From: an uncultured Bacteroides sp.
GTDB lineage: Bacteria > Bacteroidota > Bacteroidia > Bacteroidales > Bacteroidaceae
Reading direction: 5' to 3'
Assembly (NCBI GenBank): GCA_947646015.1
Contig: CANSEY010000006.1
Location: forward strand, 109,406-173,405
Length of the DNA stretch: 64,000 nt
The notes under the pieces were generated by a model that was not told the DNA's origin, did no database searches, and saw only the letters and a list, made by a program, of their open reading frames with translations. A program made the position numbers and the translations under genes. Positions 1 through 64,000 of the stretch are shown here, piece by piece. Every line of letters begins with the position of its first letter. Within the stretch, counting starts at the first letter, position 1.

Positions 1-190
1 ACTTAACAGGCGCTTCCAAAGAGTAAAAAATGACGTCGTCCAGGTGATTGTCGGTTCCCGTAACAAAAGGTTTGATAACTTTCTTGCCTAATAGCGATAA
101 TAATTTGACAATAATAATTGCTCCTAAAATAATAAGAATGGAAATACCCCAGTTTTCAATAGTATTTCCCCATAATTCATTTTCTAACAT
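1..190 (-). CDS. MscS-family mechanosensitive channel, N-terminal part (runs off the window)
   Basis: The minus strand opens with an ATG at 190-188 and stays open to the window edge, giving 63 residues. The protein begins MLENELWGNTIENWGISI, continues with a hydrophobic segment (about residues 17-38, rich in I, L, A and V), then a basic, Asp-rich stretch with GKKVIKPFVTGTDNHLDDVI. A short membrane helix followed by this kind of linker is typical of the start of MscS-type small-conductance channels of the inner membrane, which release solutes on hypo-osmotic shock. The pore helix lies outside the window, so the assignment rests on the N-terminus only. It lies 56 bp downstream of the pullulanase stop on the same strand and could be co-transcribed with it. 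Confidence 0.6.
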   Translation of the reverse strand, partial: MLENELWGNTIENWGISILIILGAIIIVKLLSLLGKKVIKPFVTGTDNHLDDVIFYSLEAPVK

Positions 191-246
191 AGTCTAACTG
201 ATTTATAATTGTACTTTTATTTAATAATATCAAGTTGATCTCCTTT

Positions 247-2214
247 TTATTGACGATACAAGATAAGAGCTGAAGATGCTGTGACAGAAATATCCCCTCC
301 CGATAAATGCTCCTGACTGTCTAGATCAATTTGTCCGTTATGGCAGACTATAATCCAATCTTGTTCCGGGATATTGATATCTGCCTGATTCCGGTTACCG
401 TTGTATGCAACCAGAATTTCTTTCCATTCATCACCGTTAGCATACTCGCCTAGAGTATAAGCGATGACACCGGAATCGCCTGTATCAAGAAAATGAAGCC
501 ATTTCTCTAAGCCCTCTGCTGTAGGAATACGGAAGGCGGGATGTTTTTTGCGGAGTGCGATTAATGTTCTGATATAATTGAATATATCACGGTTTTTAGC
601 TTTTAACGCCCAGTCTATTTGGTTGACGGCGTCAGAAGACTTGTAGCTGTTTGGCTCTCCCTGTTTGTCCTGCATGATTTCTTCACCGCCACGAATAAAA
701 GGAATACCTTGCGAGGTTAAAAGCACGGTGTGTATTAATTTGTCAATAGGAACTAGTTCTTCTTCAGAATGTTCGCCTTGAACAGATAATTTCAGCTTAT
801 CTACCAGCGTATATCCGTCATGACAGGAAACAAAGTTAATCATTTGAGAGGGAGCAGCGGCATATGGACCGTCACAGTAAAGTAACCCGCTATAATCTAC
901 CTGTGGGTGTTGTGTTCCGCCAACGATTCCATATTTGACAGGTTCAAAATGCCCGTTGATATTTCCGGAGGCATACCCTGGTTCCTGTTCGTCAAAGGTA
1001 CTTCCTTTCAGACCGTCACGAAATTCATCATTAAATACGGAAATACCTTTCATTTTTCGTACATTCTCCTTTACAGCCCGTTGCTCGAAAGGTAATGGAG
1101 AATCTGCTGCTACCCAACCTTCTCCGTATACAAAAATGGTGGGGTCAATTTTTAATAATTCCTCTCTTAACTGGTTCATGGTGTCGATGTCATGTATCCC
1201 CATCAGATCGAATCTAAAACCGTCAATGTGATATTCTTTCGCCCAGAATTTGACCGACTCAATGATATAATGGCGAACCATTTCGCGTTCTGAGGCTGTC
1301 TCATTTCCACACCCGGAAGCATTTGAATAGGAACCGTCGGGATTCTGGCGGTAAAAATATCCCGGAACCGTCAGGTCAAAATTAGAATGCTCGGTTGAGG
1401 CTGTATGGTTATAAACCACATCGAGTACAATACGAAAACCATTTTGATGGAGGCTTTTTACCATCTCTTTAAATTCGCGGATACGGGTGGTGGGGGTGAC
1501 AGGATCGGTGGAGTAACTTCCATCTGGTACATTATAATTCTTCGGGTCATATCCCCAATTGTATTTGTTTTTCTCCAATTTCCTTTCATCGATTGTGGCG
1601 AAATCGAATGAAGGGAGGATGTGTATATGCGTTACTCCCAATTCTTTTAAATGATCCAGTCCGGAAGATTCTCCTTCGGGAGTTTTAGTTCCGGTCTCTG
1701 TCAGAGCCAGAAACTTCCCCTTATGTTCAATTCCTGAGTTTGGATCAATACTAAAATCGCGGTGATGAAGTTCATAAAGAATGATATCGGAATACATTTT
1801 CAGTTCGGGTGACTGGTCTGATTCCCAACCTTCGGGATTTGTCTCGTTCCAGTCGATTACAGCAGCGCGATTGCCATTGATGCCGACTGCTTTTGCCCAG
1901 ATACCGGGTGTTTCGTCCAGCCATTTTCCATCTTTTTCTATTTGGAAGGTGTAGAAAGAACCTTTCAGATCACGGTCTATATGGATACACCAGGTCCCAT
2001 TGTCGGCTATGTCCATTTCCAGTTGTTCTTCCGGATCTCCCGCTTCGCCGGATGAATACAGGTTTAAACGGATATTATCGGCACTTGGTGCCCATAGCGT
2101 AAATATGGATTGCTGGGGTGTATAGACTAATTCCAAATCGTTCTCATAATAGCACGGATACTTGTCATACGAATCCAACTGGTCCGGGGACGGATGATTT
2201 TTCAACTCTCTCAT
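247..2214 (-). CDS. pulA: Type I pullulanase (GH13, cytoplasmic)
   Basis: A 655-residue debranching enzyme that hydrolyses alpha-1,6 bonds in pullulan, glycogen or limit dextrins. An N-terminal CBM48-like beta domain (about residues 25-120, with FTLWAPSADNIRLNLY) precedes the GH13 barrel. The type I pullulanase signature YNWGYDP is at 218-224. GH13 regions follow: DVVYNH at 265-270, DGFRFDLMG at 331-339 with nucleophile D336, GEGW with acid/base E365, and VSCHDG further on. There is no signal peptide, so it should act in the cytoplasm, probably on imported maltodextrin or stored glycogen. It is divergent from the alpha-amylase across 289 bp, and the pair makes a sensible alpha-glucan set. No convincing TAnnTTTG box was found upstream. 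Confidence 0.93.
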   Translation of the reverse strand: MRELKNHPSPDQLDSYDKYPCYYENDLELVYTPQQSIFTLWAPSADNIRLNLYSSGEAGDPEEQLEMDIADNGTWCIHIDRDLKGSFYTFQIEKDGKWLDETPGIWAKAVGINGNRAAVIDWNETNPEGWESDQSPELKMYSDIILYELHHRDFSIDPNSGIEHKGKFLALTETGTKTPEGESSGLDHLKELGVTHIHILPSFDFATIDERKLEKNKYNWGYDPKNYNVPDGSYSTDPVTPTTRIREFKEMVKSLHQNGFRIVLDVVYNHTASTEHSNFDLTVPGYFYRQNPDGSYSNASGCGNETASEREMVRHYIIESVKFWAKEYHIDGFRFDLMGIHDIDTMNQLREELLKIDPTIFVYGEGWVAADSPLPFEQRAVKENVRKMKGISVFNDEFRDGLKGSTFDEQEPGYASGNINGHFEPVKYGIVGGTQHPQVDYSGLLYCDGPYAAAPSQMINFVSCHDGYTLVDKLKLSVQGEHSEEELVPIDKLIHTVLLTSQGIPFIRGGEEIMQDKQGEPNSYKSSDAVNQIDWALKAKNRDIFNYIRTLIALRKKHPAFRIPTAEGLEKWLHFLDTGDSGVIAYTLGEYANGDEWKEILVAYNGNRNQADINIPEQDWIIVCHNGQIDLDSQEHLSGGDISVTASSALILYRQ

Positions 2215-2503
2215 ATTTTCTAATTTTATATTAATACTATATAAAAAAAAATAATCATGTTGTGGAATAAATGAACCGGATTATTCCGTTATGGTATGAC
2301 TGAAAACAAATGTGAAATCAAAAATTCCTGTTCACGCTCTGATAAATATGAATAATAAAAGAATAATTAAAGTAATTTTACGGTGTTGTAAATCAGCTTT
2401 TTATCCTTTGCGCTTTTTTGTATTTGTTAGCTTATAATTTATAGAAACGTAGGAACTTTGTTAACATCATCTTTGTTTTGTATAAAGTTAATTATAAAAA
2501 AAA

Positions 2504-3958
2504 ATGAAGCGTATGGAAAATGGTGTTATGATGCAATATTTTGAATGGCATCTCCCGAATGACGGGAAGTTATGGAAACAGATAAAGGAAGATGCGTTGC
2601 ATCTTCATGATATAGGTGTGACTGCTGTTTGGATTCCCCCTGCTTATAAGGCCGATGAGCAGCAAGACGAAGGATATGCGACTTATGATCTGTATGACTT
2701 GGGCGAATTTGACCAAAAGGGAACCATAAGAACTAAATATGGTACGAAAGATGAACTGAAGAAAATGATTGACGAATTGCACAAATATCATATTGCTGTT
2801 TATCTGGACGTTGTATTGAATCATAAAGCGGGTGGTGATTTTACTGAAAAGTTTATGGTAGTGGAGGTCGATCCCAAGGAGAGAACCAAGGCTTTGGGTG
2901 AGCCGTTTGAGATACAAGGGTGGACCGGGTATAGCTTTCACGGACGTAAGGACAAACATTCGGATTTTAAATGGCATTGGTATCATTTTTCCGGGACGGG
3001 TTTTGATGATGCGCAAAAGCGCAGCGGTGTTTTTCAGATACAGGGAGAAGGAAAAGCTTGGAGTGAGGGCGTGGATAGTGAAAACGGTAATTATGATTTT
3101 CTGTTATGTAACGATATTGACTTGGACCATCCGGAAGTTGTATCTGAATTGAACCGTTGGGGAAAGTGGGTTTCCAATGAATTGAATCTCGACGGAATGC
3201 GTCTGGATGCCATTAAACATATGAAAGATCAATTCGTCGCACAATTCCTCGATGCGGTGAGGAGTGAAAGAGGCAATGATTTTTATGCCGTAGGTGAATA
3301 TTGGAATGGTGACCTGGAAGCATTGGATGCTTATATAGAAGCTGTTGGGCACAAAGTAAACCTATTTGATGTCCCGTTACATTATAATATGTTCCAGGCA
3401 TCACAGGAAGGTAAAGACTATGATTTGCGGGATATTTTAAAAGATACTCTGGTTGAACATCATCCCGATCTGGCAGTAACCATTGTTGACAATCATGATA
3501 CGCAACGCGGAAGTTCTCTTGAATCCAATGTAGAAGATTGGTTTAAACCGTTGGCTTATGGCTTGATTTTGCTGATGAAGGAAGGCTATCCATGTCTGTT
3601 TTATGGAGATTATTATGGTATAAAGGGGGAGAAGTCTCCTCATACCCGGATTATTGATATATTGTTGGATGCGAGACGAAAGTACGCTTACGGTGATCAG
3701 ATAGAATACTTCGACCATCCTTCAACAATTGGCTTTATCCGTACAGGAGATGAGGAACATAATGGCTCCGGGCTGGTCTTCCTTATGTCTAATGATGAGG
3801 CGGGAAGTAAAATAATGAGCTTGGGTGGGAAACATAAAGGCGAAGTCTGGCACGAAATAACCGGAAGTATATCCGAAGAAATAACTTTAGATGAAGAAGG
3901 AAACGGAGAGTTCTCTGTCGAATTCCGTAACCTGGCTGTTTGGGTGAAGAAGGATTAG
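2504..3958 (+). CDS. Cytoplasmic alpha-amylase (GH13_5, AmyS/AmyA type)
   Basis: A 484-residue alpha-1,4-glucan hydrolase. The opening MENGVMMQYFEWHLPNDG is the family start (E. coli AmyA begins similarly), with no signal peptide. Catalytic regions are visible: DVVLNHKAGGD, GMRLDAIKHMK with the nucleophile Asp, VGEYWNG with the acid/base Glu, and TIVDNHDTQ with the transition-state Asp. It ends in a short beta C-domain. The start at 2504 (MKRM) is used, but the in-frame ATG at 2513 fits the family equally well. The nearest upstream promoter-like element, CATCTTTG at 2468, misses the Bacteroides consensus at its first base. It pairs functionally with the divergent pullulanase. A hairpin terminator follows at 3984. 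Confidence 0.93.
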   Translation: MKRMENGVMMQYFEWHLPNDGKLWKQIKEDALHLHDIGVTAVWIPPAYKADEQQDEGYATYDLYDLGEFDQKGTIRTKYGTKDELKKMIDELHKYHIAVYLDVVLNHKAGGDFTEKFMVVEVDPKERTKALGEPFEIQGWTGYSFHGRKDKHSDFKWHWYHFSGTGFDDAQKRSGVFQIQGEGKAWSEGVDSENGNYDFLLCNDIDLDHPEVVSELNRWGKWVSNELNLDGMRLDAIKHMKDQFVAQFLDAVRSERGNDFYAVGEYWNGDLEALDAYIEAVGHKVNLFDVPLHYNMFQASQEGKDYDLRDILKDTLVEHHPDLAVTIVDNHDTQRGSSLESNVEDWFKPLAYGLILLMKEGYPCLFYGDYYGIKGEKSPHTRIIDILLDARRKYAYGDQIEYFDHPSTIGFIRTGDEEHNGSGLVFLMSNDEAGSKIMSLGGKHKGEVWHEITGSISEEITLDEEGNGEFSVEFRNLAVWVKKD

Positions 3959-3983
3959 GTATATGGTACTTATATAATTAATT

Positions 3984-4022
3984 ATGAAGATGCCTGTTAC
4001 AGTTGTAATCAGGTATCTTCAT
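3984..4022 (+). terminator. Hairpin terminator after the alpha-amylase
   Basis: Arms at 3984-3996 (ATGAAGATGCCTG) and 4010-4022 (CAGGTATCTTCAT) pair over 13 bp with one G-U, around a 13-nt loop. The sequence after it is only mildly T-rich. It separates the amylase from the rlmF promoter just downstream. Confidence 0.6.
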
Positions 4023-4039
4023 GATTTGTATGAAAGTCA

Positions 4040-4070
4040 TTTGCAGACAGAAAGATTCTCTGTATCTTTG
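4040..4070 (+). promoter_or_regulatory. Bacteroides-type promoter of rlmF
   Basis: The -33 element TTTG (4040-4043) and -7 element TATCTTTG (4063-4070) are 19 bp apart, an ideal match. The rlmF ATG begins at 4076, only five bases after the -7 box, so the transcript should start at or next to the initiation codon. Confidence 0.8.
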
Positions 4071-4075
4071 CCGCC

Positions 4076-4999
4076 ATGGCAGAAAGAAGCGAACTACATA
4101 CGAGAAATAAACACAATGGACAATATGATTTTTCATTGTTGACAGAGAATTATCCACCGCTCAGAAAATTTGTACTTCTCAATCCTTTGGGAATACAAAC
4201 AATCGATTTTTTTAATCCACATGCTGTGAAAGCGCTGAATAAAGCATTGCTGATAAGTTATTATGGTATCCGCTACTGGGATATTCCAAGGAATTATTTG
4301 TGTCCGCCTATCCCCGGGAGGGCAGACTATGTTCATTATATTGCCGATTTAATTGATCTGGAGAGAGTCAGTAATACGGCAAATGAAGAGAATGGAGATA
4401 AGCCAAAACGACAGTGCAGATGCTTGGATATCGGTGTAGGTGCAAATTGTATTTATCCGATTATTGGGCACGTTGAGTATGGATGGATGTTTGTGGGTTC
4501 CGATATTGATCCGGTATCTATAGAAAATGCGCGTAAGATAGTGACTTGCAATCCTGTATTGGCACATAAGATTGATTTGCGGCTTCAGAAAGACAATCGG
4601 AGGATTTTTGACGGAATCATCGCTCCCGATGAATATTTTGATGTAACAATTTGCAATCCTCCGTTTCACAGTTCGAAAGAAGAAGCAGAAGAGGGGACAT
4701 TACGTAAATTGAGTAGTCTGAAAGGGGAGAAAGTAAAGAAAAACAAATTGAATTTCGGTGGAAATGCGAATGAACTTTGGTGTGAGGGTGGAGAATTACA
4801 TTTTTTGCTGAATATGATTTCTGAGAGCCGGAAATACCGGAAGAATTGCGGTTGGTTTACAAGTCTGGTTTCTAAGGAGAAGAATCTGGATAAACTATAT
4901 GCTAAATTAAAAGCCGTCCATGTATCGGAATATAAGATAATTCGAATGTGTCAGGGTACAAAAAATAGCAGAATTTTGGCTTGGCGATTTTTGGAATAG
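4076..4999 (+). CDS. rlmF: 23S rRNA (adenine-1618-N6)-methyltransferase RlmF
   Basis: A 307-residue SAM-dependent methyltransferase that N6-methylates A1618 of 23S rRNA. It keeps family landmarks in order: [12 protein letters not shown] near the N-terminus, [33 protein letters not shown], the SAM-binding [15 protein letters not shown], the catalytic N6-adenine motif NPPF (in [12 protein letters not shown]), then [15 protein letters not shown] and [12 protein letters not shown]. All match what I remember of E. coli RlmF. The start at 4076 preserves the family N-terminus. It is monocistronic with its own promoter almost touching the start codon, which leaves no room for a conventional ribosome binding site. 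Confidence 0.95.
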
Positions 5000-5244
5000 C
5001 TGATTTTGTTTTTTCGATAAACGGATATTTTTAAAGAAGATTATCTGTATAATGAAAAAATATTGATGATTAAGACCGTTATTTGTTATAATGTGCCTGG
5101 ATTTGTTGTTGTTTTCGATAATAGAGTCGTTTCTCTCTCTGTATATTCTATATGAGTATTAATTCCCCTTTCTCCTTTTCTTTGATATGCCGATATTTGT
5201 AGTATGAGATTATAGTGCTAGGAAATATCAAATCAAGGGAATAT

Positions 5245-8200
5245 ATGTTTGTTGTTAGATTGAGAAACTATTTACATTTGTCGTTTTTGGTTATATTTTT
5301 ATTGTTTTCCTCCTGTATTGATGAGTTTTATAAAGATACACCTAAAGAGGGATATATAACAATTACCGGTATCAATACACGTGCCTATACAGGAGCCTAT
5401 CCGGGTGACGGGCTCGATGATAAGGTTGAAACTCTGCGTATTCTGGCTTTCAATAAGACAAGTCGCATCTGCGAAAGTAATACTTTTTATTATGGAGATG
5501 TGCTGGGCGGAAATACGCTACGGCATCCGATTAATAAGGGTGAATATGATTTTGTCTTTTTGGCCAATGAACCTCATAATACAATTGTGAAGGCGGTTCT
5601 TGACAATATAACTGATTATGATGCACTAAAGTCAATATCCTATCCGGCGGAGTTCTTCGATTCGGAACGGGTTATACCTATGATTGCGGAAAATAATAGT
5701 ATAAAAGTGCTGGCTGATGGAAACTTGGAGGTAAATGGTGTTGCATCTACCAAGTTGACAGTAGGACTCAGACGCTTGGCGGCACGTGTGGATGTGGTTT
5801 TGAAATCGAAAGTCGATTTTGGTGATGCCAGTTCGAGTGAATTTGAAGGAATTACTTTTTCTAATATACCGGATAGAGTGCCTTTGGTATATGGCTTGCC
5901 TAGTGATTGTTTACCCAGTTCCTGGGCGTATGCCGATCCGGTTCTTCCTTATGGTGGAACGGCCATAACCAGAAATGTGGAACGTAAACTCACATTAGCT
6001 GATAATGCCGACTGTTTTAAAATAGATCCCACTTTATTGACCACTGAGGATAAAAATAACGATTTAGTCTGGGCTATTAAAGTTAAAAAAGTAATTCTGC
6101 CATCTAGCTTCTTTTCATCGAAGTCCGACGAGACGAATGCGATAAATTTTACTGTTAACCTGATTGACAAGTATAGTCCTTCCTGCAAATTGAAGATTCT
6201 GTCCGACCCGGATTATACATTACCGGCAAATGCGAAACTTGATTTGACAGGTATCATAAGAGAACCTTTAGAAGTAAATATACAGCCTTCTCCGTGGATT
6301 GACGATGGAGATGATTGGGAAATATCAGGCGTCCGTGTTCTGAATGTATCGCATATACAGGCTAAGATGACGGATATGAACGGAGTCCGGATTTCTTTCT
6401 GGTCCAATATGCCGGTAGTGAAGGTGTTGGGCACAGTAAAGAAAGAAGGTGAAGCGAATGAAAGAGCAACTAATACAGTCTTTAACTGTTTGGCAGTAGA
6501 TGATAATAATCCTGATCCTTATCGTTTCTTTTATGATTCGGCTTCGGGCAGCGGATATATGGATTTACTGGTTGACGGAACAAATACCACCGGTTTTGGT
6601 ACGCATGACAGGACCGAGAATATGAGTGGTACATATACATTGACATTATCTGCAGCAGAGGATACTAATGGTAAGAATGCATTGCAGAGGAAGATAAAGG
6701 TTACCGTCACACAAGAAGGTTTGCGATTTGTTCACAATCCTACGGCAAATCAACATGGTTTGTTCAATGCAGCATTTTTTAAACATAACCAGAAAGGAGA
6801 ACGTATTATAACAGGACAGCATCGATTGGATCAAACATGGTCTGTTAGTGTACCTGTTGCCTATCAAAACTGGCTTGTTGTGAGCGCGACTCCCAGCTTT
6901 GATCCGAATATTGGAACAGAATCACCAGGTGATGCGGAACATTATCCGGTAACTCTCAATCCGTATAGGGGAGAAGATGGTACTAGTATCTCAGGTCTCA
7001 CCGGTCGTATATATTTCCGTATTGGCGTTAAGGAAAATGCCGATTTTGTACCAACTAAAGAATCCGATCCTAAATTTGGATATATCAATTTGTCATATTA
7101 TCCGGGATGGCGGACAACAATGAAAATTTATATTCGTCAGGGCGAAGCCGGTGCTTATATATATGCGCCGGGGGATGCTATTCCGGGAACTGTATGGGGA
7201 GCGTGGAATGGAGGTACGGATATTACTACACATGTGAGAGAAGATATGCGTCTTTTATCGACGAATGCCCGTAGGGGAGCAGCTAAGTTCTCTGCTTTAA
7301 ACCTGACAAGCGAGAGGTTAGCAGGGAATACGAATCCGGATTATGAGAATGTGAACGTAAAAGGTGCTCGTTTTGTAGACTTCCCTTCGCAGGCGGGTGC
7401 ATTCTTTCAGTGGGCGGTCGATTTGAAAGGCACTACTTCCGGTATGACTGATTATTACCGCAGAGCTTTTAATCCCTCGAAGTCATATCTTGTTTCAGGA
7501 TTCCCTTGGGGATATGGGGAATTTCCGATCATGTGGGATGGAGATGTCAGTGCTAATATCCCTGCATATAAAGAACAGTTTGAAGTTTGCCCTCCGGGAT
7601 ATCGTCGTCCGACGGATGGCTATACGGATAAAATATCTTATAATGGATATTATGATTATTTGCCGGATGAGGGTACTACGGGTACTGCCACGAATTATAA
7701 AGATCAAATAGAGTATTCAGAATTAAGGGTTTCTTTATTTAATGTACCTTTTGCAGGAAATGCGGCTTCAAGTGCAGACTACGCTACAGCTTTTACTACT
7801 CCTTTTGGTGGAACTGGTAATACAGGTCCTGGGACATATCCTTACGGAGCAAACAAAGATATGCTTGCCCGGAAACAACTAAAAGGAACAACTTATACAT
7901 TTTATTCGGACGGATTTTTCGACAGACGTCCGATAAAAGAGGCTTCGAATGGAAACTATGGCGTATCATTAGGAAATAGTAATGTTGCTTATCAGGGAGT
8001 ATTGTATTTTAATCCCGATTCCGGAACGAATGCATCTGTCTTTTTTCCGTCAGCCGGTCGTCTGAATAACACAAGTGGTGCTTTGGAAAGTAGGGGTAGT
8101 ACCGGATACTATTGGTCGGCAAGTGTAGGTCCTCCTTATATGAGATCGGAATTGCAGAATCCACCTTATGACAGGAGAATACGTTATGGAGCCTGGTCGC

Positions 8201-8280
8201 TTGAGTCTGCATATAATTCTCATAATTTCAGATTGTCATATCAAGGTTTTGCTCAAAGTATACGTTGTGTGAAAGAATAA
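5245..8280 (+). CDS. Large fimbrillin-like surface lipoprotein with FISUMP-type C-terminus
   Basis: About 1,011 residues. The frame is open from a GTG at 5215, but the ATG at 5245 directly precedes a lipoprotein signal peptide (hydrophobic core ending LFSSC), so I use that start. The N-terminal region (ITGINTRAYTG, VETLRILAFNK, GEYDFVFLANEP) resembles the N-domain of Bacteroidetes Mfa/FimA-type fimbrillins. The middle (about 360-640) is beta-rich with repeated VTQEG/IRQGE-like strand ends, as in DUF4906-type proteins. The C-terminus (YYWSAS ... SIRCVKE) resembles the Fib_succ_major (FISUMP) end seen on tip-like adhesins. I infer an outer-membrane-anchored fimbrial or adhesin subunit. It stands alone, with no neighbouring fimbrial anchor or shaft genes, which is odd for a fimbrial protein. 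Confidence 0.65.
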   Translation: MFVVRLRNYLHLSFLVIFLLFSSCIDEFYKDTPKEGYITITGINTRAYTGAYPGDGLDDKVETLRILAFNKTSRICESNTFYYGDVLGGNTLRHPINKGEYDFVFLANEPHNTIVKAVLDNITDYDALKSISYPAEFFDSERVIPMIAENNSIKVLADGNLEVNGVASTKLTVGLRRLAARVDVVLKSKVDFGDASSSEFEGITFSNIPDRVPLVYGLPSDCLPSSWAYADPVLPYGGTAITRNVERKLTLADNADCFKIDPTLLTTEDKNNDLVWAIKVKKVILPSSFFSSKSDETNAINFTVNLIDKYSPSCKLKILSDPDYTLPANAKLDLTGIIREPLEVNIQPSPWIDDGDDWEISGVRVLNVSHIQAKMTDMNGVRISFWSNMPVVKVLGTVKKEGEANERATNTVFNCLAVDDNNPDPYRFFYDSASGSGYMDLLVDGTNTTGFGTHDRTENMSGTYTLTLSAAEDTNGKNALQRKIKVTVTQEGLRFVHNPTANQHGLFNAAFFKHNQKGERIITGQHRLDQTWSVSVPVAYQNWLVVSATPSFDPNIGTESPGDAEHYPVTLNPYRGEDGTSISGLTGRIYFRIGVKENADFVPTKESDPKFGYINLSYYPGWRTTMKIYIRQGEAGAYIYAPGDAIPGTVWGAWNGGTDITTHVREDMRLLSTNARRGAAKFSALNLTSERLAGNTNPDYENVNVKGARFVDFPSQAGAFFQWAVDLKGTTSGMTDYYRRAFNPSKSYLVSGFPWGYGEFPIMWDGDVSANIPAYKEQFEVCPPGYRRPTDGYTDKISYNGYYDYLPDEGTTGTATNYKDQIEYSELRVSLFNVPFAGNAASSADYATAFTTPFGGTGNTGPGTYPYGANKDMLARKQLKGTTYTFYSDGFFDRRPIKEASNGNYGVSLGNSNVAYQGVLYFNPDSGTNASVFFPSAGRLNNTSGALESRGSTGYYWSASVGPPYMRSELQNPPYDRRIRYGAWSLESAYNSHNFRLSYQGFAQSIRCVKE

Positions 8281-8324
8281 GAACTTTTCGGCTTACGATA
8301 AAAATACCGGAATATCATCCGTTG

Positions 8325-8350
8325 AGGGGTTGGCTTTTTAGTCAACCCCT
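8325..8350 (+). terminator. Hairpin terminator after the fimbrillin-like gene
   Basis: AGGGGTTGGCT (8325-8335) pairs with AGTCAACCCCT (8340-8350), 11 bp with one G-U, around a four-base T loop. It lies 45 bp after the stop codon. Confidence 0.7.
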
Positions 8351-8408
8351 TATTTGTGCGTACTCTCTAACAACAAAACTGCTGTTTTAAGAAGAAATCT
8401 TTATTTAC

Positions 8409-8452
8409 TCTAATAAGATTCTAATAGGATTCTAACTATTCTCTAACAGGCT
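8409..8452 (+). promoter_or_regulatory. Four TCTAA direct repeats with an exact 11-bp period upstream of the efflux operon
   Basis: TCTAA occurs at 8409, 8420, 8431 and 8442. The first two full 11-mers, TCTAATAAGAT and TCTAATAGGAT, differ at one base; the last two keep TCTAAC. A fifth TCTAA lies apart at 8366. An 11-bp period is characteristic of tandem binding by OmpR/PhoB-class response regulators (established for the PhoB box). The array sits where a -33 element would be, and none is visible here, which suggests activator-dependent transcription. No response regulator gene is nearby. Confidence 0.6.
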
Positions 8453-8477
8453 CTCCGAAGGGAGCCGTCTATCTTTG
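8449..8477 (+). promoter_or_regulatory. -7 box of the RND efflux operon with an adjoining dyad
   Basis: A perfect -7 element TATCTTTG lies at 8470-8477, 41 bp before the first gene. Directly upstream, GGCTC (8449-8453) and GAGCC (8462-8466) form a dyad with an 8-bp spacer. It fills the space between the repeat array and the -7 box and could be an operator or a fifth contact site. The -33 box is missing. Confidence 0.6.
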
Positions 8478-8517
8478 TGCCCGGAAATCCGGTTACTAAC
8501 TTAACTTATGTTTAATT

Positions 8518-9627
8518 ATGATGATGAAGAGAGAGTTACACACATTTATTATTGGCAGTGTGTTGTTTTTTACCGCATGCGGGGATAAACAGGAATCAGA
8601 GCAAAAAAGTGGCTATCGTATACAAGGTGACACGGTCTATATTGCAGATCCTCTTTTACTTGAAAAAATCAAAGTATCAGTGTCTGAACTGAAACCCTAT
8701 TCCAAGAAGGTGATAACGTCCGGTGTGGTGCGTCCCATTCCTCCCCGTTATGCTTATGTTGCTCCTCCATTTGCAGGGAGAGTCACAAAATCTTATGTGC
8801 GTATCGGACAGTCGGTACGTCAGGGAACACCTTTATTTGAAATCAGTTCCCCCGACTTTACTTCTGCACAAAAGGAATACTTTCAGGCACTTTCGTCCAG
8901 GGAACTTGCTAAAAAAGATTTGAAACGCAAAGAAGATCTGATAAGGAATGGTGTCAGTTCGCAAAGAGAACTGGAAGAAGCCCAGAATGCTTTATTGATA
9001 GCAGATAAGGAGTTTGAAAACGCCTCTGCCGCATTGCGGGTATATCAGGTGGACAATCTGGCGGAAATGATATTGGGGCAACCGATGATTGTTCGTTCTC
9101 CTATTCCCGGGGAAGTGATAAAGGATAATATCGTAACAGGGCAATATCTGAAAGACGATACCGAACCGATAGCTATTGTTGCCGACCTGTCTAAGGTATG
9201 GATTGCGGCTCAGGTAAAGGAGAAAGATATCCGGTTTATAAATGAAGGCAGTAATCTGGATATTGAAATTTCGGCATTGCCCGGTACGGTTATTAAAGGC
9301 AATGTGTATCATGTAGAGGAGGAGGTAGACGAGGAAACCCGGTCCATTCAGGTACTTTCGATCTGTGATAATTTGAACGGACATCTGAAGCTGGGGATGT
9401 ACACTACTGTCCACTTTCTGAGTGTTCCGGTCAGACAAATTCAAATCCCGGAGAAAGCGTTACTGCAGGGCGAAAAGGATAGCTATGTATTTGTGCAGAT
9501 TGCTCCGTTGGTTTTCGTACGGACGTCGGTGACAGTGGAGACAACAGAAAACGGAATAGCGGTGATCAGCGAAGGATTGCGTCCCGGAGATAAGATAATC
9601 AGTGAAGGAGGATATTATTTAAAGTAA
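8518..9627 (+). CDS. RND efflux periplasmic adaptor (CzcB/CusB type), lipoprotein
   Basis: A 369-residue membrane-fusion protein that links the RND pump in the inner membrane to the TolC-like channel. The signal peptide ends in a lipobox (FFTAC, Cys about residue 21), so it is lipid-anchored in the periplasm. Family landmarks: RYAYVAPPFAGRVTKSYVRIGQSV (first lipoyl half), a helical hairpin about 115-175 (SSRELAKKDLKRKEDL ... LEEAQNALL), IRSPIPGE-type second lipoyl half (VRSPIPGEVIKD), then the beta-barrel and membrane-proximal domains ending LRPGDKIISEGGYYLK. Three ATGs occur in tandem at 8518, 8521 and 8524; the first is reported. The stop is 6 bp before the pump gene, so they are in one operon. 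Confidence 0.9.
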   Translation: MMMKRELHTFIIGSVLFFTACGDKQESEQKSGYRIQGDTVYIADPLLLEKIKVSVSELKPYSKKVITSGVVRPIPPRYAYVAPPFAGRVTKSYVRIGQSVRQGTPLFEISSPDFTSAQKEYFQALSSRELAKKDLKRKEDLIRNGVSSQRELEEAQNALLIADKEFENASAALRVYQVDNLAEMILGQPMIVRSPIPGEVIKDNIVTGQYLKDDTEPIAIVADLSKVWIAAQVKEKDIRFINEGSNLDIEISALPGTVIKGNVYHVEEEVDEETRSIQVLSICDNLNGHLKLGMYTTVHFLSVPVRQIQIPEKALLQGEKDSYVFVQIAPLVFVRTSVTVETTENGIAVISEGLRPGDKIISEGGYYLK

Positions 9628-9633
9628 GAAATT

Positions 9634-12600
9634 ATGAAGAAGGAATTAATGCTTTCAATTATACAAAAAAGATGGGTAATGCTTTGCCTGTTTGTGATGA
9701 TGTGTATCTTTGGATATTACTCATGGAAACAGCTTTCGATAGAAGCATATCCGGATATTGCAGATGTCACTTCCCAGGTGGTCACTCAAGTTCCCGGACT
9801 GGCTGCGGAGGAAGTGGAACAGCAGATAACCATTCCTTTGGAACGCGCTATTAATGGGCTGCCCGGTATGCACGTCATGCGGAGTAAGAGTACATTCGGG
9901 CTGTCAATGATTACCATTGTCTTTAAGGACGGGACAGAGGACTACTGGAGCCGCCAGCGCGTACAGGAAAGATTGAATGAAGTAGAACTGCCTTATGGAG
10001 CTGTTCCGGGACTTGATCCGCTGACATCTCCCGTAGGAGAAGTGTACCGTTATATCATAGAAAGTGACCAGCACTCATTACGCGAATTAACCGACCTTCA
10101 GAACTGGGTAATTATTCCCCGTATCAAGGAAGTGTCGGGAGTGGCTGATGTAACCAATTTCGGTGGGATCACTACTCAGTTCCAGGTTGAAGTAGATCCG
10201 TCCAAACTGGAACAATATAATTTATCTCTCAGCCAGGTTGTTGAAGCCATTGAGAATAACAATGCCAATGTGGGGGGAAGCGTGTTGAATCGTGGTGACT
10301 TGGGTTATGTGGTACGGGGAATTGGATTAATCGGAAATTTGGACGATTTGGGACATATTGTAGTGAGTACTACTTCCGGAGTTCCTGTCTTTCTGAATGA
10401 TATAGGTTCTTTGAAGTATGGAAATCTTGAAAGAAAGGGAGTGCTGGGATATACGGACCGTACCCGCAACTACTCTGAGAGTCTGGAAGGAATTGTACTC
10501 CTTCTGAAACATGAGAATCCGTCTAAAGTACTGGAAGATATTCATGTGGCAGTTGATGAGTTAAATAATGAGACATTGCCGGAAGGAGTGAGGATACATA
10601 CTTTTCTGGATCGTACCAACTTGGTGGATACTACTTTGAGTACCGTATCCCATACCTTGCTGATGGGTATGGCTTTGGTGGTTCTTGTGCTTATTCTGTT
10701 TCTAGGCAACTGGCGTGGTGCATTATTGGTATCTATAACGATTCCTGTGTCATTGCTTATCGCTTTTATTCTTATGCATCTGACGGATATTCCGGCTAAC
10801 CTTCTGTCGCTTGGTGCTATTGATTTCGGTATTATTGTGGACGGTGCTATCGTTATGCTGGAAACGATCCTTAAGAAACGTGAGGATAATCCCAAACAAT
10901 ATCTCGAAGAAAAAAGCATGGCGCAACGCGCCAAAGAAGTGGGTCGGCCTATTCTTTTCTCAACCATTGTCATTATTACGGCATACCTTCCGCTGTTTGC
11001 CTTTGAACGTGTTGAACGCAAACTTTTTACTCCAATGGCATTTACGATGAGCTATGCAATGATTGGAGCACTGTTGGTTGCGCTCTTATTGATTCCGGGA
11101 CTTGCCTATGCAATCTATCGTAAACCACATAAAATATATAAGAATAAATGGCTGGACAGACTAAAGGATAAATACATTCGTACCATTACAAGATTTCTGG
11201 AAGCTCCCTTAAAAGCCATCATTCCATCAGGACTGATTCTGACAGCGGGGATCGTGTTGAGTGTTGTCGTAGGAAAAGACTTCCTTCCGGAGCTAGATGA
11301 AGGTTCGATATGGTTACAGGTTAATCTGCCACCCGGAATTTCCGTAGAAAAGTCACGGGAGTTATCCGATACTTTGCGTGCCCGTACGATGAAGTATTCC
11401 GAAGTAACTTATATTATGGTACAGGCGGGAAGGAATGACGACGGAACTGATCCGTTCACCCCTTCACATTTTGAAGTGTCCATCGGTATTAAGCCTTATG
11501 ATGAATGGCCGAAAGGAAAAACTAAAAAGGATTTGATTCATGAACTGGAAGAAGAATATAAGTTACTTCCCGGTTTTAAAGTAGGATTTAGCCAACCTAT
11601 GATAGACGGGGTGATGGATAAGATAGCCGGGGCCCATAGTGAACTGGTGGTGAAAGTATATGGCGAAGATTTTCGTGAAACACGTCGTATTGCCGAAGAA
11701 ATAACCAGGGCATTAGGAACTGTGCGAGGGGCTGTTGATCTGGATATTGATCAGGAACCACCCTTGCCACAGTTACAGATCAGTATGAATCGTGATGCCA
11801 TAGCCCGTTACGGATTAAATGTATCCGATGTAGCGGATCTGATTGAAGTGGCTGTCGGAGGTAAAGCTATCGCACAACTTTATCAGGGTGACCGCCAGTA
11901 TGGCATCACCTGTAAGTATAAAGAGGAAGCGCGGAATACTCCGGAGAAAATAGCCGGACTTATGTTGACTTCTTCCACCGGTGCAAAGATACCTCTTTCT
12001 CAGGTTGCCGATGTCAGATTGAGTGTCGGCGAAAGTACGATTACCAGGGAAATGAACAGACGCCATTTGACGGTAAAGCTGAATTTGCGCGGTCGTGACC
12101 TGACATCTTTTCTGAATGAAGCCCAGAATACGATCAATGAGAAAGTACATTATGACAAGAATAAATATACCATCAAATGGGGAGGGGCCTTCGAAAATCA
12201 AAAACGGGCTTATACACGTCTTGCTGTCATTATACCGCTGACACTGACAGGGATGTTTATACTGCTTTATGTCACGTTCGGGAAGTTCCGGCAGGCAGGA
12301 CTGGTATTGGCTATTGTTCCTCTGGCACTTTTCGGAGGTATGCTTGCTCTTAATGTGCGTGGTATGACGCTGAATGTATCTTCTGCCGTAGGATTTATAG
12401 CGATGTTCGGGCTTTCCATACAAAATGGAATTATCATGGTATCGCAGGTCAATGGGCTGCGCAGGGGAGGAATGGAACTCCGGAAATCGGTCATAGAAGG
12501 GGCACGCCAGCGTTTCCGACCTATTCTGATGACTTCGATCACTACGATACTCGGACTTTTCCCGGCTTCGTTGGCAACCGGAATCGGTAGTGACGTACAG

Positions 12601-12741
12601 CGTCCGCTGGCAACAGTGATTGTGTATGGATTGATGTTTTCAACCCTTATCTCTATGTTTCTGCTTCCGGCTTTCTATTATCTGGTTGAGAACAATGTTT
12701 TAAATAAAAAGAAGAACGATGAAAAAGAATATACGATATAA
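9634..12741 (+). CDS. Heavy-metal efflux RND transporter, CzcA family
   Basis: A 1,035-residue proton-driven RND pump of the inner membrane. The heavy-metal (HME) subclass is indicated by DFGIIVDGAIVMLE with D397, D403 and E410, the charged TM4 triad of CzcA-type proteins. Other landmarks: the N-terminal helix RWVMLCLFVMMCIFGYYSW, EAYPDIADV, PGLAAEEVEQQITIPLE, GRPILFSTIVIITAYLPLF, and the C-terminal copy GLSIQNGIIMVSQVNGLR and RFRPILMTSITTILGLFPA. The substrate (Zn/Co/Cd/Ni versus Cu/Ag) cannot be fixed by eye. It overlaps the following outer-membrane gene by 23 bp, which implies translational coupling. Confidence 0.93.
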   Translation: MKKELMLSIIQKRWVMLCLFVMMCIFGYYSWKQLSIEAYPDIADVTSQVVTQVPGLAAEEVEQQITIPLERAINGLPGMHVMRSKSTFGLSMITIVFKDGTEDYWSRQRVQERLNEVELPYGAVPGLDPLTSPVGEVYRYIIESDQHSLRELTDLQNWVIIPRIKEVSGVADVTNFGGITTQFQVEVDPSKLEQYNLSLSQVVEAIENNNANVGGSVLNRGDLGYVVRGIGLIGNLDDLGHIVVSTTSGVPVFLNDIGSLKYGNLERKGVLGYTDRTRNYSESLEGIVLLLKHENPSKVLEDIHVAVDELNNETLPEGVRIHTFLDRTNLVDTTLSTVSHTLLMGMALVVLVLILFLGNWRGALLVSITIPVSLLIAFILMHLTDIPANLLSLGAIDFGIIVDGAIVMLETILKKREDNPKQYLEEKSMAQRAKEVGRPILFSTIVIITAYLPLFAFERVERKLFTPMAFTMSYAMIGALLVALLLIPGLAYAIYRKPHKIYKNKWLDRLKDKYIRTITRFLEAPLKAIIPSGLILTAGIVLSVVVGKDFLPELDEGSIWLQVNLPPGISVEKSRELSDTLRARTMKYSEVTYIMVQAGRNDDGTDPFTPSHFEVSIGIKPYDEWPKGKTKKDLIHELEEEYKLLPGFKVGFSQPMIDGVMDKIAGAHSELVVKVYGEDFRETRRIAEEITRALGTVRGAVDLDIDQEPPLPQLQISMNRDAIARYGLNVSDVADLIEVAVGGKAIAQLYQGDRQYGITCKYKEEARNTPEKIAGLMLTSSTGAKIPLSQVADVRLSVGESTITREMNRRHLTVKLNLRGRDLTSFLNEAQNTINEKVHYDKNKYTIKWGGAFENQKRAYTRLAVIIPLTLTGMFILLYVTFGKFRQAGLVLAIVPLALFGGMLALNVRGMTLNVSSAVGFIAMFGLSIQNGIIMVSQVNGLRRGGMELRKSVIEGARQRFRPILMTSITTILGLFPASLATGIGSDVQRPLATVIVYGLMFSTLISMFLLPAFYYLVENNVLNKKKNDEKEYTI

Positions 12742-13969
12742 TATAGTGCTCTTGCTGTTAATGGTGGAAGCCGTACTCATTCCGGCTTTTGCGCAAATGC
12801 CTGAAATAAAGCTGGGGCAGTCTATTTCTTTCGAAGAATATCTGAATCGGGTAGCGAAAAAGAACCTGAGTTATTTAGCCGAAAAACTCAATGTGAGTAT
12901 TGCTGATGCGGAAGTAATTGCCCGGAAAATCTTTCCGGATCCGGAGTTGGAATTTGAAGCAGGTAATGAGACTTTCTCGTTGGGAGTTTCCTATTCATTA
13001 GAAATGGGAAATAAAAGGGGAGCACGTATTAAGTTGGCGCGGACTCAGGCAGAATTGGAGAAACTGGTCCTGCAACAGGGCTTTCAGGATTTGAGGGCGG
13101 AGGCTGCCGACCTTTTTCTAGAAGCAATTCTTCAGCGCGAATTACTTGAAGTACAGAAAAGTTCTTATGAGTATATGTATCAGCTGAGTCAGTCAGATAG
13201 TTTACGTTATGTTTCGGGAGAGATTACGGAGAATGATGTCCGGCAGTCAAAACTGGAAGCTGTCACCTTGCTTAATACTGTTTACAGTCAGGAGGCGGCT
13301 TATCATTCCGCTTTGGTTTTGTTGAATAAACACATGGGGATGAGTGCTGATACGCTTCATATCCCTTTGGGAAATTGGGAAGAGCTAAGCAGGGACTTTG
13401 CTCTGTCTGATTTGGTCAAAGCGGGACTGGATAATCGCATCGACCTGCTTGTTGCTCAAAAAAGTACTGAAGTTACTACCCGGGAATATAAACTGACGAG
13501 AGCGGAACGCAGACCCGATATCGGAGTATCTGTTTCTTATGAAAGAAACTGGAACGGCTTTCTTCCTCCGTCCCGTTCTGCTACTGCCGGTGTATCTGTT
13601 CCTCTGACATTCTCGAATATAAATAAAGGAGCTGTAAAAGCTGCAAAGTTTCGGATTGCCCAATCGGAGATAATGGAAAGAGATATGGAATTGCAGATAC
13701 AGGCAGAGATAACCCAGGCCTGGTTCAACTATGAGGCTGAAAAGAAAAAGATAGCTCAATATAAAGCCGGTGTACTTGAAGACTCGCAGAAGGTGCTCGA
13801 CGGAATGGTATATAAATACAAACGGGGAGAAACGAGTATTCTTGATGTACTGGTTGCCCAGCGTACTTATAATGAAGTGCAACAGGAGTATCTGGAAACA
13901 ATGAAAGGATATGCCGCTTCACTAGTAGCATTGGAAAGTGCTTGTGGTATATGGGATATATGCTTTTAA
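12719..13969 (+). CDS. Outer-membrane efflux channel (TolC/CzcC family)
   Basis: A 416-residue outer-membrane efflux protein completing the tripartite pump. A signal peptide (MKKNIRYNIVLLLLMVEAVLIPAFA) is followed by the family start SFEEYLNRVAKKNLSYLAEKLNVSIADAEV. Two OEP repeats of long amphipathic helices follow, with LGVSYSLEMGNKRGARIKLAR in the first and GVSVPLTFSNINKGAVKAAKFRIAQSE in the second, the usual beta-strand/helix boundaries. It starts inside the pump gene. A long hairpin terminator follows the stop at once, so the operon is exactly three genes. Confidence 0.9.
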   Translation: MKKNIRYNIVLLLLMVEAVLIPAFAQMPEIKLGQSISFEEYLNRVAKKNLSYLAEKLNVSIADAEVIARKIFPDPELEFEAGNETFSLGVSYSLEMGNKRGARIKLARTQAELEKLVLQQGFQDLRAEAADLFLEAILQRELLEVQKSSYEYMYQLSQSDSLRYVSGEITENDVRQSKLEAVTLLNTVYSQEAAYHSALVLLNKHMGMSADTLHIPLGNWEELSRDFALSDLVKAGLDNRIDLLVAQKSTEVTTREYKLTRAERRPDIGVSVSYERNWNGFLPPSRSATAGVSVPLTFSNINKGAVKAAKFRIAQSEIMERDMELQIQAEITQAWFNYEAEKKKIAQYKAGVLEDSQKVLDGMVYKYKRGETSILDVLVAQRTYNEVQQEYLETMKGYAASLVALESACGIWDICF

Positions 13970-13974
13970 CAGTT

Positions 13975-14020
13975 AAATATCCGGCTTTACTATTGTGAAT
14001 TGCAGCAAAGCCGGATATTT
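13975..14020 (+). terminator. Hairpin closing the efflux operon
   Basis: Perfect 14-bp arms AAATATCCGGCTTT (13975-13988) and AAAGCCGGATATTT (14007-14020) around an 18-nt loop, starting 5 bp after the stop. No T-tract follows, so it may act as an mRNA 3' stabiliser or processing end as much as an intrinsic terminator. Confidence 0.65.
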
Positions 14021-14054
14021 GTATGGTTACCAGTCAGCGGTTTCACGCTTTATG

Positions 14055-14162
14055 TTAAATCATTGTGCGATATTCCTCCTGTTTTTTCTTAGGGAGTTTT
14101 TTGATCACTTCTTCCACAGAGTGGTCAATAAGTTCTTTGATAAGTTTGTCACTCAGGTTTAT
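14055..14162 (-). pseudogene. Short minus-strand coding remnant of unknown family
   Basis: On the minus strand an open run ends at TAA (14057-14055) and reads NLSDKLIKELIDHSVEEVIK then KLPKKKQEEYRTMI, a credible amphipathic, basic protein segment. Upstream in the same frame, after one in-frame TAA at 14165-14163, it continues as DTVVRIKVRKTDK. There is no ATG in frame. It looks like a small gene broken by a stop, or a 33-residue protein from a non-ATG start. I do not recognise the family. The rest of the gap between the efflux hairpin and the GNAT gene holds only the promoter at 14247. Confidence 0.3.
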
Positions 14163-14246
14163 TTACTTATCTGTTTTCCGAACTTTAATCCGTACTACTG
14201 TGTCATTTTGACGAGACTGGACAATGTTTTATTACTTTCGATTGTG

Positions 14247-14254
14247 TATCTTTG
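14247..14254 (+). promoter_or_regulatory. -7 box of the GNAT-YoaP gene
   Basis: TATCTTTG matches the Bacteroides -7 consensus. It lies inside the longest open frame (from 14224), which rules out that start and leaves 14266 or 14305. No clear -33 TTTG is seen 19-20 bp upstream. Confidence 0.65.
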
Positions 14255-14304
14255 CTGTAGTTAAAATGGACAACCGGAATTTATATACTAATAAACAGAA
14301 TATT

Positions 14305-15072
14305 ATGGAAGCGAAGTATATCACTCTGACTAAAGAGAATATCGAAAAAGAACATATTTGCTGTGCTTTCTCCGATAAGAAATGCAAGGATAGCTATGAG
14401 TTGAAAAAGACATGGCTGAAAAATGAGTTTGAGAATGGCTATGTTTTCAGACGGCTTGACGAACGTGCAAAAGTATTTATAGAATATGGGCCTGCCGAAA
14501 AAGCTTGGGTTCCGGTTAATGCACCTAACTATTTAATGATAAACTGTTTTTGGGTTTCAGGAAAATATAAAGGATGCGGGCATGGCAAAGCACTATTACA
14601 GTCTGCTGTCGAGGATGCCAAAGCACAGGGTAGGGATGGCTTGGTGACTGTGGTCGGTACCTCTAAATTTCATTTTATGGGTGATGCGAAATGGTTATTA
14701 CGTCAGGGGTTTGAGACGATAGAAAAACTACCCTATGGTTTCAGTCTTTTGGCTTTGAAGATAAATCCGGCAGCTCCTGATCCGTCATTCAATGGAACAG
14801 TATCAAGTGGAGAATGTGAGGAAAAAGAAGGTGTAGTCGTTTATTATACACATCGTTGTCCGTTTGCAGAGTTTCATGTCCGTAATTCTTTAGTGGGTGT
14901 GACTGAGAACAAAGGTATTCCATTGAAGATAGTCAGATTGGAAACGATGGCACAAGCACAAAATGCACCTACACCTGCTACTATCTTTTCTCTTTTCTAT
15001 AAAGGAAAGTTTGTAACGACGGATTTGAGTGCATGTATGGAGCAACGGTTTGATAAAGCGTTGGGATTATAA
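14305..15072 (+). CDS. GNAT acetyltransferase fused to a YoaP-like C-terminal domain
   Basis: 255 residues from MEAKYITLTKENIEKEH. The frame is open further upstream, but the promoter at 14247 excludes the earliest start; the in-frame ATG at 14266 remains possible. The N-terminal half is a GNAT fold with the acetyl-CoA loop in SGKYKGCGHGKALLQSAVED (R/Q-x-x-G-x-G/A type) and YLMINCFWV before it. The C-terminal part (about 175-255) has VVVYYTHRCPFAEFHV and APTPATIFSLFYKGKFVTTDL, thioredoxin-like in layout and matching the YoaP domain found behind such GNATs. The substrate is unknown. Monocistronic. Confidence 0.75.
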   Translation: MEAKYITLTKENIEKEHICCAFSDKKCKDSYELKKTWLKNEFENGYVFRRLDERAKVFIEYGPAEKAWVPVNAPNYLMINCFWVSGKYKGCGHGKALLQSAVEDAKAQGRDGLVTVVGTSKFHFMGDAKWLLRQGFETIEKLPYGFSLLALKINPAAPDPSFNGTVSSGECEEKEGVVVYYTHRCPFAEFHVRNSLVGVTENKGIPLKIVRLETMAQAQNAPTPATIFSLFYKGKFVTTDLSACMEQRFDKALGL

Positions 15073-15450
15073 TCTTTCTTATTACAGTATGTGTTTCTCT
15101 TTTTTGATTTTCTGTTTTTGTGCTGTTTTGCTCTGATGAGTGTGGCGGGTTAATAATTGTCTGGTGTTTATTTAGACTGGTCGGTTCGATTTTTCATGTG
15201 CTGCTCTGATCTTATGCAGATTCCTTAATAGAATCGGCAGTTTATTTGTATGTTGAGATGTTTTGTTTTATGTATGTGACATATGCTTGATTTTTAGTAT
15301 TTTATTGTATGTGGTTGGTGGGGAAGACTTGATGGCTCTTGACTTTTATAATCACTAACTTTTCTTATTTTAGTTCATTCAAATATGTTCAATTCTTGCA
15401 TTTTATGAAACTATGTTTTACTTTTGGGGAGTAAAATCATTGGGATTATA
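15073..15450. other. 378-bp intergenic region before the AraC-type regulator
   Basis: AT-rich and T-rich on the plus strand. Apart from the promoter at 15396-15426 I see no gene, strong hairpin or repeat in it. Confidence 0.6.
15396..15426 (+). promoter_or_regulatory. Promoter of the membrane AraC-type regulator
   Basis: TTG (15396-15398) and TACTTTTG (15419-15426, fits TAnnTTTG) are 20 bp apart. The -7 box overlaps the TTG codon at 15424 that would otherwise extend the ORF, so translation must begin at the ATG at 15451. Confidence 0.65.
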
Positions 15451-17220
15451 ATGAAAAGTATTCGCTCGGTTATTTGTTTTTGTTTGTTTTTGTTTGTGTT
15501 TAACCAGCTCCTTTTCGCCGACAAAACTATAGAGAATGATTCGCTATATACCAGTGAGTATATAAGTCGAATTTATATGGCAGAACCTGAACGGGCTTTA
15601 AGTTTGTTGGATGGAGCTGAAAGTAAGAAGACTATCCCTCTGCGTATTATACATGAATTACGCAGCAGGGTTTATCGTAATATGTATATGACTAAACTGG
15701 CTTTTTTGTATGCCAAAAAGTCTTATTTGCTGGATTCCGTTTCTCAGAAAGATCCTAAGCACTTGTTGACCATGACTGTCGACCTGGCAGAATTAGCAGT
15801 GCTTATGAGTGACCATAAAGAGAGTATGAGGTATGCTCTTGATGGTATCAAGCTAGCACAAAAAGAAAAGGATAAAGGGGCTGAAAGTAAGCTGTTGTTT
15901 TGCATTGGTGAAAATAAATGGCAATTGTCTTTCAAAGAGGAGGCATATGACTATTTTGACAAAGCTATCAAATTGCTTCAAGGTACAAGTTCCAAATTGG
16001 AAATGGCTATGCTTTCATACTTTTATGGGATGAAAATGGATTATCTGCTCAATGATTCCCGTAGTAAAGAAGCATTGGAGGTTGGGTTGAAGCGCGAAAA
16101 GCTACTTAAAGATATAGCTAAATTACCGGAAAAAACAAAAGGCTTTCTTGATCTGCAATATACTTACTTGTATGCAAAAATGTCGTATATCTGCTATCTG
16201 GAAGGAAAGTATGATCAGGCGGAAAAATATTATCAACAATATTTGTCAACAGAGAATTCACAGACACCGGATGGAAAAACCTATGCGATACCTTATCTGC
16301 TAGTGTCTAAACAATATCAGAAAGTCGTTGATCAATGTCAGGATTTTAAGAAATTGATGCAAGAGCAGGATACTGTCAACTTGCAGTATATTAGTATCCT
16401 TCAGAAAGAGGTGAAAGCTTATAAAGGCTTGAAGGATTTTGAAAAAGTAGCAGCATTACGTGAGTCTATTATTTCTATTATTGATGGTATTAACAGCAAG
16501 GATAAGCAGAATGCGGCTTTGGAATTAAATGCTATTCATAAAGCTGACGAGCAGGAAGAATATATTGCCGAACAGACTTTACAGTTAAGAATCAGAAACA
16601 TATCACTTGCTTTTTTGGGATGTGTCACTTGTCTCATTTTATTTGTGCTATGGCGGATTTGGCGTCATACGATTATTGTTAAATATAAAAACAAAATGCT
16701 GGCAAAGTTTATCAATGAGAAACTGGCTGGAAAAGTAGAGAACAAACAATTATTCATAGATGGAGATGCGGAAGATCCGATAGCTGTTCCATTGGACTTG
16801 GAACCGGAAACTGGCTTTTCCGAAAAAGACGATTTATCTCCGGATGAAGTAGTGGAGAGTAGGGAGGAAGAGGATGAGAATAAGAAAATTTTCAAAGAAC
16901 TGAATCGTATTGTTGTTCAGGATCAGTTATATCTGTCTCCGGAATTGTCGAGAGAGGATCTGGCTCAGATTGTACATTTGAATAATGCGCGTTTCGCCCG
17001 GATGATCAAGGAAAACACCGGAACTAATTTCAACGGGTATATTAATGAACTTCGTATTAACTATGCGATTCAGTTATTGAAGCAACATCCCAATTATACC
17101 ATTCGTGCGATAGCTGATGAAGCCGGATTTAATAGTACGCCTATTCTGTACAGTATGTTCAAGAAAAAGACTGGTATGACTCCTTACGAATTTAAAAAAA
17201 CGCAGGAATCCTTAGGTTGA
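15451..17220 (+). CDS. Membrane-bound TPR/AraC-family transcriptional regulator
   Basis: 589 residues. An N-terminal signal-like segment (MKSIRSVICFCLFLFVFNQLLFA) leads into a periplasmic, helix-rich region with TPR-like repeats (about 30-370, e.g. KEEAYDYFDKAIKLLQG and GKYDQAEKYYQQYLS). A transmembrane helix (ISLAFLGCVTCLILFVLW, about 385-405) connects to a cytoplasmic C-terminal AraC DNA-binding domain (REDLAQIVHLNNARFARMIK ... RAIADEAGFNSTPILYSMFK, TGMTPYEF). This layout is common in Bacteroidetes, where the periplasmic part senses a signal and the AraC domain acts on nearby promoters. No target is obvious; neighbours are a GNAT gene and a DUF488 gene. Confidence 0.85.
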   Translation: MKSIRSVICFCLFLFVFNQLLFADKTIENDSLYTSEYISRIYMAEPERALSLLDGAESKKTIPLRIIHELRSRVYRNMYMTKLAFLYAKKSYLLDSVSQKDPKHLLTMTVDLAELAVLMSDHKESMRYALDGIKLAQKEKDKGAESKLLFCIGENKWQLSFKEEAYDYFDKAIKLLQGTSSKLEMAMLSYFYGMKMDYLLNDSRSKEALEVGLKREKLLKDIAKLPEKTKGFLDLQYTYLYAKMSYICYLEGKYDQAEKYYQQYLSTENSQTPDGKTYAIPYLLVSKQYQKVVDQCQDFKKLMQEQDTVNLQYISILQKEVKAYKGLKDFEKVAALRESIISIIDGINSKDKQNAALELNAIHKADEQEEYIAEQTLQLRIRNISLAFLGCVTCLILFVLWRIWRHTIIVKYKNKMLAKFINEKLAGKVENKQLFIDGDAEDPIAVPLDLEPETGFSEKDDLSPDEVVESREEEDENKKIFKELNRIVVQDQLYLSPELSREDLAQIVHLNNARFARMIKENTGTNFNGYINELRINYAIQLLKQHPNYTIRAIADEAGFNSTPILYSMFKKKTGMTPYEFKKTQESLG

Positions 17221-17290
17221 TTTTGGCTTTTTCGATAAACAATTTTCCGTTTTATCGGTTTATTCTTATGATAACTAAATATAAACGGAA

Positions 17291-17653
17291 ATGGTGCAAG
17301 TTAGGATAAAGCGAGTGTACGAAGACTTTTCAGAGACCGACGGATATCGGGTGCTGGTAGATAAACTCTGGCCACGTGGAATCAAAAAAGAATGGTTGAA
17401 ATATGATTACTGGGCAAAAGATATAACGCCTTCCGCAGCACTGCGCAGATGGTTTCATGAAGATATTCCGGGTCACTGGAATGATTTTGTCGTAATGTAT
17501 CAGAAGGAACTGGAAGCTTCTCAAGCTGTTGCCGATTTTCTGACTCTTATCAAACCTCATCCGGTGATCACTTTGCTTTATGCATCCAAAGAACCGGTTT
17601 ATAATCATGCCCGAATCCTTCGTGATTATTTGGAAATGCATCTGAAAGAGTGA
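17291..17653 (+). CDS. DUF488 family protein
   Basis: A 120-residue soluble protein with DUF488 marks: RIKRVYEDFSETDGYRVLVD, KLWPRGIKKEWLKYDYWAKD, LRRWFHEDIPGHWNDF, and VITLLYASKEPVYNHARIL. E. coli YeaO is a relative of known fold but unclear function. The start ATG at 17291 lies 70 bp after the AraC gene. It has no obvious partner; the menaquinone operon promoter follows. Confidence 0.85.
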   Translation: MVQVRIKRVYEDFSETDGYRVLVDKLWPRGIKKEWLKYDYWAKDITPSAALRRWFHEDIPGHWNDFVVMYQKELEASQAVADFLTLIKPHPVITLLYASKEPVYNHARILRDYLEMHLKE

Positions 17654-17704
17654 AATTAAAGTAATTTTTATCTCTTTCCGCTTTCAGTCGTTCACTCAAT
17701 TTCC

Positions 17705-17712
17705 TACCTTTG
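17705..17712 (+). promoter_or_regulatory. -7 box of the menaquinone operon
   Basis: TACCTTTG, a good -7 element, 25 bp before the first gene's ATG at 17738. At the -33 position only TTTC (17682-17685) is present. It is the only promoter-like element I see ahead of the whole HAD/men block. Confidence 0.65.
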
Positions 17713-17737
17713 TAATCTAAATCAAAATCGTGTGTCC

Positions 17738-18970
17738 ATGAAGTATAAATTATTAGTTCTTGATGTAGACGGAACGCTTCTCAATGATGCAAAAGAAATT
17801 AGTAAACGTACATTGGCTGCTTTGCTGAAAGTTCAGCAGATGGGAGTACGTATCGTGTTGGCATCCGGCCGACCGACTTACGGTCTGATGCCTTTAGCCA
17901 AATCCCTAGAACTCGGAAATTATGGAGGTTATATCCTTTCTTATAATGGTTGCCAGATAATTAATGCTCAAAACGGAGAAATACTGTTTGAGCGGAGGAT
18001 TAATCCGGAAATGTTGCCTTATCTGGAAAAGAAGGCAAGAAAAAATAATTTCGCACTGTTCACTTACCATGATGATACGATCATTACTGACACTCCGGAG
18101 AATGAACATATCCAGAATGAAGCTCGCTTGAATAATTTGAAAGTGATCAAGGAAGAGGAATTTTCTGTAGCAATTGACTTTGCTCCGTGTAAGTGTATGC
18201 TTGTCAGCGATGACGAGGAAGCGTTGGTTAGTCTGGAAGGACACTGGAAGAGACGGTTGAACGGAGCTTTGGATGTTTTCCGTTCCGAACCTTATTTTCT
18301 GGAAGTAGTGCCGTGTGCGATTGATAAAGCCAACACATTGGGAGCTTTATTGGAAGAACTGGATGTGAAGCGTGAAGAAGTCATCGCTATAGGAGACGGT
18401 GTGTGCGATGTAACGATGATTCAGCTGGCAGGACTGGGAGTGGCGATGGGGCATTCGCAGGATTCGGTAAAGGTCTGTGCGGATTATGTGACAGCTTCCA
18501 ATGAGGAAGACGGAGTGGCTCTGGCTGTCGAAAAGGCGATAATAGCGGAAGTTCGCGCTGCAGAGATTCCTTTGGACCAGTTGAATGCACAGGCGCGTCA
18601 CGCATTGATGGGTAATCTGGGTATCCAATATACATATGCCGACGAAGACCGTGTAGAGGCGACGATGCCGGTAGATCACCGTACCCGTCAGCCGTTCGGT
18701 ATTTTGCACGGTGGAGCTACGCTTGCATTGGGAGAAACAGTTGCCGGACTCGGCTCGATGATTCTCTGTCAGCCGGATGAAATTGTGGTAGGAATGCAGG
18801 TCAGCGGAAATCATATATCTTCTGCGCACGAAGGTGATACAGTACGTGCAGTAGCGACGATTGTACACAAAGGACGTTCCTCCCATGTATGGAATGTGGA
18901 CGTTTTTACTTCAACCAATAAACTGGTGTCCTCTATACGGGTGGTCAACAGTGTGATGAAAAAAAGATGA
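17738..18970 (+). CDS. Cof-type HAD phosphatase fused to a hotdog thioesterase (DHNA-CoA thioesterase candidate)
   Basis: 410 residues from the ATG at 17738 (an in-frame GTG two codons earlier is possible). Residues 1 to about 270 are a Cof/HAD-IIB phosphatase: LLVLDVDGTLLND with the nucleophile Asp, LASGRPTYG, and GDGVCDVTMIQLAGLGVAMG. Residues about 280-410 are a PaaI/YdiI-type hotdog thioesterase: GNLGIQYTYADEDRVEATMP, PFGILHGGATLALGETVAGL with the catalytic Glu in GET, and HEGDTVRAVATIVHKGRSSH. Heading the men operon, the thioesterase half is a natural candidate for DHNA-CoA hydrolysis (MenI/YdiI role). What the HAD half does here is unknown. Its stop overlaps menF by 4 bp (ATGA). Confidence 0.88.
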   Translation: MKYKLLVLDVDGTLLNDAKEISKRTLAALLKVQQMGVRIVLASGRPTYGLMPLAKSLELGNYGGYILSYNGCQIINAQNGEILFERRINPEMLPYLEKKARKNNFALFTYHDDTIITDTPENEHIQNEARLNNLKVIKEEEFSVAIDFAPCKCMLVSDDEEALVSLEGHWKRRLNGALDVFRSEPYFLEVVPCAIDKANTLGALLEELDVKREEVIAIGDGVCDVTMIQLAGLGVAMGHSQDSVKVCADYVTASNEEDGVALAVEKAIIAEVRAAEIPLDQLNAQARHALMGNLGIQYTYADEDRVEATMPVDHRTRQPFGILHGGATLALGETVAGLGSMILCQPDEIVVGMQVSGNHISSAHEGDTVRAVATIVHKGRSSHVWNVDVFTSTNKLVSSIRVVNSVMKKR

Positions 18971-20079
18971 TTGACGAAAAAAGTAACTTGACAACTATTG
19001 ATGCACTTATTCAGCGGAAACAGCCCTTTGCTGTTTATCGTGTTCCCGGGGAGAAGTATCCTCGTCTGTTGACAGAAGATGTCGGAGCTGTCCGCTTGAT
19101 TTTCGATTTGAAAGAACTGAATGGACAAAGAGGATTTGTGATTGCTCCGTTCCGTATAGATAAGTCATGTCCGATTGTGTTGATACAGTCCGACAGGACT
19201 GGACAACCGTTGCCTATGGAAATCGTGGCAGAGGAAGAGCAGGACTTGCAAAGTTATCCGGAGGAATCTTTTCATACCCTTTGTACTGGGAAGTATGCGA
19301 CCTGTTTTCATACATTTATTGAAGCCTTGCGTGATGCTACCTTTGATAAACTGGTGCTTTCCCGTAGTCTCACTATTGGAAAGAATCCGGAGTTTTCCCC
19401 TTCAGCTGTTTTTCGTGCAGCTTGTCAACGTTATATTCATTCCTATATCTATCTGTGTTATACTCCTCAGACGGGCGTGTGGCTGGGAAGTACCCCCGAA
19501 ATTATATTGTCGGGCGAAAAAAATGAATGGAACACAGTTGCCCTGGCAGGAACTCAACCTTTGCAGAATGGTAAACTTCCGCAAGTATGGGATGACAAAA
19601 ACCGTCAGGAGCAGGATTATGTGGCGTCCTATATCCGTCGGCAGCTTCTTTCGCTGGGCATTCGCTCCACAGAGAGCGGACCTTATCCGGCTTATGCCGG
19701 TGCCTTGTCACATCTGAAAACTGATTTCCATTTCTCTTTGAAAGATAATAAAAATCTGGGAGACCTTCTGAAAGTCCTGCATCCGACTCCTGCCGTGTGC
19801 GGACTGCCTAAAGAAGAAGCCTACCGGTTCATTTTGGAAAATGAAGGGTACGATCGTAAGTATTATTCCGGTTTTATCGGTTGGCTCGATCCGGAGGGAC
19901 GCACAGATTTGTATGTGAATCTGCGTTGCATGCACATTGAAGACGAGCAATTGACACTGTATGCCGGTGGCGGATTGTTAGCCTCTTCAGAGTTGAATGA
20001 TGAATGGCAGGAAACGGAAAAGAAATTGCAGACCATGAGGCGTATTCTTGTGTCTGCTCCAATAATGATGAATCACTAA
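18967..20079 (+). CDS. menF: Isochorismate synthase MenF
   Basis: 370 residues; converts chorismate to isochorismate, the first committed step of menaquinone synthesis. Chorismate-binding enzyme motifs are present: [66 protein letters not shown] and [20 protein letters not shown]. The N-terminal 100 residues are divergent, as usual in this family. It overlaps the preceding fusion gene by 4 bp and is followed 19 bp later by menD. Confidence 0.92.
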
Positions 20080-20098
20080 CAAGCTAATCACTATCAAT

Positions 20099-21766
20099 AT
20101 GTATTCGGACAAGAAAAATATACTCCAGTTGGTCGCGCTGCTTGAGGCGCATGGAATTACGAAAGTAGTGTTATGTCCCGGTAGCCGTAATGCACCTATT
20201 GTGCATACGCTGTCTACTCATCCGGGTTTTACTTGTTATGCTATGACGGATGAACGGAGTGCCGGTTATTTTGCGATTGGTCTTGCGCTGAATGGCGGGC
20301 ATCCTGCTGCCGTTTGCTGTACTTCCGGTACAGCGTTGCTCAATCTTCATCCTGCTGTGGCAGAAGCGTATTATCAGAATATACCTTTAGTTGTTATCTC
20401 TGCCGATCGGCCTGCTGCCTGGATTGGACAGATGGCGGGACAGACATTGCCGCAGCCCGGTGTTTTTCAGACATTGGTGAAGAAGTCGGTAAACCTTCCG
20501 GAGATTCAGACAGAAGAGGATGAATGGTACTGTAACCGCTTGGTGAATGAAGCCTTGCTGGAAACCAACCATCATGGAAAAGGTCCGGTACATATTAATA
20601 TTCCTATATCCGAACCTTTGTTCCAGTTTACGGTGGAGTCGCTTCCCGAAGTACGTGTCATTACGCGCTATCAGGGGCTGAATGTATACGACCGGGATTA
20701 CAATGACCTGATCGAACGCTTGAACAGATATCAGAAGCGGATGATTATTGTCGGACAGATGAACTTGATTTACTTGTTTGAGAAACGGCATACCAAATTG
20801 TTATATAAACATTTCGTGTGGCTGACCGAGCATATCGGTAATCAGACAGTACCCGGTATTCCAGTGAAGAATTTTGATGCGGCGCTTTATGCGATGCCCG
20901 AAGAGAAAACCGGCCAGATGACTCCCGAGTTATTGATTACTTATGGCGGACATGTGGTTTCCAAGCGGTTGAAAAAATATCTTCGGCAGCATCCGCCTAA
21001 AGAACATTGGCATGTGTCTGCTGATGGAGAAGTGGTTGACCTTTACGGTTCTCTGACTACCGTCATCGAAATGGACCCGTTTGAGTTTCTGGAGAAAATA
21101 GCTCCATTGCTGGATAACCGCGTGCCGGAGTATCCCCGTGTATGGGAGAATTATTGCAAGACCATTCCCGAACCGGAGTTCGGATATTCGGAAATGTCGG
21201 CTATCGGTGCTTTGATAAAAGCATTGCCGGAATCATGTGCATTGCATCTGGCAAATAGTTCTGTTATCCGCTATGCTCAGTTATACCAGGTTCCTTCTAC
21301 GATTGAGGTATGCTGTAATCGGGGTACAAGCGGCATCGAAGGCTCGTTGTCCACGGCAGTGGGATATGCCGCCGGTTCGGATAAACTAAATTTTATAGTT
21401 ATAGGTGACCTTAGTTTCTTTTATGATATGAATGCTTTGTGGAACATCAATGTCCGTCCCAATCTACGCATTCTTTTGCTGAATAACGGAGGAGGGGAGA
21501 TTTTCCATACATTACCCGGACTGGATATGTCGGGTACATCGCACAAGTATATTACAGCCGTTCACAAGACATCTGCCAAAGGATGGGCGGAAGAACGCGG
21601 ATTCCTTTATCAACGGGTAGAGAATGAAGAACAGCTTGCCGAAGCGATGAAAACCTTCACACAACCGGAAGCCATGGAACAACCGGTTCTGATGGAAGTA
21701 TTCAGCAATAAAAATAAAGATGCACGTATACTGAAAGATTATTATCATCAACTAAAACAAAAATAG
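20099..21766 (+). CDS. menD: SEPHCHC synthase MenD (thiamine diphosphate enzyme)
   Basis: 555 residues; condenses isochorismate with 2-oxoglutarate, using ThDP. Landmarks: [20 protein letters not shown] near the N-terminus, the activating Glu in [52 protein letters not shown], and the ThDP/Mg motif from [12 protein letters not shown] to the NNGGGEIF block. Third gene of the operon, 3 bp before menB. Confidence 0.95.
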
Positions 21767-21769
21767 ATT

Positions 21770-22594
21770 ATGTCAACACAAAGAGAATGGACAACCATCA
21801 GAGAATACGAAGATATCCTCTTTGATTACTATAATGGGATTGCCCGCATCACCATTAACCGTGAACGCTATCGAAATGCATTTACTCCGACTACAACGGC
21901 TGAAATGAGTGACGCATTGCGCATTTGCCGGGAAGAAGCGGATATTGATGTGATCGTGATTACGGGAGCTGGTGACAAGGCTTTCTGTTCGGGCGGTGAC
22001 CAGAATGTGAAAGGGCGTGGCGGCTATATCGGCAAGGACGGTGTTCCCCGTCTGAGTGTTCTGGATGTACAGAAACAAATCCGCAGCATTCCGAAACCGG
22101 TAATTGCTGCCGTAAATGGATTTGCCATTGGTGGCGGACACGTGCTTCATGTAGTTTGCGATTTATCGATTGCTTCGGAGAATGCGATCTTCGGACAGAC
22201 CGGTCCTCGCGTAGGTAGCTTTGATGCAGGTTTCGGAGCCTCTTATCTGGCTCGTGTCGTCGGTCAGAAGAAGGCACGTGAGATATGGTTCCTTTGCCGG
22301 AAATACAATGCGCAGGAAGCGTTGGATATGGGATTGGTGAATAAAGTAGTTCCATTGGAGCAACTGGAGGATGAGTATGTGCAATGGGCGGAAGAAATGA
22401 TGCTGCTCAGTCCGTTGGCCTTGCGGATGATTAAAGCCGGATTGAATGCCGAACTGGACGGCCAGGCAGGTATTCAGGAGCTGGCAGGGGATGCGACCTT
22501 GCTTTACTATCTGACGGATGAGGCTCAGGAAGGAAAGAATGCATTTCTGGAGAAACGTAAACCTAACTTTAAGAAATATCCGAAGTTCCCTTAA
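21770..22594 (+). CDS. menB: 1,4-dihydroxy-2-naphthoyl-CoA synthase MenB
   Basis: 274 residues of the crotonase fold; cyclises o-succinylbenzoyl-CoA to DHNA-CoA. Visible: the oxyanion-hole segments [22 protein letters not shown] and [20 protein letters not shown], then [20 protein letters not shown] and the C-terminal [15 protein letters not shown] typical of MenB. Translation starts 3 bp after menD and stops 3 bp before menC, so these genes are tightly coupled. Confidence 0.96.
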
Positions 22595-22597
22595 ACA

Positions 22598-23623
22598 ATG
22601 GATTGCAAAATAGACATTATTCCGCGGGTGCTTCATTTCAAGCAGCCGGCCGGAACTTCACGAGGCACATACACAACGCGAAAAGTCTGGTATCTTCATT
22701 TTACTGCTCCCGAATTTCCCAATTGGGTAGGGATCGGGGAGTGCGCTCCTCTGCCAAATCTTAGCTGTGATGATCTTCCCGATTACGAGGAAGTGCTGGC
22801 TAAAATCTGCCGGCAGGTAGAGAATCAGGGAGGTAAGCTGGACATGGAAGCTCTATGCAAGTACCCTTCCATCCTTTTTGGCTTGGAGACAGCCATTCGT
22901 CACTTTTTTGAAGGAAGCTGGGCTTTGTGGGATACACCCTTCTCACGTGGGGAAGCAGGTATTCCGATAAACGGGCTTATCTGGATGGGTGACTTCAATA
23001 GAATGCTTGCTCAGATAGAGAAGAAGATGGAGGCGGGATTCCGCTGTATAAAGTTGAAGATCGGTGCCATCAACTTTGAAGAAGAACTGGCTTTACTCCA
23101 ACATATCCGCTCTCACTATTCTTTTAAAGAAATAGAATTGCGTGTAGATGCCAACGGAGCATTCTCGCCAACAGATGCGATGGAGAAATTGAAACGCTTG
23201 TCCGAACTGGACTTACATTCGATAGAACAGCCCATTCGTGCCGGACAATGGGAAGAAATGGCACGTCTTACTTCCGAATCTCCTTTGCCGATAGCTTTGG
23301 ATGAGGAACTGATAGGCTATAATACCTGGGAAGAAAAGCAAAGATTACTTTCGGCTATCCGTCCGCAATATATTATTATCAAACCTTCTCTTCATGGCGG
23401 ATTAGCCGGTGGCGAGGAGTGGATTGCAGAAGCGGAGAAACTGAATATCGGTTGGTGGATAACTTCTGCTCTGGAGTCTAATATCGGTCTGAATGCTATC
23501 GCTCAATGGTGTGCTACTTTTCAGAATCCATTGCCGCAAGGGTTAGGCACCGGGTTACTCTTTACAGATAATGTAGAGATGCCTCTTGAAATCAGAAAAG
23601 ATTGTTTGTGGTTTTGTAAATGA
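22598..23623 (+). CDS. menC: o-succinylbenzoate synthase MenC
   Basis: 341 residues of the enolase superfamily; dehydrates SHCHC to o-succinylbenzoate. The MLE-type catalytic set is readable: CIKLKIGAINFEEE with the KxK lysines, ELRVDANGAFSP (metal Asp), SIEQPI (metal Glu), PIALDEEL (metal Asp/Glu) and IIIKPSLHGG with the second catalytic Lys. It overlaps menE by 4 bp (ATGA). There is no menH in the operon, so SHCHC formation may be spontaneous or carried out by an enzyme encoded elsewhere. Confidence 0.93.
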   Translation: MDCKIDIIPRVLHFKQPAGTSRGTYTTRKVWYLHFTAPEFPNWVGIGECAPLPNLSCDDLPDYEEVLAKICRQVENQGGKLDMEALCKYPSILFGLETAIRHFFEGSWALWDTPFSRGEAGIPINGLIWMGDFNRMLAQIEKKMEAGFRCIKLKIGAINFEEELALLQHIRSHYSFKEIELRVDANGAFSPTDAMEKLKRLSELDLHSIEQPIRAGQWEEMARLTSESPLPIALDEELIGYNTWEEKQRLLSAIRPQYIIIKPSLHGGLAGGEEWIAEAEKLNIGWWITSALESNIGLNAIAQWCATFQNPLPQGLGTGLLFTDNVEMPLEIRKDCLWFCK

Positions 23624-24729
23624 TGATATTCGACCGACAAAAACAGCGTTTGTTGCTGGAGGGAAAGGAATATACTCCGGGCGATATACATAGCCTTGTA
23701 GCAGAAGGTGAGGGAAACCACCCTTCTGCTATATGGGACTTGTATCTTTTTCTAAACGAATGGTTTAATGATGATCCTGTGATCACTGTACATACTTCCG
23801 GTTCTACGGGGGCACCTAAAGAATTGCTTGTTCGCAAAGATCAGATGATACAGAGTGCACGCCTGACTTGTGAGTTTCTGGATTTAAAGCAGGGTGAAAC
23901 GGCATTATTGTGTATGAACCTTCGCTATATCGGGGCGATGATGGTAGTCGTCCGTTCTTTGATTGCCGGGTTGAATCTTATAGTACGTCGGGCTTCCGGT
24001 CATCCATTGGCAGATGTGGACACTCCTTTAAGGTTTGCGGCTATGGTGCCTTTGCAGGTGTATAATACATTTCAGATACCCGAAGAGAAAGAGAAATTAA
24101 AGCAAACGGAGATTTTAATTATAGGAGGCGGAGCAGTTGACAAGGCTTTAGAGGAAAAAATCAGAAATCTGTCCAATGCTGTTTATTCAACTTACGGGAT
24201 GACGGAAACCCTTTCTCACATCGCTCTTCGCCGTCTGAATGGCGCAGCAGCATCCGATCGTTATTATCCTTTTTCATCCGTAGAGTTGTTTTTGTCTTCA
24301 GAAAATACTTTGATGATTAATGCTCCGCTTGTCTGCGATGATACTCTGCAGACAAATGATATTGCCCGCATTTATCCGGACGGTAGTTTTACGATTCTGG
24401 GAAGAAAGGATAATGTAATCAATAGCGGAGGAATTAAAGTGCAGGCAGAAGAAATTGAAGCAAAACTTCATTCATTAATTATGGTTCCTTATGTAGTGAC
24501 TTGTATTCCTGATATAAAACTTGGAGAAGCTATTGTTTTATTAATGGAGCAAACGGAGGATTGGGATAAAATAGAAAGAGCTTTACCCGGCATTTTGCCT
24601 TCTTATTGTTGTCCAAAGCAAATTAAAATAGTAGATCGGATACCACAAACGGAAAATGGAAAAGTGAATCGCGCGGCTTGTCGTTCATTGGCTGCAAAAT
24701 TATTGTTGTCCGGAAATAATAAGCAGTAG
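23620..24729 (+). CDS. menE: o-succinylbenzoate-CoA ligase MenE (short form)
   Basis: 369 residues, shorter than the usual 450 or so for MenE, because the N-terminal subdomain is reduced. ANL-superfamily motifs are intact: VHTSGSTGAPKELLVRK (ATP-binding loop), YSTYGMTETLSHIALRR, ARIYPDGSFTILGRKDNVIN, SGGIKVQAEEIEAKL and PQTENGKVNR with the catalytic Lys. It activates OSB with ATP and CoA. It is last in the men operon, and its 3' end overlaps by 30 bp, tail to tail, the ECF sigma gene on the other strand. Confidence 0.92.
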   Translation: MMIFDRQKQRLLLEGKEYTPGDIHSLVAEGEGNHPSAIWDLYLFLNEWFNDDPVITVHTSGSTGAPKELLVRKDQMIQSARLTCEFLDLKQGETALLCMNLRYIGAMMVVVRSLIAGLNLIVRRASGHPLADVDTPLRFAAMVPLQVYNTFQIPEEKEKLKQTEILIIGGGAVDKALEEKIRNLSNAVYSTYGMTETLSHIALRRLNGAAASDRYYPFSSVELFLSSENTLMINAPLVCDDTLQTNDIARIYPDGSFTILGRKDNVINSGGIKVQAEEIEAKLHSLIMVPYVVTCIPDIKLGEAIVLLMEQTEDWDKIERALPGILPSYCCPKQIKIVDRIPQTENGKVNRAACRSLAAKLLLSGNNKQ

Positions 24730-25263
24730 TAAAAGAGGCATATAGTCTTTTAATTCATTACGTAGTAACTCCATTGTTTTTTGCTTATATCGGTTGATGG
24801 ACTTAACGCTGAGATTCATTTCCTCTGCAATTTCCGTATGTGTTTTCCCCTCAAAAAAACTTTTTATAAATACGGTACGGTAGTTTTCGGGAAGTTTATT
24901 TAGTGTATTATATAACATTCGATAGAGTTCGTCCAATGTATATACACTATCCGGTTCAATTTCATAGATGGGAGCCTTTTTTTGAATGACTTCTGCATAA
25001 TTCCATTCACACTCCTGATGTTTCAAGAAATTGAGGCAGTTGTTTTTTACGCACATCTTTATATATCCCAATGCTGTTTCTGATTTTAAGTCGAATGTAT
25101 CAATTTTATCCCAAAGTGATGCGAATACATCTGATACAATATCTTCACGTGTATCCTTATCTTCAATGAATCTTTTTGCGTACAGGCAGAAAGGAGCATA
25201 ATATTCTTCATAAAGCTGCTTGAAAGTTAACTCTTTAGTGTGTCCCGAAAAAGATAAGTTCAT
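24700..25263 (-). CDS. ECF sigma factor of the GH18 utilisation locus
   Basis: 187 residues. Sigma-70 region 2 (KQLYEEYYAPFCLYAKRFIE, EDIVSDVFASLWDK, LGYIKMCVKNNCLNFLK) and region 4 (LPENYRTVFIKSFFEGKTHT, EIAEEMNLSVKSINRYKQK) are clear. It is transcribed away from the FecR gene across a 333-bp gap, with a -7 box (TATATTTG on the minus strand, 25305-25298). By analogy with FecI/FecR, it should direct transcription of the SusC-SusD operon when the TonB-dependent receptor is loaded. The C-terminal tail (PLLLLLIISGQQ) is unusually hydrophobic; it is the part overlapping menE. Confidence 0.9.
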   Translation of the reverse strand: MNLSFSGHTKELTFKQLYEEYYAPFCLYAKRFIEDKDTREDIVSDVFASLWDKIDTFDLKSETALGYIKMCVKNNCLNFLKHQECEWNYAEVIQKKAPIYEIEPDSVYTLDELYRMLYNTLNKLPENYRTVFIKSFFEGKTHTEIAEEMNLSVKSINRYKQKTMELLRNELKDYMPLLLLLIISGQQ

Positions 25264-25596
25264 TATTTTTTAGATTTAATACAGTTGATTAGTGTCGCAA
25301 ATATATAATAAGAAAGTCAGATAAAAACTATTTCCTTACTTTTTTTGTAGCTGATTCATATAAAAGGAGTCTAAAATATTAGTATTGTTATCCTTTAAGA
25401 GGAACGAACTATGCGAAATGAAGATTTTTTTTTGTTCGTTAATAAATGATTGATAATGTGTGGTGTATGCATATGAAAGACTCCTTTTTTTAGTAAAGCT
25501 TACCTCAAATCCAAAAAATAAAATAAAAAAGTTCGGTTTCCCTGTCCTTTTCTAATACACTCGTTTGTATTATAAGTGTAATTGCAATTATAAAAT
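25264..25596. other. 333-bp divergent intergenic region between ECF sigma and FecR
   Basis: Very AT-rich. It contains the sigma -7 box on the minus strand at 25298-25305 and, near the FecR side, an inverted repeat TACACT (25556-25561)/AGTGTA (25575-25580). No ORF of substance, and no clear TAnnTTTG promoter facing FecR. Confidence 0.55.
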
Positions 25597-26538
25597 ATGA
25601 TTTTGAAAGAGAATATGGAAAATATGAATCCTGAGTCATTGCTCCAGAAAGCGCATGCATTGGGAGAGGATATTAAAGAAATGGAGTCCATTGATGTGCT
25701 ACACGCTTATCACCGGACACAGATGAAAATGAAAGCTAATCGGAGGCAACAGGTGTATAGCCTGATAATGCGGTGTGCTGCATTTTTGACTTTGCCATTG
25801 TTGATGACTTCATTAGTTTTAGGATATTTGTATTTTCATGAACCGGAGCTTGATGAAAAATATGCAGAAGTAACAGCAGCTACAGGTTCAGTGATACGTT
25901 ATGAACTTCCGGATCATTCTGTAGTATGGCTGAATGCTGGCAGTACATTACGTTATCCGACTGTTTTTCGTGAGGAAAACCGTAATGTGACTCTGAAAGG
26001 AGAAGCTTATTTCGAGGTGCAGGCAGATCATAAACGTCCTTTTTATGTAAATACTCCCAGCGGACTTAGTGTGTATGTATATGGTACTAAATTTAATGTA
26101 GCTGCTTATGAAGACGACAGTAATATTGAAACAGTACTGGAAAAAGGTAAAGTAAACGTGATAACTCCCGACCGGAGTACTATTGTACAGTTAATACCTG
26201 GAGAGCAGTTGCTTTATGACAAACAGAGTAAGAAGTTGATAAAAAACAAAGTGGATGTCTACGAAAAAATCGCTTGGAAGGAAGGCAAGCTGATATTCCG
26301 CAATGCCTCATTGGATGATATTTTTAAGCGTTTGTCAAGGCATTTCAATGTAGATATTCAGTTTAATAATAAATCAGGTAAGGAATATAAATACCGGGCT
26401 ACATTCCGGAATGAAACATTACCACAAATATTGGATTATCTGGCTAAATCTGCTGCATTGAAGTGGAAAACGGAAGAGGCTGTACAGCAGGCAGATGATA
26501 CATTTACAAAGAAAAAGATAATAGTAGATTTATATTAG
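25597..26538 (+). CDS. FecR-type anti-sigma/sigma-regulator
   Basis: 313 residues. A cytoplasmic N-terminus (about 1-55) is followed by one membrane helix (LIMRCAAFLTLPLLMTSLVL), then the periplasmic FecR domain (ATGSVIRYELPDHSVVWLNA, FREENRNVTLKGEAYFEVQA, VYGTKFNVAAYEDDSNIETV, LEKGKVNV) and a C-terminal STN-like domain (NASLDDIFKRLSRHFNVDIQ). It should hold the cognate sigma inactive until the SusC partner signals through its own N-terminal STN domain. Start codons at 25597 and 25615 are both possible. It lies 180 bp before susC. Confidence 0.9.
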   Translation: MILKENMENMNPESLLQKAHALGEDIKEMESIDVLHAYHRTQMKMKANRRQQVYSLIMRCAAFLTLPLLMTSLVLGYLYFHEPELDEKYAEVTAATGSVIRYELPDHSVVWLNAGSTLRYPTVFREENRNVTLKGEAYFEVQADHKRPFYVNTPSGLSVYVYGTKFNVAAYEDDSNIETVLEKGKVNVITPDRSTIVQLIPGEQLLYDKQSKKLIKNKVDVYEKIAWKEGKLIFRNASLDDIFKRLSRHFNVDIQFNNKSGKEYKYRATFRNETLPQILDYLAKSAALKWKTEEAVQQADDTFTKKKIIVDLY

Positions 26539-26590
26539 TAACCTTTTTAAAAGAGAGTAGCCTATGATATAATACAAAAAATGTAAAAAA

Positions 26591-26621
26591 GGAAGAAAGC
26601 TGCTATCAACAGCTGTCTTCC
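26591..26621 (+). promoter_or_regulatory. Hairpin in the FecR-SusC intergenic leader
   Basis: GGAAGAAAGCTG (26591-26602) pairs with CAGCTGTCTTCC (26610-26621), 12 bp with one mismatch and a 7-nt loop, followed by CCC and a short AT run. Its place 100 bp before the susC ATG suggests either a terminator that insulates fecR or a leader attenuator. Confidence 0.5.
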
Positions 26622-26718
26622 CCCAAATTTTTAGATTCACGGTACAGAGTCTCGCAAACGCTAACCGGAAATCAAACCATAGTTCATTAAGTAATAAACT
26701 TTAGTTAACCGCAAATGT

Positions 26719-29700
26719 ATGAAAAAAAATCATTCATTTATTGCATTATATCCTAAATATGCTTTAAATCTAAAACTTCCTTTAATTATGAGGATCAGTC
26801 TGGTACTACTTTTTGCTGTAGTTTTGCAGCTTTCTGCCGAGAATGGATATGCCCAAAAAATAGGGGTTGCCATCTCGATGTCTAATGCTTCCATAGAGCA
26901 AGTTCTGAACCGGATAGAAGAAACATCCGATTATGTATTCCTGTACAATGATAAAACAATTCAGACAAACCGGATTGTTTCAGTCAGTAATAAGTCTGGT
27001 AAGATTCTGGATATTCTTGATGAGATATTTCGTGGTACCAATGTCACTTATACAATGGTAGATAAACAAATCATTTTGTCAACTCAGAAGCTCAATGTGA
27101 CAGATCAGAGTGATAATAAGATTCTGCTGAAAGGTCTTGTAAAGGATGCTGGCGGAGAGCCTTTGATTGGTGTGAATGTTAAAGCACAAGGAGCTTCAGG
27201 CACTATCACTGATATTAATGGTAATTTTAATATTCAAGTTAAGATAGGAGAATCTATAGAATTCTCTTACGTAGGATATGTGCCACAGATAGTTAAGGTG
27301 ACTGGTAATCAACCATTGAATATTATTCTTCAGGAAGATAACAAAGTGCTGAGTGAGGTTGTTGTGACTGCTCTAGGTATCAAAAGAGAGGCAAAAGCAT
27401 TGACATACAATGTACAGGAGTTAAAGAGTGATGCAATCACAGGAGTTAAGGATGCCAGTTTCGTTACTAGCCTGCAAGGTAAAATAGCAGGTGTGACTAT
27501 CAATCAAAGTGCGAATGGCATTGGTGGTTCTACACGTGTAGTAATGCGTGGTACAAAATCATTATTCGGAGATAACAATGCTTTGTATGTAGTAGATGGT
27601 ATTCCATTATCATCCATGCGTTCAGAGCAGCCGATGGGGTCTTTTGAAGTGCCGGATGGCGGTGATAGTGACGGTATATCTAGTCTGAATCCGGATGATA
27701 TAGAAACCATGTCTGTACTTACGGGTGCTGCAGCGGCAGCTTTGTATGGAGCGGCTGGTGCAAATGGTGTTGTATTGATTACTACGAAAAAGGGTACTGA
27801 GGGAAAGTTAAGTGTATCTTATTCAAATGATACTCAGTTTTTGATGCCGTTCGTAATGCCTAAATTTCAAAATACCTATGGACGTAAAAAGGAAGGTGTA
27901 TTTGAGAGCTGGGGAAATAAACTGGCTACCCCTTCATCTTATGACCCGAAGGATTTCTTTCAGACGGGTTTTACTGAAACTAATTCATTAAGCGTAACTT
28001 CTGGAACAGATAGAAATCAGACCTATTTTTCCGCTTCATCTATTAATGCAGCAGGTATCATTCCTAATAATAAATATAACCGTTATAATTTTACCTTAAG
28101 AAATACGACTGAGCTCATAAAAGATAGATTAACTCTTGATATGAGTGCATCTTACATTATTCAGAATAATCAAAATATGATATCTCAGGGACAAGCTCAT
28201 AATCCGTTGGTTCCTTTGTATTTATTCCCTCCCGGTGATGATATTGAGAAGTATAAGACATACGAGCACTATAATGCCGAACGTAATTTTAATACTCAAT
28301 TCTGGCCTTATGGGAATAAGAATTTAGCTATGCAGAACCCGTGGTGGATTGTGAATCGTGAGTTCTTTAATAATAATAAACAACGCTATATGTTTACAGG
28401 TAGTCTGAACTGGAAGATAACTAGCTGGATGAGAGCGACCGGTCGTTTGCGTGTTGATAATAGTGAAGATACCTATACCCGAAAGATCAGTGCATCTTCC
28501 GACAAATTATTTGCTTCGGATTATGGTAACTACCAGAAGATGCGTACTCAATATAAGAACTTTTATGCGGATGCTATTCTGAATATAGATAAGAAGTTCG
28601 GTATATGGGGAGTAAATGCGAATATCGGAGGAAGTGTGACAGATGAAATTATGGGTGATGTTACCGGGTTTGAAGGTAACCTGGTTACTGTTCCCAACTT
28701 GTTTACTGTAGAAAATATTGACCGTAATGATGCGGAAACAAATATGTTGGGTGGAACAGGAGTTCATTATAATTCGCAGTCCGCTTTTGCAACTGTGCAA
28801 TTCAGTTATAAGAGTGCTCTGTTTTTAGATGTAACCGGACGTAACGACTGGGCTTCTACTTTTGCCTTTACATCTAATGAGAAAAAAGGATATTTTTACC
28901 CGTCAGTGGGTTTGTCTTTTGTGCCGACGGAGATGTTTGATTTAAGCAAAACACCGATCTCATTCATGAAATTGCGTGCTTCTTATAGCGAGGTAGGTAA
29001 TGCTCCAAAGCCCTATGTGTCTTCTTTATCCTATAAGATTACCCGTGGTAAAATAGAAGATCTGCCGTCACTTCCGGCAACAGGTTTAAAACCGGAACGT
29101 ACCAAGGCATTTGAGGTAGGTGCTAATATCCGTTTATTCAAGGATAAGATTAACTTTGATGTTACTTATTATAGCTCAAATACCTATAACCAGTTCTTTA
29201 CTCTGGATGCTGCTCCCAGTACGGGTTATAAAGAATATCATGTAAACAGTGGTAAAGTGAAAAACTGGGGTGTTGAAGCCATGCTGGGATATAAAGAAAA
29301 GTTAGGTCAGGTGAACTGGAATTCCACCTTAACCTTCACCATGAATCGGAATAAAATTAAAGAATTATTGAGTGAATCGGCACGTAATCCTATCACGAAT
29401 GAGCGAGTCATTCTTCCTTATATGGACATCGTGACAATGGGAACTTACAAACAAAGAATTGAAGAAGGCGGAAGTATTGGAGATATTTACGTCCAAGGCT
29501 TGAAGACAGATCATCAAGGCTATATATATGTAAATCCTCAGGATGGTTCTGTTCAGGCGGATAGTGAAAACTGGATAAAAGCCGGAAATTCAGCTCCCAA
29601 ATATAATTTTGGTTGGAATAATACTTTTAGCTATAAAGGATTTTCACTTGGCTTCCTGATCGATGCACGTCTAGGTGGTATTTGTGTTTCTGCCACACAA

Positions 29701-30093
29701 GCGCTTATGGATCGTTTTGGTACTTCTCAAGCTTCTGCTGACGCTCGTGATAATGGCGGCGTAATGGTGAATGGAGGGAAAGTAAATACTGAAAAATATT
29801 ATTCTGTAGTCGGTGGTGGTACTACCGGATTATTAGCATTCTATACATATAGCGCAACCAATGTTCGCCTGAGGGAAGCTACTTTAGGATACACATTTCC
29901 CGATCAATGGTTTAGAGGGGCAGTGAAGAATGTGAAATTATCTCTGATTGGTAAGAATTTGTTTATGTTCTATCATAAGGCTCCTTTTGATCCTGAACTG
30001 GCGTCTTCTACAGGAACCTATTATCAGGGTATCGACTTTTTTATGCAACCGAGTTTGCGTAATGTTGGTTTTAGCTTAAAATTCCAATTCTAA
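26719..30093 (+). CDS. SusC-like TonB-dependent outer-membrane transporter with STN domain
   Basis: 1,124 residues. A signal peptide ends near ENGYAQ. Then come an STN signalling domain (SMSNASIEQVLNRIEETSDY ... VFLYNDK), a carboxypeptidase-regulatory-like beta domain (VKDAGGEPLIGVNVKAQGAS), the TonB-box/plug region (EVVVTALGIKREAKAL, GKIAGVTINQSANG, ALYVVDGIPL, SLNPDDIETMSVLTGAAAAA, LYGAAGANGVVLITTKKG) and a 22-strand barrel ending in an aromatic residue (FSLKFQF). It imports large oligosaccharides with the SusD lid. The STN domain plus adjacent FecR/sigma marks it as a signalling transporter. The GH18 and fucosidase neighbours suggest N-glycan pieces as cargo. Confidence 0.93.
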   Translation: MKKNHSFIALYPKYALNLKLPLIMRISLVLLFAVVLQLSAENGYAQKIGVAISMSNASIEQVLNRIEETSDYVFLYNDKTIQTNRIVSVSNKSGKILDILDEIFRGTNVTYTMVDKQIILSTQKLNVTDQSDNKILLKGLVKDAGGEPLIGVNVKAQGASGTITDINGNFNIQVKIGESIEFSYVGYVPQIVKVTGNQPLNIILQEDNKVLSEVVVTALGIKREAKALTYNVQELKSDAITGVKDASFVTSLQGKIAGVTINQSANGIGGSTRVVMRGTKSLFGDNNALYVVDGIPLSSMRSEQPMGSFEVPDGGDSDGISSLNPDDIETMSVLTGAAAAALYGAAGANGVVLITTKKGTEGKLSVSYSNDTQFLMPFVMPKFQNTYGRKKEGVFESWGNKLATPSSYDPKDFFQTGFTETNSLSVTSGTDRNQTYFSASSINAAGIIPNNKYNRYNFTLRNTTELIKDRLTLDMSASYIIQNNQNMISQGQAHNPLVPLYLFPPGDDIEKYKTYEHYNAERNFNTQFWPYGNKNLAMQNPWWIVNREFFNNNKQRYMFTGSLNWKITSWMRATGRLRVDNSEDTYTRKISASSDKLFASDYGNYQKMRTQYKNFYADAILNIDKKFGIWGVNANIGGSVTDEIMGDVTGFEGNLVTVPNLFTVENIDRNDAETNMLGGTGVHYNSQSAFATVQFSYKSALFLDVTGRNDWASTFAFTSNEKKGYFYPSVGLSFVPTEMFDLSKTPISFMKLRASYSEVGNAPKPYVSSLSYKITRGKIEDLPSLPATGLKPERTKAFEVGANIRLFKDKINFDVTYYSSNTYNQFFTLDAAPSTGYKEYHVNSGKVKNWGVEAMLGYKEKLGQVNWNSTLTFTMNRNKIKELLSESARNPITNERVILPYMDIVTMGTYKQRIEEGGSIGDIYVQGLKTDHQGYIYVNPQDGSVQADSENWIKAGNSAPKYNFGWNNTFSYKGFSLGFLIDARLGGICVSATQALMDRFGTSQASADARDNGGVMVNGGKVNTEKYYSVVGGGTTGLLAFYTYSATNVRLREATLGYTFPDQWFRGAVKNVKLSLIGKNLFMFYHKAPFDPELASSTGTYYQGIDFFMQPSLRNVGFSLKFQF

Positions 30094-30110
30094 TACTAAA
30101 ATAGAGAATA

Positions 30111-31709
30111 ATGAAAAAGATGAAAATATATATGAAGTTGAAAAGCGCATTAGTATTGGGACTTTTCACATTAACGGCATGTACGGGCAATTATAGAGAT
30201 TTTAATATGAATCCCGACAATGTTCCTGATTCTTACTTAGATATGGATGGCTTGCGTTATGGCTCGGCTATTACTTCTATGGAGTTGGATATGATTCCGT
30301 GCAGTGATCAGGGAGCTAATGCTTATCAGCGTGCTCAGAATCTGACAGGAGATATCTTTTCCGGTCAGTTGTGCGCTATTGGTGTCTGGAACGGTTGTTC
30401 TAATAATACAACTTATAACTTGCGTTTCGACAATTGGAATGATGTAATGTTCAATATTGCTTTCACTACTATAATGCCTGCTTGGAAGCGTGTTTGTACG
30501 GAAGAAAACAGAGAAAAAGAACCTGTGACTTATGCGATAGCACAAGTGCTGAAAGTTGCTGCCATGCACCGTTGTACGGATAATTATGGTCCGTTGCCAT
30601 ATTTTCAATTTGGGAATGGAGCGATGACTACTCCTTATGATGCTCAGGATAAGATATATGAATCATTCTTTAAAGATTTGAATGAAGCCATTGATATTCT
30701 GGAAGATTTTTGTGAGAAGAATCCCGATGCGCGTCCATTAAAAAAGTATGATTTGGTTTATGAAGGTAATATTACTAAGTGGGCTAAATTTGCCAATACT
30801 TTAAAATTAAGACTGGCAATGCGTATTGTATATGTTGATCCAGCTAATGCTCAAAAGTATGCTGAAGAAGCTGTCAGTACATCAAGAGGTGTCGGGGTTA
30901 TGACGGAAAATGATGATAATGCAATGTTGCATTCGGCAAACGGTATTGTTGTGTATCATCCTTTGAGAGTGATTTGGGCAATGTATAAAGAAACGTGTAT
31001 GGGATCTACCATGGAGTCATTTCTTAAAGGATACAGTGATGATCGTATTGGCAAATACTTTCATAAATCAACTTTAGAAGGTGGTGATTACCATGGAGCT
31101 CGTAATGGAATTATTATTGATGACCAGACATTATATCAGAGATTGTCCACTCCTAATATCGAGGCGTCAAATAAAGTGAAATGGATGTGTGCTGCCGAAG
31201 CATATTTCCTGCGTGCAGAAGGCGCTTTGCGAAAATGGAATATGGAAGGGGATGCGAAGGGATTATATGAAACAGGTGTTCGTACCTCATTTGCAGAATG
31301 GGAAGCGAACATAGGCAGTTACTTGACGAATAAAGATGCCAAACCTGCTAAATATGATGATCCTATTGGCAATAACAGTTATTCGGCTCGTACGGAAATA
31401 ACCCCTGTCTATGATGAAAAGGCTTCTGTTGAAGAAAATCTGGAGCGCATCTTGACGCAGAAATGGATTGCCCTCTATCCGGAAGGACAAGAAGCATGGA
31501 CTGAGTTCCGCCGTACTGGTTATCCCAAGATAATGCCGGTGGCCAATAATTTCAGCAATGGAGCAGTTGATACGGAAATACAGATTCGTCGTGTTACTTT
31601 CCCGCAACAAGAATATGATGGGAATAGTGCTGAAGTTCAGAGAGCCATTTCTCTATTAGGTGGTCCGGATACAGGTGGAACCAAACTATGGTGGGATAAG
31701 AAAAAATAA
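30111..31709 (+). CDS. SusD-like surface glycan-binding lipoprotein
   Basis: 532 residues starting 17 bp after susC. Lipoprotein signal (GLFTLTAC). The N-terminal part (NMNPDNVPDSYLDMDGLRYG, NWNDVMFNIAFTTIMPAWKR) and the helical TPR-type scaffold (AIAQVLKVAAMHRCTDNYGP, KWAKFANTLKLRLAMRIVY, EAYFLRAEGALRKWNMEGDA, ILTQKWIALYPEGQEAWTEF) identify the SusD/RagB-like class 2 family. It forms the hinged lid over SusC and binds the incoming glycan at the cell surface. Confidence 0.92.
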   Translation: MKKMKIYMKLKSALVLGLFTLTACTGNYRDFNMNPDNVPDSYLDMDGLRYGSAITSMELDMIPCSDQGANAYQRAQNLTGDIFSGQLCAIGVWNGCSNNTTYNLRFDNWNDVMFNIAFTTIMPAWKRVCTEENREKEPVTYAIAQVLKVAAMHRCTDNYGPLPYFQFGNGAMTTPYDAQDKIYESFFKDLNEAIDILEDFCEKNPDARPLKKYDLVYEGNITKWAKFANTLKLRLAMRIVYVDPANAQKYAEEAVSTSRGVGVMTENDDNAMLHSANGIVVYHPLRVIWAMYKETCMGSTMESFLKGYSDDRIGKYFHKSTLEGGDYHGARNGIIIDDQTLYQRLSTPNIEASNKVKWMCAAEAYFLRAEGALRKWNMEGDAKGLYETGVRTSFAEWEANIGSYLTNKDAKPAKYDDPIGNNSYSARTEITPVYDEKASVEENLERILTQKWIALYPEGQEAWTEFRRTGYPKIMPVANNFSNGAVDTEIQIRRVTFPQQEYDGNSAEVQRAISLLGGPDTGGTKLWWDKKK

Positions 31710-31736
31710 TTAGTAACTCATAAAGAAGTGAATCAA

Positions 31737-32708
31737 ATGAAGAAATTTATTTTATATATTCTGGCAGTACTAGCAGGAAGTTCTTTATTTATAGCATGTG
31801 AAGAACAGAATGAAATGGAAGCACGTGTTGTCCAGACAGTTCCGGAAAAACCGGAAGCATATTATGAAAATCTGCGTGCTTATCGAAATACAGATCACTA
31901 TATTGCCTTTGGGTGGTTTGGCAACTGGTCGGCTGCCGGTCCGGCTATGTCCACAAGATTAGCTAATGTGCCGGATAGTATGGACATTATTTCTATTTGG
32001 GGAGATTATAATAAGATTACTCCGGAAATGAAAGCTGATATGGAATATGTTCGGAGAGTGAAAGGTATGAAAGTGATCTTTACCATTTTTGCACATTCTA
32101 TTCCGGAAGAATTTGAAGTTACTAAAGAAGGAATTGAAGCCTATGCGCTTGCAGTATGTGATTCTGTTGATAAATATGATTATGATGGCTTGGATCTGGA
32201 CTATGAACCGGGATTTGGCGGAGTGGGACCGTTGGTTTCAGGTCCTGGACACATGGACAATATGGAGATTTTTGTAAGAAAGCTGAGCGAAAAATTAGGC
32301 CCGGCTTCAGGAACAGGCAAACTGCTTACCATCGACGGAGTTCCTTTTCACTTAAATGAGGGATTAGCCCAGTTATTTGATTATGGAATTGTGCAGGCTT
32401 ATAACTCTTATGGAGATAGTGATTTGCAAGGTCGTTTTGATGATGCTGATGCCAATGGCTGGAAACCGGAGCAGTATATTTTTACTGAGAACTTTGAAAG
32501 TCTGTGGTCAACGGGAGGAAACCCGGAATATCGGGATTCTAAAGGAAGAACGATGCCTTCATTGTTAGGAATGGCCCGTTTCAATCCGCGTCAAGGAAAA
32601 AAAGCGGGGGTGGGAACTTACCACATGGAATATGAATATTTGGCATTGCCTGACTATAAGTATCTGAGACAAGCTATTCAGATAATGAATCCGGCCATTA
32701 ATGAATAA
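31737..32708 (+). CDS. GH18 endo-beta-N-acetylglucosaminidase-type lipoprotein
   Basis: 323 residues from the ATG at 31737 (an in-frame GTG lies 9 bp upstream). Lipobox FIAC with acidic residues after the Cys (CEEQNEME), so probably exposed at the surface. The GH18 active-site motif DGLDLDYE is intact at residues 150-157, with catalytic Glu157; the preceding strand ends in KVIFTIFAH and the following one in GKLLTIDGV. Size and layout fit the Bacteroides endoglycosidases that cut the chitobiose core of N-glycans. It follows SusD directly and precedes two DUF1735-type binding proteins, the usual gene order in such loci. Confidence 0.88.
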   Translation: MKKFILYILAVLAGSSLFIACEEQNEMEARVVQTVPEKPEAYYENLRAYRNTDHYIAFGWFGNWSAAGPAMSTRLANVPDSMDIISIWGDYNKITPEMKADMEYVRRVKGMKVIFTIFAHSIPEEFEVTKEGIEAYALAVCDSVDKYDYDGLDLDYEPGFGGVGPLVSGPGHMDNMEIFVRKLSEKLGPASGTGKLLTIDGVPFHLNEGLAQLFDYGIVQAYNSYGDSDLQGRFDDADANGWKPEQYIFTENFESLWSTGGNPEYRDSKGRTMPSLLGMARFNPRQGKKAGVGTYHMEYEYLALPDYKYLRQAIQIMNPAINE

Positions 32709-32736
32709 TAGTATTACAATATAAATAATTAAAGAT

Positions 32737-33870
32737 ATGATGAGACTTAAATATATAATTGCGGGAATTTCTCTGCTCTTGCTTGCATCTTGCAAAGAGG
32801 CTGACGAGTTTCGTGATGTGGTGTATATGACTGGTACTGAATCCACTGTTATAAGCCGTTTGACAATAGATGGGCCTGCTACGATGGGAGTGAGTGCAAC
32901 TTGTTCTTCTAAAATAGAAGGAACGGATGTGAAAGTCAGTTTTACGGTTGAGCCGGGACTGGTGGAAAGTTATAATGTAAAGAATGGGACTAAATATACG
33001 GTGTTGCCGGAAGGGAGTTATCGTCTCTCTGAATCTCAATCGGTTATAAAAGCCGGTTCAAATGTGTCGGAACCGATCATGTTTAACATTGATTCTACAG
33101 AGAAACTTCAGGAAGGTGTAGTATATATGCTTCCCATTTCATTAGCAAATGTGGAGGGGAAGAAAATGCTTGACTCTGGCAGAACCTTATACTTGATCGT
33201 GAATCAGACTATAATAACAAGTGCATGTTCTTTGTCCGGCAGCGTATCATTCAATGTTCCAAAGTTTAAGGAAAATCCTTCACTAAAGAGTTTGCAGGAG
33301 TTCTCCATGGAATGTCGTATAAAGATGAATGGTTTCGCAACTTGGGATCCTTATATTAGTTCAATAATGGGGATCGAGAGTGATGAAAACTTCCTGTTGC
33401 GTTTTGGTGATGTGACTATCAAGAATAATCAATTGCAGTTGACAGCAAAAGATCAGTTGACTACTCCAATGACTTTTGATACAGGGAAATGGTATCACGT
33501 AGCGGCTGTATATGATGGCGCTTCGTTGAATATCTACGTAAATGGCGCTTTGGAAGTAACCAAGGCTGCGGATAAACGTAAAGCCGTAAACTTATATGAT
33601 GGTGGTGACTTTAATATTGGATATTCTTATAATGGACGCTATCTGAATGGTGCTATCAGTGAGGCCCGCGTTTGGACCAGAGCTTTGACACAAGCCGAAA
33701 TAGAAGGCAATATTTGTTATGTTGCTCCTGATTCGGAAGGATTATTGGCATATTGGCGTTTTAATGAAGGGACAGGAAACACTTCTGCCGATATGACCGG
33801 GCATGGCTATAATGCTGAACGGAAGACAGGTACTCCAACATGGATTGAGGGAGTTCGTTGTCCTGAATGA
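32737..33870 (+). CDS. DUF1735 plus LamG-domain surface lipoprotein
   Basis: 377 residues. Lipobox LLLLASC. The N-terminal domain (about 20-150) is DUF1735-like (DVVYMTGTESTVISRLTIDG, KVSFTVEPGLVESYNVKNGT). The C-terminal domain (about 165-375) is a LamG/concanavalin-like jelly roll (SMECRIKMNGF, GKWYHVAAVYDGASLNIYVN, GYSYNGRYLNGAISEARVWT, LLAYWRFNEGTGN, DMTGHGYNA). A non-enzymatic glycan- or glycoprotein-binding surface protein is the likely role. Fourth gene of the operon, 28 bp after GH18. Confidence 0.82.
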   Translation: MMRLKYIIAGISLLLLASCKEADEFRDVVYMTGTESTVISRLTIDGPATMGVSATCSSKIEGTDVKVSFTVEPGLVESYNVKNGTKYTVLPEGSYRLSESQSVIKAGSNVSEPIMFNIDSTEKLQEGVVYMLPISLANVEGKKMLDSGRTLYLIVNQTIITSACSLSGSVSFNVPKFKENPSLKSLQEFSMECRIKMNGFATWDPYISSIMGIESDENFLLRFGDVTIKNNQLQLTAKDQLTTPMTFDTGKWYHVAAVYDGASLNIYVNGALEVTKAADKRKAVNLYDGGDFNIGYSYNGRYLNGAISEARVWTRALTQAEIEGNICYVAPDSEGLLAYWRFNEGTGNTSADMTGHGYNAERKTGTPTWIEGVRCPE

Positions 33871-33916
33871 TGAGTCTTATTTTTCAGAAAGTTTTCGAAG
33901 GTCATAACATAGAAAG

Positions 33917-34861
33917 ATGAACATTATGAAGAATTTTTATAAATTAATGATAATGGTTGCAGCCGTTTGGGCTGCAACCCCTTTCTTCACTTCGTGTAGT
34001 GACAGTGAAGAAGAAGATAACGAGTATACTACTTCTTTTGTCTATTTACAAAGAAACGATTATTTAGATGATGAGAAAGTATTTATCATAACTCATAACA
34101 GTATCACAGGGTTAGGAGGAAAGGTTGACATGCCCTTCAGGGTAAAAGTACAGCGACCAACTTCTGTGGATGTAACAGTTAATCTGGCAGTACAGACAAG
34201 TGAAGGATTGGAAGGGAAAATCGTATTAAGCTCTCAGCAAGTAGTCATTAAAGCCGGTGAAATGCAATCGGAAGAACTTACGGCAAGTATGCCCGATTTA
34301 TCATTTTTATCAGGAACAGAAGATGCTATGAGTTATACTTTTTCTGTAATAATGGAAAGTATTCAGTCAACCAGTCAGAGTGTTAGGGCAAGTAGTATTT
34401 ATAATGCACTGCCTGCTACAATTAACAAAGAAGCTCTATCCGTTGATAATCTGAAAAGCGGAGTGCCGGAGAATAGTGTACTTGACGATCGGTCTAAGTG
34501 GACTCTTACTCTGATGGATGGGGTGCAAGGTACGGCGTCTGATCTGATTGACGGTAATGGAGGATCGGATGTTGCTATGGATAATTCCGGTTTTTGGATT
34601 ACTGTGGATTTAGGCAGTAAGAAGACTGTGACAGGAATTAAGACTCAGCATTGGAGTTCTGGCTATGCTCCTTCTAAAGTTGTGATCTATATATCTGAGG
34701 ATGGAAATAAGTGGAAATCAATGGGAGACATTCGCACTAGTGGAAGCACTCAGAATATTTCATTGAAGGTTCCTATGGATACCCGGTTCTTGAAATATGA
34801 TATGTTGTCATATCCGAAGCGTGTTGATGTCACAGAGTTCAATATTTATATAGCTAAATAG
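33917..34861 (+). CDS. DUF1735-type lipoprotein with F5/8 type C (CBM32-like) domain
   Basis: 314 residues. Lipobox FFTSC followed by SDSEEEDNE, a strong acidic surface-export signal. The N-terminal domain (about 35-165) has the DUF1735-like pattern (FRVKVQRPTSVDVTVNLAVQ, VVIKAGEMQSEELTASM). The C-terminal discoidin fold carries LIDGNGGSDVAMDNSGFWIT, VDLGSKKTVTGIKTQHW, APSKVVIYISEDGNKWKSMG and TRFLKYDML. It probably binds host glycan at the surface. Last gene of the SusC operon; hairpins follow. Confidence 0.8.
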   Translation: MNIMKNFYKLMIMVAAVWAATPFFTSCSDSEEEDNEYTTSFVYLQRNDYLDDEKVFIITHNSITGLGGKVDMPFRVKVQRPTSVDVTVNLAVQTSEGLEGKIVLSSQQVVIKAGEMQSEELTASMPDLSFLSGTEDAMSYTFSVIMESIQSTSQSVRASSIYNALPATINKEALSVDNLKSGVPENSVLDDRSKWTLTLMDGVQGTASDLIDGNGGSDVAMDNSGFWITVDLGSKKTVTGIKTQHWSSGYAPSKVVIYISEDGNKWKSMGDIRTSGSTQNISLKVPMDTRFLKYDMLSYPKRVDVTEFNIYIAK

Positions 34862-34906
34862 TTAAGTGCTATATCACAATTCTTAGAATTAAAGGAAATT
34901 CCTCGG

Positions 34907-34925
34907 AGATACTCACGTAGTATCT
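34907..34925 (+). terminator. Small hairpin after the GH18 operon
   Basis: AGATACT (34907-34913) pairs with AGTATCT (34919-34925) around a 5-nt loop, 46 bp after the last stop. Weak on its own; a longer inverted repeat follows at 34950. Confidence 0.35.
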
Positions 34926-34949
34926 AAGATATGAACCGATAAGAACTAT

Positions 34950-35020
34950 ATTTCACTCTCCTTATTCATCTCAAAGTGACCATATATCTGTTGCTTGGGA
35001 TGAATGGGGAGAAGTGAAAT
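34950..35020 (+). repeat. Imperfect 21/22-bp inverted repeat, possible terminator
   Basis: The arms 34950-34970 and 34999-35020 share ATTTCACT/AGTGAAAT at the outside and ATTCATC/GATGAAT at the inside, with a bulge and mismatches in the middle, around a 28-nt loop. It could end the GH18 operon or be a relic of the insertion sequence whose fragment lies just downstream. Confidence 0.5.
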
Positions 35021-35048
35021 TTGGTCTTCCTGTGTTTTACATCCTTCA

Positions 35049-35210
35049 CTAAATAAACGTTTCTTTGTAATCCTCTCTGCGATACCAATTCTTTGAGATA
35101 TTTTTATCGGTATTTAGATTGACTCTGATAAATTTATTGAGCAGCTCTTTAAAGTATTTAAAGGTATTAATGCCATGTAGCTTGTATTTGTATGTCGAGT
35201 AACTTTGCTT
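35049..35210 (-). pseudogene. C-terminal fragment of an IS66-like transposase
   Basis: A minus-strand open stretch of 53 codons ending at TAG (35051-35049). The core reads YKLHGINTFKYFKELLNKFI, like the C-terminal element of Bacteroides IS66-family transposases (CKLHGIN-x-F-x-YF-x-x-x-L). It starts just after an in-frame TAA (35213-35211) and has no start codon, so it is a remnant. The rest of the 493-bp gap between the GH18 operon and the fucosidase holds the inverted repeat at 34950 and a weak promoter-like TATCTTAG about 35295; no other gene is seen. Confidence 0.5.
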
Positions 35211-35354
35211 TTAGTTCTCTCGATATGGATAGAGTATTCTTAATGTTGAAGATAACATGCACAGATCCGGTTGATTAGTAATATAATATTTCCTATCTTA
35301 GCACCGGCAAATAAAATCACCTGAAAAGATAAAACTATAAATGAATCGAACACC

Positions 35355-37238
35355 ATGAAGAGAAAACCAATCGCAACCAGTATTTCTACAGCAATATTCT
35401 GTCTGTTTTTGACAGGATGTCAGGAAGTCAAATCACCGGAACCTGTTTTACCCATCCCGGAAGAGAAACAAGTCAATTGGCAAAAGATGGAAACTTATGC
35501 CTTTGTACATTTCGGTCTCAATACTTTTAATGACCGCGAATGGGGATATGGCGACTCTGATCCGAAAACTTTCAATCCTGCACGTCTGGATTGCGAACAA
35601 TGGGTGCAGACTTTTGTCAACTCCGGCATGAAAGGAGTGATTTTGACAGCCAAGCATCATGATGGCTTTTGTTTGTGGCCTACCCAGCTGACTGAATATT
35701 GTATTCGAAATACTCCTTACAAAGATGGTAAAGGAGACATCGTCCGTGAACTTTCCGATGCCTGCAAGAAGTATGGGATTAAGTTTGCTGTATACCTCTC
35801 TCCGTGGGACAGACATCAGGCTAATTACGGTACTCCGGAATATGTAGATTATTTCTATAAACAACTTCACGAGTTGCTGACTAATTATGGAGACGTATTC
35901 GAAATCTGGTTTGATGGAGCCAATGGAGGCGACGGTTGGTATGGAGGAGCGAAAGATGCACGTACCATTGATCGCAAAACATATTATGATTATCCGCGAG
36001 CTTACAAAATGATCGATGAACTGCAACCGCAAGCCGTGATATTCTCCGATGGAGGACCGGGTTGCCGTTGGGTAGGAAATGAGAGTGGATTTGCCGGAGC
36101 TACTAACTGGTCTTTCCTTCGGGCAGGCGAAGTATATCCGGGTTATCCCAAATATCGTGAACTACAGTATGGTCATGCGGACGGAAACCAATGGGTGGCT
36201 GCCGAATGTGATGTATCTATCCGTCCGGGATGGTTCTATCATCCGGAAGAAGACAATAGAGTGAAGACAGTCGATCAATTGACGGATTTGTATTACCGGA
36301 GTGTAGGTCATAATGGTACTTTATTATTGAATTTCCCGGTAGATCGCAATGGTTTGATTCATCCGACGGACTCTTTGAATGCAGTAACGTTCCATCAGCG
36401 GGTTCAGAAAGAATTGGCAGACAACTTATTGAGTAAAGCCAAAGTTTCAGCTTCCGATGAGCGTGGAGGTCAGTTCAATGTCCGTGCCTTGACAGATGGA
36501 CAGTATGACACCTATTGGGCTACCAATGACAGCGTCATGGCGGCTGATCTGACTTTTACTTTCGAACAGCCGACAAAGATGAACCGGGTTATGATTCAGG
36601 AGTATATACCTTTGGGACAGCGTGTTAAATCTTTTGTGGTCAAATATAAGAAAGGAGATCAGTGGTTGTCGGTCAAATGTAATGAAGAAACTACGACTGT
36701 AGGTTACAAACGTCTGTTGCGTTTTGAAACGATAGAGACGGAACAGCTGCGTATACGCTTTACAGATGCCCGTGCGTGCTTGTGTATCAATGAAGCAGGA
36801 GCTTATTATGCTCCCGACGCTACGGAAAGTTACACATCCGCCACTTCGGAGTTGAGGAGTTTTCCGTTTACTATCGTGGGCGTTGATGAGGAGGAAGTCA
36901 AGAAATGCAGCGATAAAGACGATCAGACTACTGCTTTTATCCCCGGGAAAGAAATCGTGATTGATCTCGGTGAAAGCTGTACCCTTCATTCATTCTACTA
37001 TTTGCCCGATCAGAGTGAGTACAGTAAAGGTTTGATTTCATCTTACGAATTGTCTGCCGGTTCGACTGAAGAAACGATGCAGGTTATTGCAAAAGGAGAA
37101 TTCTCGAATATCCGCAATAATCCGATTCTTCAGAGTGTATACTTTAGTCCTGTTGAAGCCCGTTTTCTTAAATTGAAAGCGACACGTATGGTGGACGAAA
37201 GTGATTCTTTAGGATTAGCCGAAGTGGGATGTCAATAA
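35355..37238 (+). CDS. GH29 alpha-L-fucosidase lipoprotein
   Basis: 627 residues. Lipobox FLTGC. The GH29 barrel runs from about residue 40 to 350: TYAFVHFGLNTFNDREWGYG, MKGVILTAKHHDGFCLWPTQ, FAVYLSPWDRHQANYGTPEY and VFEIWFDGANG with nucleophile D187. The C-terminal half carries two beta-sandwich modules, the first F5/8 type C-like (SASDERGGQFNVRALTDGQY to INEAGAYYAP). It should release alpha-linked fucose from host glycans. It is separated from the GH18 operon by 493 bp and a transposase scar, so co-regulation is plausible but not shown. Confidence 0.9.
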   Translation: MKRKPIATSISTAIFCLFLTGCQEVKSPEPVLPIPEEKQVNWQKMETYAFVHFGLNTFNDREWGYGDSDPKTFNPARLDCEQWVQTFVNSGMKGVILTAKHHDGFCLWPTQLTEYCIRNTPYKDGKGDIVRELSDACKKYGIKFAVYLSPWDRHQANYGTPEYVDYFYKQLHELLTNYGDVFEIWFDGANGGDGWYGGAKDARTIDRKTYYDYPRAYKMIDELQPQAVIFSDGGPGCRWVGNESGFAGATNWSFLRAGEVYPGYPKYRELQYGHADGNQWVAAECDVSIRPGWFYHPEEDNRVKTVDQLTDLYYRSVGHNGTLLLNFPVDRNGLIHPTDSLNAVTFHQRVQKELADNLLSKAKVSASDERGGQFNVRALTDGQYDTYWATNDSVMAADLTFTFEQPTKMNRVMIQEYIPLGQRVKSFVVKYKKGDQWLSVKCNEETTTVGYKRLLRFETIETEQLRIRFTDARACLCINEAGAYYAPDATESYTSATSELRSFPFTIVGVDEEEVKKCSDKDDQTTAFIPGKEIVIDLGESCTLHSFYYLPDQSEYSKGLISSYELSAGSTEETMQVIAKGEFSNIRNNPILQSVYFSPVEARFLKLKATRMVDESDSLGLAEVGCQ

Positions 37239-37264
37239 TCCACTCAGAGTTCAAGTCATAAACG

Positions 37265-37303
37265 AAAAGTGGGACGTATTGCTTTACGATACGTTCCACT
37301 TTT
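37265..37303. terminator. Bidirectional terminator between fucosidase and dps
   Basis: AAAAGTGGGACGTAT (37265-37279) pairs with ATACGTTCCACTTTT (37289-37303), 15 bp with one G-U and a 9-nt loop. Its A/T flanks give a U-tract in both directions, fitting the convergent genes on either side. Confidence 0.8.
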
Positions 37304-37335
37304 ACTCACTTTCACTTAAAACCTAAACCTTGTAT

Positions 37336-37812
37336 TTACTTGCTGTTATAAGCCGTCAACATCCAAACCATCTTTTCCTGTTCTTTCAGATAATCGCTCA
37401 TCATCGAAACGGTTACTTCATCTCCGGCTTGTGAAGCGATAGACAGAATCTTGCGTTCTTCACCGATCAGATAACTGATAGACTGTAGTATGTTATCCAG
37501 TGCCTGTTCTCCGTTGCTTACCTTATCCACTTCGTTAATATTGGCTACTTTCAGATAATCACTGAATTTGTTGGCAGGAGTACCGCCCAGCATCAGGATA
37601 CGTTCTGCGATTTCGTCCACTTTTTCGGCAGTGTCATCATACATCTTTTCGAATTGGCTGTGAAGTACGAAGAAGTCATGCCCTTTGATATTCCAGTGGA
37701 AACCGCGGAGGTTGGTGTAATATACTTGGAAGTCTGCCAGTAATTGTTGCAAAGATGCTACTACGTTGTTTGCTCCCGATTCGTTCAATTTGATAAATTC
37801 TAAAGTTTTCAT
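37336..37812 (-). CDS. dps: Dps ferritin-like DNA-protection protein
   Basis: 158 residues, usual Dps length. It oxidises and stores iron with hydrogen peroxide, protecting DNA during oxidative stress. Inter-subunit ferroxidase ligands are seen in NLRGFHWNIKGHDFFVLHSQ (H39 and H51) and FEKMYDDTAEKVDEIAERIL (acidic pair). It is divergent from oxyR and shares an overlapping promoter region with it, the classical arrangement for OxyR control. Confidence 0.95.
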   Translation of the reverse strand: MKTLEFIKLNESGANNVVASLQQLLADFQVYYTNLRGFHWNIKGHDFFVLHSQFEKMYDDTAEKVDEIAERILMLGGTPANKFSDYLKVANINEVDKVSNGEQALDNILQSISYLIGEERKILSIASQAGDEVTVSMMSDYLKEQEKMVWMLTAYNSK

Positions 37813-37862
37813 ATTCTATTTGTTTTTAATGATTTATATTCGTTTTCTTTTTTTCTGTACTG

Positions 37863-37894
37863 CAAAGATAAGGCGGAAAATGCTTGTTGTCAAA
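37863..37894 (-). promoter_or_regulatory. dps promoter
   Basis: On the minus strand, -33 TTTG (37894-37891) and -7 TATCTTTG (37870-37863) are separated by 20 bp. Its -33 end interleaves with that of the oxyR promoter, whose TTG is at 37884-37886. Confidence 0.75.
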
Positions 37895-37929
37895 CTGATA
37901 ATTTCTATCTTTGCATAGAAGAAATCTAT
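37884..37929 (+). promoter_or_regulatory. oxyR promoter with ATAG-N7-CTAT element at the start site
   Basis: TTG (37884-37886) and TATCTTTG (37906-37913) are 19 bp apart. Immediately after the -7 box, ATAG (37915-37918) and CTAT (37926-37929) with a 7-bp spacer match one half of the E. coli-type OxyR consensus. A degenerate second half (GATA ... CTAT) lies just upstream, one base out of register. Bound OxyR would sit over the oxyR start site, fitting autorepression. Confidence 0.6.
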
Positions 37930-37949
37930 AACTTAATCATATTTGATAG

Positions 37950-38876
37950 ATGACGATACAACAATTAGAATATATATTGGCGGTTGACCAGTTCCGTCAT
38001 TTTGCCAGAGCGGCGGAATATTGCCGCGTGACGCAGCCCACGCTGAGTGCTATGATCCAGAAACTGGAAGATGAGCTGGGAGTGAAGTTGTTTGACCGTA
38101 CGGTGCAGCCGGTCTGTCCCACAGCGATTGGAGAAAAGATCATTGATCAGGCACGTGTCATTCTGGCACAGACAGCGCAGGTGAAAGAAATAATCAGTGA
38201 AGAGAAACAGTCACTGGCAGGCGTGTTCCATTTGGGGGTATTGCCTACCATAGCACCTTATTTACTTCCCCGCTTCTTCCCCCAACTGATGGAAAAGTAT
38301 CCGGAACTGGATATACGTGTCACAGAAATGAAAACACAGAATATCCAGCAGGCATTGCATGCCGGAGATATTGATGCCGCAATTATAGCCAGCAAATTGG
38401 AAGACACTTTCCTGAAAGAAGAAACACTTTTCTATGAAACATTCTTCGGATATGTATCCTGCAAAGAACCTCTGTTCAAGCACGACGTGATACGCACTTC
38501 CGATATAACGGGCGAACGTCTCTGGCTATTGGACGAAGGGCATTGCTTCCGTGACCAGCTTGTACGTTTCTGCCAGATGGAAACGGTCAAAGTCAATCAG
38601 ATGGCCTACCATCTGGGAAGTATGGAAACCTTTATGCGTATGGTAGAAAGCGGAAAAGGAATCACCTTCATTCCCGAACTGGCTGTTTCGCAACTGAACG
38701 AAGAACAAAAGAAACTGGTACGTCCGTTTGCCATTCCCCGCCCTACACGGCAGATAGTGCTTGCGACCAGCAGGGATTTTATCCGTCATAGCCTGCTCAA
38801 TGTACTCAAAGAAGAGATACTGGCAGCAGTACCCAAAGAAATGCAATCCCTGCAATCCATTCAGTACTTGCTGTAA
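37950..38876 (+). CDS. oxyR: Peroxide-sensing LysR regulator OxyR
   Basis: 308 residues. N-terminal LysR helix-turn-helix (MTIQQLEYILAVDQFRHFAR, CRVTQPTLSAMIQKLEDELG). In the regulatory domain the redox pair is in GHCFRDQLVRFC, with C199 and C208 at exactly the E. coli positions, so the disulfide switch should work. It activates dps, catalase and peroxidase genes on peroxide exposure. Divergent from dps. Its 3' end lies 6 bp from the convergent EamA gene, with no terminator between them. Confidence 0.96.
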   Translation: MTIQQLEYILAVDQFRHFARAAEYCRVTQPTLSAMIQKLEDELGVKLFDRTVQPVCPTAIGEKIIDQARVILAQTAQVKEIISEEKQSLAGVFHLGVLPTIAPYLLPRFFPQLMEKYPELDIRVTEMKTQNIQQALHAGDIDAAIIASKLEDTFLKEETLFYETFFGYVSCKEPLFKHDVIRTSDITGERLWLLDEGHCFRDQLVRFCQMETVKVNQMAYHLGSMETFMRMVESGKGITFIPELAVSQLNEEQKKLVRPFAIPRPTRQIVLATSRDFIRHSLLNVLKEEILAAVPKEMQSLQSIQYLL

Positions 38877-38882
38877 TATTGC

Positions 38883-39815
38883 TTATTCCTGCGTACTGCT
38901 TCCGGCTGTATGGCGTTTCAACCATCGCCCTATTTCAGCTCCCTTAAAATAGATAATGAGGGAGCTGACTATGATAATCATTCCTGCAACGGTACTGAAT
39001 GTCGGATACTCTCCCGGGAGCATGATCCAGCTAAGTATGGCGCCCAATATCGGGTTGATCAGTCTGCACATATTGATATCACTCACTTTGGCTCCTTTAC
39101 TCTGTAAGGCGATAAACCAGAAACTGAAAGCAAAGACCGAGATAAATACCAGAATAGAAAGACTGATATAGAATCCGGCAGGCTTTCCGATAAATGAATG
39201 ATACCCTTCCGTACCTAATCCTACCATATAGATGAGCAGTCCGCCGAAGAACATCTGCACGGCATTCAGGAAAATAGGGTTTATCTTGCCTTTATCTTCT
39301 GATACCGAAATCGCGGAATATCCCTGAAAGATGATACTGAGCAGCAAAAGTACAATTCCCGTGATCCCTTTCCAGTCCAGCGGAGCGCCATTGCTACCCA
39401 TGCCTACGATAAGCAGCAAACCGATGAGGCTGACAATAAGGCTGATAATCTTGTGCACATTCAGCCGGTCATTGCTGGCCAGCAGATGGGCTAGCAGTAC
39501 ATTGATCAGAGGTGTCATTCCCATAATGATAGAAGAGATAGCCCCGCTGACGAAATCGACTCCGAAATAGAAAGCGGTGTACCCCATAAACATATTGATC
39601 AGGATCAAATTCAGAAACAGTTTGCTGTGTTGGCGTATTTCTTTCCACATCCCCTTATGCCAGGTATAAGCAAAAAGAATGATGCCTACAGTGGTAAAGC
39701 GGATTCCTGCAAAGTTCATCGGCGAAAAGTCGTAACTCAGTTCCTGCTTGATAAACGGATTGACGATAGCCCATAATACAGAGGCCAATATAGCATAAAA
39801 AAGTCCTTTTTTCAT
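38883..39815 (-). CDS. EamA/DMT-family transporter (10 TM)
   Basis: 310 residues with ten hydrophobic segments in two EamA repeats, from MKKGLFYAILASVLWAIVNP to VAGMIIIVSSLIIYF. Typical DMT features: NPFIKQ after TM1, YTAFYFGVDFVSGAISSIIM (TM4, Pro/Gly-rich) and the second-half counterpart AFSFWFIALQSKGAKVSDIN. Inner-membrane drug/metabolite exporter-like protein; the substrate is unknown. A -7 box facing it lies at 39849-39856. Confidence 0.88.
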   Translation of the reverse strand: MKKGLFYAILASVLWAIVNPFIKQELSYDFSPMNFAGIRFTTVGIILFAYTWHKGMWKEIRQHSKLFLNLILINMFMGYTAFYFGVDFVSGAISSIIMGMTPLINVLLAHLLASNDRLNVHKIISLIVSLIGLLLIVGMGSNGAPLDWKGITGIVLLLLSIIFQGYSAISVSEDKGKINPIFLNAVQMFFGGLLIYMVGLGTEGYHSFIGKPAGFYISLSILVFISVFAFSFWFIALQSKGAKVSDINMCRLINPILGAILSWIMLPGEYPTFSTVAGMIIIVSSLIIYFKGAEIGRWLKRHTAGSSTQE

Positions 39816-39848
39816 TTTATGGTTTGGTGGTTTTATTCAAAAATGCTG

Positions 39849-39856
39849 CAAAGATA
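39849..39856 (-). promoter_or_regulatory. -7 box of the EamA transporter gene
   Basis: CAAAGATA on the plus strand is TATCTTTG on the minus strand, 33 bp before the start codon. No clear -33 box. It is back to back with the aqpZ promoter. Confidence 0.55.
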
Positions 39857-39877
39857 GTAATAATTAGGCACATACAT

Positions 39878-39908
39878 TTTGAATCTAGGTATTAATTCCT
39901 TATATTTG
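39878..39908 (+). promoter_or_regulatory. aqpZ promoter
   Basis: TTTG (39878-39881) and TATATTTG (39901-39908) with a 19-bp spacer, 28 bp before the ATG. Confidence 0.8.
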
Positions 39909-39936
39909 GAGAATCAACCATTTTTTATTTAGTAAT

Positions 39937-40626
39937 ATGAAAAAATACATTGCAGAAATGATCGGGACGATGGTGCTTGTCCTGATGGGATGTGGAAGTG
40001 CTGTTTTTGCCGGCAGTATGGCTGGTACTGTAGGAGCCGGCGTGGGAACGGTCGGCGTTGCTTTGGCATTTGGACTTTCAGTAGTGGCGATGGCGTATGC
40101 TATCGGAGGTATTTCGGGATGTCACATCAATCCTGCTATTACGCTAGGAGTATTCCTCTCGGGTCGTATGAATGGAAAAGATGCGGGTATGTATATGCTT
40201 TTCCAGGTTATAGGAGCGATTATCGGTTCGGCTATTCTTTATGCCCTGGTGACCACCGGCGGGTACGACGGGCCGACGGCTACTGGTTCCAACGGCTTCG
40301 GTGACGGTGAGATGCTACAGGCATTCATCGCAGAAGTGGTCTTTACTTTCATTTTTGTATTGGTGGTGCTGGGGTCTACCGATCCGAAGAAAGGGGCGGG
40401 AGCTTTCGCAGGCCTTGCCATCGGTCTTTCTTTGGTATTGGTGCATATCGTATGTATCCCTATTACAGGTACTTCCGTCAATCCGGCACGTAGCATCGGT
40501 CCGGCATTGTTCCAGGGTGGAGAAGCGTTGTCGCAGTTATGGCTGTTTATTGTGGCGCCGTTTGTAGGAGCGGCTGTCAGTGCGCTCGTCTGGAATTATT
40601 TCGGTGACAAGAATGAAAAGAAATAA
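39937..40626 (+). CDS. aqpZ: Aquaporin Z-type water channel
   Basis: 229 residues with six membrane helices and both NPA boxes: NPA at 65-67 in SGCHINPAITLGV and NPAR at 182-185 in GTSVNPARSIGPA. The aromatic/arginine filter expected of a water-specific channel can be read as F45, H170, T179 and R185, matching E. coli AqpZ rather than the glycerol facilitator GlpF. Inner membrane; balances osmotic water flow. Monocistronic, with its own promoter and terminator. Confidence 0.93.
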   Translation: MKKYIAEMIGTMVLVLMGCGSAVFAGSMAGTVGAGVGTVGVALAFGLSVVAMAYAIGGISGCHINPAITLGVFLSGRMNGKDAGMYMLFQVIGAIIGSAILYALVTTGGYDGPTATGSNGFGDGEMLQAFIAEVVFTFIFVLVVLGSTDPKKGAGAFAGLAIGLSLVLVHIVCIPITGTSVNPARSIGPALFQGGEALSQLWLFIVAPFVGAAVSALVWNYFGDKNEKK

Positions 40627-40663
40627 TAAGAAGAAATAAACGGATCACTTTATGATAAAATTA

Positions 40664-40696
40664 AGGGCGAGAGTTTCACAACTGTCGCCCTCTTTT
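40664..40696. terminator. Terminator between aqpZ and nigD
   Basis: AGGGCGA (40664-40670) pairs with TCGCCCT (40685-40691), with an inner AGTT/AACT stem, then CTTTT. It serves aqpZ and probably the convergent nigD-like gene. Confidence 0.75.
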
Positions 40697-40744
40697 GCGT
40701 AATTATATATTATAATAAAAAGAGTGTTTCTATAATTACTAGAT

Positions 40745-41467
40745 TTAATTAGATGAGGGGAATTTCACTTCATAGAATTTTTCCCCGTTATATAAGGTCT
40801 TGACACGTATTCTGAGTCCTTTCTTGCCTTTCATCTGATCTTGAATCTTATCCAATTTGAAAGATATATACCCTTCGCCCAGACGGTCGGCGGTGTCGCC
40901 TTCGTCGTTATGTCGGAATTCCAGATCGATATACTCATCGTTGACATCATCGGCAGCAGGTTCAGCTTCCTTGTTGTTGATGACCAGATTCAGGAAATGT
41001 TTCTTGTCCTCGCTATGCGTGCCGTAATATTGGAATTCGATTGTCAGATATTTCTTGTCTTGGGTAATCCACATATAAGTAGAATTGATTTTATCGTCTC
41101 CGATCTTCTCTTCCGTATTTTCTCCTTCCCCCATAGTCACGATTTCTTTGGTCAGGATCTCTTTTATTTCTCTTACCTGAATATTATAGTCATATCCCTT
41201 CACCGGTTCTTCCAGCTCTTTGAATATCACAAAGGCGCGTTGCCCGTCTTTATTCTTGTCACTGATCCATCCGTTTCCATTGCTCGGGAACATTGTTTTT
41301 CCATCATCCAGAGTGAAATAGAAATCCTTGCTATCCGGGCTGATCAGATTGATGGTGCTGATGACCAGTGAATCGGATGAGGAGTCATCATCATCCAGAC
41401 ACGACTGAAGTATCGGCATTGTGGTCATAACAGCAATAAAAAATGCAATGAATTTAAATTTCTTCAT
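40745..41467 (-). CDS. nigD1: NigD-like lipoprotein
   Basis: 240 residues. The lipobox ILQSC is followed by LDDDDSSSD, a strong acidic export signal for surface or vesicle lipoproteins. The body is beta-rich with no catalytic motif ([60 protein letters not shown]), fitting the NigD/NigD-like family. It is divergent from the ECF sigma and the dual-membrane anti-sigma. From memory, this corresponds to NigD1 in published work on outer-membrane vesicle control in B. thetaiotaomicron, where it belongs to the Das1 regulon. Confidence 0.8.
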
Positions 41468-41582
41468 ATACTATAAAAATGTTTTTTAATGAGTACTATT
41501 TACTTGCTTTGTACTCTGAAAATGCAAAGGGGGAGAAAATATTGCATTTGGATCTGTTAAAGAAACAAAAGTTGCAAAAGAG

Positions 41583-41613
41583 TTGTTCTCTCTGTGCAGT
41601 ATTTCTATCTTTG
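41583..41613 (+). promoter_or_regulatory. Promoter of the ECF sigma/Dma operon
   Basis: TTG (41583-41585) and TATCTTTG (41606-41613), 20-bp spacer, 33 bp before the ATG at 41647. On the opposite strand, facing nigD, TGCAAC (41576-41571) resembles the -35 of ECF-dependent promoters; this second element is speculative. Confidence 0.65.
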
Positions 41614-41646
41614 CTGCATTTATAAGGTAAACACGTGTATAAGCAA

Positions 41647-42195
41647 ATGGAAGAATTTGAGTTGTCGGAACAATGCAGGCTGGGAAATAATCGAGCCCGC
41701 AAAGAATTGTATGAGCATTATGGAGGGCGTTTGCTAGGCGTCTGTCTGCGCTATACCGGCGACCGTGATACAGCTCAGGATCTGCTTCACGATGGTTTTA
41801 TAAAGATATTCAGTTCTTTCGACAAGTTCACCTGGCGGGGTGAAGGCTCACTGCGGGCCTGGATGGAACGGGTGATGGTCAATACCGCTTTACAGTATCT
41901 TCGCAAGAGTGATGTAATCAGTCAGTCTACGCCTTTGGAAGAAGTACCCGAAGATTACGAGGAACCCGACGCTTCGGCTGTAGAGATGATTCCGCAAGCG
42001 GTATTGATGCGATTTATCGAAGAGCTGCCGGCGGGATACCGTACCGTGTTCAACCTTTACACCTTCGAGGAAAAATCGCATAAGGAAATAGCACAGTTGT
42101 TAGGTATTAATGAGAAGTCATCGGCTTCGCAATTATTTCGGGCGAAGAGCGTGTTGGCTAAGAGAGTAAAAGAATGGATAATGAATAACGGATAG
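41647..42195 (+). CDS. das1: ECF sigma factor (Das1-type, ECF21-like)
   Basis: 182 residues from the ATG at 41647 (a GTG at 41635 extends the frame by four codons). Region 2 reads GGRLLGVCLRYTGDRDTAQD, LLHDGFIKIFSSFDKFTWRG; region 4 reads LPAGYRTVFNLYTFEEKSHK, EIAQLLGINEKSSASQLFRA. The compact linker and region 4 fit the ECF21 group that works with single-TM partners. The partner anti-sigma starts 9 bp downstream. By recalled literature, the Das1 sigma factor controls vesicle production together with Dma1. Confidence 0.85.
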   Translation: MEEFELSEQCRLGNNRARKELYEHYGGRLLGVCLRYTGDRDTAQDLLHDGFIKIFSSFDKFTWRGEGSLRAWMERVMVNTALQYLRKSDVISQSTPLEEVPEDYEEPDASAVEMIPQAVLMRFIEELPAGYRTVFNLYTFEEKSHKEIAQLLGINEKSSASQLFRAKSVLAKRVKEWIMNNG

Positions 42196-42203
42196 GTAGA
42201 GAT

Positions 42204-43463
42204 ATGGAAGAGAAAGAATTATGGATGAATAAGTTGAAGGAGAAGCTCGGGAATTACTCGGAGCCGCTTCCTGCTTCCGGTTGGGAACAACTGGAAAAAG
42301 AACTTATGCCTCCTGTGGAGAGGAAGATATATCCTTATCGTAAATGGACGGTAGCCGCTGCGGCTGTCATTTTATTGGCTTTGGTGTCATCGGTCAGCCT
42401 GTATTTCCTCGGGACTCCTGCTGCTGATGAAATTCGTCATGCCAAGACTCCGGCGTTAGCCTCTGTACCGGATGTTTTGCCGGATGCGCAGCAACCGGAT
42501 ATGACAGGAACAACGGTAGAACCGGTAGTGCGTCCGGTAGTGAAGAACCGTATCGCGAAAGCAGAACGGAACATTCCCCAGCTGACGGCAAATATCGACG
42601 AACCGGTGAAGAAAGAAGAGCAGCAACCTTCGGAACTGAACGCTCAGACCGGCGACCGGAAAGAAAAAGAAGAAGTGGAACCGGTGGAAGAAACGAAGGC
42701 CGCCCAGCATAAGCCCGCAGATACGGAACAACCGAGAAATAAGCCGCGCCGCCCTTCCAGCAGAGACAAACTGCATATTCCGGCAGAAAAGGCATCTTCG
42801 CAGAAAGGCACATGGTCGATGGGACTTTCGGTAGGTAACTCCGGTGGTGCTTCTACAGAGTTGGGATCGGGCATTCCTTCTTATATGTCCCGTGTGAGCA
42901 TGGTATCGGTATCAAACGGTCTGCTGAGCATACCCAATGATCAGCAATTGGTCTTTGAAGATGGAGTACCTTATTTGCGTCAGGCCAATCAGGTGGTCGA
43001 TATGGAGCACCATCAGCCTATTTCCTTCGGATTATCTGTCCGCAAAAGTCTGGCGAAAGGTTTCTCTGTCGAAACAGGATTGACTTACACCTTGCTTTCT
43101 TCGGATGCAAAGTTTGCGGACAGCGACCAGAAGACCGAGCAGAAACTGCATTATCTGGGTATCCCGTTAAAAGCGAACTGGAACTTCCTTGATAAGAAAC
43201 TGTTTACTCTTTATGTATCTGGTGGAGGTATGATTGAGAAATGTGTTTATGGTAAGCTGGGCACAGAGAAGGAAACTGTGAAACCTTTGCAATTCTCCGT
43301 CTCCGGTGCAGTCGGCGCACAGTTTAATGCTACCAAACGGGTAGGTATATACGTAGAACCCGGTGTTGCTTATTTCTTTGATGACGGTTCCGATGTACAG
43401 ACCATCCGTAAGGAAAATCCGTTCAACTTCAATATTCAGGCGGGTATCCGACTTACTTATTAG
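42204..43463 (+). CDS. dma1: Dual-membrane-spanning anti-sigma factor (Dma1-type) with outer-membrane beta-barrel
   Basis: 419 residues. The cytoplasmic N-terminus (1-46, MEEKELWMNKLKEKLGNYSE) should bind the sigma factor. One inner-membrane helix follows (WTVAAAAVILLALVSSVSLYF, about 48-68). About 130 residues rich in Pro, Glu and Lys (70-195, e.g. KEKEEVEPVEETKAAQHKPA) look disordered and long enough to cross the periplasm. The C-terminal 220 residues form an outer-membrane beta-barrel domain (ISFGLSVRKSLAKGFSVETG, KLHYLGIPLKANWNF, VGIYVEPGVAYFF) ending in the aromatic FNIQAGIRLTY. There is no signal peptide. This is the architecture described for Dma proteins, which control vesiculation through Das1. 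Confidence 0.82.
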   Translation: MEEKELWMNKLKEKLGNYSEPLPASGWEQLEKELMPPVERKIYPYRKWTVAAAAVILLALVSSVSLYFLGTPAADEIRHAKTPALASVPDVLPDAQQPDMTGTTVEPVVRPVVKNRIAKAERNIPQLTANIDEPVKKEEQQPSELNAQTGDRKEKEEVEPVEETKAAQHKPADTEQPRNKPRRPSSRDKLHIPAEKASSQKGTWSMGLSVGNSGGASTELGSGIPSYMSRVSMVSVSNGLLSIPNDQQLVFEDGVPYLRQANQVVDMEHHQPISFGLSVRKSLAKGFSVETGLTYTLLSSDAKFADSDQKTEQKLHYLGIPLKANWNFLDKKLFTLYVSGGGMIEKCVYGKLGTEKETVKPLQFSVSGAVGAQFNATKRVGIYVEPGVAYFFDDGSDVQTIRKENPFNFNIQAGIRLTY

Positions 43464-43485
43464 TCAATATAGTTGAGCTATATAT

Positions 43486-43538
43486 TTTAAAAGCGATATT
43501 TTACCAATAACGGTTAAAATATCGCTTTTAAAGTTTTA
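43486..43538 (+). terminator. Strong terminator after the Das1/Dma1 operon
   Basis: Perfect 18-bp arms 43486-43503 and 43515-43532 (TTTAAAAGCGATATTTTA and its complement) around an 11-nt loop, followed by GTTTTA. A smaller ATATAG/CTATAT hairpin precedes it. Confidence 0.8.
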
Positions 43539-43618
43539 TATGCAGAAACTTTGCTGAAAAATCGGAAATCTGAGAAAATATTAATATCATTGTCACCTGT
43601 TTCTGACCGATGGTAACA

Positions 43619-43626
43619 TACCTTTG
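43619..43626 (+). promoter_or_regulatory. -7 box of the ECF sigma of the GDPD locus
   Basis: TACCTTTG, 17 bp before the ATG at 43644. The -33 position carries only CTGT, so it may be a weak promoter. Confidence 0.55.
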
Positions 43627-43643
43627 TTGCAAAATTCTAAGCT

Positions 43644-44240
43644 ATGGTGGATTCTATAAATGAAAAACGTTTATTAACCGAATTAAAGAACGGCTCCTTT
43701 CATGCATTTGAAAGGTTATATAATATGTATAGCGGTAAGTTATACAACTTCATTATGCGAATTTCTTCCGGCAATCAATATATGGCTGAAGAAGTAGTTC
43801 AGTCTGCCTTTATCCGTGTTTGGGAAGTACGTGAGCGAGTAGAGCCGGAGTCTTCATTTATTTCTTTTCTTTGTACCATCGCCAAGAATTTATTAATGAA
43901 TATGTATCAGCGTCAGACTGTAGAGTATGTTTACAATGAATATTTGAAAAATACAGGAGTAGATCGTGACTCCCAGACAGAAGAAAGTATTGACTTGCGA
44001 TTCTTGAATGAATATATCGATTCTTTGGCTGAAGAATTGCCGGCGCAACGGAAGAAAATCTTTATTCTGAGCAAAAGGCAAAATTATACAAATAAAGAAA
44101 TAGCGGAGATGATGGGTATTTCCGAAAGTACAGTTGCCACGCAACTATCTTTGGCCGTGAAGTTTATGCGTGAGCAGTTAATGAAGCATTATGATAAAAT
44201 CGTTGCGCTTCTGTTTGCCTTTTTTGTTAATGAAATGTAA
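43644..44240 (+). CDS. ECF sigma factor of the GDPD locus
   Basis: 198 residues. Region 2: FERLYNMYSGKLYNFIMRIS, EEVVQSAFIRVWEVRERVEP, SFLCTIAKNLLMNMYQR. Region 4: LPAQRKKIFILSKRQNYTNK, EIAEMMGISESTVATQLSLA. FecI-like. It lies 63 bp before a FecR gene and heads the same-strand set FecR-SusC-SusD-GDPD-GDPD-GlpT, so it most likely drives the SusC operon on substrate sensing. Confidence 0.9.
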   Translation: MVDSINEKRLLTELKNGSFHAFERLYNMYSGKLYNFIMRISSGNQYMAEEVVQSAFIRVWEVRERVEPESSFISFLCTIAKNLLMNMYQRQTVEYVYNEYLKNTGVDRDSQTEESIDLRFLNEYIDSLAEELPAQRKKIFILSKRQNYTNKEIAEMMGISESTVATQLSLAVKFMREQLMKHYDKIVALLFAFFVNEM

Positions 44241-44303
44241 TTGTAATCTTTGCTTTTGGATGGCAGATAGGATGAAAATGTATACCTGTAAATAAGTAGG
44301 AAG

Positions 44304-45281
44304 ATGGATAAGATACATTATAAAGAGCTGATTGAAAAATATTTCGAAGGAAATATAACGGACACTGAAATAAAGGAGTTGTCCGATTGGATAAAGAACG
44401 ACCGTCAGTTGCAAAACTGGTGGGAACAGGAGTTTACCAAGTCGGATGCCGCTATTGATCCGATACTGCGCGATAAACTCTTTGCACGGATAAAAGAAGG
44501 AACACTGAAACATACGTCACCGAGAACGAAGGGCGTGAGAACTCTCCCTATGACTCCTTGGAGGTGGGTGGCTGCTATTTTGTTACCTGTCTGTATTGCT
44601 TTTTTTACTTATTATTTGATCGATTCGTCGCAAATGACCAGTGCGCCTTTTATTGTCAAAGCAGATAAAGGTGATAAAGCTACAGTTGAATTGCCGGATG
44701 GAACGAATGTAGTGCTTAACTCAGCTTCTCAATTGAGTTATCTGAATAATTTTGGAGAGAAAGTCCGCAGAGTGCAACTGAATGGTGAGGCCTACTTTAA
44801 AGTCGCTCCTGATGAGAAACATGCGTTTATAGTGCAGATAGGTGATTTGGAAGTAAAGGTATTGGGGACTTCCTTCAATGTATCTGCTTATGAAGATGCA
44901 AAAGACATTACGGTTGTTTTGTTGGAAGGGAAAGTAGGAATTTACACTCAGGAAACTTCGCGTATGATGAAGCCCGGTGATAAGATAGAATACAATAAAA
45001 ACACTCATCAACTTGTTGCTACCCAAGTGCATCCCAACGATTATATTGAATGGACGAAAGGAAATATCTATTTCGAGAAAGAATCGTTGGAAAACATTAT
45101 GAAAACTCTTTCACGGATTTATGATGTGGAGATACGTTTCGATTCGAATAAACTTCCTAAAGAATACTTTACGGGAACGATTCCTAGTGGCGGCATACAG
45201 AACGCCTTGAATATTCTCATGCTTACTTCGCCTTTTTATTATGAAATGGATGGCTCGGTCATTGTCTTGAAAGAGAAGTAG
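44304..45281 (+). CDS. FecR-type anti-sigma regulator
   Basis: 325 residues. Cytoplasmic N-terminus (IHYKELIEKYFEGNITDTEI, DWIKNDRQLQNWWEQEF), one membrane helix (WVAAILLPVCIAFFTYYL), then the periplasmic FecR domain (VKADKGDKATVELPDGTNVV, LNSASQLSYLN, VQLNGEAYFKVAPDEKHAFI, VLGTSFNVSAYEDAKDITVV) and a C-terminal STN-like domain (ESLENIMKTLSRIYDVEIRF). A terminator follows, separating the sigma/FecR pair from susC. Confidence 0.92.
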   Translation: MDKIHYKELIEKYFEGNITDTEIKELSDWIKNDRQLQNWWEQEFTKSDAAIDPILRDKLFARIKEGTLKHTSPRTKGVRTLPMTPWRWVAAILLPVCIAFFTYYLIDSSQMTSAPFIVKADKGDKATVELPDGTNVVLNSASQLSYLNNFGEKVRRVQLNGEAYFKVAPDEKHAFIVQIGDLEVKVLGTSFNVSAYEDAKDITVVLLEGKVGIYTQETSRMMKPGDKIEYNKNTHQLVATQVHPNDYIEWTKGNIYFEKESLENIMKTLSRIYDVEIRFDSNKLPKEYFTGTIPSGGIQNALNILMLTSPFYYEMDGSVIVLKEK

Positions 45282-45310
45282 ATAAGCATCTTTATCATGA
45301 AATTAGATAT

Positions 45311-45345
45311 AGCCATTCCTGAGTTTTCCCCCGGAATGGCTTTTT
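45311..45345 (+). terminator. Terminator between FecR and susC
   Basis: AGCCATTCC (45311-45319) pairs with GGAATGGCT (45333-45341), followed by TTTT. The remaining 106 bp before susC include a small dyad TTAAC (45366-45370)/GTTAA (45375-45379); the sigma-dependent susC promoter should lie here, but I cannot assign it. Confidence 0.8.
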
Positions 45346-45451
45346 AATTTATGAAGAACCGTTGGTTAACAAGAGTTAAAGATAGATAGCCGATTGGACG
45401 AAAGGGGAGAGCAGTCGGTATACCTGTCAAACAGCTTAAAAGTTTTGATAT

Positions 45452-48400
45452 ATGGAAAACAGAACACCCTTTGTGAAACTCCCTCAGTCTACAGCAGGGA
45501 GAAGTAAGAACTGGAGAACATTACGGGCCATTTGTCTGCTACTGTTCATGAGCATCTCTTTGACCGCTTATTCTCAAATAACGGTTGATTTGAAAGACAT
45601 TTCGTTAAGAGCCTCATTAAAAAAGATTGAGCAAGTTAGTAATTACAAGTTTTTCTACAGTGAGAGTCTGCCGGAATTGAGTTGGAAAGTTTCATTGAAC
45701 GTTCGGGATGTAACGATCGACCAGACCATGACACGTCTTTTGGAAGGAATGGAACTGACTTACAAAAAAGAACAGGAAAACGTCATTGTGTTGATTCGTA
45801 AAACACAAAGTAAACAACTGACGAAAAAAGTAACCGGAACAGTTGTCGATGCCAACGGAGAACCCATAATCGGTGCAAGTATCGTGATTAAAGGTGAGTC
45901 TCACGGGACAATAACGGATTTTGATGGTAAGTTCGCATTGCCCGACGTACCGGAGAAAGCAGTCTTGACCATCTCTTATATCGGTTACAAGACAGTCAAT
46001 CTTGCTACTACCGATCAGACATTGGTAAAGGTAGTACTTGAGGAAGATAGTAAGATGATCGATGAAGTCGTAGTAGTAGGTTATGGAGTTCAGTCACAGA
46101 AGCTGGTCACTACCTCTATCAGTAAAGTGAAGATGGAGAATATAGATCAGGGAAATGATTACAATCCGATTAAGATGTTGCAAGGTCGTGTGGCAGGTGT
46201 GAATATATCTTCTGCCTCCGGAACACCGGGTGAAACTCCCAATATAACTGTTCGTGGTATCGGTTCCGTTAGCGGAGGAAGTTCACCGCTGTATGTAGTG
46301 GATGGAATCCCCAGCGAAAAATATCCGAATTTGAATCCCAATGATATTGAGAGTATGGAAGTGTTGAAAGATGCGTCGGCAGCGGCAATCTATGGTTCGC
46401 GTGCCAATGCCGGGGTGGTGCTGATCACTACCAAATCGGGGCAGCAGGGGAAAACAAAGATCGAAGTATCCGGCCGTTACGGCTTTGCCTCCCTTGCCAG
46501 TGATATAGAGATGGCTAATTCAACGGAATACATGAATACTATGCAGGCTGCTATTGATAACTACAATGTGCAGATGGGAACCAACCTGCAACTGTATATT
46601 CCTTCTCAGATTCAGGAAACCGACTGGGTGAAAGAGATTTCAAGAAAGAACTCAAAGACGGGTGCCGGTTCTATCAGCATTTCCGGCGGAAATGAAAAGA
46701 CTACTTTTTTTGCTTCCTTAGGAGCCAATACTCAGGAAGGCTATTTGAATAAGAGTAAGTATGACCAATACAATATGCGTGCTAAGTTCTCACATAAAAT
46801 AAACAGCATCTTCAAACTAAATATGAATCTGGCAGGTTCGGCAAGTCGTTCGGACTTATTGGAAGAAACGAGTACCAGTTTGAAAGTATTGCGTACAGCC
46901 CGTGAGGAACAACCTTGGTATTCTCCTTACAAAGAAGACGGGACATCCTATAAAGTGAATGGAACGGATATTCTGCGCCATAATCCCCTCATGTTAATAA
47001 ATGAAGAAGACTGGGTAGCAAAGAAATATCAGTTGTCGGGAGTATTCAGTATAGACGTCACCCCCTTCAAAGGTTTTAAATATACACCGACAGTGAGTGC
47101 GTACGGCATTTTGGATAATGTTTCAAAGAAGTTATCGGATAAGCACGATGCCCGTAAAAACAGTAGTGGTTGGGGAGCTTTGGCACAACAGAAAGACCAG
47201 AGTTTCCGTTATGTGATTGATAATGTTTTTTCTTACAATAACGAATGGAATAAACTTATTTACTCAGTTATGTTAGGACACTCTTTCGAGAAATACACTT
47301 ACGAACAGTTTGGAGCAAAGAGTGATAATTACGCCAATGGTGCCTATCCTTCGTCCAGTTTCGATCTCATTAATGCCGGACCGAACATCTATGCCGGAGA
47401 TATCAGTTATACTTCCTACGCTTTGGAGTCTTACTTTGGTCGAATCGCCCTGAACTGGGATAATAAATATATCCTGAATGCCTCGTTACGCAGCGATGGT
47501 TCTTCCCGCTTTGCGAAGAATAAGAGGTATGGTTACTTTCCCTCGGCTTCTTTTGCATGGAGAGCTTCCAATGAAGGCTTCTTTCCCAAAAACAAATATG
47601 TCAATGATGCCAAACTGAGATTAAGCTGGGGTATGACAGGCAGCATGGCAGGTGTCAGCAATTATGCTCCGTTGTCGCTCATTAGTGCGGGAGGCGCATC
47701 CTACAATGGCTCTGCCGGATTCCAGATTTCACAGGACGCACGTGCGCTGACTTGGGAGAAGGCAAGTCAGTTCAATATAGGTTTTGATATCGAAATGTTT
47801 CAGTCTCGTTTAACCTTGAACGTTGATATGTTCTATCAGAAAACGACCGATCTGCTGTTTAAGAAACCTGTAAATGCAAGTACCGGATATACCACTCTAC
47901 AGTCTAACATCGGTTCGTTGGAGAATAAAGGACTTGAATTGGCATTAAACGGCAAAATTCTCACCGGAAAATTCAAATGGGACTTGGGAGGTAATATTTC
48001 TTTCGTAAAGAACAAACTGCTCTCTTTAATTGAAGGAAGTGAAATGTACGTTGTACCCAGTAGCGGGAGTAACCTTTTGGGTGGTTCCATGCATGCTTTG
48101 ATCAACGGAGAACCCATCAGTACATTTTATATGTTGAAGATGGAAGGCATTTATCAGCGTGACGATGAAGTTCCCGCCAAACTTTATGCCAAGGGAGTGC
48201 GTGCCGGTGATGTGAGATATTTTGATTACAATGAAGATGGCGACATCACCGACGCCGACCGTGTGAATGTAGGAAAAGCTATTCCCGACTTTTACGGTGG
48301 TATTACTTCGAATTTCTCATACAAAGGTTTTGATCTGTCATTATTTGGGCAATTTTCCGTAGGTGGAAAAGTGATGGCGGCATGGCGGGGTGTCAATGGT

Positions 48401-48871
48401 TCCGAAGGTACCGACCATTTAGGTCTGGCACTGTCTAATGTAAAAGTGGGCGACCGTGGAGAATCCGTAGAACAGTTCTTTAATATCAGTAAGGAGGTAG
48501 CCAATGGATACTGGCGCGGTGAAGGCACCAGCAACTCGATTCCCCGTCCTGTAAGGATCGGTGTGCATACCGGATATGATTATGACTACAATGTTCAGAC
48601 ATCCACCCGCTATCTGGAAGATGCTTCCTACTTCAAACTGAAAACAGTCACATTAGGATATACCTTGCCGGAATCCATCACGAAGAAAATTCATGTGAAC
48701 TCTCTGAGATTTTACGTTTCGGCAGACAACTTGCTGGCTTTTACAAAATATTCGGGTTACGATCCTGAAACTTCTTTCTCGGGCAGTCCCGGAGACTCCA
48801 ATTACGGAGTTGATTTCGGCCTGCAACCAGTGTTGAGAACATTTATCTTTGGTTTGAATCTAAACTTTTAA
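45452..48871 (+). CDS. SusC-like TonB-dependent transporter with STN domain (GDPD locus)
   Basis: 1,139 residues. After the signal region (LRAICLLLFMSISLTAYSQ) comes an STN domain (LKDISLRASLKKIEQVSNYK ... FFYSESLP), a carboxypeptidase-regulatory-like domain (GTVVDANGEPIIGASIVIKG), the plug (MIDEVVVVGYGVQSQKLVTT, MLQGRVAGVNISSASG, PLYVVDGIPSEKYPNLNPND, VLKDASAAAIYGSRANAGVV) and the outer-membrane barrel (ending TFIFGLNLNF). Imports a ligand across the outer membrane with the SusD lid and signals to FecR/sigma. The downstream genes suggest the ligand is a glycerophosphodiester or a polymer containing it, not a plain glycan. Confidence 0.93.
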   Translation: MENRTPFVKLPQSTAGRSKNWRTLRAICLLLFMSISLTAYSQITVDLKDISLRASLKKIEQVSNYKFFYSESLPELSWKVSLNVRDVTIDQTMTRLLEGMELTYKKEQENVIVLIRKTQSKQLTKKVTGTVVDANGEPIIGASIVIKGESHGTITDFDGKFALPDVPEKAVLTISYIGYKTVNLATTDQTLVKVVLEEDSKMIDEVVVVGYGVQSQKLVTTSISKVKMENIDQGNDYNPIKMLQGRVAGVNISSASGTPGETPNITVRGIGSVSGGSSPLYVVDGIPSEKYPNLNPNDIESMEVLKDASAAAIYGSRANAGVVLITTKSGQQGKTKIEVSGRYGFASLASDIEMANSTEYMNTMQAAIDNYNVQMGTNLQLYIPSQIQETDWVKEISRKNSKTGAGSISISGGNEKTTFFASLGANTQEGYLNKSKYDQYNMRAKFSHKINSIFKLNMNLAGSASRSDLLEETSTSLKVLRTAREEQPWYSPYKEDGTSYKVNGTDILRHNPLMLINEEDWVAKKYQLSGVFSIDVTPFKGFKYTPTVSAYGILDNVSKKLSDKHDARKNSSGWGALAQQKDQSFRYVIDNVFSYNNEWNKLIYSVMLGHSFEKYTYEQFGAKSDNYANGAYPSSSFDLINAGPNIYAGDISYTSYALESYFGRIALNWDNKYILNASLRSDGSSRFAKNKRYGYFPSASFAWRASNEGFFPKNKYVNDAKLRLSWGMTGSMAGVSNYAPLSLISAGGASYNGSAGFQISQDARALTWEKASQFNIGFDIEMFQSRLTLNVDMFYQKTTDLLFKKPVNASTGYTTLQSNIGSLENKGLELALNGKILTGKFKWDLGGNISFVKNKLLSLIEGSEMYVVPSSGSNLLGGSMHALINGEPISTFYMLKMEGIYQRDDEVPAKLYAKGVRAGDVRYFDYNEDGDITDADRVNVGKAIPDFYGGITSNFSYKGFDLSLFGQFSVGGKVMAAWRGVNGSEGTDHLGLALSNVKVGDRGESVEQFFNISKEVANGYWRGEGTSNSIPRPVRIGVHTGYDYDYNVQTSTRYLEDASYFKLKTVTLGYTLPESITKKIHVNSLRFYVSADNLLAFTKYSGYDPETSFSGSPGDSNYGVDFGLQPVLRTFIFGLNLNF

Positions 48872-48883
48872 AAACAGACGAGT

Positions 48884-50227
48884 ATGAAACGATTTTATAT
48901 GATCAACTATTTACTATGCGGCATTTGTCTTTTATGGATGACAGGATGCTCAAATATGCTGGATGAAATGCGACCGAAGGACAAGATACCTCAAGACGCA
49001 TTGAGCGAGTCCGACTTGACAAAGTTGCTTAACGGGGTATATGCTGAAATGGAAGAACTGGTTTTCAAGTTCTATATGGACGGTGATGTGAAAGGAGAGA
49101 ATTTCAAGGCGGGCCCGGGATTTTCCATGAATGATCCGATGTCGATGGCTCCGAGCTCCAAAGAGGTATTGGGGCAGTGGCAGAAATGTTTCACAGCCTT
49201 AAAGCAAGTCAATTTCTTGGTGGAGACCTACGAAGCATCCTCCAATAAAGACAGTCAGGTGGTGAAACAGACCGGAGGAACCGGCTATTATTTCCGGGCA
49301 TTGATTTATTATCATTTAGTCACCCGTTGGGGAGGAGCGCCTATTTTACGTAAGCGTACTTACGATGTAGTGCCTATCTCACCCGAAGCCGATGTGTGGA
49401 ATTTTATTAAAGAAGATTTGGGCAAGGCAGAGAGCTTACTTCCGGAATTTACCGATCGCTTTTACGTATCTTTAAGTGTATGTGATGCACTGAATGCAAA
49501 AGTTTGTCTGGCCTTGAAAGATTATACGAATGCGGCTATTTATGCAGACAGAGTGATCACTAAGTCCAATTTCGCATTGAGTACCACATCAGCTGAATAT
49601 GCTAATGCTTTCATCTCCAATAGTAATAGCAAAGAACTGATTTTTGCTCTGGCCAATAAACGCAGCACGGGATTGTTACTTTTCTATCAGTCTGTTAATG
49701 ATATTGACCCGACATGGGATTATTCTCCCTCTGCCGATTGCTATAGTCATCTTTATGCCGATACTTCAGTCAAAAAGCAGGATATTCGTGCCAAAGCAGT
49801 CTTTGGGGCAGACAATAGCCGGATCATCAAATTTCCGAATGGAAGCACCGGGCAGTTTGTGACCAACGAACAACCTTCTCAAACTCCTATAGTAGTGGCT
49901 CGTGTAGCCGAAATGTATCTGATTAAAGCGGAAGCACTGGGAGCAACGAACGGCCTGTCGACCTTGAAAGAGTTTATGAATAAGCGTTATGCTACAGTCT
50001 CATTACCTTCAAGCATGAGCGACACCGAGTTTCAGAATCAGATACTGGACGAACGCCATCGTGAACTGTATGCAGAAGGACAGCGCTGGTACGACTTGAA
50101 GAGGACCAATCGGTTGGATTTATTTACTTCGCTGAACGGAAGAAATTATTTAATGTACTATCCGGTTCCCCAGTCGGAACGCGATTTGGCAGGAGCCGAA
50201 AATTATCCTCAAAACGATGGTTATTAA
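48884..50227 (+). CDS. SusD/RagB-like surface lipoprotein (GDPD locus)
   Basis: 447 residues, 12 bp after susC. Lipobox WMTGC. SusD landmarks: MLDEMRPKDKIPQDALSESD, WQKCFTALKQVNFLVETYEA, GTGYYFRALIYYHLVTRWGG, PILRKRTY, VVARVAEMYLIKAEALGATN and the C-terminal ILDERHRELYAEGQRWYDLK, RTNRLD. It is shorter than many SusDs. It should bind the substrate at the surface and deliver it to its SusC partner. Confidence 0.92.
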   Translation: MKRFYMINYLLCGICLLWMTGCSNMLDEMRPKDKIPQDALSESDLTKLLNGVYAEMEELVFKFYMDGDVKGENFKAGPGFSMNDPMSMAPSSKEVLGQWQKCFTALKQVNFLVETYEASSNKDSQVVKQTGGTGYYFRALIYYHLVTRWGGAPILRKRTYDVVPISPEADVWNFIKEDLGKAESLLPEFTDRFYVSLSVCDALNAKVCLALKDYTNAAIYADRVITKSNFALSTTSAEYANAFISNSNSKELIFALANKRSTGLLLFYQSVNDIDPTWDYSPSADCYSHLYADTSVKKQDIRAKAVFGADNSRIIKFPNGSTGQFVTNEQPSQTPIVVARVAEMYLIKAEALGATNGLSTLKEFMNKRYATVSLPSSMSDTEFQNQILDERHRELYAEGQRWYDLKRTNRLDLFTSLNGRNYLMYYPVPQSERDLAGAENYPQNDGY

Positions 50228-50248
50228 TAAATTAAGAAAGAACAGATT

Positions 50249-52780
50249 ATGAAGAATATAAAAATATTTGCAACGTTTTGCATCTGCTTGCTGCTGTTTT
50301 CAGCCTGTTCGGATGACTGGAAAGAAAATGCGTTAACAGCCAAATTCTCTTTTGACAAGTCGCTGTATTATGTCGGAGATGAAGTTCGCATTACTAATGA
50401 AACCGTAGGCGGAGAAGGAAACTACACTTATGAGTGGGATTTGGGAGACGGAAAGACTTCAACGGACCCCAATCCCGTAGTCACCTATCAAACGAACGGT
50501 GCCTATACGGTGACTCTTCATGTGAAGGATGCAAAAGGCACTTATGCGATGGCTCACAAATTGTTGACCATTGATTCGGAGCCTTTGCCTGAAGTAGGAA
50601 ATGTAAAACTGAAATGGGTAGGCGGTCATGTGTTAGGAGAAGTACGTTCTACAGCTCCGGCTGTCAGTGATGATAATGGGGTGTATATGACTTCCAATGA
50701 TCATTATTTACGTAAATTTTCGGCAGCGACAGGAGACCAGCTTTGGGAATTTGACCTTTGGACATCTGCTGACGGCGATGCACCATCCGGAAATACGCAT
50801 ACTACTCCAAGCATTGAAATAGACGGAACAATCTACGTAGGAACCGGAGACACCAGTGGCAAAGTAGGACGTGTGTATGCAATAAATCCGGACGGGAGTA
50901 AGAAATGGCTGGTGGCAGGTGACGCTGAAAATGGCTTCTGGAATAAAGGAAAAGCTTCCACACCCCGTATCAATTACCTGACCTGTGCCATTGGGGAGAA
51001 TCATGTATATATGGGTAATGGCGGTTCTACAGGATCAGTACTTGCAGTAGATAAGGTGACCGGCTATCGGGTAGGATACGTAGCGAATGCGGATAATTCC
51101 GGAGGTCCTTCCGGAGGAGTATCTGCAGGAATAGTATTGGCAAACAACACTTTAGTTTGGGGTGGCGGAAAGAATGGATTGTTCGGGGCTTCTGCTTCTG
51201 CGTTGAATGCCGGTGGAAATGTAATGTGGGCTTGGCAGGTATTTAGCTCCGGCGATGATAAGCCGTCAGAAAATATGAACGGTTCTCCGGCAGTAGATGA
51301 GGTTGGTACTATTTACGGAACAGCTACGTTTGCAGGAATGGGAAGTAGCGCATTTGCTATAGGAAGTGATGGAGTGGAGAAGTGGCGTACTCCTTTGGGC
51401 AATGTCGGCACGCTGGATCAAGGCGGTGTTGTGATAGGACTCGACGGAAGCATTATCGTTACAGTGAAACGTGCTCCGGGGGAAGCAACCGGAGGAATCA
51501 TCTCTTTGTCTCCGGGAGGAGCTATCCAATGGCATTACGGCATTGCGGAAGATGTAAGCGGTTGTGCGGCAATTGATCAAGCAGGAAACATACATTTCGG
51601 CACCCAGTCCGGCAATTATTATATCATTAAACCGGAAGAATCGGATGAACAATTGATTCTGAAAAAAGACCTTGCTGCGTTGATTAGTGAAAGTGACTCT
51701 CCTTTAAAAGGAGATTGGGAAGCGGGAATCGGTAAAATCTGGAGTTCGCCTACCATCGGACCGGATGGAGCGATTTATATCGGAGTCACCAATACGGTGG
51801 ACCCTACAAAGAGCGTGTTGGTAGCTTTGGAAGATGAGGGAATTACCGGGGCCGCAACCTCTGCCTGGCCGATGAAAGGGAAGGACAGACGTCACTCCGG
51901 AGCCCAATCGGGAGGGAATGGAGAGAATCCCGGTGGAGAAGAAGGAGGACAGTTGCCTGTGACGGGGAATTTGAAAGCAGATTTAAAGAGTCTGTTTGAA
52001 AGCACCTCTTATAAAGTGTGGCTCTGCGCGCATCGTGGAAATACCCAAAAAGGGATGAAAGAGGGGATTCCCGAAAACTCGTTACCTGCGATAGAACACT
52101 CGGTCAAAGCAGGAGTTGAGATGATCGAGCTGGATGCACGGCCGACCTCTGACGGTGTGTTGGTATTGATGCACGACAACACCATCGACCGGACAACAAA
52201 CGGTAGCGGTGCGGTGGGAGACTTTACTTATCAGCAATTACAACAATTTTATCTGAAAGATGCATCCGGCAATATAACTGGCGAACGAATCCCGACTTTG
52301 GAGGAAGCGATGAAGAAAGGAAAAGGAAAAGTTTATTATAATCTGGATATTGTCAACAAGAATGTTGCGGTAAATACGATCGTCGCATTGCTTAAAAAAT
52401 TGGATATGGAAGGTTCCACTTTGCTGTATGTATCCAACAATCGCAATTATGCATTTGATTTGAAGGCAGCCAACAGTAGTTTGCTGTTGCACCCGATGGC
52501 GAAAGCTACCGATGACATCACATACTTCTCCTCATCCTACACTGATAATGTACAAATGATGCAGCTGTCTACGTCAGATGCTATGGGTGGAACGATGGTT
52601 AATGAGATTAAAGATAAAGGCTGGCTTCTTTTCTCCAACATTGTCGGAGCGAATGATACCAATATGTTGTCGGAAAACTACTCCGGTTTGGTGGGAATGA
52701 TTAACAAACGCATCAACATTGTGCAAACAGACTATGCTGAAGTAGCTGCCAAATATTTAAAGTCTAAAGGATACAGATAA
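50249..52780 (+). CDS. PKD/beta-propeller/glycerophosphodiester phosphodiesterase fusion lipoprotein
   Basis: 843 residues. Lipobox LLFSAC followed by SDDWKEN (surface-type signal). A PKD domain (about 30-115, YTYEWDLGDGKTSTDPNPVV) is followed by a PQQ-like beta-propeller (about 120-550) with blades such as GVYMTSNDHYLRKFSAATGD, TIYVGTGDTSGKVGRVYAIN and AIYIGVTNTVDPTKSVLVAL. After a Gly/Glu linker comes a GDPD catalytic domain (about 590-843): H595-R596-G597 in LCAHRGNT, PENSLPAIEHSVKAGVEMIE, LDARPTSDGVLVLMHDNTID and RIPTLEEAMKKGKGKVYYNL. It should hydrolyse glycerophosphodiesters to glycerol-3-phosphate and an alcohol at the cell surface. I do not know of this fusion as a characterised enzyme. 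Confidence 0.85.
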   Translation: MKNIKIFATFCICLLLFSACSDDWKENALTAKFSFDKSLYYVGDEVRITNETVGGEGNYTYEWDLGDGKTSTDPNPVVTYQTNGAYTVTLHVKDAKGTYAMAHKLLTIDSEPLPEVGNVKLKWVGGHVLGEVRSTAPAVSDDNGVYMTSNDHYLRKFSAATGDQLWEFDLWTSADGDAPSGNTHTTPSIEIDGTIYVGTGDTSGKVGRVYAINPDGSKKWLVAGDAENGFWNKGKASTPRINYLTCAIGENHVYMGNGGSTGSVLAVDKVTGYRVGYVANADNSGGPSGGVSAGIVLANNTLVWGGGKNGLFGASASALNAGGNVMWAWQVFSSGDDKPSENMNGSPAVDEVGTIYGTATFAGMGSSAFAIGSDGVEKWRTPLGNVGTLDQGGVVIGLDGSIIVTVKRAPGEATGGIISLSPGGAIQWHYGIAEDVSGCAAIDQAGNIHFGTQSGNYYIIKPEESDEQLILKKDLAALISESDSPLKGDWEAGIGKIWSSPTIGPDGAIYIGVTNTVDPTKSVLVALEDEGITGAATSAWPMKGKDRRHSGAQSGGNGENPGGEEGGQLPVTGNLKADLKSLFESTSYKVWLCAHRGNTQKGMKEGIPENSLPAIEHSVKAGVEMIELDARPTSDGVLVLMHDNTIDRTTNGSGAVGDFTYQQLQQFYLKDASGNITGERIPTLEEAMKKGKGKVYYNLDIVNKNVAVNTIVALLKKLDMEGSTLLYVSNNRNYAFDLKAANSSLLLHPMAKATDDITYFSSSYTDNVQMMQLSTSDAMGGTMVNEIKDKGWLLFSNIVGANDTNMLSENYSGLVGMINKRINIVQTDYAEVAAKYLKSKGYR

Positions 52781-52794
52781 TAGTACATATAGAT

Positions 52795-53715
52795 ATGAAG
52801 AAATATATAATGATAGGAATCTTATTCGCATTTCCTTTCTGCCTGTCGGCAGACGAACCGGTGAAAGCCATTTATGCGAAGATAACGAACCCTGACAATA
52901 AAGAAATCACGGTTGTAGCTCATCGGGCAGACTGGCGTTACGCACCCGAAAATTCACTTGCCGCTATTGAAAGTTCCATTCGTCTGGGAGCTGACGTAGT
53001 GGAGCTGGATGTTCAGAAAACCAAAGACGGTCAATTGATCCTGATGCATGACAAAACGCTGGACCGAACGACTACCGGAAAAGGAAAGGTAGCCGAATGG
53101 ACATTGGATTCTATCCGGACACTCTATCTGAAAAATGGAGCGGCACTCAAAACCAAGCATCGTGTACCTACTTTGGAAGAGGCTTTATGGGTTGCCAAAG
53201 GTCGTGTGATGGTCAATCTGGATAAAGCATATCCGATATTTGACGAGATTTTTCCCATCCTCGAAAAGACGGGAACAGTGGATCAGATTATCATGAAAGG
53301 TTCCAAGCCTGTGGCAGACGTAAAGAAAGACTTAGGTAAATATCTGGACCGTATCATTTATATGCCTATCATTCATTTGGATAAGCCGGGAGCAATGAAG
53401 CAACTGGATGATTTTATGACGGAGCTGCATCCCGTAGCTTTTGAACTTCTATTTGTATCGGATACCTGCCAGGCCCCCAAGCAAGTAAAAACGAAGTTGA
53501 AAGGAAAAAGTAAAATCTGGTATAATACGTTGTGGGATACGATGGCTGGCGGACATGATGATGATAAATCGTTGGAGAATCCGGACGAAGGATATGGTTA
53601 TCTGATCGATACACTCGGAGCGGCCATCATTCAGACAGACCGTACTGCCTATCTGCTGGAATATTTGCAATCGCGTAAGAAGCGTAGTGAAAACGGCCAA
53701 GATGCGTATCATTAA
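52795..53715 (+). CDS. Periplasmic glycerophosphodiester phosphodiesterase
   Basis: 306 residues. A cleavable signal peptide (MKKYIMIGILFAFPFCLSA) points to the periplasm. The GDPD motif is VVAHRADWRYAPENSLAAIE: catalytic H43 and R44 are present, but the usual Gly of HRG is Ala. Metal ligands E70 and D72 (ADVVELDVQKTKDGQ) and H85/D86 (LILMHDKTLDRTT) are intact; HRVPTLEEALWVAKGRVMVN follows. It probably finishes off diesters that pass through SusC. Its stop is 15 bp before the antiporter gene, which fits delivery of free glycerol-3-phosphate. Confidence 0.9.
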   Translation: MKKYIMIGILFAFPFCLSADEPVKAIYAKITNPDNKEITVVAHRADWRYAPENSLAAIESSIRLGADVVELDVQKTKDGQLILMHDKTLDRTTTGKGKVAEWTLDSIRTLYLKNGAALKTKHRVPTLEEALWVAKGRVMVNLDKAYPIFDEIFPILEKTGTVDQIIMKGSKPVADVKKDLGKYLDRIIYMPIIHLDKPGAMKQLDDFMTELHPVAFELLFVSDTCQAPKQVKTKLKGKSKIWYNTLWDTMAGGHDDDKSLENPDEGYGYLIDTLGAAIIQTDRTAYLLEYLQSRKKRSENGQDAYH

Positions 53716-53730
53716 AATATAGACTTCTTT

Positions 53731-55089
53731 ATGGGATTTAAACTATTGGATTTTTATAAAATCTCTCCTCCGGTGTCCGGGGGAGAGACTGATCCGGAAC
53801 GCTCTGTCCGTTTCAAGCGTATTCGTTGGGCTACCTTTCTGTCTGCCACTACCGGATATGGCATTTATTATGTTTGTCGTTTGAGTATGAATGTAATCCG
53901 TAAACCGATTGTAGAAGACGGAGTTTTTACCGAAACCCAACTGGGGATTATCGGTTCCTGCCTTTTTTTCGTATATGCCGTCGGTAAGCTGACCAATGGC
54001 TTTCTTGCTGACCGTAGCAATGTAAAGCGTTTTATGTCTACCGGATTATTGTGTTCTGCTCTGATCAACTTATGTCTGGGATTCACGAATTCCTTCTTTG
54101 CTTTTGTTCTCCTTTGGGGGTTGAATGGTTGGTTTCAGTCGATGGGGGCAGCATCAGGAGTTGTGTCGCTGACTCGTTGGTATAGTAGTAAAGAGCGAGG
54201 TACTTTTTATGGCTTTTGGTCGGCCAGCCACAATTTGGGTGAAGCTCTGACTTTTATATCCATCGCTTTGCTGGTCAGTTGGATGGGATGGCGTTATGGG
54301 ATGATCGGTGCGGGAGTGATTGGTTTGCTTGGTTTTCTGATGATGCTTGCTTTTATGCGTGATACGCCTCAAAGTCAGGGCTTTTTGCTAGATCGGTGGG
54401 GGACGTCAGATGCTCATTCCGTTTCCGGTAAGCAAACCGAGGAATTCAATAAAGCTCAGAAAGCAGTTTTGAAGAATCCTGCTATTTGGATTCTTGCATT
54501 ATCCAGTGCTTTTATGTATATCAGCCGTTATGCAGTCAATAGCTGGGGTGTTTTCTATCTGGAAGCGCAAAAAGGTTATTCTACTTTGGATGCTAGTTTT
54601 ATTATATCTATCAGTTCTGTATGCGGAATTGTAGGTACGGTTTTCTCAGGTATTATTTCAGATAAGTTTTTTGCTGGCAGTCGTAATGTTCCGGCTTTGA
54701 TATTCGGATTAATGAATGTGTCTGCTCTTTGTTTGTTTCTATTGGTTCCGGGGGTACATTTTTGGGTGGATGCTTTGGCGATGGTGCTCTTCGGTTTGGG
54801 CATTGGAGTGCTGATTTGTTTTTTAGGAGGACTGATGGCTGTCGATATTGCTCCCAGCAATGCTTCGGGAGCCGCTTTGGGAGTTGTCGGTATAGCGAGT
54901 TATATAGGAGCCGGTTTGCAGGATGTGATGAGTGGCATTCTGATCGAAGGTCAGAAGACGGTGCAAAATGGAGTAGAAGTTTACGATTTTACATATATCA
55001 ATTGGTTTTGGATTGGTGCAGCCTTGCTTTCAGTAGTGTTTGCTTTGTTGGTTTGGAATGCAGGAGAGAAAAGAAGTGAAATAAATTGA
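53731..55089 (+). CDS. OPA-family MFS antiporter (GlpT-like glycerol-3-phosphate transporter)
   Basis: 452 residues with 12 membrane helices. The organophosphate:phosphate antiporter family is shown by GYGIYYVCRLSMNVIRKPIV (TM1 arginine, counterpart of GlpT R45), YAVGKLTNGFLADRSNVKRF, GWFQSMGAASGVVSLTRWYS, KERGTFYGFWSASHNLGEAL and SAFMYISRYAVNSWGVFYLE (TM7 arginine, counterpart of R269). It should exchange inorganic phosphate for glycerol-3-phosphate across the inner membrane. As last gene after two GDPDs, glycerol-3-phosphate is the most sensible substrate; a hexose-phosphate relative (UhpT/UhpC) cannot be excluded. Confidence 0.88.
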   Translation: MGFKLLDFYKISPPVSGGETDPERSVRFKRIRWATFLSATTGYGIYYVCRLSMNVIRKPIVEDGVFTETQLGIIGSCLFFVYAVGKLTNGFLADRSNVKRFMSTGLLCSALINLCLGFTNSFFAFVLLWGLNGWFQSMGAASGVVSLTRWYSSKERGTFYGFWSASHNLGEALTFISIALLVSWMGWRYGMIGAGVIGLLGFLMMLAFMRDTPQSQGFLLDRWGTSDAHSVSGKQTEEFNKAQKAVLKNPAIWILALSSAFMYISRYAVNSWGVFYLEAQKGYSTLDASFIISISSVCGIVGTVFSGIISDKFFAGSRNVPALIFGLMNVSALCLFLLVPGVHFWVDALAMVLFGLGIGVLICFLGGLMAVDIAPSNASGAALGVVGIASYIGAGLQDVMSGILIEGQKTVQNGVEVYDFTYINWFWIGAALLSVVFALLVWNAGEKRSEIN

Positions 55090-55136
55090 GTACATTAAAG
55101 TAAAAATAGAGTCATTGTTTTTGAAGGTATTAGTCA

Positions 55137-55184
55137 CCATTTCGGGAAGCAGGCAATAGCTGTGCTTTCCGGAATGGCTTTTTT
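55137..55184 (+). terminator. Terminator of the GDPD operon
   Basis: 15-bp arms 55137-55151 (CCATTTCGGGAAGCA) and 55163-55177 (TGCTTTCCGGAATGG), with two G-U/mismatch positions, around an 11-nt loop, then C and six Ts. A strong intrinsic terminator. Confidence 0.85.
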
Positions 55185-55206
55185 ATAATTAATAAAAATC
55201 GTTTTT

Positions 55207-55341
55207 ATGGAAAATTCATTGAGTGATGAATTGTTTTGTTCATTGAAGAATGAACTTCGTGAAGTAGATGCACAAATCAGTGTGCATAGTAAAAAACTGT
55301 TGGAGCTGATTGACCAAAAAAAAGAATTGTCGTCCAACTGA
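55207..55341 (+). CDS. Small coiled-coil protein, probable 5' part of a split gene
   Basis: 44 codons: MENSLSDELFCSLKNELREV, then DAQISVHSKKLLELIDQKKE and LSSN. It is strongly helical with heptad-like leucines. It ends just after a run of eight As (55316-55323). A -1 shift in that run moves into the frame of the next ORF, which is open from there, giving ...LELIDQKKRIVVQLIREEEQ and on into MTPTVIEYRG. The helix pattern continues smoothly across the join. So this is likely one gene of about 134 codons, broken by an indel or read by programmed frameshifting. I do not recognise the family. Confidence 0.55.
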   Translation: MENSLSDELFCSLKNELREVDAQISVHSKKLLELIDQKKELSSN

Positions 55342-55358
55342 TTCGGGAAGAAGAACAA

Positions 55359-55613
55359 ATGACGCCCACTGTTATCGAATATCGGGGAGATCCGAAACGG
55401 TATGTTTCTGTTATTCTAGGTGCCATTGACCGGGGGAGGTTGACGTATAATGGAGACGCGAATTGCGAACAGACGTTCCGGTCCTTGTCAAGTGTGATAG
55501 ATGTCATAAGCCCTAAGAACGGGAAAGCGCTCAGTATCGAAACGTTGGTTTCGTATGAGAAGAAAGAACGTGCCGGAGAGTTTTCAGATTATTCGGAAGG
55601 AGATTTCAAATAA
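55359..55613 (+). CDS. Hypothetical 84-residue protein, probable 3' part of the split gene
   Basis: Begins MTPTVIEYRGDPKRYVSVIL and contains RGRLTYNGDANCEQTFRSLS, SVIDVISPKNGKALSIETLV and a charged C-terminus (SYEKKERAGEFSDYSEGDFK). No family is recognised. No promoter is seen ahead of it. Its reading frame is open upstream back through the A8 tract at 55316, which supports expression as a fusion with the preceding ORF. It stands after the GDPD operon terminator and before a hairpin at 55646. Confidence 0.5.
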   Translation: MTPTVIEYRGDPKRYVSVILGAIDRGRLTYNGDANCEQTFRSLSSVIDVISPKNGKALSIETLVSYEKKERAGEFSDYSEGDFK

Positions 55614-55645
55614 TCTGTTTCCATCGCTGAACGGTTGAATTAAAA

Positions 55646-55692
55646 AAGTGGCGGAAATCTGGATGGAAACTTGTTGCAGATTGCCGCCACTT
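55646..55692 (+). terminator. Long hairpin after the split small gene
   Basis: AAGTGGCGG (55646-55654) pairs with CCGCCACTT (55684-55692), and an inner AATCTG (55656-55661) pairs with CAGATT (55677-55682), with one opposed mismatch between the stems. It probably terminates the small-gene transcript. Confidence 0.65.
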
Positions 55693-55701
55693 GGGTTTCT
55701 A

Positions 55702-55847
55702 TTACTTAATAGTCTCTATTAACCAACGATTTAAGTTCCGGCTTTCTGCACTAAATTCCACTCCGATCTTTACAATAAGATATTCTTCCTTCGTATATCT
55801 TCAAAGGTTTGTATTCCAATAGGAAGTTTACGCATCAAGTTGTCCAT
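55702..55847 (-). pseudogene. Internally deleted ghost of an AAA-ATPase-like (PD-(D/E)XK) family gene
   Basis: On the minus strand an ATG (55847-55845) opens MDNLMRKLPIGIQTFEDIRR, the characteristic start of the abundant Bacteroides AAA-ATPase-like/DUF1703 proteins, and stops after 26 codons (LL then TAA). Directly joined, in another frame, is KIGVEFSAESRNLNRWL and ETIK, then TAA (55704-55702), the typical C-terminal end of the same family. About 500 middle codons are missing. Its promoter survives at 55875-55882. The gene seems to have lost its whole interior by deletion. Confidence 0.65.
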
Positions 55848-55874
55848 ATCTGATTCTTTTGATCTTTTGCACAT

Positions 55875-55882
55875 CAAAGATA
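55875..55882 (-). promoter_or_regulatory. Relic -7 box of the deleted ATPase gene
   Basis: CAAAGATA on the plus strand is TATCTTTG on the minus strand, 27 bp before the ghost gene's ATG. Confidence 0.5.
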
Positions 55883-55945
55883 ACAAATATTTCCTGAAGT
55901 CTGCTTCAATTGGTGGGCTGATTTGAAAATGCGGTGAGAAATAGA

Positions 55946-55986
55946 AAAAAGACGGTTGTGTTTTTCCGATTTCCCGCCGTCTTTTT
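55946..55986. terminator. Bidirectional terminator hairpin
   Basis: AAAAAGACGG (55946-55955) pairs perfectly with CCGTCTTTTT (55977-55986) around a 21-nt loop; A-run before and T-run after suit both directions. It lies between the ghost gene and the inverted repeat at 56003. Confidence 0.65.
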
Positions 55987-56002
55987 GGAGAAAGAAAAGG
56001 TA

Positions 56003-56124
56003 AAAAGTGAGAGGAGTGAGAGAGGATTTCTAACATTCGTATTTTTTTTAGAGAAATATAGAAAGTAGAAATAAAGAAATAAAATAGAAAAAGTTTCAAT
56101 TCCTCTCTCACTCCTCTCACTTTT
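56003..56124. repeat. Perfect 24-bp inverted repeat with 74-bp AT-rich centre
   Basis: Arms 56003-56026 and 56101-56124 are exact reverse complements. Each arm holds two GTGAGAG direct repeats 9 bp apart. The 74-bp centre is very AT-rich. The whole 122-bp unit could be a MITE-like element, a long RNA hairpin, or an iteron/origin-type site for the primase/helicase encoded nearby. No target-site duplication is evident. The longest minus-strand ORF across it (up to 56183) is low-complexity and rejected. The rest of the 55614-56202 gap is covered by the hairpins, the ghost gene and the HigBA promoter. Confidence 0.75.
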
Positions 56125-56166
56125 GGGGGTGAAGATGATGAAAAATAATATAAAACGAGGAAATAT

Positions 56167-56198
56167 GTTGTATAGTTGAACAACGTTTCTTATATTTG
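56167..56198 (+). promoter_or_regulatory. HigBA promoter with internal dyad
   Basis: TTG (56168-56170) and TATATTTG (56191-56198), 20-bp spacer. GTTGT (56167-56171) and ACAAC (56180-56184) form a dyad between the boxes, a likely operator for HigA autorepression. The toxin ATG (56203) is only four bases past the -7 box. Confidence 0.65.
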
Positions 56199-56202
56199 CG
56201 TT

Positions 56203-56535
56203 ATGAAAAGAGAAATAATAGCATATAAAGGATACTTCAAAGAATTCTTTGAAAATTTAGATGCTGGCACCCAAGATAAGATATTGTATGTGCTAATGTT
56301 ATTGCAGACACAAGACAGAATACCTTTGAAATTTATGCGGTTGATAGAAGAAGGACTTTATGAACTTCGTATCGAGTACCAAAGCAATATATATAGAATA
56401 TTCTTTTGTTTCGACGAAGGGCGTATTGTGATTCTGTTTAACGGTTTTCAAAAGAAAACCGAAAAAACACCAAAGAAAGAAATTGATAAAGCAAAGATAT
56501 TAAGAAAGGAGTATTATGGAAGCAAAAACAAATGA
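56203..56535 (+). CDS. higB: HigB/RelE-type toxin (Gp49-like)
   Basis: 110 residues from MKREIIAYKGYFKEFFENLD (the longer frame from a TTG at 56176 overlaps the promoter and is rejected). RelE/HigB-fold landmarks: DRIPLKFMRLIEEGLYELRI, EYQSNIYRIFFCFDEGRIVI and LFNGFQKKTEKTPKKEIDKA. A ribosome-dependent mRNA endonuclease by family. Toxin-first order with a 20-bp overlap into the antitoxin is typical of HigBA. Confidence 0.9.
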   Translation: MKREIIAYKGYFKEFFENLDAGTQDKILYVLMLLQTQDRIPLKFMRLIEEGLYELRIEYQSNIYRIFFCFDEGRIVILFNGFQKKTEKTPKKEIDKAKILRKEYYGSKNK

Positions 56536-56821
56536 GGAATTCTTTAATGTCAGTGCATTAATAGATGAGCGTTTTGGTAAGGAAGGAACAGCTTCTCGTG
56601 CAGAGGCAGAAGAAAAGGCCTACGCCTTTTATACAGGACAGATTATCGAGGACGCAAGAAAAAAGGCTAAAATCACTCAGGCTGAATTAGCCCGGCGTAT
56701 CGGCTCTGACCGTTCTTATATTTCAAGAGTAGAAAGTGGTCAGACAGAGCCTAAAGTATCTACTTTCTATCGTATAATGAATGCGTTAGGCTGTAAAATC
56801 GAATTTTCAATGATTTTGTAA
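56516..56821 (+). CDS. higA: HigA-type antitoxin with helix-turn-helix
   Basis: 101 residues. The C-terminal half is a Cro/C1-type XRE helix-turn-helix (IIEDARKKAKITQAELARRI, GSDRSYISRVESGQTEPKVS, TFYRIMNALGCKIEFSMIL). The N-terminal half (FNVSALIDERFGKEGTASRA) should wrap the toxin. It neutralises HigB and probably represses the operon at the dyad upstream. A terminator follows. Confidence 0.92.
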   Translation: MEAKTNEEFFNVSALIDERFGKEGTASRAEAEEKAYAFYTGQIIEDARKKAKITQAELARRIGSDRSYISRVESGQTEPKVSTFYRIMNALGCKIEFSMIL

Positions 56822-56830
56822 AAACAATAA

Positions 56831-56865
56831 ATGCAGAGTATCTGTCAAGATGACTCTGCATTTTG
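56831..56865. terminator. Terminator between HigBA and the primase gene
   Basis: ATGCAGAGT (56831-56839) pairs with ACTCTGCAT (56853-56861), then TTTG. It sits between the convergent higA and the primase gene. Confidence 0.75.
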
Positions 56866-56890
56866 CTATATTCACAAGGCTTTCCCGCTT

Positions 56891-59005
56891 CTATTCATAC
56901 AGCCTGTTTGATTTTACCTGCTCGATATCTATAATAAATACGGCATATCGGCGCCCGTTATTTCCTTTTTTAGATTCAAAATGGTGCTTAGTCATCACCT
57001 TCCCCAACTGTATTTTTGATCCGATGGAATACTGATAACCGGTACGCTCACGTATTAGTTCCGCAATCTCACTGACAGTCAGATAATAAACCTTCTCGAA
57101 ACGTTCCGGCTTGCGGATATGCGTAAGAACCATTTCTTCTTCCGGTGAATGAAAGATGAAAGCCTCGTTATTCTCTTCAAGCCGTTCATTGTCCGCTTGC
57201 GTGAACCAGTATTGATATCCCGGCTTATTCAGCAGATATTTGATCTGAGCATAGAGCTGCGCATAATTGATGGTAATAAATTGGATGGAATAAGGATGAA
57301 AACAAAGGAAACGCCGGTTGCCTGTCGTGTCGTGAAGCACTTCCTGATAATTGCAGGTTCCTGCAAAAGAGGCCGTATGAGGGAAGTTTTGCGAACGGCG
57401 TGCATAAGGCAGACGGAAACTGATCACTTTGCGCGTTACCAAATCTTTGAATGCATTCAGTTCCCGACCGCTCATCCCTTCAAACTCGTCGAGATTGATC
57501 AGCATGGCCTGCGTTATTTTGGCTAAATCATCTTTATTGTTCGAATTGATTAGTCCGGTAGAGAGATAAGCACGCAGTTCGGGAGGCAGGAGATTATTGA
57601 TAAAGGTAGTCTTTCCTATGTTCTGTATCTCGCTGCATAGCAGAAGTACCGTGTGATTGACAATATTCTCTTGAGTAGCCGCTGCGCACATCGCCACCAG
57701 ATAACGTTCCAGGCATTCCGCCCAAAACTCCTGATGACTCGTCTGGACACTATCCGCCAGGATACGGATATAGTCGGTTCCGTCCCATTCGGGCAGTAAT
57801 TCAAAATACTCGCGAATGGGATGATACGACTGGCTGAAATCGGAGTAAATCAGATTTTCGATTGTTTTGACAGTGCAGGCATATCCCAGTTCGTTGATTT
57901 CTATCCAGATACTGTTTTCCATCATCTCATCCAAGATGCGGAAAGGCTCCGGTTTCTCGGTGTCGGGATGCCTTCTGCGATATTCCATGATATGCAGCAC
58001 TTCGTTGTAGCGTGTTTCGTAGTGCTCGCTGATATATTGCTCTATCCGTAATATTCGTTTCTGCGTGCCATTTAGCTTACAGGTATTAAATTCGTCGGTA
58101 TGAGCGTAGGCGCTATTGATCAAAGAGGCTGTCTCGTCCGCCGGAAAGTCTGTAAACTGGCTTTTGATAAAGGCGGATGCTTCCTCCTGCGGAATGCCGT
58201 AGCGATTGAAGGTACATGAGAGATGGTGCAGATAATTGTTCCGGTTGCCCACTATGTATTTTTCGGACTTGTTGTGATAGTAGGTTAAAGTCAGCACCAG
58301 AGAAGCGTTGGCGGAATGGGCGTTGAGCGCTGTGTCTTCATTCGTCGGGGGGCCGTCCGGAGGAGTCTGTTGTTTACTGCCGGAGAGATTTTTACGATTT
58401 GAAACCTTGTAGGATGCCTGAGGTTGATCTACAAGAAAAGCGTCAGCGTTCGGATTGAAATAAATCTCCGGATCGTAAGAGAACAGACAAGTGCGTGCCA
58501 CATCCTGACCGGAGGTGTCGATTTCTATCTGACAGAGTTCGGTGTAAAAAGAAACGAGTCTGGTGTAAGCTGCATGATGGAAGTCTTCTATTTCCTGAAG
58601 GGTTTCGGGCAATGTCTCATCCGGATGGCATGCGCGTACTATGATTTTCACGCCCATCCCTTTGGGGCTGATAAAGGCGATGCGGGTGTAATCGCATCTC
58701 TTGATGATAGGGAGGATGCGTGCCAATTCTTCTTTGCTGAGGTGGTCGATGTCTATCACGATGTGTCCCAGATATTTGACGAGGTTCACTTTGGTACGCC
58801 TTCCTCGGTAGCTGGCGGAGAAGGCGATTGCCGGCAATTCTTTTTTCTTCTCATTGGCAGCCTTTTCTCCTTGCTCTGCAAAGATGCGGCGTATTTCTTC
58901 GACTTTTTCCCGGTAGGTAAAACTGCCGATAGTGGACACTATTTCTTCTTCGGTCATCTCTGCTATTGCGTAGTAGAAACCTTGAAATATGGTGAAATGT
59001 TTCAT
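56891..59005 (-). CDS. BT4734-type primase / VirE-like helicase protein
   Basis: 704 residues from MKHFTIFQGFYYAIAEMTEE; the frame is open to 59212, but the extension is low-quality and overlaps the DUF4248 gene. The N-terminal domain (1-180) is the BT4734-like/VirE_N domain, related to archaeo-eukaryotic primases: the acidic HIVIDIDHLS (84-87), ISPKGMGVKIIVRA and DTSGQDVARTCLFSYDP. The C-terminal VirE/SF3-like ATPase has a Walker A variant (SEIQNIGKTTF, usual first Gly replaced by Ser), Walker B (MLINLDEFEG) and FAGTCNYQEVL with GNRRFL. This is the build of phage/plasmid replication proteins. No integrase or structural genes are nearby, so it appears domesticated or defective. Confidence 0.88.
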   Translation of the reverse strand: MKHFTIFQGFYYAIAEMTEEEIVSTIGSFTYREKVEEIRRIFAEQGEKAANEKKKELPAIAFSASYRGRRTKVNLVKYLGHIVIDIDHLSKEELARILPIIKRCDYTRIAFISPKGMGVKIIVRACHPDETLPETLQEIEDFHHAAYTRLVSFYTELCQIEIDTSGQDVARTCLFSYDPEIYFNPNADAFLVDQPQASYKVSNRKNLSGSKQQTPPDGPPTNEDTALNAHSANASLVLTLTYYHNKSEKYIVGNRNNYLHHLSCTFNRYGIPQEEASAFIKSQFTDFPADETASLINSAYAHTDEFNTCKLNGTQKRILRIEQYISEHYETRYNEVLHIMEYRRRHPDTEKPEPFRILDEMMENSIWIEINELGYACTVKTIENLIYSDFSQSYHPIREYFELLPEWDGTDYIRILADSVQTSHQEFWAECLERYLVAMCAAATQENIVNHTVLLLCSEIQNIGKTTFINNLLPPELRAYLSTGLINSNNKDDLAKITQAMLINLDEFEGMSGRELNAFKDLVTRKVISFRLPYARRSQNFPHTASFAGTCNYQEVLHDTTGNRRFLCFHPYSIQFITINYAQLYAQIKYLLNKPGYQYWFTQADNERLEENNEAFIFHSPEEEMVLTHIRKPERFEKVYYLTVSEIAELIRERTGYQYSIGSKIQLGKVMTKHHFESKKGNNGRRYAVFIIDIEQVKSNRLYE

Positions 59006-59091
59006 TTTTATTTTGATTATTGTTTGTCGATGCAAAGGAACTTCTTTGCGGAAATGTGTAAAGGAACTTTGTATAAAATGGCAATAAGTTA

Positions 59092-59322
59092 CTACGGTTC
59101 GCCCAAAAAGTGTATGATAGTTGCCACTTGTTTCGGCGAAAGGAGACGGTTGCGTGCGCGGTAGCCTTCCTGTTCGAGTTCGTGCAGGAGAGGGAGGTTG
59201 TAAATAATCCAACGACGAAGTATTTGTAAAGCAACTTTGAGGCAGACATGGGGATTGTAAAGGTGAGCCAGTTCCGCTTTGGTATAGGTGCGGATAAGGA
59301 AAGAATCTTCTTTGTAATTCAT
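59092..59322 (-). CDS. DUF4248 protein
   Basis: 76 residues: FLIRTYTKAELAHLYNPHVC, LKVALQILRRWIIYNLPLLH, RNRLLSPKQVATIIHFLGEP. It fits the DUF4248 family, small proteins regularly found just upstream of BT4734/VirE-type genes in Bacteroides. The last part looks helix-turn-helix-like, so a DNA-binding helper for the primase is plausible. Same strand as the primase, 86 bp before it. Confidence 0.8.
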   Translation of the reverse strand: MNYKEDSFLIRTYTKAELAHLYNPHVCLKVALQILRRWIIYNLPLLHELEQEGYRARNRLLSPKQVATIIHFLGEP

Positions 59323-59386
59323 GATGTTTTCTTCTTGTTTTATGCTATAAAGTTACATAAAATTCCTTGTTATTCAAAGGTTTGAC

Positions 59387-59457
59387 TTCGTTTTTATTCG
59401 TTGGGAATCAAGAAACTTCGTTGGGGAATATGGCTTGTCCGGCTATCCTTATCTTTG
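59387..59457 (+). promoter_or_regulatory. TTCGTT direct repeats and -7 box before the HU-like gene
   Basis: TTCGTT occurs at 59387, 59397 and 59417, spacings of 10 and 20 bp (whole helical turns); the last two extend to TTCGTTGGGAAT and TTCGTTGGGGAAT. A -7 box TATCTTTG follows at 59450-59457. No -33 box is seen at the right distance, so an activator bound to the repeats may replace it. Confidence 0.5.
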
Positions 59458-59515
59458 TGCTGTTAACAAGAAGGGGATGCATCCTATGTATTATAAACTT
59501 TAAAATTATTTTATT

Positions 59516-60019
59516 ATGGCAATGACAGTATCTTATTCAGTGGTGCCGCGCAAGAATCCTGCAAAAAAGAGCGAACCGGCAAAGTATTATGCACAGGCGC
59601 AGGCGTCGGGAGAGTTGGACTTTGAAGAGTTGTGCGAAGCGATCACCAGTCGTTCTACTTGTACGGAAACGGATGTACGTGCGGCTATTTCGGGTATTCT
59701 TTACGAAGTGAAGCGTGCGTTGAAGGCAGGAAGAATTGCGAGACTGGGCGATTTGGGCAGTTTGCAGATAGGACTCAACAGTGAAGGTGCGGCATCGGTC
59801 AAGGAATTTTCCGGTTCAATGATTAAGGGGGCGCATCTTATTTTCCGCCCCGGTAAGACGCTGGCGGAGTTGATGAAGATTCTGAGTTATCAGCAAGTGC
59901 AGACTCGTGCGGTGGCGCAGGCGGGTGCAGGCGATGGCGGGGGAGAAGACCCTGACAAGAATCCGGATTCCGGTGGTGATGGCTCCGGTGATGAAGAGGC
60001 TCCGGACCCTACGGTATAA
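59516..60019 (+). CDS. HU-like DNA-binding protein with acidic Gly/Asp-rich tail
   Basis: 167 residues. Residues 1-125 carry a Bacteroidetes HU/IHF-like fold (VSYSVVPRKNPAKKSEPAKY, LDFEELCEAITSRSTCTETD, VRAAISGILYEVKRALKAGR, LGDLGSLQIGLNSEGAASVK). The C-terminal 32 residues are low-complexity and acidic (GDGGGEDPDKNPDSGGDGSG). Proteins of this type recur beside BT4734/VirE primases and amidases in Bacteroides. It may shape or mark DNA for the cassette. Starts at 59516 and 59522 are both possible. Confidence 0.85.
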   Translation: MAMTVSYSVVPRKNPAKKSEPAKYYAQAQASGELDFEELCEAITSRSTCTETDVRAAISGILYEVKRALKAGRIARLGDLGSLQIGLNSEGAASVKEFSGSMIKGAHLIFRPGKTLAELMKILSYQQVQTRAVAQAGAGDGGGEDPDKNPDSGGDGSGDEEAPDPTV

Positions 60020-60078
60020 TTGGCAGACGGGTCAAGGTAATAACGAATTAGAATAACTTCCATTAATATTTTGATAAG

Positions 60079-60246
60079 ATGAAAGAAATAGTAAGTCGGA
60101 TTTTAGATGTGATCATGTATCTGATTCCTTTCTTCGGAAAGAGAAAGCGGGACAGGGTGGTGAGAGAAGTGCGCTATCATACTACTTGTAAGGAGGTGTG
60201 CAAAGTGAAAACGACGGAAAGGGAAAAGGAACATGAGAAAGATTAG
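60079..60246 (+). CDS. Small basic protein between the HU-like and amidase genes
   Basis: 55 residues: MKEIVSRILDVIMYLIPFFG, then a basic tail with KRKRDRVVREVRYHTTCKEV and KTTEREKEHEKD. A short hydrophobic N-terminal helix followed by charged residues suggests membrane association. It overlaps the amidase start by 14 bp, so the two are coupled. In related Bacteroides cassettes this slot holds very small hydrophobic proteins (annotated smalltalk, from memory). A holin-like or amidase-partner role is only a guess. Confidence 0.6.
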   Translation: MKEIVSRILDVIMYLIPFFGKRKRDRVVREVRYHTTCKEVCKVKTTEREKEHEKD

Positions 60247-60682
60247 TCTGATTGTGATCCATTGTTCCGCCACCCGTGTCGATTGCGACTTTACGGCAAA
60301 GGATGTGGATACGGCTCACCGTTATCGTGGCTTTTCGTGCTGGGGGTATCATTATTATATACGCAAGTCGGGCGAGATTGAGCCGATGCGGGATGAAGAT
60401 ACGGTCGGAGCTCATGCACGTGGCTATAATGCGATCAGCTTAGGTGTATGTTATGAGGGCGGTCTGGATGAGAATGGAAAAGCTGCGGATACGCGTACAC
60501 CCCGTCAGAAGGAGGCGCTACATCGCTTGGTACACGAATTGTTGCAGCGTTATCCGGAAGCTAAAGTAGTAGGGCATCGGGATTTAAGTCCCGACACCAA
60601 CTATAATGGGATCGTAGATCCTTGGGAACGGATTAAAGAATGCCCTTGCTTTGAGGTCATTGGAGAATTCTCCATTAATTAA
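60233..60682 (+). CDS. N-acetylmuramoyl-L-alanine amidase (phage-lysozyme type)
   Basis: 149 residues, no signal peptide. Amidase_2/T7-lysozyme-like Zn ligands are readable: LIVIHCSATR (first His), GYHYYIRKSG, and KVVGHRDLSPDTNYNG (second His), ending KECPCFEV. It cleaves the bond between muramic acid and the stem peptide. Lacking a signal, it resembles a phage endolysin and would need help to reach the wall. It meets pflA tail to tail with an 8-bp overlap. Confidence 0.9.
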   Translation: MRKISLIVIHCSATRVDCDFTAKDVDTAHRYRGFSCWGYHYYIRKSGEIEPMRDEDTVGAHARGYNAISLGVCYEGGLDENGKAADTRTPRQKEALHRLVHELLQRYPEAKVVGHRDLSPDTNYNGIVDPWERIKECPCFEVIGEFSIN

Positions 60683-61403
60683 CTACCACCGTAGTGAAAT
60701 ACTCTTTGAATACCTCCGCAGCTTTTTCAAGCTGTTCGGGGGTATTTTCTTTTACCCCTTTCATCTTGTATTCCTGTCCCATCGCTTCGTACTTATGTAC
60801 GCCCAGTGTATGGTAAGGCAGTATTTCCACCCGTTGGATCATCTTGTATTTTCCGAGTGCTTCTCCCAGTGCGCGTATGTCTTCTTCAAAATCGCTGTAT
60901 CCGGGCACTAGCACGTAGCGTAGCCAGAAAGGTTTCTCCTGTTCTTCCAGCCAGGCGGCCGTGCGGATGGTTTGCTCGTTGCTTCTTCCGGTGAGCGTCT
61001 GATGGCGGTTGGGGTTGAATTCCTTTATATCCAATAACACAAGATCGGTCAGTCTGAATAATTCTTCTACGTCTTCGTTCCAAAGTCCTCCGTTGCTGTC
61101 CAGACAGACATGGATGCCTTTTTCTTTCAGTTCGCGGACCAGCGGGACGAGTGCTTTCGCCTGAAACGTCGGTTCGCCTCCGGAGAAAGTGATTCCCCCT
61201 CGTTTCCCGAAGAAGGGGCGCTGGCTCATTGCCATGCGGACGATTTCTTCCGGTGGGGTAGGCGTGCCTCCCTTTCCTGCTATCGTATCCGGATTGGCGC
61301 AATAGAGGCAGCGGAAGTTGCATCCTTGAAGAAAAACGACGAGCCGTAAGCCCGGCCCGTCGAATGTTCCCATACTTTCGTATGAATGTACGTTTATCAT
61401 CAT
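60675..61403 (-). CDS. pflA: Pyruvate formate-lyase-activating enzyme
   Basis: 242 residues of the radical-SAM family. The cluster motif is GCNFRCLYC, with C28, C32 and C35 (CX3CX2C). Other marks: YESMGTFDGPGLRLVVFLQG, GGITFSGGEPTFQAKALVPL, VCLDSNGG, and LRYVLVPGYSDFEEDI. It makes the glycyl radical on PflB. It lies 13 bp after pflB on the same strand, so the two form an operon. Its TAA and the amidase TAA lie in one palindrome, TTAATTAA (60675-60682). Confidence 0.95.
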   Translation of the reverse strand: MMINVHSYESMGTFDGPGLRLVVFLQGCNFRCLYCANPDTIAGKGGTPTPPEEIVRMAMSQRPFFGKRGGITFSGGEPTFQAKALVPLVRELKEKGIHVCLDSNGGLWNEDVEELFRLTDLVLLDIKEFNPNRHQTLTGRSNEQTIRTAAWLEEQEKPFWLRYVLVPGYSDFEEDIRALGEALGKYKMIQRVEILPYHTLGVHKYEAMGQEYKMKGVKENTPEQLEKAAEVFKEYFTTVVVN

Positions 61404-61416
61404 ATAGAGTAATAGA

Positions 61417-63645
61417 TTACATACGTTCGTGGAAGCTACGGCTGATAACTTCCAGTTGGTGTTCGCGGCTCAGCTTCACGAAGTTTACGGCATAGCCGGA
61501 AACGCGGATAGTCAGCTGCGGATAGTTTTCCGGATGCTCCATGGCATCGTACAGCATATCACGGTTCAGTACGTTTACGTTCAGGTGGTGGGCACCTTTG
61601 GTGAAGTAACCGTCCATCATCGTCACGAGGTTCTCGATACGGTCTTCGTCCGTAGCACCCAGTGATTTCGGAACGATAGAGAAGGTGTTGCTGATACCGT
61701 CCTGTGAGTCACGGTAACGAAGTTTCGCTACAGAACTCAGAGAAGCGATCGCACCATTCTTGTCGCGTCCGTGCATCGGATTGGCACCCGGAGCGAAGGC
61801 AACACCTTTGGCACGTCCGTCGGGAGTAGCACCGGTCTTTTTGCCGTACATCACATTGGAAGTGATAGTCAGCAAGGAGAGGGTAGGACGGGCATTCTTG
61901 TAAACAGGCAATTTCTTCAATTCTTCGCTGAAGAAGTATACCAAGTCTACGCCAAGGTGGTCTACCTTGTCGTTGTCGTTACCGAAGCAAGGGAATTCTC
62001 CTTCGATGTCGAAGCCTTCTGTCAGACCGATATCATTGCGGCGGGCAGTTACTTTCGCATATTTGATGGCAGACAGTGAATCGAGGGCGATGGAAAGTCC
62101 GGCTACACCGTAAGCCAGGTTGATGCGCGGGTTCGTATCTACAAGAGCCATCTGGGCCTTCTCGTAGTAATACTTGTCGTGCATATAGTGGATGATGTTC
62201 ATCGCTTCGTTATATACGCGGGCGATTTCGGTCAGCACTTTTTTGTAGTTGTCCATTACTTCTTCGAACTTCAGCGTGTCACTGGTCAGTACGGGGATGT
62301 TCTTCACCATGACTGTACCGGTATTCTCGCAACGTCCGCCGTTGATGGCAAGCAACAGGGCTTTGGCCAGGTTGCAACGGGCGCCGAAGAACTGAATCTG
62401 CTTGCCTATTTCCTGGTATGATACGCAGCAGGCGATTCCGTAGTCGTCGGACTGACGTACTTCGCGCATCAGGTCGTCATTTTCGTACTGGATAGAAGAA
62501 GTGTCGATAGAAACCTTTGCACAGAATTCTTTGAATCCTTCCGGAAGTTCCGGGCTCCAGAGTACGGTCAGGTTCGGTTCCGGTGAAGGGCCGAGGTTGT
62601 ACAATGTCTGCAGGAAACGGAAGGAGGTCTTTGTCACTTTGGTACGTCCGTCGTTGAGACGTCCGCCCAGAGATTCGGTTACCCAGGTCGGGTCGCCTGC
62701 AAAGATGTCGTTGTATGATTGCATACGCAGGTGGCGGACCATACGCAGTTTGATGACAAACTGGTCGATCAGCTCTTGCGCGAATGATTCGGTGATGGTT
62801 CCTTTGCTCAGTTCATATTCCAGATAGATATCGAGGAAAGAAGAAACGTTACCCAGTGACATAGCGGCACCGTCTTGTTCTTTGACGGCGGCAAGGTAAG
62901 CCATATATACCCACTGTACGGCTTCTTGTGCCGTGTAAGCGGGACGGCTCAGGTCGAGACCGTAGTATTCGCCCATCACTTTCATGTCTTTCAGTGCCTT
63001 GATCTGTTCTGCCACTTCTTCGCGCAGGCGGATGCGGGCCTCTGTCATCGGACCGGTGAGGTTGTGCAAATCTTCCTTCTTTGCTTCGATCAGACGGTCG
63101 ATGCCGTAAAGAGCCATACGGCGGTAGTCACCGATGATGCGTCCGCGTGCATAATTGTCGGGAAGTCCGGTAAGGAATCCCAGCGAACGGAAGGAACGGA
63201 TTTCTTCCGTATATACGTCGAATACTCCGTCGTTGTGCGTCTTGCGGTAGTGAGTGAAAATATCTTTTACGCGGTCGTCCACTTCCACGCCGTTTTCGTG
63301 ACAGGCTTTGCTGACTACGTTGATACCTCCGAAAGGCTTGATGGCACGTTTCAGAAGTTCGTCTGTCTGCAGGCCGACGATCAGTTCGTTTTCCTTGTCG
63401 ATATATCCGGCCTTGTGGGAAGTGATGGTTGATACGGTAACATTATCTAATGAGCGGACACCGTTGTTTTCTCTTTCTTCTGCCAGTGCTTCGAGGCAGC
63501 GGTTCCATACGGCTTTGGTACGTTCTGTAGGTCCTTCGAGGAATGAAGCATCTCCGTAATACGGAGTGATGTTATGACTTACGAAATCTCTGACGTTGAT
63601 TTCGCTGCTCCAAAGACCGTCTTTAAAGATCTTGTTTAATTCCAT
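61417..63645 (-). CDS. pflB: Pyruvate formate-lyase (formate C-acetyltransferase)
   Basis: 742 residues; converts pyruvate and CoA to acetyl-CoA and formate under anaerobic conditions. The catalytic cysteine pair is C406-C407 in [10 protein letters not shown]. The glycyl radical site is G717 in [20 protein letters not shown]. Family stretches such as [35 protein letters not shown] and [20 protein letters not shown] are intact. It is the main fermentative enzyme here, activated by PflA. Upstream lie a -7 box and a dyad. Confidence 0.96.
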
Positions 63646-63693
63646 AAAATGATAAAATTAGAGGTTGTAGTTATCCTATTCTTTTAGAGCGCA

Positions 63694-63701
63694 CAAAGTT
63701 A
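63694..63701 (-). promoter_or_regulatory. -7 box of pflB
   Basis: CAAAGTTA on the plus strand reads TAACTTTG on the minus strand, 48 bp before the pflB ATG. No good -33 box is present, which leaves room for an activator at the dyad further upstream. Confidence 0.5.
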
Positions 63702-63736
63702 CAATCATTTTTCATATAATCAGCATAAATATGCTC

Positions 63737-63762
63737 TATTTTATGCTTTTCAACATAAAATA
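63737..63762. promoter_or_regulatory. 26-bp dyad upstream of pflB
   Basis: TATTTTATG (63737-63745) and CATAAAATA (63754-63762) are perfect 9-bp inverted arms with an 8-bp spacer. The centre lies about 50-60 bp upstream of the likely pflB start, a usual distance for a CRP/FNR-family activator. It could also be a simple hairpin. Confidence 0.45.
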
Positions 63763-63818
63763 CCTAGATATTGCTATTCTTTGGAAATGATGTTCGTGAT
63801 TTTTTTTTGTGAAAACTC

Positions 63819-63848
63819 TTGTAAGTTTAAAATATATTCGTACCTTTG
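63819..63848 (+). promoter_or_regulatory. Promoter of tRNA-Ser
   Basis: TTG (63819-63821) and TACCTTTG (63841-63848), 19-bp spacer, 40 bp before the tRNA. Confidence 0.75.
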
Positions 63849-63888
63849 CACCGCTTTTAACGAAAAGCACTTCTGAAAAGGAAGTTTT

Positions 63889-63973
63889 GGAGAGGTGGCA
63901 GAGTGGTCGATTGCGGCGGTCTTGAAAACCGTTGTACCGCGAGGTACCCGGGGTTCGAATCCCTGTCTCTCCG
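63889..63973 (+). tRNA. tRNA-Ser (anticodon UGA)
   Basis: 85 nt. Acceptor GGAGAGG (63889-63895) pairs with TCTCTCC (63966-63972), discriminator G at 63973. The anticodon loop CTTGAAA gives UGA. The long variable arm (GTACCGCGAGGTAC) is typical of serine tRNA. The T-arm is CGGGG-TTCGAAT-CCCTG. The sequence after the discriminator is CAA, so CCA is not encoded and must be added. Confidence 0.97.
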
Positions 63974-64000
63974 CAATAAAGGGTGTAAATCAAGCATTTG

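Follow-up and report, generated by a model that had tools for sequence, protein, structure and literature searches.

In Flavobacterium, SusCD pairs without CAZymes lie beside phosphodiesterases or phosphatases in clusters known as Pus (PusCD), and the paper on them also reports inner-membrane organophosphorus transporters, defines Pus by induction at low phosphate and lists the PUSI diesterases with pf00149 and pf16670 (PMC8115612). In Bacteroides thetaiotaomicron, a TonB receptor, a SusD and a GDPD-family gene follow in close order at BT4724-BT4727, and a table places BT4724-25 (P 2E-05 to 0.152) and BT4727 (P 0.053) among the genes lower under iron depletion (PMC10434189); they resemble the locus described here in gene order, and the iron response is suggestive only. 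The terms looked for in a B. thetaiotaomicron transcriptome paper were not found (PMC10994844), and no earlier description of a GDPD/OPA SusCD locus in Bacteroides was found in the open-licence literature.

The locus studied here lies in a 64,000-nucleotide stretch of DNA from an uncultured Bacteroides sp., hereafter the window. Like Pus, the locus combines SusCD with phosphoesterases and has no CAZyme. Its diesterases, however, belong to PF03009/PF16387 and not to the families listed for PUSI, and it differs further from Pus as described in having an ECF/FecR pair with an STN-bearing SusC and an OPA-type antiporter as the carrier. The pairing of an OPA antiporter with a GDPD gene is shared with glpTQ of E. 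coli, but no SusCD or propeller GDPD was seen alongside glpTQ in 10 kb. With classical ECF/FecR Sus-type PULs the locus shares the ECF sigma factor, FecR, STN-SusC, SusD and a lipoprotein enzyme, but where those have glycosidases and a sugar permease, this one has phosphodiesterases and an OPA carrier. The CAZyme beside SusCD that marks a PUL was not found, since none of the seven proteins gave a Pfam match to a glycoside hydrolase, lyase or carbohydrate esterase. As a kind, the locus is already known from SusCD phosphodiester systems such as Flavobacterium Pus; the variant with a GDPD/DUF4996 protein and an OPA carrier is new.

All seven genes were open reading frames on the + strand between 43644 and 55089, in the order ecf, fecR, susC, susD, propeller-GDPD, GDPD and OPA. 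The preliminary description had claimed this gene content on one strand and the lack of a glycoside hydrolase; the coordinates and the Pfam and NCBIfam assignments agree with the former, and no protein matched a glycoside hydrolase model at E ≤ 0.001. The start of the locus is bounded by a terminator-like hairpin on the + strand 5' of the sigma factor gene (43490..43528; -17.0 kcal/mol, z -4.88). A second such hairpin, followed by a T run, lies on the same strand in the fecR/susC interval (45311..45346; -16.7 kcal/mol, z -4.93), and its stem is kept in both other aligned loci, L063 and the single locus labelled L027/L134. Because of this hairpin, ecf-fecR and susC-to-OPA are probably two transcription units. 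The spacings from susC to the transporter gene, previously given as 12-22 bp, are indeed tight, although the actual gaps of 12, 21, 14 and 15 bp give a range of 12-21. The strong terminator claimed for the end of the susC-OPA unit was also recovered at 55137..55185 (+ strand), with a folding energy of -26.5 kcal/mol (z -5.65; none of 200 shuffles equally stable) and a T run after it. A generic terminator scan did not have this element in its list, probably owing to its loop, and it was found by folding. The sole Rfam match at gathering thresholds was a tRNA.

The first gene (43644..44240) encodes an ECF sigma factor of Bacteroidetes family 1, with Sigma70_r2 and r4_2 domains and a TIGR02985 score of 157.1 bits against a cut-off of 126.4, and the second (44304..45281) a FecR-type anti-sigma factor with the FecR and FecR_C domains. 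The SusC-type TonB-dependent transporter (45452..48871) scored 948.3 bits with OMP_RagA_SusC (TIGR04056) and has an N-terminal STN domain (residues 65-117), followed by CarbopepD_reg_2 (127-208) and Plug (218-322). Adjacent to it, as in SusCD uptake loci, and separated by 12 bp is the gene of a 447-residue SusD-type ligand-binding lipoprotein (48884..50227; PF07980, PF14322), whose Cys-22 is invariant across nine alignment rows. Many SusD/RagB chains of solved structure were matched by this SusD and none of them indicates a ligand. The sigma factor, FecR and the STN domain on the receptor make up the gene set of ECF/FecR trans-envelope control, and judged by these genes the locus is probably substrate-sensed. 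Compared with the window, the SusC of locus L105 is 72-80% identical over residues 1-150 (signal, STN), 60% over 151-200 and 20-48% over the remainder, and in L124 FecR and the ECF factor are conserved. This would fit a swap of the transport genes with the sensor retained, although the SusC of L124 is short.

Downstream of susD lies the gene of an 843-residue lipoprotein (50249..52780) in which Pfam recognised PKD, a PQQ-type beta-propeller and GDPD. The propeller is marginal (PQQ_2, 27.1 bits against a cut-off of 27.6) and is backed by phmmer matches to solved, mostly designed, propeller proteins. Cys-20 is invariant in 17 alignment rows and is followed by SDD in the window protein, which is probably on the cell surface. 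Propeller and GDPD, fused in the window, are encoded by two adjacent genes in L024, L099, L105, L107 and L118. The second GDPD (52795..53715) has a C-terminal DUF4996 (PF16387, 118.2 bits) and a signal-like start without a lipobox, and would reside in the periplasm; a homologue has been solved as 3i10 and is named only 'putative'. The two window proteins scored 97.9 (DUF4996 GDPD) and 85.4 bits with PF03009, for which the cut-off is 23.6, and both have the catalytic His/Glu/Asp residues of the family. The HR/ExD/HD residues were kept in the window DUF4996 GDPD and in every homologue covering them (93-94 of 95 rows, the remainder being gaps; six rows from L017, L018, L019 and L030 and identical proteins were left out). 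GDPD-family enzymes typically release glycerol-3-phosphate. Where the solved GDPD 2pz0 has a Glu, all 94 DUF4996 members covering the site have Asp, and canonical GDPD activity is thus not assured.

A search of other Bacteroides genomes for the same SusCD-GDPD-OPA order, as had been proposed in the preliminary description, was run on 149 genomes, and the order was found to recur. Matches to the window DUF4996 GDPD with E below 1e-60 occurred in 52 of these genomes. With fragments and matches below 50% identity left out, 49 OPA homologues were counted: 44 had a DUF4996 GDPD at a distance of up to 2 kb, three had one 6.6-7.7 kb off on the same contig and two had none. The latter two are located within SusCD runs with EEP-family phosphatases instead, which indicates that the phosphoesterase swaps while the SusCD-OPA pairing is constant. 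Seen from the DUF4996 genes, SusC/D lay upstream on the same strand within six genes in 66 of the 74 distinct ones from loci of the genus, an OPA within three genes downstream in 42, and both partners were present in 41. In this count identical cores were left out (104 reduced to 96), the window's own copy was not included, and L020 and L069 count as OPA-less, the apparent break in the L020 OPA being a masked run of N. The coupling of SusCD to phosphodiesterases with kept catalytic residues and to an organophosphate-type antiporter, as first claimed, is therefore conserved as a unit. Beyond the genus sample the pattern was weaker, with SusC/D upstream in 10 of 22 further DUF4996 genes and an OPA in 4 of 22. 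No OPA was found within 2 kb of 41 of the 87 strong GDPD matches, and the transporter is thus optional. Only the GDPD is left in four Bacteroides loci with similar flanking genes (L021, L022, L023, L025), and in L026 it is likewise without SusCD, showing that the GDPD can persist without the other module genes.

The last gene (53731..55089) encodes an MFS-type protein (Pfam MFS_1) with OPA subfamily model TIGR00881 as its top NCBIfam match, at 248 against a cut-off of 407.75. It had been called GlpT-type, and as a claim on the substrate this does not hold. The glpT equivalog model TIGR00712 gave 205.2 against a cut-off of 632.55, and the protein is equally distant from E. coli GlpT (29.0% identity) and UhpC (28.7%). 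At positions 46, 138, 162, 274, 299 and 362, which we take from work on GlpT to be GlpT sites, K46, W138, N162, D274, E299 and Y362 are replaced by L, A, S, S, S and G, whereas all six were kept in three OPAs that are linked to glpA in other Bacteroides. A true GlpT is found elsewhere in the genus, beside glpA (TIGR00712 636.3 for the OPA of L151 and 592.1 for that of L152), and the GlpT label was rejected for the window OPA on score, residues and this separate GlpT.

An unbiased scan listed K46, N162, A197, P364, F391 and W413 as residues that all 12 other OPAs share and that are replaced in at least 44 of 46 SusCD-linked OPAs; only K46 and N162 are thus common to the scan and the six sites above. 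Positions 138, 274 and 362 vary among other OPA carriers; position 299 is Glu in 12 of 12 other OPAs and variable within the SusCD-linked clade. The SusCD-linked proteins have Ala, Ser or Gly at position 138 and Gly at 362, where GlpT has Trp and Tyr. The two-arginine/histidine phosphate site of OPA antiporters is present, R45, R269, H165 and K80 (GlpT numbering) being invariant in 44 of 44 SusCD-linked OPAs including the window's (counted without OPAs below 400 aa, identical copies, and L020, L069 and L134). The SusCD-linked OPAs group together in a tree that supports only that grouping, with the three E. coli proteins on very long branches. By these comparisons the transporter is an OPA of its own SusCD-linked clade, distinct from GlpT and with the phosphate-gripping core retained. 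As the clade has lost residues common to 12 other OPA carriers, glycerol-3-phosphate is only a candidate substrate.

We consider it reasonably probable, judging from gene content and conservation, that the locus is a substrate-induced SusCD uptake system, with an OPA of its own clade, for a phosphodiester nutrient that serves mainly as a carbon source. An external ligand would dock in SusC/SusD, and the STN domain of SusC would signal via FecR to the sigma factor, switching on the susC-to-OPA unit. At the surface the PKD/propeller part of the lipoprotein may hold the ligand while its GDPD trims it; SusCD would import the pieces and the DUF4996 GDPD would cut the remaining phosphodiester in the periplasm. 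The resulting phosphomonoester, which may be glycerol-3-phosphate or another organophosphate (a sugar or polyol phosphate), would then be moved into the cytoplasm by the OPA antiporter in exchange for phosphate. Organophosphate:Pi antiport, as established for GlpT, yields no net phosphate, and carbon uptake therefore fits better than phosphate scavenging.

A less probable but substantial alternative is that the locus is a glycan system. Its ligand would be a polysaccharide, capsular or like teichoic acid, that carries diesters of glycerophosphate or sugar phosphate; the GDPDs would take off or open these diesters, and a sugar phosphate would enter through the OPA. The strict contrast with glycans drawn at first is too sharp: the window has no glycosidase, yet some homologous loci have GH20, GH65, a SASA (sialate-esterase) domain fused to GDPD, or a sulfatase between GDPD and OPA. 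In locus L146 the OPA and two EEP-type genes are followed on the same strand by NanE and a mutase resembling GlmM (262 bits, under the cut-off of 439), and L147 has the same order as judged by similar gene sizes alone. The small residues at OPA positions 138 and 362 are also consistent with a roomier site. Against this, the closest relatives of the window locus, itself without a glycosidase, have only susD and two GDPD genes between susC and the OPA.

The version of the preliminary description, scavenging of phosphate and glycerol with glycerol-3-phosphate delivered via GlpT, appears unlikely, even though glycerol-3-phosphate is the typical GDPD product and glpTQ of E. coli has a like OPA-GDPD pairing. 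It could also draw on the low-phosphate induction of Flavobacterium Pus (PMC8115612). The window OPA, however, falls outside the GlpT group, and the regulator at the locus is the receptor-reading ECF/FecR/STN set. In the organism's own genome (74.7% complete) the search for OPAs gave the two SusCD-linked ones and otherwise a single 21%-identity match, and no GlpD C-terminal domain was found, while a GpsA-family match was present. The lack of net phosphate gain speaks against scavenging as well.

Glycerophosphoinositol, or a different headgroup diester derived from phospholipids, is also doubtful as the ligand. In L016 an adjacent SusCD pair is indeed followed by a PI-PLC-type protein and an alkaline phosphatase, and type-A loci have an added TIM-barrel protein whose top NCBIfam model is the cobamide phosphodiesterase CbiR, below cut-off (61.9 against 105), with sugar epimerases and IolE scoring weaker. 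Among solved structures the TIM-barrel protein of L011 matched MJ1311 and a D-psicose epimerase, and its neighbour, a metallo-beta-lactamase-like protein, matched none. SusCD with a large propeller lipoprotein would, however, be heavy machinery for a small headgroup, and no inositol catabolic enzyme is among the seven window proteins. Given the glycosidases, sulfatase, PI-PLC and NanE in some relatives, phosphodiesters linked to sugars or inositol are serious candidates for the nutrient of the phosphodiester uptake system that we favour. That a PUL adjoins unrelated genes by chance is highly improbable: the two-way linkage over 149 genomes refutes it, and no point was found in its favour.

The usual interpretation of SusCD proteins is that they import glycans, and CAZyme-based catalogues would leave GDPD/OPA loci unexplained. 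With GDPD matches in 52 of the 149 Bacteroides genomes and SusC/D upstream of 66 of 74 DUF4996 genes, feeding on organophosphates may be widespread in the gut, and the distinct OPA clade poses a transporter question that is concrete and open to test. It is conceivable, if somewhat unlikely, that members of the Sus family eat phosphodiester polymers (phosphoglycan or teichoic-acid-like, of other gut microbes) and that an organophosphate other than glycerol-3-phosphate enters via this unrecognised SusCD-linked OPA clade. If so, there would be a full route from outer membrane to cytoplasm by which phosphodiesters are eaten as intact sugar or polyol phosphates, for example amino-sugar phosphates. 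Which gut interaction the locus serves would depend on its ligand: the teichoic acid of another bacterium, a phosphoglycan, or a lipid headgroup from host or diet.

Seven open genes occupy positions 43644 to 55089 of the plus strand of the window and encode an ECF sigma factor, a FecR protein, SusC with an STN domain, SusD, a lipoprotein that joins PKD, propeller and GDPD domains, a second GDPD with DUF4996 at its C-terminus and an MFS carrier of the organophosphate:phosphate antiporter (OPA) type. The gene order on one strand, the tight spacing from susC to the carrier gene and the strong end terminator of the preliminary description were all seen, as was the lack of a glycoside hydrolase in the locus, since none of the seven proteins matched a glycoside-hydrolase model in Pfam. 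From susC to the carrier gene the intergenic gaps were computed from the ORF coordinates as 12, 21, 14 and 15 bp, where 12-22 bp had been stated. By folding analysis, the carrier gene is followed by a strong hairpin and T run (-26.5 kcal/mol, z -5.65), and a clear though weaker hairpin lies between fecR and susC (z -4.93). As the stem of the latter was kept in both other loci aligned, the locus is read as two putative transcription units rather than one.

Directly upstream (41635-43463) stand genes for an ECF sigma factor and an outer-membrane beta-barrel protein. Similar genes precede a lone periplasmic GDPD in four compared loci (L021, L022, L023 and L025), and a DNA match to this upstream region was shown for L135, which is the same place as L021. 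Just downstream (56176-59212) there is a toxin-antitoxin-type pair of Gp49/HTH genes and, beyond it, a VapE-type gene on the opposite strand. A short ORF at 55770-56183 contains RKLPIGIQTFE, as does the beginning of each of two ORFs (519 and 530 aa) in a B. xylanisolvens locus (L020:928-2487 and 12400-13992), one between fecR and susC and one after the OPA gene; these ORFs perhaps form a mobile or repeated gene family. A second SusCD-type locus at 26719-37238 looks like a host-glycan PUL, with an 1124-aa ORF of SusC size (by size alone), a SusD-like protein, a BT1044-like GH18, a BT_3987-like/laminin-G protein, an F5/8 type C protein and then an alpha-L-fucosidase.

The HR, ExD and HD catalytic positions were present in every DUF4996 GDPD covering them (93 or 94 of 95, the rest being gaps), and at one position the Glu of the solved GDPD 2pz0 was replaced by Asp in all 94 proteins covering it. 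The residues H, R, E, D and H were intact in all 23 other GDPD-family proteins of the compared loci, a set that takes in own-genome copies lying outside SusCD loci, and the Asp of HD in 22 of them. In the window clade the propeller-GDPD protein has an invariant Cys with SDD directly after it, which is consistent with the export signal of surface-exported Bacteroides lipoproteins. The DUF4996 GDPD begins with a signal-like stretch that lacks a lipobox, from which we infer a periplasmic location. Propeller and GDPD form a single protein in the window clade and separate adjoining genes in relatives (L024, L099, L105, L107 and L118); the fusion argues for their working together.

The source of the window is a 4.9 Mb draft genome, 74.7% complete, with seven GDPD matches, five of which lie in SusCD loci (both window copies and those on contigs C5, C16 and C42). 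No SusCD was found in the stretches examined around the copies on C10 and C14, the former starting 1.6 kb from a contig end. The genome holds a second copy of the system, of the propeller-TIM barrel type (L011); upstream of it stand separate ORFs resembling FecR and a sigma factor (L145, read by eye). The only strong OPA homologues in this incomplete draft were the two SusCD-linked ones. Among the named records retrieved, the best matches to the periplasmic GDPD came from B. xylanisolvens (89% identity) and B. congonensis (88%).

Across 149 Bacteroides genomes, periplasmic GDPD matches (E below 1e-60) were found at 87 places in 52 genomes, 46 of them with an OPA within 2 kb. The surrounding DNA was examined for 84 places, 81 in the window or retrieved regions and 3 in the named loci L020, L024 and L025; G349:C53, G441:C55 and G336:C211 lay outside this survey. 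With identical copies counted once and the window copy excluded, the genus loci held 74 distinct DUF4996 genes, of which 66 were preceded on their own strand, within six genes, by SusC or SusD, 42 were followed within three genes by an OPA, and 41 showed both; for three of the eight without upstream SusC/D the range searched meets a contig or region end. For the remaining 22 distinct genes (named records and genomes outside the genus) these counts were 10, 4 and 3. Conversely, 44 of 49 OPA homologues (50% identity or more, fragments excluded) in the genus genomes lay at most 2 kb from a DUF4996 GDPD, three lay 6.6-7.7 kb from a GDPD on the same contig, and two (L146, L147) had none. DUF4996 occurred in 9/296 genomes of a phylum-wide sample, own genome counted.

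The simplest variant is SusCD-GDPD-OPA alone; another, to which L011 belongs, comprises SusCD, propeller, TIM barrel, metallo-beta-lactamase-like protein, GDPD, OPA and DUF2490. In NCBIfam the TIM-barrel protein of this paralogous locus (L011:11462-12343) matched the cobamide phosphodiesterase CbiR best, reaching 61.9 where the cut-off is 105. In the part of the neighbouring genes that was domain-scanned, some variants carry GH20, others GH65 together with a calcineurin-type phosphoesterase, a sulfatase, or a GDPD to which a SASA esterase is fused; in other families the neighbours include PI-PLC or a type I phosphodiesterase. The SusC N-terminus (signal/STN) is window-like and the remainder divergent in L105:594-4136 and L124:10953-12713; the SusD of L105 also differs, and the L124 SusC is short (586 aa) with no SusD recognised beside it. 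For these two loci the alignments suggest that the transport cassette was swapped while the sensor was kept. The GDPD-less OPAs lie in a SusC-SusD-OPA-EEP-EEP run, one EEP being confirmed by Pfam. The L146 region (5247-15558) encodes a beta-propeller-repeat protein, a Por-secretion-tail protein, EEP phosphatases and an AXE1 esterase and, downstream of the run, NanE (243 bits, which exceeds its cut-off of 189) and a GlmM-like mutase whose 262 bits fall short of 439; in L147 the genes that follow match these in order and roughly in size.

The carrier had been called a GlpT-type antiporter, of which the OPA-like part stood. R45, R269, H165 and K80 (GlpT numbering), the phosphate-gripping core of GlpT, and several tyrosines were invariant in 44/44 SusCD-linked carriers, the window included. 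GlpT identity was rejected, as the window carrier has L, A, S, S, S and G in place of K46, W138, N162, D274, E299 and Y362, and an unbiased column scan singled out K46, N162, A197, P364, F391 and W413 as positions that do not vary among 12 other OPAs yet differ in the SusCD-linked clade. With the core kept and these positions changed, we consider the carrier OPA-like and not GlpT. What GlpT looks like in the genus is shown by other genomes: K46, W138, N162, D274, E299 and Y362 were all kept in the three OPAs beside glpA-type genes (L151, L152, L154); the L151 OPA passed the glpT equivalog model (636.3 of 632.55) and that of L152 fell under the cut-off (592.1). Only in L152 does a score back GlpA, and the gene after it there encodes an FAD-binding protein, the kind expected of GlpB; the other glpABC assignments are putative, read from order, size and sequence start. 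A second OPA clade (L148, L149, L150 and L155; looser members are L153 and the second OPA of L151, with R at position 80) keeps five of these six residues, with F at 138 instead of W. Its four main members stand in a recurring cluster of a regulator-sized gene, a GlpD-like dehydrogenase, a GDPD, a glycerol-1-phosphate-dehydrogenase-like protein, the OPA and a HAD phosphatase (domains scanned in L148 only), an independent pairing of GDPD and OPA in the genus.

In the best-supported reading, ligand-induced capture by SusCD would be followed by trimming at the cell surface, cleavage of the phosphodiester in the periplasm and uptake of the phosphomonoester by antiport. SusCD loci for organophosphorus are already in print as the low-phosphate-induced Pus systems of Flavobacterium (PMC8115612), like which the locus would work, although the enzyme families of the diesterase-type class PUSI differ from GDPD/DUF4996. 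Searches of an open-licence library turned up no description of the GDPD/DUF4996-OPA form. The imported product may be glycerol-3-phosphate and may equally be a sugar phosphate, because the L146 run continues into NanE and the GlmM-like mutase. GlpT exchanges organophosphate for phosphate; as OPA carriers exchange for phosphate, no net phosphate gain is expected, which speaks against the phosphate scavenging proposed earlier. ECF/FecR/STN sets, such as the one present here, read the receptor rather than phosphate status, and on both grounds the locus would more likely serve carbon supply than phosphate scavenging.
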